DNA from: Patescibacteria group bacterium
GTDB taxonomy: Bacteria > Patescibacteriota > Patescibacteriia > UBA9570
DNA length: 39,407 nucleotides
Assembly: GCA_024277435.1 (NCBI GenBank)
Contig: JAJRVJ010000021.1
Coordinates: 1-39,407 of the forward strand
Direction: 5' to 3'
In this document: piece by piece, positions 1 to 39,407 of the stretch
Position numbering within the stretch: position 1 is the first letter of the stretch
Layout: every line of letters begins with the position of its first letter
The notes under the pieces: generated by a model
What the model saw: the letters and a program-made list of their open reading frames with translations, nothing else
Databases searched by the model: none
Told to the model about the DNA's origin: nothing
Program-made: the position numbers and the translations under genes

Positions 1-175
1 GCACAGCATTGTATGCCTGAGTAACTTTATCGGTTGCAACAGATTCAATTCGATCGGATTGAATTTCTGGCAAATCAATATTAGCTCGAATAATCGAGAT
101 ATCATATGATTGCAATACTTCAGCTACCTCTTTGGCTTTTTGATCATTGCCGGTTACGAAAGCAATTTCCCTCAT
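1..175 (-). CDS. rdgB: RdgB/Ham1-family non-canonical purine NTP pyrophosphatase, N-terminal part (truncated by window edge)
   Basis: Own translation of minus strand from ATG at 175: MREIAFVTGNDQKAKEVAEVLQSYDISIIRANIDLPEIQSDRIESVATDKVTQAYNAV; (V)TGN..K..E motif. ATGA overlap with the upstream nadK stop. Confidence 0.8.
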   Translation of the reverse strand, partial: MREIAFVTGNDQKAKEVAEVLQSYDISIIRANIDLPEIQSDRIESVATDKVTQAYNAV

Positions 176-942
176 GCGATTGGCGTTGAACAAATCTGAC
201 AAAATCCTAACGGGATACGCTCCTCGCCAATACCAATGTTATATTGTCGATAATGCTTTCCCTTAAAATAGACAATGTGTGTTGAGCGATGAGATTTTCG
301 TATCATTACTTTTTGCCCTTTATCAATAGGGATAAATTTACGAGAGTTATCAGCAACAACCACACCTGGACCTCGATTCACTTTGACGGTAACTGTTGTG
401 TTATCAGATATTACCAAATGACCAACATTATTTACCGTATTATTAAAAGCCACTCCTAACCCTTCTCGAAACACACTATGTGTAACACTTTGATAATAAC
501 CCGTACTACCCAATGGTGTAGCAACTATTAAACCATCTCCCAAATATTGATTACCATACTGCTCTCCATTCAAAAATACATCATATCGCAAACTCGTATT
601 AATCGCTGAGTGACCAACAATAATATCATTTAATCCATATAGAGTTTCACCCTTAATCTGAGCTTCTAAGAGCGGGTGCTCCACTAGCTCATAACGACCC
701 TTAACTAATTTTTCTAGAATGCGCTCTCGAGTAATGCGAGCACAATTATGACACACTCTACTATGACGAATCATTACTTTTGGTATACCAGGATAATGCC
801 GTTCAGCATAGAGCAATGTACCATCCCCTCCATAGCAAAGAATAAAATCTGGCTTTGTACGAACAATAGTAATTTCCGGATAATGTTTCCGGATGTAACG
901 AACAAGCTCAGTTTTCTTTAGGCCTGTAACAATTACTCTCAT
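172..942 (-). CDS. nadK: NAD kinase
   Basis: YGGDGTLLYAERHYPGIP and DGLIVATPLGSTGYYQS motifs typical of NAD kinases. Confidence 0.85.
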   Translation of the reverse strand: MRVIVTGLKKTELVRYIRKHYPEITIVRTKPDFILCYGGDGTLLYAERHYPGIPKVMIRHSRVCHNCARITRERILEKLVKGRYELVEHPLLEAQIKGETLYGLNDIIVGHSAINTSLRYDVFLNGEQYGNQYLGDGLIVATPLGSTGYYQSVTHSVFREGLGVAFNNTVNNVGHLVISDNTTVTVKVNRGPGVVVADNSRKFIPIDKGQKVMIRKSHRSTHIVYFKGKHYRQYNIGIGEERIPLGFCQICSTPIA

Positions 943-963
943 ATATACAAAATTATATCATAT

Positions 964-2118
964 TTATGTGTAGCTAGCTACACAATTACTAATACGCTTA
1001 CATGCCTCTTCTATATTTGCTAATGAATTTGCAAATGACATACGAATATACCCATCTTTTCCAAAATATTTTCCTGGCACAATCGCCACTCCGAAATCAT
1101 TGAGTAATCGCTCACAAAATTCTTCAGAATCATGTGTAAGACTTGTAACATCAATAAATATATAAAATGCTCCTTGCGGCGGAATTGCCTCCAAATGCGA
1201 TTCAGTTTTTATCCAGTCCATAAGATATACACGACGCTCTTTGAGTTTCTGTAAATATTCAGCTGTACTTTTATCCGCTAGCCGCAGCGCAACAACTGAT
1301 GCCTCCTGCACAACATTGGCTACATTACCAGCTAAATGACTTTGGAGAGACTTACAGCGCTCTATAAACTGCTCTGACCCCGCTATGTACCCCATTCGCC
1401 AACCAGTCATTGCACCGGCCTTAGAAACGCCATTTACAATAATGGCTCGCTCGTATGCTAGCTTTGCGAATGATACAAATGTATTTTCTCCATATACCAG
1501 GCGTTCATATATTTCATCAGAAATAATCCACAAATCATGCCGCTCAGCCAATTGCGCAACTTTTTCTAAATCCTCTTGCGGATACACAGCTCCAGTTGGA
1601 TTATTTGGATAATTAAGCACTATTCCTACGGTGTTATCTGTAATAGCTTCAGCCATTGCATCTATATCCAATTGAAATTGATCGGTTGTTGATGTAAATA
1701 CAGGCACACCAGAAGCTAATGTAATTTGCTCTGCATAACTCACCCATCCAGGAACCGGAACAATGACTTCATCTCCAGGATTTACTAATGCCTGAAAGCA
1801 ACTATATAAAGCCTGCTTAGCTCCATTAGTAATAAGTATTTGATTAACAGTATATGTAAGATCGTGGGTAGATTGTAAATACTCGCAAACAGCTTTGCGC
1901 GTTTCTTCCATGCCTTGGGGATTTGTATAATGATTCGGATCATTATCTAAGGCTGCATGAGCAGCAGCAACTACTTCAGTAACTGGATCAAAATCTAGTT
2001 CACCAACACTAAGATTGATAACTGATTTCCCTTCAGCTATTAAACGCTTGGCTTGAGTATCTAACCGAACCGTTTGCGATGGCTCAATTCCAGCTACCCG
2101 ATCACTAATTTTGATCAT
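964..2118 (-). CDS. Pyridoxal-phosphate class I/II aminotransferase (AspC-like)
   Basis: LNYPNNPTGAVY, SDEIYERLVY and VNGVSKAGAMTGWRMGYIAG (PLP lysine) motifs; start placed at MIKISDRV (2118). Confidence 0.9.
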   Translation of the reverse strand: MIKISDRVAGIEPSQTVRLDTQAKRLIAEGKSVINLSVGELDFDPVTEVVAAAHAALDNDPNHYTNPQGMEETRKAVCEYLQSTHDLTYTVNQILITNGAKQALYSCFQALVNPGDEVIVPVPGWVSYAEQITLASGVPVFTSTTDQFQLDIDAMAEAITDNTVGIVLNYPNNPTGAVYPQEDLEKVAQLAERHDLWIISDEIYERLVYGENTFVSFAKLAYERAIIVNGVSKAGAMTGWRMGYIAGSEQFIERCKSLQSHLAGNVANVVQEASVVALRLADKSTAEYLQKLKERRVYLMDWIKTESHLEAIPPQGAFYIFIDVTSLTHDSEEFCERLLNDFGVAIVPGKYFGKDGYIRMSFANSLANIEEACKRISNCVASYT

Positions 2119-3715
2119 AAATTTCTTCACGTTTCTCACGCATGTATGCGAACCAATCCTCAAAGACATCAACAATGAGCTTGAATGGTGCTTCAATAAT
2201 AACGTCGAGAATAAATACAAATACATTGATTTTAGAAAAATTCACCGACAACCAACGACCAGCTCGTACAATTGGTATTGAAAAGAAATCAACGATTGCG
2301 CCAAGTAAACCAGTCTTTTTATCAAGTACTACTAAATCTTTTGCCATTTGTCGTACACGAACACCAAAGAAACTCACTAATGTTAAAAATACAACGAACA
2401 ATAAAGCGCCGAGCCAGTTGAATTTTAACATGTATAAAATGACGATCAATGAACCAAACGTAATAAAAAATGCCGAAGAATAGAGAATTCGAAAGATAAA
2501 TTTAGCGAACCCACTCCGAATCTGTTTTGAACGCACCTGATAGACAATTTCCTTACCTTCGTAATGATACACGAGATCATTGATGCCCTCGATAATTTTT
2601 TGAGTATTTTCTTTAGCTGGAATATGCACCACTAATGCAATAATAAACAACAATGTTGGATGAAATAATATATTAATAGCGATAGGAATATAATTAAGGT
2701 GGCCAATAAAAATAAAATCATATGGCACTTCTAGTACAATAGCCATAGTCATTTTCGTAATAAACAAATAAATGATACTACGAAGACTTGTGCGGCGCAG
2801 ACGCGACTTAACTTCCTTGTACTTATCTTGAGTAGTTAATTCAATGGCCTCTTCTAAACTTTCTGGATTCTCTAGTAAGCTGGTTGGATTCTCCTGATTC
2901 CTAAATATGTCATGCAAGATCACAAAAAGAATATTGACTTTTTTTAACTGACGCGCCAATCGATCTTGTAGCGGATGCCGAATCTGTTGTTCTAATGTTG
3001 CTCGAACATTAATAACATTTTGTGCAATTCTGTTAATGGTATCCTCCTTACCCTCTTTCCAGTCTGGGTAAAAATACTTCAATAAGTGATAACTTGTTAA
3101 GTCAAAATCATACTGCCCATAGGTACGTAATGTGGCAATATAAATTTGCACCTTACGTTCATCTTCAGAAATATTTTTAGATAATACATCTACGCGCTCA
3201 AGCATCGTAGAATAGACAAACTCAATCATACCCTGACGCTCCCATGAAAATTGAAGAATATCTTCAATCTCACAAGACAACATCGTAATAGACCAATCAA
3301 ATACTTCTTCGCGCTGCCTTGCATCAAGCGGTGGAATTGCTTTATTCAGTAATCGAGCATATTTAGTTGTTGCTTTAGAAATTTCTTCAAGCGCTGCTTG
3401 CGGTAAGGTATTATTTGCTATGTAACCACCTCGAATCAATTCAGCAATTAATGGCTTTGTAATAGATGCTGGATCAACACCTGGCAGAAACCTCCGTCGC
3501 AATATACGCTCAATAGCAGTTTTAACTAATAAATTTTCCTATTTATAATCAACTGCGTTACGAATTTTTTCATAAAAAAACGCCACCCGACCAATTGCCT
3601 CGGATATCTTTATTTTGGGAACATGTTCGTTCTGTTCCTCAGTTTTTTTCTGTTTATCGTAGCTCTGAACTAACCGTTGAACGGATGCGGGAACAGTATA
3701 ATTTTTATCAGCCAT
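2105..3715 (-). pseudogene. Multi-TM membrane protein interrupted by an in-frame TAG (codon 59); ORF track shows only the downstream part (2105-3502)
   Basis: In-frame minus-strand reading from ATG 3715: MADKNYTVPASVQRLVQSYDKQKKTEEQNEHVPKIKISEAIGRVAFFYEKIRNAVDYK*ENLLVKTAIERILRRRFLPGVDP..., continuous except for TAG at 3539-3541. Confidence 0.65.
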
Positions 3716-3774
3716 AATGGGCTAATTATAGCAAAATTTCGTAATTTGTCTACCTATGAAATAGACTGTAAACA

Positions 3775-4239
3775 CTAGTCCTTAAGAACTACATCTATAG
3801 ACTGTATATAGCGCCAAATAATGTCAAAATGATCAAAAGCCATATCTGCTTCATCGGGTAAGGCATCTAATGGAAACCACTGCATTTCACTAACTTCACT
3901 TGGATCAATCTCACCAACTTTTTCAATAGGCTTCGCAAGAAACACAAAACTAATGTTTTGCCTATCATCACCCTTACGATTTGGTTCATCAAGAATCGTA
4001 AAGAGGTCATAAATCTCACACGTATAACCAGCTTCCTCATGTAATTCTCGCATCGCTGCCTCAACCGCTGTTTCATCACGATCCATATAACCACCAGGCA
4101 GGCACCACTTACCACCTTCACGCAAGGAGTCCGCCCGCCTGGTTAACAAAATGGTTTTTTTATCTATAAGCAGCACATCTACAACGGCGTGTCGTAAATG
4201 ACTAGTTTGCTTACCAGATTCAAATGTACAATTAAGCAT
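3775..4239 (-). CDS. Nudix hydrolase
   Basis: Nudix box GGYMDRDETAVEAAMRELHEEAGY. Confidence 0.92.
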   Translation of the reverse strand: MLNCTFESGKQTSHLRHAVVDVLLIDKKTILLTRRADSLREGGKWCLPGGYMDRDETAVEAAMRELHEEAGYTCEIYDLFTILDEPNRKGDDRQNISFVFLAKPIEKVGEIDPSEVSEMQWFPLDALPDEADMAFDHFDIIWRYIQSIDVVLKD

Positions 4240-4260
4240 AAGAGAATATATTATTATTTA

Positions 4261-5559
4261 TTATGTTCTATCAAGAACCCACAATGCTTCAATATGTGGT
4301 GTTCTAGGGAAAAAATTATAGAGTTGATAATGCACTGAAGTATATTTACCGGAAAGCAGCTGAATATCTCTTGCTTGTGTAGATAAGTTGCATGATAAGT
4401 ACAATATGCGCGGCGGGCCAACCTCTAATAATCGCTCAACAACATCCTTATGCAACCCAGCGCGTGGTGGATCAACTATTACCGTATGTTCATCGGTAAT
4501 GCTATCAAGCATATGCTCCGCCTCCTGTAGTATAGCCTTAGCGTTATCAATAGCGTTCGACTCAATGTTTTTATTGGCATAGTCTGTAGCTTCTTCATTA
4601 TTTTCTACAAGCAATACTTCCGTTACCGCTGATGCGAGTGGTAGCCCTATTGCTCCAACACCTGAATAATAATCTATCAATGGCTTATTTGGTAGCACCC
4701 ATTTAGCAATGTCATTTAATGCCATCTCGAATACCGGGATATTCACTTGAAAAAAACCAAGCAAACCAAATTGTAATTTCACGCCTCGTAAATGTGCTTC
4801 TAAATATTCTTGACCAGCGCTATGCATATGCTCCGTTGGTACGGAAGCTGGACTTTTTGGGTTTGAGAAATAAACATGAAACCCTAAGAGATCGTCCGTG
4901 AGCTCTGGATATGAATCAACGGAAATCATATTCTTCACAAACAGCGCGGCTACTGCCTTCCCTTCTCCATTACTACGAACAATGAGAGACTTCACATCAT
5001 AACGCCCAAGACCCTTTTCGTTTATCCAAGCTAAAATATATGCGGCAACAGAATTAATTACCGGCTCAGCCAACTCGGATGATTGTACTGGTATTTTATA
5101 GCGTTTACCCCGTTGAAAAAAAGCCAAATCCATTCCATCACCACGTGGATCGTCATCATCATATTCAAAAAAGCTAAATTCAATTTTATTACGATATCCA
5201 TATATTTGCTCATAATTTGCAATAATGGGTTTACTATCTGGAACCGTGAGTTTACCAATACGTTCATATGTTTCTTGAGCTACCTGCTCCTTATATCTAT
5301 TTTCCTGCTCGAAAGACATGATAGCCCAGGGACTGCTTGATAAATAGTGTGGCTCTACAGGATCTTCTCGTTGCTCTGAAGGATTTTTAATAACGGTAGC
5401 AATACCTTCGAGATGACTTTTCCGCTTTTTAGTTATCTCAACAGTAACATCTTCACCCGGTAATGCATTCCATACAAACACGGGCATACCATCATGATAC
5501 GCTAGAGCTTGCCCGCCAAATACAAGCTTATCTACATGAACATCAATAATTTTATTCAT
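4261..5559 (-). CDS. TRAM-domain RNA (uracil-5-)methyltransferase, RlmD/TrmA family
   Basis: N-terminal TRAM-like region; DYYSGVGAIGLPLA SAM motif; VDPPRAGL and LYLSCNLSTQARD catalytic motifs. Confidence 0.9.
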   Translation of the reverse strand: MNKIIDVHVDKLVFGGQALAYHDGMPVFVWNALPGEDVTVEITKKRKSHLEGIATVIKNPSEQREDPVEPHYLSSSPWAIMSFEQENRYKEQVAQETYERIGKLTVPDSKPIIANYEQIYGYRNKIEFSFFEYDDDDPRGDGMDLAFFQRGKRYKIPVQSSELAEPVINSVAAYILAWINEKGLGRYDVKSLIVRSNGEGKAVAALFVKNMISVDSYPELTDDLLGFHVYFSNPKSPASVPTEHMHSAGQEYLEAHLRGVKLQFGLLGFFQVNIPVFEMALNDIAKWVLPNKPLIDYYSGVGAIGLPLASAVTEVLLVENNEEATDYANKNIESNAIDNAKAILQEAEHMLDSITDEHTVIVDPPRAGLHKDVVERLLEVGPPRILYLSCNLSTQARDIQLLSGKYTSVHYQLYNFFPRTPHIEALWVLDRT

Positions 5560-6061
5560 GTAGATAAGAAATTATTGCTTTGCAAAATGCTGGCAAATCA
5601 TTCGGTGTGCGAGATGTTATAAGACTCCCATCTACCACCACTTCTTCATCTACATAGTTAGCCCCAGCATTACGAATATCATCAGCAATTGCATAGTAGC
5701 ACGTAGCGGTCTTCCCTTTTACAATATCAGCCGACACAGGAATCCAGGCACCATGACAAATTGATGCCACAAGCTTATCTACATCATGCATCTGCTTAAC
5801 AAAATTAATCATATCACGAGTTTTACGCATTAAGTCTGGAGCAAATCCCCCAGGTATAATTACAGCATCATATTCTAATGGCGTTACTTCCGTGATTGCT
5901 TTATGAACCTCTAACGGATAACCATACTTACCTGTATAAGTAGTTTTTTTCATGCCGATAAAATCAACTGTATACCCTTCTTCAATTAACCTAAAATAGG
6001 GATACCATACCTCTTGGTCCTGGTAAAGATCCTCAACGAGAAGTGCGATACGTTTTGACAT
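5552..6061 (-). CDS. DJ-1/PfpI family protein
   Basis: DAVIIPGGFAPDLMR and VASICHGAWIPVSA (nucleophile elbow Cys) motifs. Confidence 0.9.
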   Translation of the reverse strand: MSKRIALLVEDLYQDQEVWYPYFRLIEEGYTVDFIGMKKTTYTGKYGYPLEVHKAITEVTPLEYDAVIIPGGFAPDLMRKTRDMINFVKQMHDVDKLVASICHGAWIPVSADIVKGKTATCYYAIADDIRNAGANYVDEEVVVDGSLITSRTPNDLPAFCKAIISYLHE

Positions 6062-6109
6062 AACTATAAATAAAACAAACTTATAAGAGTAGATGCATTG
6101 TACAGCATA

Positions 6110-6424
6110 TTATAAGTGTGTAAACCAATACTTTATTTTACGTATTACCCACCAAACTAATACAAATGGCGCATTCACCATTAACCACGCTAACAGCGCC
6201 GCGACAATATTTAATACCACTACATTATCAACAAAAGCTGGCATAGTTACCAAATAATCAAATGGTGGGATTTCAAAATACAGAGCTGCAATAGAAAATC
6301 CTAGCGTTACAATCACCCATAGCACGAGGCCAGCCTTACGCAATTGCGCATAACCAAAGGGTAAGCCACTATCAGCTGAATCCGACATATTGTTTAACGG
6401 CATAATTGGCGGTAAATCTGGCAT
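6110..6424 (-). CDS. Small hypothetical membrane protein
   Basis: 104-aa ORF with two hydrophobic segments, in operon-like spacing. Confidence 0.6.
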   Translation of the reverse strand: MPDLPPIMPLNNMSDSADSGLPFGYAQLRKAGLVLWVIVTLGFSIAALYFEIPPFDYLVTMPAFVDNVVVLNIVAALLAWLMVNAPFVLVWWVIRKIKYWFTHL

Positions 6425-6427
6425 ACA

Positions 6428-6901
6428 CTATAAATTCTGAAATATACGCAAATCTCCTAATACTTCTTCCACATGTTTTTTGGGTTTTACATTTGGATAA
6501 ATTTTAGCAATGCTTCCCTCAGGATCAATTAAAAATGATGATCGCACAATACCAATAATTTCCTTCCCAAATATTTTCTTCGGCTTCCATACATCGTACA
6601 ACTCACAAACACTATGGTCACTATCTGCTAATAAAGGAAATGATAAATTATATTTATCAGCAAATTTCTTATGACTCCTCTCATCATCGGCGCTAATACC
6701 AAATACAACCGCATCAATATCAGTTAATACTGGAAGGTTATCCTGAAATGAGCAAGCTTCTGTTATGCATCCTGGTGTATCATCTTTTGGATAGAAATAT
6801 AACAACACCCACTGCCCTTGATAATCAGATAATGTATGCGCTACGCCACTCTGATCATTGAGCGTAAAATCTGGCGCTAGTTGCTTTACTGTTAAAGACA
6901 T
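6428..6901 (-). CDS. bcp: Peroxiredoxin, thioredoxin-dependent thiol peroxidase (Bcp)
   Basis: APDFTLNDQSG, FYPKDDTPGCITEACSFQD motif. Confidence 0.93.
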   Translation of the reverse strand: MSLTVKQLAPDFTLNDQSGVAHTLSDYQGQWVLLYFYPKDDTPGCITEACSFQDNLPVLTDIDAVVFGISADDERSHKKFADKYNLSFPLLADSDHSVCELYDVWKPKKIFGKEIIGIVRSSFLIDPEGSIAKIYPNVKPKKHVEEVLGDLRIFQNL

Positions 6902-6920
6902 AGTTATATATTAATTACAA

Positions 6921-7487
6921 TTATTTATTTGAATGGGGAAGAAAAAACATCAACACACCACTTAGGAATGATACCATAACCATGATAATAAATAGTACTG
7001 AAAAACTGTACGCAGTTACTATATACCCACCTAATACAGCGCCAATTGCTCCAACAAAATACGACATCGCTTCCCATACGCCCCAAACCTCACCAGCGTG
7101 TCGACTACTTTGAAAACGCGAATAGAGCGCATCAAATACCGGTGCATATATTGCCTCACCCAAACCAATAATTATTTGTACAATAAACAACTGCCAGATC
7201 GTTTCAACAAACATATATGATGCAAATCCAATCGTCATTAATACATATCCAGCTATAACTATCCGTTCACTGTGCTTAATGCGATCACTACATCTACCGG
7301 AAATTAATACGGTTAATCCAGCAACGAGCGCAAAAATACCACCAGCAATACTTGCATCCATTAAATCTCCGCCAATTTCCTCAACAAACAATGCGTAAAT
7401 AGGACCCAACATAGCCCCTGCCAATAAAATCAACGCATTGGTAAGTAATAATATTCGTAATCCAGTGTTTAATATTGTCTTAGACAT
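6921..7487 (-). CDS. Half-size MFS-like transporter (about 6 TM)
   Basis: 188-aa hydrophobic ORF; N-terminal-half MFS character (GRCSDRIKHSERIVIAGY loop 2-3-like motif). Confidence 0.65.
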   Translation of the reverse strand: MSKTILNTGLRILLLTNALILLAGAMLGPIYALFVEEIGGDLMDASIAGGIFALVAGLTVLISGRCSDRIKHSERIVIAGYVLMTIGFASYMFVETIWQLFIVQIIIGLGEAIYAPVFDALYSRFQSSRHAGEVWGVWEAMSYFVGAIGAVLGGYIVTAYSFSVLFIIMVMVSFLSGVLMFFLPHSNK

Positions 7488-7501
7488 ACAGTATAAAAAT
7501 C

Positions 7502-8509
7502 TTAAAATAATGATCTACTCGCCTCCCACATTCCATCTTCATTCTGAAATTCTTTAAGCCAATACCACCACTCAATTCCCCATAAATACACTTCTGAAAA
7601 ATCCGTCCTGCGAACATAATCAATATTGCTTCGAAATCGATCAACATTCATAGAACGATACTGCTCTGTAAGTGTGGTATCTAAAATACCATCCGACACC
7701 CAAGGCTCGACCTGTAATTCTGTAACAATTACATCATCAACAAATGAATCAATGATACCTGAGCGATACGTATAAAAGCCAGGTGGTAACGGATAGTATA
7801 GATACCCTAGATATTTATTCCACGTTACACGGTACATACTTATTCCTAATACATCAGCTAACGATGCCGAAGATACCCACGTACCTAACTCTCCACTATC
7901 GGTAACAATAATTTTTCGTGTTGGATCTAATTTACGAACTGTTTGCACGGTTTCCGCAATAAAATCATTATCTGGTCTAGGACACTCGCCAAACACCGTT
8001 AAGAATGGTTCGTTTTGAACTTGCCAGTATGAAATAGCAGAATACTCATGTAACTCAAATACCACCGTTTCCAACATTGTAATTTCTGCATCCTGTATTT
8101 CTACCTCAGAATACTCACTCGTCCAATCTGGCTGATGACACTCTGGCCAACGCGGAACTCGTCTACCAATCACTAAGATTATCTCAGCATCACGCTGCTC
8201 CGCTTCATCTAACATCCATTTAACATCATCAAGCCACACCACACCCTGTTCTTGCTCGATCTCATCCCAATACACTGGAATACGGAAGGCACGTACCTCT
8301 AAATCATCCAACGCCGCTACATACACTTCCTTCCAATCCAATCCTAATGAAGAAGCGTACATCGTACTAAACGTTACACCAAATGTTGTATCAGTGATTG
8401 GATAACGATTACCACCCTGTTTACTAAGCAATATCCAAATGCCCACAATCACAATAGCAGTAATAATGATAATTGCGATACCGCTAAGAATCTTCTTCAT
8501 GGGCTCCAT
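7502..8509 (-). CDS. Membrane-anchored glycoside hydrolase-like protein (TIM barrel, GH-A clan-like)
   Basis: N-terminal TM segment; YWQVQNEPFLTVFGECPRPD (acid/base NE), VTELQVEPW, YLWGIEWWYW. Confidence 0.65.
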   Translation of the reverse strand: MEPMKKILSGIAIIIITAIVIVGIWILLSKQGGNRYPITDTTFGVTFSTMYASSLGLDWKEVYVAALDDLEVRAFRIPVYWDEIEQEQGVVWLDDVKWMLDEAEQRDAEIILVIGRRVPRWPECHQPDWTSEYSEVEIQDAEITMLETVVFELHEYSAISYWQVQNEPFLTVFGECPRPDNDFIAETVQTVRKLDPTRKIIVTDSGELGTWVSSASLADVLGISMYRVTWNKYLGYLYYPLPPGFYTYRSGIIDSFVDDVIVTELQVEPWVSDGILDTTLTEQYRSMNVDRFRSNIDYVRRTDFSEVYLWGIEWWYWLKEFQNEDGMWEASRSLF

Positions 8510-9827
8510 GTCCTAAATATCGTAAAATTTCGTGCGTAATAGCATTCTCCTCACAAATACGTGCATATACCCTGGCACTTGGCCGAATAGTGCGTTTTTG
8601 CGTTTCATAATCTACAGCAATCAAACCAAAGCGTGGCTCGAATCCCTTATCCCACTCGTAGTTATCAAGTAACGACCAGTGAAAATATCCTCGTACATCC
8701 ATACCAGCTTTAATCGCATGATACAACTCTTTCACATGTGCCACTATAAAACGCGTGCGCTTATGATCATTAATCGCCGCCAAACCATTTTCTGTAATAT
8801 AAATGGGTAATCCATAACGCTGAAGCTCTAACAGTACATCAAATAATCCTGGCGCATAAATTTCCCAGCCCAAATCCGATCGATCACGATCCTCCTGTCG
8901 TACATCAACAAATACTAACTTACCCCCCTTATCACGCTTAACACGATTATGAAAATAATAATTCACACCAAGATAATCATGCGTTCCTCGGGTGCGAGAA
9001 AAGAAAAAATTATTCCATACATATTCCGATACTCGCACATACACATAGTCAATAAATTTCTTACGGTACGAAACCAGAGATACAACATTTTTAGCAATCC
9101 CAACCCTCGCTATACGATGCTGCTTGTGCATTTCGGCGTGTATTTCTCGATACGCTAATCGATGAGCCCGCGCCATGGTAAAAAATACTTTAGCGGTTTT
9201 CCAAATACTTTTTTTAGCTGGCGGCCACTTACCTAGCATGTAACTCTCAGAAACGTACACCAAGGGTTCGTTAATAGTAATCCAGAAATCTACATATTCA
9301 CCAAGGTGTTCAGCAATAAACTCAGCGTAGCGTGCAAATAATTCAGCGGTACGACGCTGTTCCCAGCCCCCTTGTTTTGCAAGCCATATTGGATTAGTAA
9401 AATGATGCAACGTAAGCATTACTTTTATATTGCGCTTTTTTAGGGCTTGCAATACCTTCCTATAATGCTCAACCTCAATCCAATTCCACTGCCCTTCTTC
9501 TGGCTCAATTCTACTCCACTCAATAGATAGCCGATGAGCATTGTTATGCATATCGGCAATTATGTCAAAATCATTCTCGTATAACTCATACTGATTTGCA
9601 GCTGCACCTGAAGGCTCAGCGACGCGCTTTTTTCCACGACCATGCTCCCAGGCCCACCAATCATTATTAGTATTATTACCCTCAACTTGATGAGATGAGG
9701 TTGAAGTACCCCATAAGAAACCTTTAGGGAAAAGTAATGGTTGGTGTGAATGACCAGCCACTTTTCGTTTAGCACGTTGCGATTTCTTGATAAATCGGTT
9801 AAATTTTGAGCGTTTTTTCTTCGCCAT
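8484..9827 (-). CDS. Glycoside hydrolase family 1 (beta-glucosidase-like)
   Basis: FPKGFLWGTSTSSHQVEG, TINEPLVY, PIYITENGLA, YFHWSLLDNYEWDKGFEPRFGL. Confidence 0.93.
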   Translation of the reverse strand: MAKKKRSKFNRFIKKSQRAKRKVAGHSHQPLLFPKGFLWGTSTSSHQVEGNNTNNDWWAWEHGRGKKRVAEPSGAAANQYELYENDFDIIADMHNNAHRLSIEWSRIEPEEGQWNWIEVEHYRKVLQALKKRNIKVMLTLHHFTNPIWLAKQGGWEQRRTAELFARYAEFIAEHLGEYVDFWITINEPLVYVSESYMLGKWPPAKKSIWKTAKVFFTMARAHRLAYREIHAEMHKQHRIARVGIAKNVVSLVSYRKKFIDYVYVRVSEYVWNNFFFSRTRGTHDYLGVNYYFHNRVKRDKGGKLVFVDVRQEDRDRSDLGWEIYAPGLFDVLLELQRYGLPIYITENGLAAINDHKRTRFIVAHVKELYHAIKAGMDVRGYFHWSLLDNYEWDKGFEPRFGLIAVDYETQKRTIRPSARVYARICEENAITHEILRYLGHGAHEEDS

Positions 9828-9893
9828 AGTATTAATAGTAATAATAGCAAAAACTATTTATAATAGCGATATAAAAGACATTACGAGCTACTA

Positions 9894-11651
9894 CTAACTT
9901 CCAAACGTAAATGCGTGAACCTGAACTCCCGCGTCGGCTGTTATGCGTAATTGATAATCATCTAAAAAGGCTTCACTATCAACTAGGTGATATAAATCAG
10001 CTTGATCAACAACAATCTCTCCTGTTTCATTGGTAACATCTACTCCAAACTCTCTAGTAACCAGCTCCTCGCCATCAAATAACTCTATCTTAGCCGTAGA
10101 CGGCTCATCAGCTGTTATCACAAGGTAAACATCACGAGCCGAAAATTGCATAGCTAGCTGAGCTCCATCTGCTACAGCTACAGAACCCTCCTCGTTAATA
10201 ATCCAATCACCACCCAAAGACCACTGATTAAGTGACAACTCTTCACTTAATGTGTAAGTAACTTCTTCGTCCGGTATAAATTCTTCAATATTTATGAAGC
10301 TATCAGCTCGGGAGTATCCCAAATATGTTTCCGGTGACTGCGCTCTCGACACTTGTGAAACATCATCTGATACATCACCCATATCATCACTTGGCGCTAC
10401 TCCATCCTCTGCTAGTAAATAACGAATAATAGCTTCACTTTCTGCATACTCCCCTTCACCAAAGTGCGTATGGCGAACATTACCTTGGCGATCTATAAAA
10501 TATTTTGCTGGCCAAAATCTATTTTGATACGCCCGCCAGGTTGTAAAGTTATTATCAAGCGCCACCGGATATTTTATCTCATATTTATCAACCGCTTTTT
10601 GGACATTAGCAGGAACTTGCTCGAATTGAAACTCTGGCGCATGAATACCTAGTATTACCAAACCATCATCTTCATATTTTTCATACCAGTCACGTAAGAA
10701 TGGTAATGTCCGGATACAATTGATGCATGAATATGTCCAAAAATCTATTACAACAACCTTACCCTCTAAATCTTCAATGGTTTCTCCATCAGAATTAATC
10801 CAGGCTTCGATGTCAGAAATTTCTGGAGCAGGATATGGCTCATCAACCGCCAATTGAATTTTACCGTACTCGGTATCAATAATCTCTACCGCATCACTTG
10901 TACCATTGGATGAAGAAGAGTTATTTGATTTAGAATTATCTAATAAATCTACCTCTAAATTTGTAGCGTTAATATACCCCTTTTCTAGCAACCAAGCTTC
11001 GGCATCTTTTTCTAGACCAGTTATTATGGCTAGGCCAACTATAATAAATAGCACGCCCAGTACTTTTTTAAACCAGCCCCGTGGATCAGCTGCCCACCGT
11101 AATTTTTTGATAAGGCGCTGACCAAATACCGACACTAATAATAAACCCCCTCCTAAACCAAGAGCGTAGAGAGAAAGATTTAGTAAACCAACGTAATAAT
11201 TTTGTGGCAATACTGTTGCAATAATAATGGCATATGTGGGGCTACAACTTGAAAATACAGGACCTAATGACAAACCAACCAGTACCGAACCAATCCGGTT
11301 TTGCTTTTTAGCAGATTTATGTAAAAGCGAATCAGTTTTTCCAGTTAAATTTACTTTAGTAGTTGCCCACTCCCAAAGACCAGGAAATAAAGTTACAATA
11401 CCAAAAATAATAATAATTCCACCAGAAATAGTTGTCCATACAGCCGGATCAACATCAATGAGTACAGTACTAGCCTTCAATAATAGAGTAAATACGATAA
11501 TAGAAACAACTAGAGCACCAATGATAATGTATGGTCGAGACTTATGCTTACCTGTAACAGATCCACCAATAATCACTGGCAACACTGGTAACACGCATGG
11601 TGAAAGCAGGGTGAGAATCCCTGCAATAAATGAAAGCCACAAATACTCCAT
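9894..11651 (-). CDS. CcdA-like membrane domain fused to TlpA/thioredoxin-like redoxin and C-terminal beta domain (DipZ-like)
   Basis: LSPCVLPVLPVIIGG and SLGPVFSSCSPTYA (CcdA Cys motifs), then DFWTYSCINCIRTLPFLRDW redoxin active site. Start placed at MEYLW. Confidence 0.85.
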   Translation of the reverse strand: MEYLWLSFIAGILTLLSPCVLPVLPVIIGGSVTGKHKSRPYIIIGALVVSIIVFTLLLKASTVLIDVDPAVWTTISGGIIIIFGIVTLFPGLWEWATTKVNLTGKTDSLLHKSAKKQNRIGSVLVGLSLGPVFSSCSPTYAIIIATVLPQNYYVGLLNLSLYALGLGGGLLLVSVFGQRLIKKLRWAADPRGWFKKVLGVLFIIVGLAIITGLEKDAEAWLLEKGYINATNLEVDLLDNSKSNNSSSSNGTSDAVEIIDTEYGKIQLAVDEPYPAPEISDIEAWINSDGETIEDLEGKVVVIDFWTYSCINCIRTLPFLRDWYEKYEDDGLVILGIHAPEFQFEQVPANVQKAVDKYEIKYPVALDNNFTTWRAYQNRFWPAKYFIDRQGNVRHTHFGEGEYAESEAIIRYLLAEDGVAPSDDMGDVSDDVSQVSRAQSPETYLGYSRADSFINIEEFIPDEEVTYTLSEELSLNQWSLGGDWIINEEGSVAVADGAQLAMQFSARDVYLVITADEPSTAKIELFDGEELVTREFGVDVTNETGEIVVDQADLYHLVDSEAFLDDYQLRITADAGVQVHAFTFGS

Positions 11652-11668
11652 ACGGCACAAATATAATA

Positions 11669-11697
11669 GTTATCTACTACACAGTGTAGCAGATAAC
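11669..11697. promoter_or_regulatory. Near-perfect 29-bp palindrome between pyrB and ccdA fusion (terminator/attenuator or operator)
   Basis: GTTATCTaCTACACaGTGTAGcAGATAAC; all arms complementary. Confidence 0.55.
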
Positions 11698-11714
11698 ATT
11701 ATGGAGAACAATGT

Positions 11715-12635
11715 CTATCCGTTATTAAGAACCTGATTTAATAACGCAGCTCTTACAAAAGCACCATTAGCGGCTTGTTGGAAGTAATACGCATGCGGAG
11801 ATGCATCAATTTCTTCGGGAATTTCATAACGACGAGGTAGTGGATGGAGAATCTTCATATTCGATTTAGCTTCTTTTAAGAGCTTATTGCTTAATATGTA
11901 TACATCTTTTACTTTTTCATACTCTTTAGGGTCATCAAAGCGCTCCACTTGAACTCGCGTCATCATTAAAATATCTACGTCATCAATTACCTCTTGCAAG
12001 TTTGTTGTGATGTGCACATCTACCCCTGCATCTTTTACAAACTGTTCAATGTTGCTTGGCATTGCTAAAGAATCAGGCGCAACCCATATCTGTTTTGTGC
12101 TTGGCCAATGCGTCATAGCTTTTGCAAACGAATGTGGCACTCTACCAAACTTTAAATCACCTACTAACGCAATGGTAAGATTATCTAACGCACCTTGAGT
12201 TTCATGAACAGCGTACATATCTAGTAGTGTTTGTGTAGGATGCTCGTTTGGCCCATCTCCTGCATTAATTACCGGAACAGTAGCCACCTCTGCTGCGCGC
12301 TGGGCGGCTCCAGCATCTGGATGACGCATAACAATACAATCAACGTATCCATTTACCATGCGAATAGTATCTTCAAAGCTCTCACCTTTTTTACTCATAG
12401 ACGTAGAGTCTGTACCAGAAAATCCGATTACTCCCGCACCCAAACGTTGCGCAGCCGCTTCAAATGATAATCGTGTTCGGGTTGATGTCTCAAAAAATAA
12501 TGATCCAATCACCTTACCTTGCAATGCGGTGTGCGGATATCCATCTTTAACATATTTTTGTGCCTCTGCAATAACAGACTCGATGTCACTTTTATCTAAT
12601 TGATCTATCGCTGTAAGACTGTTGTTATATAACAT
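11715..12635 (-). CDS. pyrB: Aspartate carbamoyltransferase catalytic subunit
   Basis: SLFFETSTRTRLSFEAA, GDGPNEHPTQTLLDMY, LHPLPRR. Confidence 0.95.
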   Translation of the reverse strand: MLYNNSLTAIDQLDKSDIESVIAEAQKYVKDGYPHTALQGKVIGSLFFETSTRTRLSFEAAAQRLGAGVIGFSGTDSTSMSKKGESFEDTIRMVNGYVDCIVMRHPDAGAAQRAAEVATVPVINAGDGPNEHPTQTLLDMYAVHETQGALDNLTIALVGDLKFGRVPHSFAKAMTHWPSTKQIWVAPDSLAMPSNIEQFVKDAGVDVHITTNLQEVIDDVDILMMTRVQVERFDDPKEYEKVKDVYILSNKLLKEAKSNMKILHPLPRRYEIPEEIDASPHAYYFQQAANGAFVRAALLNQVLNNG

Positions 12636-12656
12636 AGTGCTAGTATAGCAAATAAT

Positions 12657-13259
12657 TTATGGTGCGAGTATCCCCTCATTAACAGGTTGCACATCAACCT
12701 CCTCATCGATTAATGTTTCTTCCACAGGAGCGCGCCAATCCCCTAAAGAAGAAACGGATGAATCACCATCAATTAGATATACAGCACTATCACCAGCGCG
12801 TTTTGCGTAGAGCGTTAAAGGAATACTACCATCTGCGCCCATTTCTATATCAAATACCATTACATCTTTTTTCCATCCAGTGATATGATTCACTACGTCA
12901 GTTACCTCTCCATAAACAAGTAGATTTTCGTCAATCGTAGAAACAGTAGATTGAATAAGAGCCGCATCAATCATTGAAACTAATGCATTAATTGCCGCTG
13001 AATTAGCTGGCGGAGATTCTGGTAATGAAGCAACTACCCATCCATTATCATCCTTAACTAACTCGGTGGTTACAACTGAGTCGATAACAATACGATCAAC
13101 CAACTGCGTATCAAAATCTTGCACAAAATCAATTTCTTCAAAATATTGATCCTGCTGTTGTTGCAAAAATACCCTACGACCATACCAAGCACCAACGAGC
13201 ACCAATAATATTATCGCAAATAGTAAAGTTGTGCGTTGCGTAGTATTAAACTTTTCCAT
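12657..13259 (-). CDS. DUF4340-like membrane-anchored protein, companion of ABC/GldG operon
   Basis: N-terminal TM; operon position directly after the GldG-like gene; VTTELVKDDNGWVVAS DUF4340-like region. Start at MEKFNTT. Confidence 0.6.
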   Translation of the reverse strand: MEKFNTTQRTTLLFAIILLVLVGAWYGRRVFLQQQQDQYFEEIDFVQDFDTQLVDRIVIDSVVTTELVKDDNGWVVASLPESPPANSAAINALVSMIDAALIQSTVSTIDENLLVYGEVTDVVNHITGWKKDVMVFDIEMGADGSIPLTLYAKRAGDSAVYLIDGDSSVSSLGDWRAPVEETLIDEEVDVQPVNEGILAP

Positions 13260-15489
13260 ATTTTGATTGAACTTTAGCAGAGCGAAATTTACGCATTGCA
13301 AACGCTACACCCGCTAATATTAATACTAATATAATAGATGCTCCCAAATTCACATATCGAATCAAACCCTTGCGATCATCCTCTAATTGCTCAAGTGGAC
13401 GATCTAGCGCTGTGCGTGACCGAATAGTAAGTAACGACTCATCCTGTGTAAGAACATCAACGGCATTAAGCATGAATAATGCATTGGAAGGATTCTGCTC
13501 TAATACTTCATCTACAATGAAATTTCCATTCCCAACAACTAACAAATGTCCATCTTCCGTTGCATTAACAAATGCCGACACATCAACTCCTTCAGGCTTA
13601 TCCTTGCCTGCATAGTAACTAGTAAAGTTACCTTCTAAAAGAACTGATAATAACTGAGGTTGAAATTCATCTTCCTTAGGCTCTGGAACAGATTCTGGCT
13701 CAATTGACGTAGGCAGCGACACGCCCACTGATTGCAGGGTAGTATATATTAAATCCGTACGAGTAACTCCATCAGCATAATTAATTCGCAATGAACTAGT
13801 CCATGGAAAGATTGCTGTTTGTAAATCCTGTGTAATTGGATGGTCGGGATTAAAATTTTCTGGGATAATCACTGGCCAATAGGGATATTCTTTCAAGATT
13901 GGTAAAATACCCCTACCAAATGATAGAGTTTCAGAAGAGCCGTAGTCTGCCACAAAGTTTGAACTAATAACTACACCATGATGCGCTAACCAATCATTAA
14001 TTACATTACTATTTGGAGTTGGCTGTTGAGTTGCTAAATCAACGGTAATTCCATTCATTAATACTAATACATTACCACCTTCCATCATATACTGATCTAT
14101 AGCATACACATCTTCTTCAGGAATCTCTCCTGCTGGATCAACAATAATAACGCTATCCATTGTATCAATATCCACATCTGTTACTGCTACATTCGTAACA
14201 GTATATTGTTGTTCCAAAAACTGCACTAACCCATTAACGGTTGCGCTACCATATTCTGTTACTATACCAATCGCTGGCAATTCCTCTCGTGACATTTTAT
14301 ATACTGCGGCAGTCATATCATATTCTAATGACTGCGTTCCTTGTACAACTGGCAATACTTCAATTTGATCACGATATAATAATGCTATACCAGTATACCC
14401 TGTTGTCACCTCAAATTTATCACCTTCTAATACATTAAATTGTAATTCAGGAATACCATATGATTGCGCTTCACCTTGAGCATCTAAACTATCAACCGGA
14501 TCAATATATTCTATATTCACATTACCCGATCGAGTGTACTCATTCACCAAATCATACACATCCTGGCGTAATGCTAATAAATCTTGTGGTAAATCCTTTG
14601 AAAAAAATACCTTGACTGTTAATGGATCCTCTAACTCCTGGACAATAGATTTAGAAGCAGTAGATAGTGTAAATTGTTTACCCTCTGTTAAATCAACTTT
14701 CCAAGACACGATTGCAAGAAGTGCATTTCCTACAATTACTATAGCCACTAATAAGCCCACTTGAGCAACGCTATATACCCGCTGCTTTCGTTGCGATAAG
14801 GTGAGCATATTGAAATACAAAAATAATCCAATCACGCTTCCATAATATACAATATCTCGCACATCAATTACGCCTTTTGCAAGGCTAATAAAATGCGTAT
14901 GTGTAGAAACTGCATGAAAAATAGTTCCTACCACACCACTGCCTAATGTAACAGCCGGTAAACCAATAACAAGTAATATAAAACCAATGGTTATAGTAAT
15001 TAGGAAGGCAACTATTTGATTTTTCGTAAAGCTCGAAATCCATTGACCAAGCGCCAAATATGCTCCACCTAATAACCATGCACCTAGATAAGATCCAATC
15101 ACAGGGCCAATATCTAAATCACCTAGCTGATTTAGCGTAAATGGAATAGGCAACGATAGCGCAAGCACCACTCCTAAAAACGACATAGCTGCAGTAAATT
15201 TTGCAAGCACTGCCTGAACATCTGATATAGGAAAGGTTAATAATTTTTCCAACGTTCCCAATTTCTTCTCTTCACTCCACAACCGCATTGATAATGCGGG
15301 TAATAAAAAAAGATAAAACCACGGAAGTAGCGCAAACCATTCACGCATCGAAGTTTGGCCTAATAAAAATACATTACGCCAATACAGCCATCCAAGCCCA
15401 ACCAAAAACACAATAATGAACAAATACGACAATAATGAATATATGTAATGATGAAGTTCTTTTCTATATAGGGCAAAAAATTGTTTCAT
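13246..15489 (-). CDS. ABC-2 permease fused to GldG-like auxiliary transport domain
   Basis: N-terminal ABC-2 permease helices (SMRLWSEEKKLGTLEKLLTFPIS) followed by GldG-like region (WKVDLTEGKQFTLSTASKSIVQELEDPLTVKVFFSKDLP). Confidence 0.85.
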   Translation of the reverse strand: MKQFFALYRKELHHYIYSLLSYLFIIVFLVGLGWLYWRNVFLLGQTSMREWFALLPWFYLFLLPALSMRLWSEEKKLGTLEKLLTFPISDVQAVLAKFTAAMSFLGVVLALSLPIPFTLNQLGDLDIGPVIGSYLGAWLLGGAYLALGQWISSFTKNQIVAFLITITIGFILLVIGLPAVTLGSGVVGTIFHAVSTHTHFISLAKGVIDVRDIVYYGSVIGLFLYFNMLTLSQRKQRVYSVAQVGLLVAIVIVGNALLAIVSWKVDLTEGKQFTLSTASKSIVQELEDPLTVKVFFSKDLPQDLLALRQDVYDLVNEYTRSGNVNIEYIDPVDSLDAQGEAQSYGIPELQFNVLEGDKFEVTTGYTGIALLYRDQIEVLPVVQGTQSLEYDMTAAVYKMSREELPAIGIVTEYGSATVNGLVQFLEQQYTVTNVAVTDVDIDTMDSVIIVDPAGEIPEEDVYAIDQYMMEGGNVLVLMNGITVDLATQQPTPNSNVINDWLAHHGVVISSNFVADYGSSETLSFGRGILPILKEYPYWPVIIPENFNPDHPITQDLQTAIFPWTSSLRINYADGVTRTDLIYTTLQSVGVSLPTSIEPESVPEPKEDEFQPQLLSVLLEGNFTSYYAGKDKPEGVDVSAFVNATEDGHLLVVGNGNFIVDEVLEQNPSNALFMLNAVDVLTQDESLLTIRSRTALDRPLEQLEDDRKGLIRYVNLGASIILVLILAGVAFAMRKFRSAKVQSKYGKV

Positions 15490-15491
15490 AT

Positions 15492-16403
15492 TTAACTGGT
15501 CGTTAACTGACGGAATACATCTTCTAAACTCAACTCACTGGTTTGCATTTGTAATAATATCCACTTATTTTTCACACAGGCATTAAAAATATCACGACAA
15601 CTATTATGATCTGCTGAACTAATAAGACGATAGACACTATCAGCTTCTGCCGCAACGTTTTCAATACCAGGTAACGTAATTAGCTGAGAACGCACCGCCT
15701 TAGAATCACCCTCAATGCGCACAACAATCTCTTGCCGCCCTTGTGACTTATGAACTAATTCATCAACCGTTCCCTGACCAACAATCTCTCCTTTATTAAT
15801 AATAAGCACTCGATCACATACAGCGCGTACTTCCTGCAAAATGTGTGTTGAAAAAATAACCGTCTTAGTTTTACCAATCTTACGGATTAACTTACGGATT
15901 TCAGCAGCTTGATTAGGATCTAATCCAGACGTTGGCTCATCAAGAATCAATATATCAGGATTACCAAGCAATGCATCGGCTAGCCCAACCCGCTGTCGGT
16001 ACCCCTTTGATAACTCGCTAATACTAGCTGTCAACTTCTCTGCTAATTGTGTTGCTTGCACTACCTGACGGATTTCAGAAGCAGGATCCACAACCGCCTT
16101 CATGCGCGCAACATATTCCAAATATTCATATACCCGCATATTCTCATACAGAGGATTATTCTCAGGCAAATATCCAATTTCTCTTCGTAAATGCAACGCT
16201 TTATCCGCTATAATTTCTCCATTAATTTGAACCTCTCCTACGCTTGGCTGAATGTATCCAGTAATAATGCGCATGGTTGTGGTTTTTCCAGCTCCGTTCG
16301 GCCCAAGAAATCCTACTACCTCACCTTCTTTAATATCAAAACTTAGGTCATCTAAAACCGTTGTTGAACCATATATTTTTGAAATACTTTTTACAGAAAT
16401 CAT
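15492..16403 (-). CDS. ABC transporter ATP-binding protein (GldA-like)
   Basis: GPNGAGKTTTMRI Walker A, LSKGYRQRVGLADALLGNPDILILDEPTSGLDP. Confidence 0.94.
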   Translation of the reverse strand: MISVKSISKIYGSTTVLDDLSFDIKEGEVVGFLGPNGAGKTTTMRIITGYIQPSVGEVQINGEIIADKALHLRREIGYLPENNPLYENMRVYEYLEYVARMKAVVDPASEIRQVVQATQLAEKLTASISELSKGYRQRVGLADALLGNPDILILDEPTSGLDPNQAAEIRKLIRKIGKTKTVIFSTHILQEVRAVCDRVLIINKGEIVGQGTVDELVHKSQGRQEIVVRIEGDSKAVRSQLITLPGIENVAAEADSVYRLISSADHNSCRDIFNACVKNKWILLQMQTSELSLEDVFRQLTTS

Positions 16404-16444
16404 ACTACAACAGATAGTATTATACTGACATATTATACTGCGTC

Positions 16445-16470
16445 AAGAAAAAAACCGGTTACCCGGTTTC
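16445..16470 (-). terminator. Rho-independent terminator downstream of the RRM gene
   Basis: AAACCGG(16452-16458) TTAC CCGGTTT(16463-16469); on the minus strand followed by a T tract. Confidence 0.75.
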
Positions 16471-16507
16471 TTTCGAATGTTCTTTGATGCTAAATGATGG
16501 TATACAC

Positions 16508-16759
16508 CTATTCTTTCGCCTGAGCTTCTTTTACAGCAATCTTGCGATCATCCAGCTCTTTACCATCCCACATCTCCATTGCAGCTTGCGCTTCATCAGG
16601 TTAAGACATTTCAACAAAACCGAATCCGCGAGAGCGACCTGTCATTTTGTCCATGATAATTTTAGCGGATACTACTGATCCGGCCTGTTCGAAAGCTTCT
16701 TGCAAGCTTTCTTCTGTGGTGTTATACGAGATACCACCAACGAATAAGTTGGTATTCAT
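16508..16759 (-). pseudogene. Single-RRM RNA-binding protein with an in-frame TAA (codon 53)
   Basis: Own translation: MNTNLFVGGISYNTTEESLQEAFEQAGSVVSAKIIMDKMTGRSRGFGFVEMS*PDEAQAAMEMWDGKELDDRKIAVKEAQAKE*; RNP2 (LFVGGI) and RNP1 (RGFGFVEM) intact. Confidence 0.85.
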
Positions 16760-16840
16760 GTAAGAATATTGAAAAATTATTTACGCATGAATCATGCCGA
16801 TTAATGGTACCTCACATGAAAACAAATGGCAAGAAGGCGT

Positions 16841-18126
16841 TTATCTACGACCGCGTGACCGTCCGCTACGGGAATTACCACGACTTGATCCACTTCGTCC
16901 GCCACCTCGTCCACCACGGTAACCACCTCGTCCACCACGACCACGACCACGACCGCTACCTCGCTTCTTTTCTGGAAATGTTAACTTAGCACTTGGTACA
17001 ACATCTACATGTAATTGATTAATTTCTCGCTTAATCAAGCGCTGAATTTGCTGCAATTGTCGACCCTGATCGGATAATACAAATGAAATAGCTCGTCCAG
17101 CTCGTCCAGCTCGTCCAGCTCGTCCAATTCTATGCACATAATCCTCAGCCTGTTCAGGTAAATCATAATTGATTACTGTTTCTACATGATCAATGTCAAT
17201 TCCGCGAGCTGCAATATCGGTAGCCACAAGAATCCGCGATTTCTTTTTCTTAATTGCATCAATCGCACGTCGCCTCTGTGGCAAACTACGATTAGAGTGC
17301 AATTCTTCCGCCTTGTAATTTCTTTGACGTAATTTTCTAAGGAATTTGGAACAACCATGCTTTGTGCGCATGAATATAAATACTGTTCCATCAAGATTCT
17401 CTAATAAATGAAATAACGCTTCATCACGATGCTCTTTATCAACAATAATAATTTCCTGGTCAACCGTTGTGGCAGTATCACCTGAACGAGCAATTTCAAT
17501 ATGCGTAGGTTCACGCATATACTGTCGAACCAAGCTAGTGATAGAATCTGGCATTGTTGCTGAAAATAATACAGTCTGTCGTTCAGCCTTATCTGGCGTG
17601 TGTTCAAGTACTTGCTTAATCTGTGGAGCAAATCCCATGTCAAACATTCGATCTGCCTCATCAAATACTACGTACGTTCGATCATGAAGCTTAACTGTAC
17701 CTCGTTCAAGATGATCAATTAATCTACCAGGTGTAGCAATATATACATTACAGCCACGTTTAATATCCTGAATCTGACGATGCATTGAGCTACCACCAAC
17801 AATTACTGCAGACTTAACTCTGTCATTAGTAGAATTTCGTCGATCTTCAAAAGATCGAATAACCTCTTGCGCCTGATATGCAAGCTCACGAGTTGGAACT
17901 AAAATTAATGCAGAGCCACCTTTTTTAAGATGCTCCAACATTGGCAGCACAAAGGCGAGAGTTTTACCAGTACCAGTTTGTGCAATACCAATCACATCAT
18001 CACCGTCTAATGCAGGTGGAATAGCTTGGCGTTGCACTGGGGTTGGCTCAGTGATTGATTGTTTATTCAAGACTGAGAGCAGATTTGGATTTACACCCAA
18101 ATCCGCAAATGTTACGGATGTTTTCA
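16841..18126 (-). CDS. DEAD-box RNA helicase with RGG-rich tail
   Basis: AQTGTGKTLAF, VFDEADRMFDMGF, SATMP, HRIGRAGRAGRAG; C-terminal RGRGRGGRGGYRGGRGGG. Start at MKTSV. Confidence 0.95.
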
Positions 18127-18137
18127 TATTGTATATC

Positions 18138-18163
18138 GTATTACCCAAATCCCTGGGTAATAC
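18138..18163 (-). promoter_or_regulatory. 10-bp perfect stem-loop in the 5' leader of the DEAD-box helicase
   Basis: GTATTACCCA aatccc TGGGTAATAC, 12 nt upstream of the likely ATG (18126). Confidence 0.55.
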
Positions 18164-18279
18164 TGGTGCGATATCTTTAACAATATGTTGCTAAAGTGGC
18201 ACAGAAACCGAGATTCGAGGTCTAATTTAATTAATGACAGCTCATACTACTCCAAAACAAATTCCTTGTCAAGGGTAGC

Positions 18280-20055
18280 TTACTTGACGTTTAAATCGCG
18301 TTTGCGAATGCGAATACTTTCTGGAGTAATTTCTACAAGTTCATCATCAACAATATATTCAAGTGCATCTTCTAACGTCATTTCCTTTGGAACTTTAAAA
18401 TGCTCCGTATGATCAGATCCGCTAGCGCGCATATTTGTAAGCGCCTTGGCCTTACACACGTTCACCTTCAAATCCTGACTACGAGCATTTTGCCCTATCA
18501 CCTGCCCTTTATATACCCTGATACCAGCACCTATAAATAATGTTCCACGATCCTGAGCTTTCACTAAAGAATACTGAGTGGTATCACCCGTTTCAAATGC
18601 AATAAGTGATCCTTGTTCACGATCGGTCCAGTCACCTGGGTTAGGATAATAATCATCAAACGATGAATTCATAATTCCTAAACCCTTGGTATCTGTTAGA
18701 AATTGCGTTCGATAACCAAATAATCCACGGGTAGGAATTTTATACTCTAAAAATGTAATATTATTTTCAGTATTCATTTCCAGTAACTCACCACGTCGAG
18801 ACCCAAGAGTTTGAATAACTGCACCGGAATATTCATCAGGTACTTCAACTGACAATCGATCATACGGTACGTGTTTTTTACCATCAATTTCTTTTGTAAT
18901 AACTTGTGGCTTACTCACCTGAAGCTCATATCCTTCACGGCGTAATCGCTCGATAAGAATAGCAAGATGTAATTCACCTCTACCACTTACTAACCACTTA
19001 CCGTCAGCGGTATCTTCCACACGTAGTGCCATGTCTGTTTCTAATTCTTTTTGAAGACGCTCATTAATCTGACGACTAGTTGTAAATTTACCCTCTTGTC
19101 CACTGAATGGAGAGTCGTTTACAGAAAATGTCATACGCACAGTTGGCTCATCAATATCAATCACTGGTAATGGTCGTGAATCTTCTGGGTCGGTAACAGA
19201 GTCACCAATTTTAATATCACCAATTCCAGCAATGGATACAATATCACCAGCACTAGCTTCTTTTACCTCTTGTTGTGCTAATCCATTAGCGGTCATCAAT
19301 GCAGAAATACGCATTTTCATTTGTTCACCAGCTCTATTCACATGCATAACGTCTTGGCCAGATTTTATTACCCCATTATGAATACGGCCCATACCAATTC
19401 TACCTTTATAGGCATCCGCACTAATATTCGTAATACGCATCTGTAGCGGCTCACTCGCATCTCCTGCAGGTTCTGGGATATGCTCTAAAATGGCATCAAA
19501 TATTGGAACTATATCTGTCATACTTTCAATATCTTCTTCCTTTCCAGCCTTACCATTAATCGCGGATGCGTAAATAATAGGAAAGTCTAGCGTTGCATCG
19601 TTTGCTCCAAGCTCAACGAATAAATCAAATGTTTTATTTACAGCCTCTTCTGGATTAGCTCCATCTTTATCAATTTTATTTACTACAACAATAATACGCT
19701 GTTTTACGGCTAGCGCCTTCTTTAGTACGAATCGTGTTTGCGGCATTGGCCCTTCTTTTGCATCAACTAACAATAACGCCCCATCAGCCATCGATAACAC
19801 ACGCTCTACTTCTCCACCAAAGTCGGCATGTCCGGGAGTATCAATAATATTGATTTTTGTATCATTCCAAACTACAGATGCGTTTTTCGAAAAAATAGTA
19901 ATACCACGCTCTTTTTCAAGATCATTATTATCCATTAATAAAGCAGCAGAATCATCATTCTGAATAGTTTTTGATTGAGTCAATAAAGCATCCACCAATG
20001 TGGTTTTTCCATGATCTACATGAGCAATGATAGCGACATTTCGAATTGATTTCAT
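18280..20055 (-). CDS. typA: Ribosome-associated translational GTPase TypA/BipA
   Basis: AHVDHGKTTLVDALL, ERGITIFSKNASV, DTPGHADFGGEVERVL, VVNKIDKDGA; full-length 591 aa. Confidence 0.95.
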   Translation of the reverse strand: MKSIRNVAIIAHVDHGKTTLVDALLTQSKTIQNDDSAALLMDNNDLEKERGITIFSKNASVVWNDTKINIIDTPGHADFGGEVERVLSMADGALLLVDAKEGPMPQTRFVLKKALAVKQRIIVVVNKIDKDGANPEEAVNKTFDLFVELGANDATLDFPIIYASAINGKAGKEEDIESMTDIVPIFDAILEHIPEPAGDASEPLQMRITNISADAYKGRIGMGRIHNGVIKSGQDVMHVNRAGEQMKMRISALMTANGLAQQEVKEASAGDIVSIAGIGDIKIGDSVTDPEDSRPLPVIDIDEPTVRMTFSVNDSPFSGQEGKFTTSRQINERLQKELETDMALRVEDTADGKWLVSGRGELHLAILIERLRREGYELQVSKPQVITKEIDGKKHVPYDRLSVEVPDEYSGAVIQTLGSRRGELLEMNTENNITFLEYKIPTRGLFGYRTQFLTDTKGLGIMNSSFDDYYPNPGDWTDREQGSLIAFETGDTTQYSLVKAQDRGTLFIGAGIRVYKGQVIGQNARSQDLKVNVCKAKALTNMRASGSDHTEHFKVPKEMTLEDALEYIVDDELVEITPESIRIRKRDLNVK

Positions 20056-20166
20056 AGGTATTTTTGCGTAAAAAAATAGCTGCAGAGCAGCGGATTACTT
20101 ATAACGACTGTAAGACTACTTGGTAGAAGCTAAAAAGTCAAATCCACCCCATACTTTCATTAAACC

Positions 20167-23100
20167 TTACGCGTAGTAACCTAAAAACTCCTCCTCCATT
20201 ACATCATCCGCAATAGCAGGATCAAGTACTACCGCCTCCATCATATCATTATAATCTTTTTCCGGGTCATAATGCAATGCAATCGAAGAATCGGCTCGAA
20301 GGGCAGGAATGATCTTGTCTAGCATTATTGCTCTTCGTTCTTGCCAATTATTTGGCCAACCTTCTTCAGAGACAATGTAACTAAGGTGTATTTCGATATC
20401 ATCAATTACCTCACTAACCTCCTTTGTTACCTTTTTTATACCTTGAGCACGCTCTATTCGCTCCATCAATTTTGTTAATTGAGCTGTTACTGACGTTAAA
20501 TCTTCAGGATCTGATACTAGTGGTTTCATCATTTTAATTCGCTCATGAAATGGCCGTAATTGCGCAACAAGGCTTTCTCGCGCCTCTGGTGTCATCCTAT
20601 TAGCTTCTCTGGCCGCCTCTGCTGCAACCGCTGCTGCCTCTTCGGCTTCTTTTCTTTGTGCCGCTGCTGCCTCTTCCATTTCTTTAATTCTAGCTACCCT
20701 AGCTATCTCTGCTTGTTGATATTCTCGGGCTTCTCGGGCTTGCCTCTCTGGATCCCTTCTATGTATAGGAACTACTTTTTGCTCTGAGCGCTTTGGTTTT
20801 ACACGATTCTGCAATGATCGCACATCAACTCCCCCTAAGGCAGCGGCCATAGTATCCAGAGCTACGTCATCGGTAAGTAAATCTCTTTCATTTGTATACT
20901 CTGGTTGGATCTCTTCATGTACATAAATCACTCTACCTTCATCGTCAAGATCTACCCTAAAAAAGTTATCCGCATCACGCGAAATTGCATACGAACCATC
21001 TGGTAAGGTTATCACATTACTCATAGAATTTCGGCTGCTGTAAAAAGCTTGTAACCGTGCTTTGCCATCTCTGCCTCGTCGTGCCTCCATAGACCGACCA
21101 GACTCACCAATTCTAAATTCTCGCACTTCATCACCAGATACATTATACACATGTCCATGTTGAATAGTTATCTTTGCATAAATACCATAGCGACTGCCCT
21201 CAATTTCTCTGTAGCGCATCGCAATTGGGCTAGCCCAGTGGCTTATTTTTTCACTTTGCAATGCTGTACGAACTTCTTCCATTAACTCTCGAGCACGTTG
21301 TACATCGCCATGATCATTATCAATAAGTTTATTGGCTTTACGCCATTTTTCTGACAAATCAGTATATTCTTCATAGGATAAACCGTAACGGTTATAGTTA
21401 TTTAGTACCTCCTCAGCAACACTGCTTAAGTCATCACGCAGTGCTTCAGCTGCTGGCAGTAATAGTTCGCGCTCTTGAGCTATTCGAGATTTCTCATCAA
21501 GAAAAATCTGGATTTCATCACACAACTCTATCGCCCGACGAGGATCTGCATCTTGTACCCGGCCATATGAATCCTTTTCCTGTGATAATCGCTTGGCCTC
21601 ATCAAACTTCCTGCCAAGATCGTACGCTGTATTATAATCAATGCCCATACGGGAATAGTTATGGCGAATATCTGCGACAGCTTCTTCAGTTGCCGCTACC
21701 CGCGCTTGAGCTGGCTCCATCATCGTTTCACGATCCAAACGCCGCTGTTCCTTGGCGTCTATCTCGACTTTTTTCTTAACAGCACTCTGATTTTCTGCAT
21801 CAGCCTCTTCTTGATTGCGATAGTATCGTACGCTAAAATTTTCAACGTATTCGCTAATATCATAATCGTAGTTTCGTGTTGCAGTAAGTGCGGGATAGGC
21901 ATAAACTGGCTCGTTTTGCCAAGTTTGCGTATATTGCATTGGCTCACCAAGCTCATCTTTAGTTGGTAGAGGCTCTAGAGCGACAACCATAATTTCTCGT
22001 GGCTCTGGTTTTTCTTCCCAAGATTTCCAGGCTTCGCGAATTCGGTCTTCGTCTACTTGTTCTTTTAGTTCATCAATACTAGTCGATTCAACTATGCTCC
22101 AACCCTTCTTTGTGCGCAGCGTCAACTCAACTGATGTGTCATCAACACCTAAAGTAGGTACATCTGATTGTTCCAATACAAATAAATCTTCAGGGTTAAT
22201 TGTAATAGATGCTGAAAACCGCTCTGGTTCGCTCCACTGTTCATTAGCTGCTTTATAGCTGTATGATACTTCATAACGTACATCACCAACGGCAACAATC
22301 TCTGGATAATGCGCGTCTACTGTTTCGCTTAATTCAGCCGGATAAAAATCTTCTAGCCGTAATTGTAATTGATCATTAATATATGTAGCCTCTGATTTTC
22401 GAAACGCTCCACTTAGGCGCTCTACATACCACTCTGCCATATTCTCCGGTTTTTGTACTTGTCCGCGTGAGCGATGAAATAAAATATCAAGCTGCTGAAT
22501 AACAGTTTTGTTATGTGCCACACATGGCAAGTCAACTTGCTCGTAGACTAATGCCTGTGCAAATGCCCGCACCGCCTCTTCTCCTTCAACCACGCGCGAT
22601 TCTTTACCAAGTTCAACAGATGTTGTACCTTGCGGGTAAAACGTCACTTGAGATTCTACTTGATCTGTTTCAGAATTATAATGTGCTGTCGCTGCTTGCT
22701 CGACCACTAAGTGCGGCATTACTTCACGAAGTTGTTCTATACCAATAGGATGTACACCGGAGGCATAATTTCGCTTAATCTCCCTCCCACGACTAGTGCC
22801 ACGCCCCTCACTAATACGTGACGCCACGCACAACTGTGGACGGGAATCAAAGCCTTCTGAACCAGGCGACATGTTTACTGTTGCGCGAGCACCAAGCAAT
22901 TGGCGGTATTCTGGTAAACCTCGACTGTTACCAAGTGAATATAGCAAACGATCAGGATGACCAGATAAAATCACTGCGCCAAGATCAGCATCACTCGCTG
23001 ATTCTAGCGTGTCTTGAAGTGTACTGCGGTCAATGCGTACTCTCGCATATCGAGCGTAGTCTCGTAACTTATAAGCAATATGCGTCAACGCTTCGGCTTT

Positions 23101-24915
23101 TAAGTAATTATCGCGACACCATCTTCTAAAATTGTTCTTCGCTGCACGTGACTCTGAAGACCTGCGCCGGTCAGATGCCTCAAACACACCATGCTCGATT
23201 GCTTGTGAAAATATATTTAGAGCTTTTAATAAGTCTGAATTTCCGCGATCAAATTTATCTTGAATACGCTGTACAGTATTACGTGCATTTTTACGTTTGT
23301 CTCCTTCGCTGTAGCCTGGAGCATTATCGATATCTCTGCGGGATGGGCCAAGTAGTACATTAGATTCGCGCTCGAACGCTGCGAGTATCAACGCCGCCTC
23401 AATACAACCACGTTTTTTTGCCTCTACAATCATGCGACCAATCCGCGGCTCAAATGGCAGCTCACCCATTTCACGACCAACCCGCGTCATCTCGCCCTCT
23501 TCAGTCATCGCTCCAAGCTCTGTAAGCTCAGCAATACCATGAGCAATAGCACCTGCTTTTGGTGGTTCAATAAATGGAAACTCTTCAGGATCAATACCAA
23601 GACGCTTCAAACGCAGTACGAGGTTTGCTAAATTCGTTCTACTAATTTCAGATTCCGGGTGCTGACGCATTTCTGCAAATTCACCCTCTGTCACCATTCT
23701 GTAACATTCGCCAGCAGTAATGCGTCCGGCTCTACCCGCTCGCTGCTCAGCTTGATCTCTGGAAATAAACTCGGTGCCCATTTCAATAATTCCAGTAGTT
23801 GGATTGTACCGTACAGATCTCTGCCGACAAGAATCAACAACCACTTTAATGCCTGGAACAGTAATAGAGGTTTCTGCTATATTCGTAGCAACAATAACCC
23901 TCCGCTGCACACCAGGGCCTTTATTTCCAGATAACGCTTTATCACGATCGGCTGGACCGAGCTGCCCATACAACGGCAACACCTCAACACCATCAATAGA
24001 ACCAATACGATTTATGGTATCGCGAATTTCTTTTCCTCCTGGCAGAAATACTAAAATATCTCCATCACCAGCCGCTTTGCATAATGACTTTACTTTTTTT
24101 GCTAATTGATCCATATAATTAAGCACCATTCCCTGATGATCCCTTTGTGATTCATCTTGATAGTGTTTGTCTACAGGATGAGCTCGACCTTCAATGCGTA
24201 AATAGTCCTCATCATCAATGCCAAAAAACTGTTGAATCTGTTCTTTGTGCATGGTCGCAGATGTCAGTAGCGTTAATGGCGCATCACCACGCTCGTGCAT
24301 CATTTTAATCAAGCCAAGCGCCAGGTGATAATCAATGCTCCCTTCATGCATCTCATCAACAATAATTGCACCGACCTTCTCTTTAGTGAGATCACCTCGC
24401 ATTAAATACCGGAGAAAAATACCTGGTGTTACTACAGCTAAAGCACTCCGACTGTCCACAGTACGTGCCTCTGAAGTGGAAAAGCCCACACCACGCCCAA
24501 GCTGCTCACCCATCACCGCAGAAGTTGCCCGAGCAACACCGCTGGTAGCATCTTTACGCGGTTGCAGCATCACCGTGCGATCTTGCAAACCACGCTTGGT
24601 TAATACACGCCGCATTGCAACCGGTGAATAGACTGATTTACCAGAACCAGTCTCGCCTTGCAAAAGCAACATACCTTTTCTATCAAGGCAGGATTCTAAT
24701 CCATCCTCTAATATATGCAACTGTTCTCGAACCGGTAAATCCTGGGCTTCAATGCGACGACGCAACTCTAACTGTCGGTCTCTACTTGAATAGCGTTCAA
24801 TAGTAGTTGCATTATCAACTGAGCCGCTATCACCATTGTAATCCGGGTAACTCCCCTGACGATCGCGAGGAGGTCCCTGATTACCTCCTCCTCTTTGTCT
24901 GTTTCGTCTTGCCAT
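20167..24915 (-). CDS. Large HrpA-like DExH-box helicase (1582 aa) with long C-terminal extension
   Basis: LLLQGETGSGKS Walker A, IIVDEMHEGSID motif II (DEMH), LLTSATM, EQRAGRAGRITAGECYRM motif VI; Ala/Glu-rich coiled-coil-like region near the C terminus. Confidence 0.85.
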   Translation of the reverse strand: MARRNRQRGGGNQGPPRDRQGSYPDYNGDSGSVDNATTIERYSSRDRQLELRRRIEAQDLPVREQLHILEDGLESCLDRKGMLLLQGETGSGKSVYSPVAMRRVLTKRGLQDRTVMLQPRKDATSGVARATSAVMGEQLGRGVGFSTSEARTVDSRSALAVVTPGIFLRYLMRGDLTKEKVGAIIVDEMHEGSIDYHLALGLIKMMHERGDAPLTLLTSATMHKEQIQQFFGIDDEDYLRIEGRAHPVDKHYQDESQRDHQGMVLNYMDQLAKKVKSLCKAAGDGDILVFLPGGKEIRDTINRIGSIDGVEVLPLYGQLGPADRDKALSGNKGPGVQRRVIVATNIAETSITVPGIKVVVDSCRQRSVRYNPTTGIIEMGTEFISRDQAEQRAGRAGRITAGECYRMVTEGEFAEMRQHPESEISRTNLANLVLRLKRLGIDPEEFPFIEPPKAGAIAHGIAELTELGAMTEEGEMTRVGREMGELPFEPRIGRMIVEAKKRGCIEAALILAAFERESNVLLGPSRRDIDNAPGYSEGDKRKNARNTVQRIQDKFDRGNSDLLKALNIFSQAIEHGVFEASDRRRSSESRAAKNNFRRWCRDNYLKAEALTHIAYKLRDYARYARVRIDRSTLQDTLESASDADLGAVILSGHPDRLLYSLGNSRGLPEYRQLLGARATVNMSPGSEGFDSRPQLCVASRISEGRGTSRGREIKRNYASGVHPIGIEQLREVMPHLVVEQAATAHYNSETDQVESQVTFYPQGTTSVELGKESRVVEGEEAVRAFAQALVYEQVDLPCVAHNKTVIQQLDILFHRSRGQVQKPENMAEWYVERLSGAFRKSEATYINDQLQLRLEDFYPAELSETVDAHYPEIVAVGDVRYEVSYSYKAANEQWSEPERFSASITINPEDLFVLEQSDVPTLGVDDTSVELTLRTKKGWSIVESTSIDELKEQVDEDRIREAWKSWEEKPEPREIMVVALEPLPTKDELGEPMQYTQTWQNEPVYAYPALTATRNYDYDISEYVENFSVRYYRNQEEADAENQSAVKKKVEIDAKEQRRLDRETMMEPAQARVAATEEAVADIRHNYSRMGIDYNTAYDLGRKFDEAKRLSQEKDSYGRVQDADPRRAIELCDEIQIFLDEKSRIAQERELLLPAAEALRDDLSSVAEEVLNNYNRYGLSYEEYTDLSEKWRKANKLIDNDHGDVQRARELMEEVRTALQSEKISHWASPIAMRYREIEGSRYGIYAKITIQHGHVYNVSGDEVREFRIGESGRSMEARRGRDGKARLQAFYSSRNSMSNVITLPDGSYAISRDADNFFRVDLDDEGRVIYVHEEIQPEYTNERDLLTDDVALDTMAAALGGVDVRSLQNRVKPKRSEQKVVPIHRRDPERQAREAREYQQAEIARVARIKEMEEAAAAQRKEAEEAAAVAAEAAREANRMTPEARESLVAQLRPFHERIKMMKPLVSDPEDLTSVTAQLTKLMERIERAQGIKKVTKEVSEVIDDIEIHLSYIVSEEGWPNNWQERRAIMLDKIIPALRADSSIALHYDPEKDYNDMMEAVVLDPAIADDVMEEEFLGYYA

Positions 24916-24918
24916 AGT

Positions 24919-25530
24919 TTAAGAGAGTTTATGTGATTCAAACTGAATATCTTTTGTTCCTCCAGATAAGAACCAATTGCTTGCAAGTAGTGCTGCAGTA
25001 AGCGATGCTGACCCAGTTAGACTAACCTGTTGTTTATTTGGATTCATTGAATAGACGTGATGTAAGAAATTCAGTAATTGCTCCTGCGTATTTTTTTCAT
25101 CATTCTCTACCTGATTTTCTATTCGCGACTTCTGCCATACCATATCCAAATCGATTTCAGTCTCAGATTGAGTGTCTTCTTCCCATTGTTTTTCAAATTG
25201 CCCCATATCTTCTTCACTCCATATCACAGCCAGGTCAATCACTCCCTCTGGCCGAATATATTCCTGACCCAGGTTTGAATATATCACTATAGCTGGTTGA
25301 TCCTGCGCTCGCCTGTATGTTATTTCCACGGCTACAGATCGTAATTGTTTAAACAATGCCAACACAAAAAACAACGGGGCTTCCCCGCGTAATTCAATCG
25401 GTACATTATGTATATTAGAAACAACCTCATTCACTGTGCGTTGAATGACGGCATCATCTGTTGAACTTGGTGCAACGCTATCTAATTCAACAGTTTGATA
25501 ACTAATCAATGTTTCTACTTGTTGTTCCAT
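24919..25530 (-). CDS. Hypothetical protein just upstream of the DExH helicase
   Basis: 203-aa ORF, 3-nt gap to the helicase start, same strand. Confidence 0.6.
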   Translation of the reverse strand: MEQQVETLISYQTVELDSVAPSSTDDAVIQRTVNEVVSNIHNVPIELRGEAPLFFVLALFKQLRSVAVEITYRRAQDQPAIVIYSNLGQEYIRPEGVIDLAVIWSEEDMGQFEKQWEEDTQSETEIDLDMVWQKSRIENQVENDEKNTQEQLLNFLHHVYSMNPNKQQVSLTGSASLTAALLASNWFLSGGTKDIQFESHKLS

Positions 25531-25611
25531 AATAGTTTATTTAAAGCTAGCACATTTTTGACTTGAAATCAAGTTCAGAACAATGTTTTTTAGTCAGCAT
25601 GATCATTTTTG

Positions 25612-25897
25612 AAAGCCTCGGGGTTTATCCCCGTTGGCAGTATTATTCACGATTCAACTTGCTTTTAGTTAAATCGTTTCCAAAAGTGATTATATTTTTT
25701 TCGTTGATATACCCAGCTTTGGAAGTCGTGGAACGTTTTCGCGTAACTACTTCGCTGAAATTTCAGCAAGTGTAGCTGGGCGACGGTACGTTCCAAACCG
25801 TGGTTGGCTGTCCATTTGATGAATCGCGGGTACAGCCTGTCGCGATAGGTAGTTTTGTTTATGTCCGGTGATACCCACACCGGGCTTGAGCAGCCCG
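25612..25897. other. Hairpin-dense non-coding segment
   Basis: CGGGG/CCCCG (25619-25633); TGGAACGT...ACGTTCCA (25729-25736/25788-25795) enclosing GCTGAAATTTCAGC (25754-25767); ATCGCG/CGCGAT (25823-25846); CCGGTG/CACCGG (25865-25883); CGGGC/GCCCG (25881-25897). Confidence 0.6.
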
Positions 25898-25900
25898 ACC

Positions 25901-26299
25901 CTACTCCAGGTCGAACTGCTCCAGCTCCTCCTCGGTGACCGGGATCACCAAGACGGAGGTCTTGCCGTCCGCCACCCGGTTCAGCGACCGGATGAACTCC
26001 GGGCGGCTGAGCGACCGGATGGCGAACCGCCCCTTCTGCCGCATGGGGAGCATCCCCAAACGCCCGAGGATCTCCGGGCGGGTGACGTCCCGCCTTCTCA
26101 TCTCGAGGGGGAGGGTCTCTTCGCGGCCTCCCTCATCCCCCTGGAGGCAGAGGGTGACGGTGACGGGCTGGGACGCCCGCCACTGAATGAGCAGTAGCCG
26201 GAAAATTCCGGCAAAGGAGGCCAGGCCGGTGACGGCCTCGAACCCCCCGGCCCAGAAGTTGTTAACGAAGGAGAGAACGGAAAAAATGAATTCGACCAC
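25901..26299 (-). CDS. GC-rich-island hypothetical protein (133 aa, N-terminal hydrophobic)
   Basis: GTG start at 26299 preceded by AGGAGG Shine-Dalgarno (AGGAGGCATCGTG); MVEFIFSVLSFVNNFWAGGFEAV...; GC-rich composition unlike flanks. Confidence 0.6.
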   Translation of the reverse strand: MVEFIFSVLSFVNNFWAGGFEAVTGLASFAGIFRLLLIQWRASQPVTVTLCLQGDEGGREETLPLEMRRRDVTRPEILGRLGMLPMRQKGRFAIRSLSRPEFIRSLNRVADGKTSVLVIPVTEEELEQFDLE

Positions 26300-26445
26300 G
26301 ATGCCTCCTAGGCATCCGCGCAGAGCTGGAAACATTCCAGTTGCGGGTAGAAATTGGCAACTATTTACCAACTACTATCCACAACCAATGCTCCATTGCG
26401 CTATGTACTAAACACACCCACTTACATATCTACCTTTGGAAGGGT

Positions 26446-26589
26446 GAGGCGTTTTGTGGATGTGAGTCCACAAGGTGCCTCGAACCTGGTTGATCTTGCC
26501 TCGCTCTAAATGAGCTCAAGCGGCAGCGGTGTTCAACCAATCGCTTTGCATACGTGTTTATGTCCTAGGTATGCAAGCCAGGACTTGAG
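26446..26589. other. Structured intergenic region between the two GC-island genes
   Basis: GAGGCgttTTGTGGA tgtgag TCCACAAggtGCCTC (26446-26481); TGGTTGA/TCAACCA; GCTC taaat GAGC; TTGCATAC/GTATGCAA (26546-26576); CTCAAG/CTTGAG. Confidence 0.55.
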
Positions 26590-26593
26590 TGCG

Positions 26594-27610
26594 CTACTCC
26601 TCGAATCGCTCCCGGAGGGCCGGGAGGATGCTCTCATTCCAGACGACCTCCGATCCGTGGAGGAGGAACCCCACGTTGGAGATGAGGCCGGCATTCTTGC
26701 CGGTCTCAGCGCCCTCGGGAACGAGGTCCCGGAGGTCAATCTCCTCCTGGAGATGCCGAGGCACCGCCAGGGAGAACATCTCGCCCCCGTCGCGGGACAG
26801 GAAGCCCCGCTTGCGGACCACCGTCACGCGGCAGCCGGGCCGCGCCTCCATCTGCCGGGCCAGGATGGTCAGGTCGAAGCGCTGCGCTCCGACCGTGTCC
26901 ACGAACCACACGCCCGAGACGGGCTGGGTGGCGGTGCCGGCGAGGCGGGTGGCCTCCGAGACCTGAGCCTCGTAGACCAAGACCTTCTCCTGGAACCAGG
27001 AGAGAGCCTCCTGGTCGCCCTGGCTCGCGGCCACGAACTGGCCGAAGAGCTCGGCCTTGGCGGCCTCGCTCACCTCCGGCCGCTTCGGGTTGAAGGGGGG
27101 CAGAGTGCCGAGGCACCGGACGGCGAGCCAGCCGAGCTCGCTGAGGCTCTCGGCGGACTGGGCCGGCCGGACGTCGAAGACGGCGGCATCGGCGTCCAAC
27201 TCGGGGTAGGTCACCCCGAGTGCCTTCATAGCGGCCGTGAGGCCGTCCATGTCGGGGTCCGCCACGATGACGGTCCCGGAGGAGGCAAACTCTCCGGCCT
27301 CCACCAGGAATGAACAGGCCGGGAACTCGCTGCGGAGCTCCAGGTGGGAGCCGGTGCCCTGCAACAGGGCCTCCAGCTCGAGGAAGGCCTCGGGGTTGCG
27401 GCCTTCTCCCCGATGGTGGTCGCGGACGACCACCTCCTGCCCGCGGCCCTTCATGGCCGCCGCGATCTCAACCAAGGTCGGGGTGGCGGCCGTGTCGAGG
27501 AAGACCACGCGAGTGGCCTCCTCGGTGGCGAAGAGGACGGCGTCGCGGTCGGCGGCGCCGAAGAACTTTGAGAAAAAAACGGCGCGCGCGGCGATGGTCA
27601 AGTTCAGCAT
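26594..27610 (-). CDS. Atypical DHH-family phosphoesterase-like protein encoded in GC-rich island
   Basis: AAGGAG Shine-Dalgarno upstream of ATG; VVFLDTA, VVVRDHH and VIVADPDMDGLTAAMKALG motifs. Confidence 0.55.
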   Translation of the reverse strand: MLNLTIAARAVFFSKFFGAADRDAVLFATEEATRVVFLDTAATPTLVEIAAAMKGRGQEVVVRDHHRGEGRNPEAFLELEALLQGTGSHLELRSEFPACSFLVEAGEFASSGTVIVADPDMDGLTAAMKALGVTYPELDADAAVFDVRPAQSAESLSELGWLAVRCLGTLPPFNPKRPEVSEAAKAELFGQFVAASQGDQEALSWFQEKVLVYEAQVSEATRLAGTATQPVSGVWFVDTVGAQRFDLTILARQMEARPGCRVTVVRKRGFLSRDGGEMFSLAVPRHLQEEIDLRDLVPEGAETGKNAGLISNVGFLLHGSEVVWNESILPALRERFEE

Positions 27611-27703
27611 TTGGTTTTGACTCCTTATTTGCCTTTGTGGTGAGGAATGTACTGACTGGTCGAGGGAATGGCTACCCTATAGTGACCGGCGTTCAGTACC
27701 GTA

Positions 27704-27781
27704 GAAATCGTATACTCTTGTCATTGAAGACAGGCTATTTGCCAGAGTAGAAGACGTAGCATGCTACGTCTTTACGATTTC
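27704..27781. ncRNA. Candidate structured RNA leader or folded-DNA element: nested branched structure
   Basis: GAAATCGTA(27704-27712)/TACGATTTC(27773-27781) closes two arms: ACTCT/AGAGT (27714-27718/27744-27748) holding TGTC ATTGAA GACA and GGC TATTT GCC, plus 22-bp perfect palindrome AAGACGTAGCATGCTACGTCTT (27751-27772). Confidence 0.5.
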
Positions 27782-27916
27782 GATAACATTGAAATAGCTG
27801 GGAACATGACGGACTAGAGTTTCAACTCGTACCGTTCATATGCCATGCATATTTCAAAACTATCCTCACTTCAACACTTCACCCAGAATTAGGTGCAGTG
27901 TCTTCCAAAGATAGAT

Positions 27917-28147
27917 ATGTTTTCAATGTACGAAGTCTATTCAGAGCAATATCTGCTCAAGCCAGACAAGTGGAGGAGAAAGGTTCAATCAGTAAATCTT
28001 TGTGCGGAAAAATTTGCACGAAGGTTCACCGATGACGATACAGCTGTAGAGAGTATCGTCCCATCACCCTTGAAAATCAAATGTTGTGATGTTGATATTA
28101 GTGTGCTTATGTGTACGTTTCCGCATGAGGCTCTCTACGGCCGTTAG
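27917..28147 (+). CDS. Possible small ORF of unknown function
   Basis: MFSMYEVYSEQYLLKPDKWRRK...; contains GACGATAC/GTATCGTC inverted repeat (28034-28041/28053-28060), so may be structured non-coding instead. Confidence 0.25.
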   Translation: MFSMYEVYSEQYLLKPDKWRRKVQSVNLCAEKFARRFTDDDTAVESIVPSPLKIKCCDVDISVLMCTFPHEALYGR

Positions 28148-28306
28148 CAGACACATAATGCTATCCTTTCTCCTTTTTTGATTGATTCGTAATGTGCGTT
28201 GTCATCCAATACTCAAGCTTGAATTCAAATGACCGAGCATACTAATACACTTTCTAAATTCTGTCAATAGCCTAAGTGTGTAAAATTGCTAATGTTAGCT
28301 AAATGT

Positions 28307-28330
28307 AAAAAAAACGCCAATAAATATGGC
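28307..28330 (-). terminator. Weak terminator downstream of HNH gene
   Basis: Minus strand GCCATATTTATTGGC-GTTTTTTTT; short stem but strong T tract. Confidence 0.4.
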
Positions 28331-28361
28331 TTATGATACTAATATTGCAAGTATATAACAT

Positions 28362-28913
28362 TTATATACTATTCACTATTTCATTTAATTGTGAAATTTT
28401 CTTTTGAAACCACAGCCTTTCAATGATCAACCATTGATTCTGAGTGAATGATTTGAAAAAATCCTCGATTGATGTACCGCTTGGAACATTTAGCGCATGA
28501 GCTAAATCATGACAATTCCTACATGGTGCTTCTAAATTATCTGCCGTATGTGGATTTTCTCTGGTATGATTTCCTTTGAATGTTTCAAAATGTCTAATAT
28601 GATGCGGAGGCTTTATTCCTTGGCACGTATGATGTGGTCTTCCAAAATCTCTGTCCTTGTCCCTGGTAATAATAAATTCAGAAATAGCTTCCGGAATCCT
28701 TCGGCCATAATCACCTTGTTCCAGTCTATTCAATCTTGCCTGCGTTAAGCGAAGTTTCCTGGATATACGATTTCTCGCTTTGCGAGGTAAACGCTCATCT
28801 AAAGACGCCTGTAACTCAACTATTTCCTGCTCTAGGCTTGCTTTTAATTGTCGCTCTTCGCTAGTCATTTCAGATGACTTAGTGATGAATGATCTTCTTT
28901 CGAGTGATCTCAT
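28362..28913 (-). CDS. HNH endonuclease-like protein
   Basis: CQGIKPPHHIRHFETFKGNHTRENPHTADNLEAPCRNCHDLAHAL HNH-type Zn/catalytic spacing. Confidence 0.75.
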   Translation of the reverse strand: MRSLERRSFITKSSEMTSEERQLKASLEQEIVELQASLDERLPRKARNRISRKLRLTQARLNRLEQGDYGRRIPEAISEFIITRDKDRDFGRPHHTCQGIKPPHHIRHFETFKGNHTRENPHTADNLEAPCRNCHDLAHALNVPSGTSIEDFFKSFTQNQWLIIERLWFQKKISQLNEIVNSI

Positions 28914-29053
28914 TGTTTAGTATTTATCTTGTTTATCGCAACAGTGCCCAATTCAGACTCGGCAACATCTGGTAGGCGAGTGGTCCTCTCCTGCCTTTGA
29001 TCACGTGCACGAGCTTTCTGTGCCTGATGTCGTGTATTTTTCTCTCGACTCAT
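28910..29053 (-). CDS. Small basic protein translationally coupled to HNH gene
   Basis: MSREKNTRHQAQKARARDQRQERTTRLPDVAESELGTVAINKINTKQ*; ATGA overlap with HNH start. Confidence 0.4.
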   Translation of the reverse strand: MSREKNTRHQAQKARARDQRQERTTRLPDVAESELGTVAINKINTKQ

Positions 29054-29190
29054 TGCAATATAATACAGATATAAGATACTACATTCATCATACCAAAAAA
29101 AACCCAATATGTTTAAGGGTCCTCGTGCATAGTTATCTACCAATGCTATTATGAAGCAACGGGGTGTCAGTATGACTAATGCAGATTTAG

Positions 29191-30348
29191 CTAAGATTCC
29201 TCGAGTGGTTGCAGTTGGCTGGTCTCTAACATTCCCTGAAGGATAGGTAACACGTCGTTCGTGCTAAACATTGAACAAACGCTCGTGTCGGCGTCGGCAA
29301 GTTCAACCGTGGGAGTGATACTAAAGACGTAGAATACTTCACCCTTACGAGCAACGGTGTATTCATTACCAATTGTTGAAAAAGTTTCGTCCGCCCAGTC
29401 AAGTATTAGTAATGGTTGTTGGCTGGAGTTCTCTTGCAACAACTCTACGCGTGTCGATAAAACATTCTCTTCTACCTCTATGTTGAAGTGAATATTTGTG
29501 ATCTTGCTTGAAAACAAAAGTCGGCTTGACGAGGTCTCTAGGAGATAAGTACTTTCCGTGACCATCAGCAGGTTGGCAGGATAATAAAAGGATAAGCCAC
29601 TAGCTTCATCGCTAAAGAGTTCCCAATCATTTTTGTCCTTTAGACTATCTAAATCAAATTGCAATGAGGAACACTCGCTGTTTGGCTGTTCGTTCAGGGG
29701 CTCGCTGGTCACTGGTGCAGGCCAAAGGTAATTGGCCATCCAAATGAACCTAGATCCAACCGTGAACGAGCAGAGCAGAAAGCCGACGATTAATCCGACA
29801 GTTACAATTTTAAAGGCGGCGCTTTTGGTTGGAGAACTTATTGGCGAGAGCTTTCTCTGACCACGCCCAATCAATGTGCCGAGCTCGGTAACTACTAGAC
29901 TTACTGCAGTCAACCCAATGATCGGTATGCCCACCGCAAATGCAAACACGCCCAATGTTCCAACTATATTTTCTGGATACCTTAAGAATACTGGAAACAC
30001 AGAGACAATAACAGTTACATAACAGACAATGAATAGCCCAAAGTAAAGCAAAAATAGCTGAAGCCAATGAGATTTCTTTTTCAGGCCATAGAGATAGCCT
30101 GATAGTAACCACAGACACGCGTAGGCAGCCAATCCGAACCCAAAAATAAAATACAGCTGCTCTGGAAAATGATTCAAGCGCTGAAAAAAGAAGTTTGCAA
30201 GCATATCAATAAGCTCTGATTGTACTCGCGGCCTGGCTGTGGTCGATTCCATCACCAGCAATCCAATGAGGAATACCATGTACGCAGATACTATTGTATA
30301 GCCATGGATGATATAGCTGAACCGATGGAGCTTAAGTGATCGAGACAT
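29191..30348 (-). CDS. Hypothetical multi-TM membrane protein with C-terminal soluble domain
   Basis: 385-aa ORF, several TM segments, then SGLSFYYPANLLMVTESTYLLETSSSRLLF. Confidence 0.7.
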   Translation of the reverse strand: MSRSLKLHRFSYIIHGYTIVSAYMVFLIGLLVMESTTARPRVQSELIDMLANFFFQRLNHFPEQLYFIFGFGLAAYACLWLLSGYLYGLKKKSHWLQLFLLYFGLFIVCYVTVIVSVFPVFLRYPENIVGTLGVFAFAVGIPIIGLTAVSLVVTELGTLIGRGQRKLSPISSPTKSAAFKIVTVGLIVGFLLCSFTVGSRFIWMANYLWPAPVTSEPLNEQPNSECSSLQFDLDSLKDKNDWELFSDEASGLSFYYPANLLMVTESTYLLETSSSRLLFSSKITNIHFNIEVEENVLSTRVELLQENSSQQPLLILDWADETFSTIGNEYTVARKGEVFYVFSITPTVELADADTSVCSMFSTNDVLPILQGMLETSQLQPLEES

Positions 30349-30480
30349 TTGTTCAGGATAATCAATGGTGAAAGTATTGTTTGGCTGGCCGTTGTGGTCC
30401 AGAACCTAGACCTCACAAGCGCCTTTCGGTCATTCTATCAGGTTACCAACAAGGTTGCTAGGTCATAGAGTGAGACAAAT

Positions 30481-30510
30481 GAGACACTATAAAAGAGATT
30501 TTAGTGTCTC
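30481..30510. repeat. Inverted repeat (9-bp arms) at edge of defence region
   Basis: GAGACACTA taaaagagattt TAGTGTCTC. Confidence 0.6.
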
Positions 30511-30588
30511 AGGTTAGAATTGTGTATAGCCTGGACTTTGAGTAGGTGTATATGGCGTAATATACGTCTAAGCCATTAACAAAAAACT

Positions 30589-31104
30589 ATGGTAAAAATT
30601 TCAGACGAACGGCTCGATGAATTTATTGAGTTAAGCACGGAAAAAAATATTGAGTATAAGGATCGACAAGAGGCGTACGAAGCAGCAAATAATCTGGTGG
30701 GATTCTTTGAGCTTCTGCATAAAATTGACCACCAAGAACAGATGAGGAAAAGACGACTTGAAAATGAGCCTAACGGATTTCCAATCGAAGGCAGTGGACG
30801 CAATTGTAGGCTCTGTAGACAATCCGTTCAAGAAGATATGTGGTATGACAAATATGGAATGAAATGTCTGGACTGTCAGAAGGCTGTTGATGAAGGTGAT
30901 GTTCCAGTTGAAATTTTTGATGATGAAGATTCCTACATTACTTCCGACGAGCTTTCATGCAAACATGGGATTCGTCACCAAACAATAAAGAAGCATATTC
31001 ACACTGGAGAACTTTTGCCGAGTTACATTCGTGGCAATAGAAAGCTGACTATACTTATAAGAAAAGAGAATCCTAATTTGGATCAAATATTAAGCCTTAA
31101 ATGA
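30589..31104 (+). CDS. Hypothetical Zn-ribbon plus helix-turn-helix-like protein
   Basis: NCRLCRQSVQEDMWYDKYGMKCLDCQ zinc-binding pattern; ITSDELSCKHGIRHQTIKKHIHTGELLPSYIRGNRKL HTH-like. Confidence 0.65.
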   Translation: MVKISDERLDEFIELSTEKNIEYKDRQEAYEAANNLVGFFELLHKIDHQEQMRKRRLENEPNGFPIEGSGRNCRLCRQSVQEDMWYDKYGMKCLDCQKAVDEGDVPVEIFDDEDSYITSDELSCKHGIRHQTIKKHIHTGELLPSYIRGNRKLTILIRKENPNLDQILSLK

Positions 31105-31739
31105 TTACGGATTCTATCTTGTGGCATTTCTGCCCTCAGCTGCCATAAGACTGTTGCGTGGCAATTCCTTAATTTTTTACCACTTTTGCAAGGGCAATCA
31201 AAATGCCCTTTCAATCTATTTGTATGTATGTCATTTATGAATTCCTGAACGATGGTTGGATTCTCTATTCCTAAACGCTTACCGTAATAATCCCTATAGC
31301 CATCATATCCATGTCTATGCTCACTAAACGGCCAATGACCCTTTAGTCTAAAATAGTCTGCGGCTAATAATAATCCAGTAACTTCATTCTCCAAATATTC
31401 AATAAGGCGACACTCACTCTTACGCGACCAATACTCAGAAGGCAACACTGGGCAAAGTGTACCGTCACCATTTGTGTGCCATTCAGGAGTTCTAGGGATT
31501 TTGCCCTGAAGTTCATTAATTGCTGGTAAATCTTCCGGGTAATTGTCAGGTAAAATTATTTCTAACAAATATTCATTGATAGTTGCTTTATTCGACTTAA
31601 CTGGGAACATTCCCACAATGATTACTTTTTCATTTGAAATCTGAATTCTCAAAGTCGGAAATTTTTTAATCAAATCCCTTTGTAAGTTACTGAATTTTGT
31701 TGGTTCTTTCTGGTACCACTTCCTGGTTTTAACATGCAT
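31083..31739 (-). CDS. CBASS E2-like protein with C-terminal SEC-C-like motif
   Basis: E2-like LPDNYPEDLPAINEL...WHTNGDGTLCPVLPSEYW (candidate active-site Cys); C-terminal FDCPCKSGKKLRNCH resembles SEC-C; operon with CD-NTase. Confidence 0.8.
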   Translation of the reverse strand: MHVKTRKWYQKEPTKFSNLQRDLIKKFPTLRIQISNEKVIIVGMFPVKSNKATINEYLLEIILPDNYPEDLPAINELQGKIPRTPEWHTNGDGTLCPVLPSEYWSRKSECRLIEYLENEVTGLLLAADYFRLKGHWPFSEHRHGYDGYRDYYGKRLGIENPTIVQEFINDIHTNRLKGHFDCPCKSGKKLRNCHATVLWQLRAEMPQDRIRNHLRLNI

Positions 31740-32601
31740 AAGGTACAGATTTATGTGGAGTTGCGTTCACCGCTGAAGCCATATCTTCTTCTGTCGATTG
31801 TATATTAACTTCACCGAATATCGCACTCCAATTACCTGTCTCGATCAGACTATAGCACTGTTGAGCAGCATTCTTAACATGTGACTTAACTGAATCGTTC
31901 CATAGGATACTCAAATCATTGTTTGGGTTAGCTGGATCTTCGACAAAAAGAGAATCGATATTCTCTGACATAGAAACCATCAAATGAGCAAGCCTTTTTT
32001 CTAGAGCTTCGCCTTTCATGCCGTCGAGTAATTTGACAATCATTAACTCTAGTACGAAAGTTTTTATTGGCACCTGCCACCGGAAAGCCCATAATTTCAT
32101 AAGAGAGATGGTATCCTGTTGGCCACTATCCAAAATGATTTTGATGTGAATGTCAGGGTTTGTTTTAAGCCGTTCTTTTTCTCCTTCACTTTGATACAAA
32201 AATGCATCTACTTGGGAGTCATCAAAAAACCTTCCGGGAACTACGTCGATATGCAAATTAGATTTTTCTTTACTTTGAATTTTTAATGCTGAGCGCTTCT
32301 CCTCTATAAAGTAGTCATCGCTCAGTGACTCTTTAACATTTTCAAAAATTTCCTTTAGCGTTTCGCCAGCACTGTTATTTTCACTTTGAAAGTAGCACAA
32401 TATGTCGAGATCATATTTATCCCGAATCATGGTTCCCTTTGCATATGATCCGCCTACTCGCAATACAGGAGCATCTGAATAAGCTGCTTGTAACACTCGC
32501 GTAACTGCTCCTTTATTATTCTCCAACTCCTTTGACTCAATACTATGTTGATCAATTAAATGAGTATTAAGTACCTGTTTTAAATATTCGTTTGCGCTCA
32601 T
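31729..32601 (-). CDS. CD-NTase (cGAS/DncV-like nucleotidyltransferase) of CBASS
   Basis: GGSYAKGTMIRDKYDLDILCYF (GGS...DxD), third acidic region LHIDVVPGRFF; ends ...SVPYAC. Confidence 0.88.
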   Translation of the reverse strand: MSANEYLKQVLNTHLIDQHSIESKELENNKGAVTRVLQAAYSDAPVLRVGGSYAKGTMIRDKYDLDILCYFQSENNSAGETLKEIFENVKESLSDDYFIEEKRSALKIQSKEKSNLHIDVVPGRFFDDSQVDAFLYQSEGEKERLKTNPDIHIKIILDSGQQDTISLMKLWAFRWQVPIKTFVLELMIVKLLDGMKGEALEKRLAHLMVSMSENIDSLFVEDPANPNNDLSILWNDSVKSHVKNAAQQCYSLIETGNWSAIFGEVNIQSTEEDMASAVNATPHKSVPYAC

Positions 32602-32604
32602 AAA

Positions 32605-33759
32605 TTATATAACTAACTTTTTAATAAAACCCCCTCTATTACGCATGTAATCATACATAACTAATTTTGGATGAACTTTCTGTAGCAAATCGAATCCTAG
32701 CGTAACAGCAATTGCTGCAGGCACTGCGGGAAAAACATGGAGACTTTTTACATCTGGATGTTCTCGAATAAGTTTTTCGAGAACATCCCTGTATACGCTT
32801 CTAAAAGATTCCAAGTCTGTGACACTTTTCAACAGCTCTCTACCGGGAGTCATATTACTCGAGCTGATTTCATAGATATAAAAACTATCATCTGCAACGT
32901 TAGTATATCCAGATTCATTAACTTTACCACTTACCGACAACACCAGCGCTACTTTTCCCTTATTACTACCTTTTTGTACATTTTCAACTTTAAATTTCAC
33001 ACCTGTGCCGCGCTTAGTCCATTGCCAAGGTTTTAAATGATTCCTGCTTTTGTTATAGAAATGTGTCTTCACCTGATTACTCAACTGACTTCCTAAAAAA
33101 GTAAGTAAATAAATAGGGCCAATAGCAAAAATTGAAACACTTTGTGCTTGGTCATCTTTTACTTTACGTTGAAAATCAATGATTGAATTTTTTATCGTTT
33201 CCCGAGCTGTTTCAAGCCCCGACGCTGTTTCGCAATCTATATTGGCTAGTTGAATATCATTTGCAGTATCATTACATTTCCATAGCGGTGCGATGGCCTC
33301 TCGAACCGATGGCTCCGATATCACATCAGCTTGATTACTAACGGTAGCGGCCATTTTTAATACGTGACTTGAGTCTTGCTCACCGGCATCTGTTTGTTTT
33401 TGAATCCGATCTTCATGAATTTTCTTATAGCTACGCAATTTAGCAACAGAAAAGTCTTGTGGTCGAACCTTGTCAATTTCGTGATGATCTTCCTTGCAAA
33501 GGAGAATAAGGTTATCAAGCGAATCAATTTCATAATCCTTCTTTGGCCTACCCTTGGCCTTTCCTCGAGGGCCATTTTTACTAAACGCGTAAATATGGCC
33601 CATATCAGCAAAATTACCAGCATCACCTGTGATGTGATGCTTTAGAAGATTCTTATTGCATCCAAAAAATTCACAACGTCCAGCTGTCAATCCGAATAAC
33701 AACTTAGCTTCCTTGTGACTATTTCGTGATATTAATAATACATTCTTTTTCTGTGACAT
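32605..33759 (-). CDS. cap5: HNH-SAVED effector nuclease (Cap5-like)
   Basis: N-terminal HNH CEFFGCNKNLLKHH...GHIYAF...NLILLCKEDHHEID; C-terminal SAVED-type LHVFPAVPAAIAVTLGFDLL. Start at MSQKKN. Confidence 0.88.
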   Translation of the reverse strand: MSQKKNVLLISRNSHKEAKLLFGLTAGRCEFFGCNKNLLKHHITGDAGNFADMGHIYAFSKNGPRGKAKGRPKKDYEIDSLDNLILLCKEDHHEIDKVRPQDFSVAKLRSYKKIHEDRIQKQTDAGEQDSSHVLKMAATVSNQADVISEPSVREAIAPLWKCNDTANDIQLANIDCETASGLETARETIKNSIIDFQRKVKDDQAQSVSIFAIGPIYLLTFLGSQLSNQVKTHFYNKSRNHLKPWQWTKRGTGVKFKVENVQKGSNKGKVALVLSVSGKVNESGYTNVADDSFYIYEISSSNMTPGRELLKSVTDLESFRSVYRDVLEKLIREHPDVKSLHVFPAVPAAIAVTLGFDLLQKVHPKLVMYDYMRNRGGFIKKLVI

Positions 33760-33771
33760 ACTTCTATTCAA

Positions 33772-34413
33772 CTATTTCTTAATAACATCAATCACCAAAC
33801 CATTGATCATAAAATCCCTATAATCTGCTTCATGTATATAGATTGGAGACTGTTCTTTTGTGGACTCGGAAAGCAGTGCGTATCGATTATGCTTTCTTTG
33901 ATTTACAAATTTCTTTATATTCGCTGCACCATCAATGACAGAAAGAACATACGAATTATCACTTGGGACAGCTGTGGACTCTTGGACTATCACATAATCA
34001 CCATCCTCAATCGACTTACCATTTACATGAGCAGTGTTCATTGATTCACCAATTGCACGAATAGCAAAGAGCTTCCCATCTCCGGAAGACTTCACCATTG
34101 AAGGAGACAAATTCAGATAACCATCAACCTGCTCATCGGCAAACTCAAGCGCATCTCCACAATTCGCTGTGCCTAAAATTGGTATTGAAATAAAAGCTGT
34201 GTTTTTCTCAGCATTCGCGCCAGCAGGAACTATTGAACCAGTTTTCTTACTCCCAGCGAGGTATCCATCAATGATAAGCTTCTCAACATGGTATTTGATC
34301 AATTGAATCTTTTCAGTGGACTCTGCAATCCTCTCGGCTATTTCAGCATAGGTTAAACGTGCCAAGTTCTTCTTGTGCGCGAGTTCGAGGATTTTCTTCT
34401 GTATACTGTGCAT
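33772..34413 (-). CDS. LexA-like S24 autoproteolytic transcriptional regulator
   Basis: N-terminal LexA-like winged helix; candidate cleavage site ANCGDALEFADEQ; AIGESMN (Ser) and YVLSVIDGAANIKKF (Lys). Confidence 0.88.
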   Translation of the reverse strand: MHSIQKKILELAHKKNLARLTYAEIAERIAESTEKIQLIKYHVEKLIIDGYLAGSKKTGSIVPAGANAEKNTAFISIPILGTANCGDALEFADEQVDGYLNLSPSMVKSSGDGKLFAIRAIGESMNTAHVNGKSIEDGDYVIVQESTAVPSDNSYVLSVIDGAANIKKFVNQRKHNRYALLSESTKEQSPIYIHEADYRDFMINGLVIDVIKK

Positions 34414-34457
34414 AATCTATGTAAAAAATGAATCTTTTACTTTTCTTTTATATTCTG

Positions 34458-34480
34458 GTACTATGGTACTCTATTGAGTA
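34458..34480. promoter_or_regulatory. Candidate operator between divergent LexA-like gene and phage gene
   Basis: GTAC tatg GTAC (34458-34469) overlapping TACTC tatt GAGTA (34467-34480) in the 86-bp divergent intergenic region. Confidence 0.45.
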
Positions 34481-34499
34481 ATACGTGTCAATATAGACT

Positions 34500-35348
34500 A
34501 TGAATTCACAAGCCCAGCTATTAACAGAGCTCAAAAGATACGGCATTGTCACAAGCAGTAGTGTTCTTAGCGCTTTCAAGAAAGCGAAGTTAATACTCCC
34601 CGATCAAGACAATGCGTCCATTGCTGTGGCACATGACTACATAAATCAACACATAAAACCCGAATACCAGCCACTATTTTTGTTTGAACAATATATTCAG
34701 GGTGGAGAGGATATTGCTGAGGTTTTTAAAAAGGATATAGATTCAATACACGAGACATTGAAACATATCAGAGACACTCTTGCTTTCATTGATAATGTGA
34801 ACAGTGTATGCGAGAAAGCCGATGGACGCATTGAACGGGTATTGATTGATAGCAAATCAGAGCAATATTCACAAAAAGAACTGAAACAAGATCAGAGGGC
34901 TGCGCGAGAAAGGCAGATCAGTGACTATGTAATTCCAGATATCAAAGAATTGCTATCAACGAGCAACATAACCATTGATGATACGAAGCATTGGCAATCA
35001 GAGTTTGCATACTTCGGAAAACGCCACGACCAAACAAAAGACTTCTTTGGTTATATGGAGTGCATTCCTTTGCAGGTTCGACAGCGCGCGCATGGAATCT
35101 TCAAATTGGTGATGTATTATTATGACCTGTCATATGATTTGGAATGGGTCATGCGAACACTTGGAGAGGCTCCTCCCTATCTACACACATTAATCACAAA
35201 CAAGCCGTACAGGCGTGTATGCGTATACTGTGACGAAGAATACGAACCGTCACGGACGGATGCAAAAAACTGCGGAAAACCCAAATGCCAAAAGGCTTAC
35301 AAGACACACCATAAGCGAATCCAACGCAAAAGAGGGATTTACTCATAG
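34500..35348 (+). CDS. Hypothetical phage-associated protein with C-terminal Zn-ribbon
   Basis: 282-aa ORF; C-terminal CVYCDEEYEPSRTDAKNCGKPKCQKAYKTHHKRIQRKRG. Confidence 0.7.
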   Translation: MNSQAQLLTELKRYGIVTSSSVLSAFKKAKLILPDQDNASIAVAHDYINQHIKPEYQPLFLFEQYIQGGEDIAEVFKKDIDSIHETLKHIRDTLAFIDNVNSVCEKADGRIERVLIDSKSEQYSQKELKQDQRAARERQISDYVIPDIKELLSTSNITIDDTKHWQSEFAYFGKRHDQTKDFFGYMECIPLQVRQRAHGIFKLVMYYYDLSYDLEWVMRTLGEAPPYLHTLITNKPYRRVCVYCDEEYEPSRTDAKNCGKPKCQKAYKTHHKRIQRKRGIYS

Positions 35349-35376
35349 CGGAACTTTCCGGAACTTTTCAAAATAG

Positions 35377-35414
35377 AATCAGACATATGCTTAGCTGTAT
35401 ATGTCTGATTTTTT
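35377..35414 (+). terminator. Rho-independent terminator
   Basis: AATCAGACATAT gcttagctgt ATATGTCTGATT followed by TTTT. Confidence 0.85.
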
Positions 35415-35425
35415 AATAACGCAAT

Positions 35426-36697
35426 ATGACGACACAAATACAAATCGTTCAGGTCGACGTAAACGACCTCAAAGCCGCGGAGTACAATCCGCGTCGATGG
35501 CCAGATGCTGCCATTGCCAACCTCACTGAAAGTATTAAGCGCTATGGGCTCGTAGATCCCCTACTAGTCAACTCTGCGCCCAATCGGAAGAATACCCTCA
35601 TAGGTGGACATTTCAGATTGTCTGTATCGAAGCAACTGAACTATACGACAGTGCCAGTTGTATACATCGATATTCCTGACATCAAAAAAGAAAAAGAGCT
35701 TAACCTCCGTCTCAACGCCAACCTCGGTGAATGGGATTATGAGCTACTCAAAGAGTTCGACATCGAGCTACTGCTTGACATTGGCTTTGATGACAGTGAC
35801 CTCTCAGCCATGTGGGACGACGTGCTTGATGTCGAGGATGACAATTTTGATACAGAGGTAGCGATTAAGGAGGCGCAAACAACCAGCATCACTGAAGGTG
35901 ATCTGTTTAAGCTTGGCAAACATCGACTCATCTGTGGAGATAGTACAAATTCAGCAGTAATCAAATGCCTCATAGATGGCAATACCATTCAAATGGTCTA
36001 CTCAGACCCACCCTACAACATTGGAATGGACTACAGCAAAGGCGTAAGCACTTCTGGCAAATACGGAGGCACCAAAGTACAAGATAATAAATCACTTTCT
36101 GACTACGCAATCTTTCTCACTAAAACAATGGAAGCCGCGCTTGCTGTCAGTGACGAATCTGCACACTACTTTTACTGGTGCGATGGACAGTACATCGGAC
36201 TGGTACAACAGCTCTATCGGACGCTTGGTATTGGCAATAAACGCGTCTGTTTGTGGATTAAGAATAATCACAACATGACACCGCAAATTGCCTTCAACAA
36301 AATGTACGAGCCGTGTGTGTATGGCACACGCGGTAAACCATATCTTGCACCAATAAAAAACCTGAACGAAATACTCAACCAAGAGGTCGGCACAGGGAAT
36401 CGCGCCATTGACGACGTGCAAGACCTCATCAACATTTGGCTCGAAAAACGACTGCCTGGCCATGAATATGAGCACCCAACAGAGAAACCAGCCACCCTAC
36501 ATGAAAAGCCACTGCGCCGCTGTACAAAGCCAGGTGACCGAGTACTCGATAGTTTCGGGGGATCTGGTTCCACTCTCATCGCCTGCGAGCAACTCGGTCG
36601 CATCGCATATCTATCTGAACTCGATCCAATATTTTGCCAATTAATCATCAACCGATATGAACAACACACCGGAAATAAAGTCACGAAACTCAGTTAA
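35426..36697 (+). CDS. ParB/Srx-like domain fused to DNA methyltransferase (N6-A/N4-C type)
   Basis: N-terminal ParB-like region (AAEYNPRRW...GHFRLSV); SDPPYNIGMDYS catalytic motif; SFGGSGSTLIACEQLGR SAM motif. Confidence 0.92.
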   Translation: MTTQIQIVQVDVNDLKAAEYNPRRWPDAAIANLTESIKRYGLVDPLLVNSAPNRKNTLIGGHFRLSVSKQLNYTTVPVVYIDIPDIKKEKELNLRLNANLGEWDYELLKEFDIELLLDIGFDDSDLSAMWDDVLDVEDDNFDTEVAIKEAQTTSITEGDLFKLGKHRLICGDSTNSAVIKCLIDGNTIQMVYSDPPYNIGMDYSKGVSTSGKYGGTKVQDNKSLSDYAIFLTKTMEAALAVSDESAHYFYWCDGQYIGLVQQLYRTLGIGNKRVCLWIKNNHNMTPQIAFNKMYEPCVYGTRGKPYLAPIKNLNEILNQEVGTGNRAIDDVQDLINIWLEKRLPGHEYEHPTEKPATLHEKPLRRCTKPGDRVLDSFGGSGSTLIACEQLGRIAYLSELDPIFCQLIINRYEQHTGNKVTKLS

Positions 36698-37466
36698 CCT
36701 TGGCGACATCTATCAACTTGGCGAGCATCGCTTGCTCTGCGGAGATTCTACATCCGTATCGAATGTGAAAACACTACTCGATGCAGAAGCCATTGACCTC
36801 GTACTAACCGACCCACCATACGGCGTATCATATGTAGAAAGTAAACAGAACTTCAACCTCCTGGCAAAGTCTAAGCGAATCCAAAACGACCAGAAACAAT
36901 CCGACTCTGAATATCAAGAATTTAGTGAACGGTGGCTGAGTGCAATACTCCCCTCTCTGACAAAAAAGAATAGCATTTACATTTTCAACTCCGACAAAAT
37001 GCTGTTCGCTCTTCGTAAAGCCATGGATACCCAGAAAGTAAAATTCTCACAGCTGCTCATCTGGGCAAAGCATCAGGCTGTCGTTGGACGCCTTGACTAC
37101 CTGCCACAACATGAACTCATTGTGTATGGCTGGTATGGCACCCATAAATTCCGCAAAAGCAAAGACAAGTCGCTTCTGTTCTGCCCAAAACCAAATCGAA
37201 GCAAGTTACACCCAACCATGAAACCCATAGCACTACTGCGCCGGCTCATTCTCAACAGCTCAGAGATCGGTAGCATCGTCTACGACCCCTTTGGCGGATC
37301 CGGCAGCACGCTCATGGCAGCAGAACAAACAAAACGACGTTGCTATACCATCGAGCTCGATCCAGAATATTGCGTCACTATTATCAAACGTTGGGAGCAA
37401 CTCACTAAAAAACAATCAAGATTAATCACTAATATTTATGGCAAAGAAAAAGACCAAGCCGACTAA
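36657..37466 (+). CDS. DNA methyltransferase (N6-A/N4-C type)
   Basis: LTDPPYGVSYV; YDPFGGSGSTLMAAEQTKRRCYTIELDPEYC. Confidence 0.92.
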   Translation: MNNTPEIKSRNSVNLGDIYQLGEHRLLCGDSTSVSNVKTLLDAEAIDLVLTDPPYGVSYVESKQNFNLLAKSKRIQNDQKQSDSEYQEFSERWLSAILPSLTKKNSIYIFNSDKMLFALRKAMDTQKVKFSQLLIWAKHQAVVGRLDYLPQHELIVYGWYGTHKFRKSKDKSLLFCPKPNRSKLHPTMKPIALLRRLILNSSEIGSIVYDPFGGSGSTLMAAEQTKRRCYTIELDPEYCVTIIKRWEQLTKKQSRLITNIYGKEKDQAD

Positions 37467-37878
37467 AACAATACAGCGACAACAAAAACAAAAAGAAGCA
37501 CTGATTGCTATTCTTAAAAAGACTCCAATCATTCAGGTGGCCTGTCAAAAGGCTGGAATCGGCCGTGCAACATATTACCGCTGGCTCAAAGAAGATATGG
37601 AATTTGCAGATGAAGCACAAACTGCTCTTGATGCCGGAGTGGGCATTGTAAATGACATGGCAGAGTCGCAGCTGATTTCCGCAATCAAAGATAAACACAT
37701 GACTGCTATCATCTTCTGGCTGAAGCATCACCATGGAGCATATGCAACGCGTGTTGAGTTGTCTGCCAACGCATCAATAGACATCCCATCGCTCGATGAA
37801 GAACAACAAAAAGTGGTTCAAGCAGCGCTAGAGCAAGCAAAGCTACTCACTGCAGGTGATAACGATGAAATTCTATGA
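37438..37878 (+). CDS. terS: Phage terminase small subunit-like protein (HTH)
   Basis: VACQKAGIGRATYYRWLKEDMEFADEA HTH; stop overlaps terL start (ATGA). Confidence 0.75.
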   Translation: MAKKKTKPTKTIQRQQKQKEALIAILKKTPIIQVACQKAGIGRATYYRWLKEDMEFADEAQTALDAGVGIVNDMAESQLISAIKDKHMTAIIFWLKHHHGAYATRVELSANASIDIPSLDEEQQKVVQAALEQAKLLTAGDNDEIL

Positions 37879-39407
37879 ACGATGCCGAACTTTTTAAAAC
37901 CATTGCACATAATCAAGCGGTGCGAAAAAACATCACTTCAGAATCCCACTGCTGGTTCTTCCATGTGTACTTGAGTCGATATATCACTTACGAAACCGCA
38001 CCGTTTCACCGCGAGATGCTACAACTAACAGAAGCACAAAAACAGATGCTCTTGTTTATGGCATTTCGTGGCTCCGGTAAATCCACCATTTTGTCACTCG
38101 CCTATCCATTGTGGTCACTTCTTGGAAATAAACGAAAACGATTTATTTTGATTCTGAGTCAAACACAATACCAAGCACAACTCTTGCTGCAACACATTAA
38201 AACAGAACTGGAAGAAAACGACCTGCTAAAAAAAGACTTTGGTCCGTTTGTCAGTAAAAACACACAGTGGAGCTCGGACACCATTGTAATACCACGCTTC
38301 AATGCCAAAATCATGGCAGCCTCTACTGAGCAAAGTATACGCGGCATCCGCCATGCGGAAGTACGACCTGATCTGATTATTTGTGACGACATTGAGGATC
38401 TAAGTTCTGTAAAAACCATGGAATCTCGCAATAAAACTTTTCGTTGGTTAATGGGCGAAATTATTCCAGCTGGTGACCGCGATACACAGGTAGTGGTTCT
38501 TGGTAATCTACTACATGAAGACTCGCTACTGATGCGGTTAGAAGAAATGATCGATGAAAATAAGATTGATGGAATTGTAAGAAGGTACCCCATTACCGAA
38601 AATAACATTCCACTATGGCTGGGCAAATTTCCAAATATGAACGCTATTGCTCAAGAGCAAAGGAAGATTGGGAATCAAACAAATTGGAACCGCGAGTATG
38701 AACTAAAGATCGTTCCCGAAGATGGCCAAGTCATTACCTATAATGATATTCAGTACTACGAAGAAATTCCAGAATTATTTGAACCAGATGAAGACCGATC
38801 GCATGAAGATGTACATCGGATAGTGCGTATGGAGCGACTCTGTACCGGGGTAGACTTAGCAATCAGCAAGCGCGAGACAGCTGACTATACGGCAATGGTT
38901 TCTGTGCAAGCCATGAGCTTCCAACGCCAAGAAATGAAATTTTTTGTCCTTCCTAATCCGCTGAATAAACGATTGGATTTTGGGCAAACTATTCATGCTG
39001 CCAAAGAATTGAGCTTGAAGCTTGGAAAAAACTACCACTATACTGAAATATTTGTAGAACAAGTTGGATACCAGCTCAGCGCTATTGAACAAATGGAAAC
39101 GGAAGGCTTACCTGCAAAGGGTATCACTGTTGCCGGATCAGACAAACGAGCAAGATTGAATATCGTTGCTCCACTGATTAAAAGTGGAAAAATACTGTTT
39201 CCAAAAAAAGGTTGCGAAAACTTGATTGCTCAAATTGTAGGATTTGGTGTTGAAAAACATGATGACCTTATGGATGCTTTCACTCTTGTCATGATGCAAA
39301 TGATGAATAAACCGCCACAACAGCACATAGGCGATATGCCAAGTCGACATAATGAAGACATCATCTATACCAAGTCAAATCCGTATGGAGACTACAAGCC
39401 TGGAGCA
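37875..39407 (+). CDS. terL: Phage terminase large subunit (truncated by window end; absent from ORF track)
   Basis: Own translation: MNDAELFKTIAHNQAVRKN...LLFMAFRGSGKSTILSLAYPLW (Walker A), LIICDDIEDL (Walker B), CTGVDLAISK and HDDLMDAF (RNase H-like nuclease); open to the last base. Confidence 0.92.
   Translation, partial: MNDAELFKTIAHNQAVRKNITSESHCWFFHVYLSRYITYETAPFHREMLQLTEAQKQMLLFMAFRGSGKSTILSLAYPLWSLLGNKRKRFILILSQTQYQAQLLLQHIKTELEENDLLKKDFGPFVSKNTQWSSDTIVIPRFNAKIMAASTEQSIRGIRHAEVRPDLIICDDIEDLSSVKTMESRNKTFRWLMGEIIPAGDRDTQVVVLGNLLHEDSLLMRLEEMIDENKIDGIVRRYPITENNIPLWLGKFPNMNAIAQEQRKIGNQTNWNREYELKIVPEDGQVITYNDIQYYEEIPELFEPDEDRSHEDVHRIVRMERLCTGVDLAISKRETADYTAMVSVQAMSFQRQEMKFFVLPNPLNKRLDFGQTIHAAKELSLKLGKNYHYTEIFVEQVGYQLSAIEQMETEGLPAKGITVAGSDKRARLNIVAPLIKSGKILFPKKGCENLIAQIVGFGVEKHDDLMDAFTLVMMQMMNKPPQQHIGDMPSRHNEDIIYTKSNPYGDYKPGA

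Follow-up and report, generated by a model that had tools for sequence, protein, structure and literature searches.

A short type II CBASS operon behind a LexA-like S24 protein on a putative mobile defence element of Patescibacteria

The window, a stretch of 39,407 nucleotides from a Patescibacteria group bacterium (contig JAJRVJ010000021.1), carries at positions 31083-34413 four co-directional ORFs of the minus strand, all found where originally predicted. Three of them, coding for Cap5, CD-NTase and E2 proteins without E1 or JAB, have the composition of a short type II CBASS, and the fourth, heading the operon, codes for a LexA-like protein of the S24 family. We favour, with a probability of about 0.68, the reading that this CBASS travels on a mobile defence element as cargo controlled by its own autoproteolytic, LexA-like repressor, with derepression triggered by DNA damage. 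The linkage of LexA genes to immune operons is real and recurrent. We see slightly better than even odds that autoproteolytic repressors of the LexA/S24 type make up one more group, so far undescribed, of regulators that tie immune operons (CBASS, Pycsar, TIR, caspase, Schlafen, R-M and PemK) to DNA damage; CBASS would have recruited them several times, and in Patescibacteria they would often travel on a new family of capsid-less elements combining terminase, ParB-methylase and serine recombinase genes with a defence-hotspot cargo slot.

Gene content of the operon and its regulator

The first gene (33772..34413, minus strand) codes for the S24 regulator, a 213-residue protein with an N-terminal winged helix-turn-helix (HTH), a Cys85-Gly86 cleavage bond and a Ser124/Lys167 dyad. 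It is followed on the same strand by genes for a 388-residue Cap5-type effector joining an HNH nuclease to a SAVED sensor (32605..33771), a 290-residue CD-NTase with its active-site motif and a flexible carboxyl-terminal tail finishing in KSVPYAC (31729..32601), and a 218-residue E2-like conjugating enzyme with a carboxyl-terminal SEC-C zinc motif (31083..31739). The successive junctions measure 0, 3 and -11 nt, Cap5 starting either at a TTG that abuts the S24 stop codon or at an ATG at 33759.

The profile searches proposed with the original prediction, for SAVED, CD-NTase, E2 and Peptidase_S24, all gave matches. Cap5 is recognized through its SAVED domain (E=7.3e-34 in Pfam) and as a CBASS endonuclease effector (E=4e-109 in PADLOC); its relatives in the PDB are found by the SAVED domain, with 8ysq on top, and its HNH residues H59, N87 and H96 are kept across relatives. 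A single-sequence Cap5 scan of genome contigs returned no match. The CD-NTase scores over the cut-off for SMODS and matches a PADLOC cyclase with E=5e-65, and its active site G51-S52..D64-x-D66..D119 is conserved in 27 relatives. The cyclase tails of relatives end for the most part near a 'PW' motif, which is consistent with conjugation by E2. The E2 protein (E=1e-46 in PADLOC) keeps catalytic residues C96, H88 and H143, which are invariant in 12 relatives together with C182, C184 and C193. Neither an E1 nor a JAB gene adjoins the operon, whose neighbours are the S24 gene and a gene for a zinc-HTH protein. The assignment to single-E2, short type II CBASS without E1 and JAB is thus upheld by the Pfam and PADLOC matches, and the loss of catalytic motifs that had been named as an argument against it is not seen, residues being intact in all four proteins.

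The S24 protein matches Peptidase_S24 (E=1.2e-13 in Pfam), and its C85-G86, S124 and K167 align to A84-G85, S119 and K156 of Escherichia coli LexA, as expected of an autoproteolytic LexA/S24 repressor. Its AF2 model combines a winged HTH, predicted with moderate confidence (H3-15, H22-28, H33-48, E52-55, E60-63), with an S24 fold, and gives whole-length matches to DNA-bound LexA (3jso, E=7.6e-12). The protein scores 54.9 bits against the housekeeping LexA equivalog TIGR00498, below the cut-off of 110.95, and a separate canonical LexA is encoded on another contig of the genome (C4). Homology to LexA suggests that the operon could be under DNA-damage control. A search for relatives of the S24 protein in IMG/VR and phage records found none.

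A candidate promoter for the operon, TTGACA-17-TACCAT, lies in the intergenic gap (34463..34491, minus strand); it is the top consensus match (10/12) in 30300-35500, a region where promoter-like sites are in total not above shuffled expectation. Its -10 region is spanned by a candidate operator (34457..34480, no strand assigned) made of the overlapping dyads GGTACTATGGTAC and TACTCTATTGAGTA, of which the exact 15-mer GGTACTATGGTACTC occurs a single time in the genome. A search for an operator common to relatives found none, and the dyads of the window are absent from them. The hexamer TGTCAA is enriched upstream of the S24 subfamily to which the regulator belongs (14/27, with 1.9 expected) and absent upstream of the S24 gene of the window; it could be a divergent -35 box.

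LexA/S24 heads on immune operons of other genomes

The original prediction named a lack of S24-CBASS linkage in relatives as an argument against it, and the linkage proves to be conserved. An S24/LexA gene stands directly upstream of Cap5, in the same direction, at five related loci (L030, L033, L039, L060 and L067), and two further CBASS loci were found with S24 itself as the query. In the LexA tree, a clade separate from housekeeping LexA (clade B, support 100/99) has six members that all head immune operons, namely CBASS in four phyla, TIR and Pycsar; housekeeping LexA adjoins recA or dinB in other genomes.

The S24 subfamily of the window (n=27) has 11 members heading defence genes as called by PADLOC or Pfam matches (CBASS in four cases, R-M in five, caspase and Schlafen), and three that head PemK toxins. 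It is not composed exclusively of immune regulators since ten members are solitary. All 27 members keep the cleavage bond, and 26 of them the Ser-Lys dyad. An HTH protein and/or a CapP-like HExxH protease occupies the regulator position in 15 of the 28 comparable CBASS loci; because most such loci carry this HTH and HExxH protease set, the autoproteolytic S24 regulator looks like a one-gene substitute for CapH/CapP.

The window and L030 may or may not have inherited the whole S24-CBASS cassette from a common ancestor. The CD-NTase of the window sits on a long branch, and a grouping with that of L030 is not rejected (p-AU 0.44); Cap5, CD-NTase and E2 of the window are each slightly closer to lineages other than L030.

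The element carrying the operon and the role of its regulator

Genes divergent from the operon occupy the plus strand up to the end of the window. A 282-residue product without confident family match (34500..35348) is followed by a ParB-N6/N4-methyltransferase (35426..36697; Pfam ParB_N and N6_N4_Mtase) with 56% identity to its L030 homologue; at E<=1e-40 it has matches in 44 of 380 genomes from the phylum. Then come a second DNA methyltransferase (36657..37466; 2e-34 in Pfam) in conserved gene order, the small terminase subunit (37438..37878; PHROGs) and the 511-residue large subunit TerL (37875..39407; phrog_38 at 7e-68, Terminase_6C). The TerL ORF runs on into a second contig of this genome (C26) that shares exactly 141 nt with the window end and supplies the stop codon; a large serine recombinase and then a type I R-M system, both intact, follow TerL there. 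At the far end of the cargo slot, a zinc-finger and HTH protein (30589..31104, plus strand; weak HTH_17) shares 31% identity with the L030 homologue in the same place and has homologues at several other elements. It may be a recombination directionality factor.

The operon had been placed at a phage boundary, which does not hold for an ordinary prophage: recombinase and type I R-M genes stand behind TerL instead of the portal and capsid genes of a canonical prophage, and a genome-wide search with Phage_portal PF04860 alone found no match in this genome. Of 21 other genomes that carry this backbone block, 20 likewise lack a portal, and across Patescibacteria copies of the backbone bear different defence cargo, with no portal gene close by. 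Judged by the genes near TerL and by PF04860, the CBASS carrier appears to be a capsid-less, satellite-like mobile defence element. No attachment-site repeats of at least 12 nt were found between the two contig ends.

The predicted CPR host is supported by its relatedness to members of a phylum with genomes of 0.5-1.6 Mb and by an element shared with a named Ca. Uhrbacteria. Among the Patescibacteria-type genomes sampled, only about 1% gave a SAVED domain. Saccharibacteria were considered and rejected as host: the 16S gene, which lacks its 5' end, has no good match (five mismatches) to the TM7-305 probe site.

In the working that we propose, the S24 protein would bind the dyads that overlap the only promoter upstream and keep expression of its own operon down. 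When phage infection or another source of DNA damage generates ssDNA, RecA-ssDNA filaments would provoke S24 cleavage at Cys85-Gly86 through Ser124/Lys167, derepressing the operon. E2 would conjugate or prime the CD-NTase through its carboxyl-terminal tail; upon infection, the CD-NTase would make a cyclic oligonucleotide whose binding to SAVED would be followed by DNA degradation by the HNH domain, leading to cell death or arrest ahead of phage release.

The S24 protein could otherwise be the element's own CI-like repressor of the divergent ParB-methylase-terminase genes, CBASS being co-transcribed cargo like rexAB with lambda cI, and damage would then induce both together. The S24 gene is indeed divergent to the backbone in the window and in L030, L206, L213, L217, L221 and L222, and one genome contains both L030 (CBASS) and L222 (Schlafen/TM), which share the backbone and have sister S24 genes but differ in cargo; this cargo swap also counts for the favoured reading. 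However, most backbone copies have no S24 gene at this place, ruling out a universal backbone repressor, numerous relatives of the S24 protein precede immune or toxin genes where no backbone is seen in the vicinity, and clade B heads CBASS in L033, L039, L060 and L067 away from the backbone. We consider this role rather unlikely. Control by prophage state was also put forward originally; understood as in lambda cI, it is less probable than a dedicated controller of the immune operon because recombinase and R-M genes follow TerL and a portal is absent.

It is far less probable that the S24 protein is an antitoxin-like or UmuD-like partner keeping Cap5 or CD-NTase inactive. The upstream partner of PemK/MazF toxins is normally an antitoxin and members of the subfamily pair directly with such toxins, but the modelled winged HTH ahead of the S24 domain and the whole-length matches to DNA-bound LexA argue for a transcription factor. 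Equally hard to credit is a decaying, functionless remnant: a terminase without capsid genes nearby and the existence of solitary S24 copies would fit it, whereas the four full-length ORFs with catalytic residues, the complete TerL ORF and the intact recombinase and R-M genes do not.

Significance and comparison with known systems

Immune systems that kill their own cell need silencing until required, and three kinds of DNA-damage controllers have been described for such operons. The S24 head is a candidate fourth kind for which one gene would be enough, and it would wire immunity straight to RecA and the SOS response. Streamlined Patescibacteria-type genomes could gain and swap defence systems by way of a small recombinase element that has a slot for them. 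The full terminase of this element, with no portal gene found, raises the question of how it moves.

Known short type II CBASS share the CD-NTase, the E2 with catalytic cysteine and the SAVED effector, and differ from the present one in its LexA/S24 head and its terminase/recombinase element in a Patescibacteria-type genome. Housekeeping LexA (TIGR00498) has the same fold and cleavage chemistry as the S24 protein, which stays below the equivalog cut-off. In lambda cI-rexAB an S24-type repressor precedes abortive-infection cargo, divergent to early-type genes. This layout, also that of other repressor-linked prophage exclusion genes, is found here, but in a genome without portal (PF04860) and with a cargo slot swapped among CBASS, TIR, Pycsar, Schlafen and others. 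Phage satellites (PICIs, PLEs) are likewise small integrative elements with packaging and integration genes and anti-phage cargo, and PLE 1 is described as having a large serine recombinase (PMC6002521); the present element differs by full TerS and TerL with ParB-methylases, and no helper phage is known.

CapW/BrxR, CapH+CapP and CapK+CapS control adjacent immune pathways with a reported response to DNA damage, CapW, CapP and CapK binding ssDNA (PMC13373217, PMC9122588), to which CapH+CapP responds (PMC13373217). LexA/S24 is not among these published regulators, and neither LexA nor S24 is mentioned anywhere in PMC13373217. All three likewise head or adjoin diverse immune operons. Here, no HExxH metalloprotease gene lies in or beside the operon, Pfam finds no WYL domain in it and there is no kinase; the regulator position is held instead by a single LexA-like protein, predicted to be autoproteolytic.

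The CBASS operon and its putative S24 regulator

All four minus-strand genes lie where the original prediction placed them, and curated models concur on their identity: an E2 protein (31083-31739; PADLOC CBASS E2, 1e-46), a CD-NTase (31729-32601; SMODS model above cut-off, PADLOC cyclase 5e-65), the HNH-SAVED protein Cap5 (32605-33771; SAVED 7e-34, PADLOC CBASS endonuclease 4e-109) and an S24 regulator (33772-34413; curated S24 model 1e-13). Their successive junctions measure -11, 3 and 0 nt. In the PDB, Cap5 finds matches among SAVED-domain proteins of solved structure. Residues G51, S52, D64, D66 and D119 of the CD-NTase are kept among relatives, as are H88, C96, H143 and the SEC-C cysteines of the E2. 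Among 27 aligned cyclases, most tails finish as a flexible segment close to a 'PW' motif, as expected for a conjugated tail. Short type II CBASS is the closest modelled scheme; its lone E2 is proposed to conjugate cyclase to cyclase (cited in PMC11153139).

The S24 protein has a predicted N-terminal winged HTH, and LexA-DNA crystal structures are full-length matches of its model (moderate confidence, pLDDT 75, seven sequences). The Cys-Gly cleavage bond and the Ser/Lys dyad are retained. The housekeeping LexA of this genome is another protein, of 215 aa, encoded on contig C4, and the S24 protein of the window reaches half the cut-off of the LexA equivalog model. The gap ahead of S24 holds a promoter-like sequence rated good, TTGACA-17-TACCAT (34491-34463, minus strand), with two dyads over its -10 region; since promoter-like sites overall are no commoner there than expected, it is only a candidate. 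The hexamer TGTCAA is enriched upstream of the S24 subfamily (14/27 versus 1.9 expected), is not present upstream of the window gene, and could reflect divergent promoters. Regulatory statements on S24 and the operon are ones that we infer throughout.

Recurrence of LexA/S24 genes ahead of immune genes

The S24-CBASS linkage, whose loss in relatives would have spoken against the original prediction, recurs. A Cap5 alignment run against genome contigs matched 80 loci, five of which have a co-directional S24/LexA gene directly upstream, in Ca. Uhrbacteria (L030), BRC1/Sumerlaeota (L033), Verrucomicrobiota (L039), Ignavibacteria (L060) and Paceibacterota (L067).

So that immune genes would not bias the choice of loci, S24 alone was queried against 380 genomes of the phylum and the neighbourhoods of the best matches were read. 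These matches, with the window, L030, L217, L222 and L225, form a subfamily of 27 that keeps the cleavage bond in every member and the dyad in 26. Downstream lie CBASS genes (window, L030, L268 with TM effector, SMODS and E2, L279 with SMODS-AGS_C and SLATT_4), R-M (L266, L271, L277, L278, L284), a caspase (L217), Schlafen with a 2TM effector (L222) or PemK toxins (L265, L269, L274); ten members are solitary, and the downstream genes of L225, L270 and L283 are of unclear type. The sole control for these counts is the contrast with the neighbours of housekeeping LexA.

A second tree clade (support 100/99, bootstrap not fully settled) consists solely of immune-headed LexA genes, with CBASS (L033, L039, L060, L067), TIR (L213) or Pycsar (L221), and is separate from the housekeeping LexA genes; several of the latter adjoin recA or dinB. 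The tree requires at least four independent gains or losses of CBASS linkage, so that the pairing arose or was exchanged repeatedly.

The S24 genes directly upstream of PemK/MazF toxins (L265 5990-7086, L269 6027-7143, L274 6038-7122) possibly form toxin modules in which a LexA-like partner replaces the classical antitoxin. Some Patescibacteria have S24 fusion proteins about 520-560 aa long, double the usual size (L230 5464-7044, G162:C15, G243:C9).

The element and its cargo slot

Divergent to S24 lie genes for a 282-aa unknown protein, a ParB-methylase, a second methylase, TerS and TerL; of the 380 genomes of the phylum, 44 have a match to the ParB-methylase with E<=1e-40. TerL runs off the window end, which contig C26 of the same genome overlaps by exactly 141 nt; C26 supplies the stop and, after it, encodes a large serine recombinase of 443 aa and then a type I R-M system. 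A homologous recombinase occurs in 15 of 20 other element copies within the stretches examined, usually soon after TerL. MAG binning errors are possible, but two things speak against a chimera at this join: the contigs overlap exactly, and other genomes have their genes in the same order. Phage_portal, the sole portal model run genome-wide, matched one of 22 genomes with this block, there about 97 kb from it. The R-M system on C26 (L233 1606-9871: HsdR, two AAA-like ORFs, HsdS, HsdM) directly follows the recombinase, and one in an Uhrbacteria element (L223 7544-13371) is arranged alike. Two elements carry tandem large terminase genes (L209 4389-7582, L138 2405-5564).

The cargo slot lies on the divergent, S24 side; in several copies a zinc-HTH protein (30589-31104 in the window) marks its boundary. 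Among its contents are CBASS (window, L030), Pycsar (L204, L221), Hachiman (L216), a CD-NTase with type II R-M (L207), TIR (L213), caspase (L217), a lone E2 with HEPN (L206) and Schlafen/TM genes (L222). Two copies in the Uhrbacteria genome have sister S24 genes and different cargo, and in genome G277 an HNH-SAVED/CD-NTase pair directly follows an element-type recombinase. L206 (9989-13572) encodes a LexA-like protein, a PDC-M50A membrane protein, a HEPN protein and a lone SEC-C-bearing E2. A CD-NTase was not seen among them, and the locus may be a cyclase-free E2 immune system. About 60% G+C marks a 2-kb island (window 26000-28000; genome 38-45%) that looks recently acquired; its 338-aa ORF (26594-27610, minus strand) weakly resembles DHH phosphoesterases. 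The CPR/Patescibacteria assignment of the window's genome is based on its size, its placement in a phylum of small genomes and the element in common with named Uhrbacteria. A groundwater survey describes CPR bacteria with many prophages and dense defence.

Relation to known regulators and systems

A 2026 paper (PMC13373217) lists CapW/BrxR, CapH+CapP and CapK+CapS as DNA-damage regulators beside immune operons; neither 'LexA' nor 'S24' occurs in it. Among open-licence full texts (LexA with CBASS; S24 with anti-phage) no report of LexA-headed CBASS was found, which is not proof of absence. A divergent trio upstream of cap5 in L041, L044 and L050 includes an HExxH protease and a protein resembling sigma factors; it may represent another type of regulator for single-E2 CBASS. 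The same Cap5-CDN-E2 CBASS with CapH/CapP-like genes occurs on a contig in an archaeal bin (L035, Hadesarchaea archaeon DG-33, 309-4686). Three consecutive genes in L217 (10441-12411), for S24, a 123-aa TIR-like candidate that matches no family and a caspase-like peptidase, resemble TIR-caspase Thoeris-type systems. At the regulator position, 15 of the 28 most comparable loci carry an HTH gene, an HExxH metalloprotease (motif read by eye) or both, matching the CapH+CapP arrangement. LexA/S24 thus occupies the position where other lineages have CapH+CapP.
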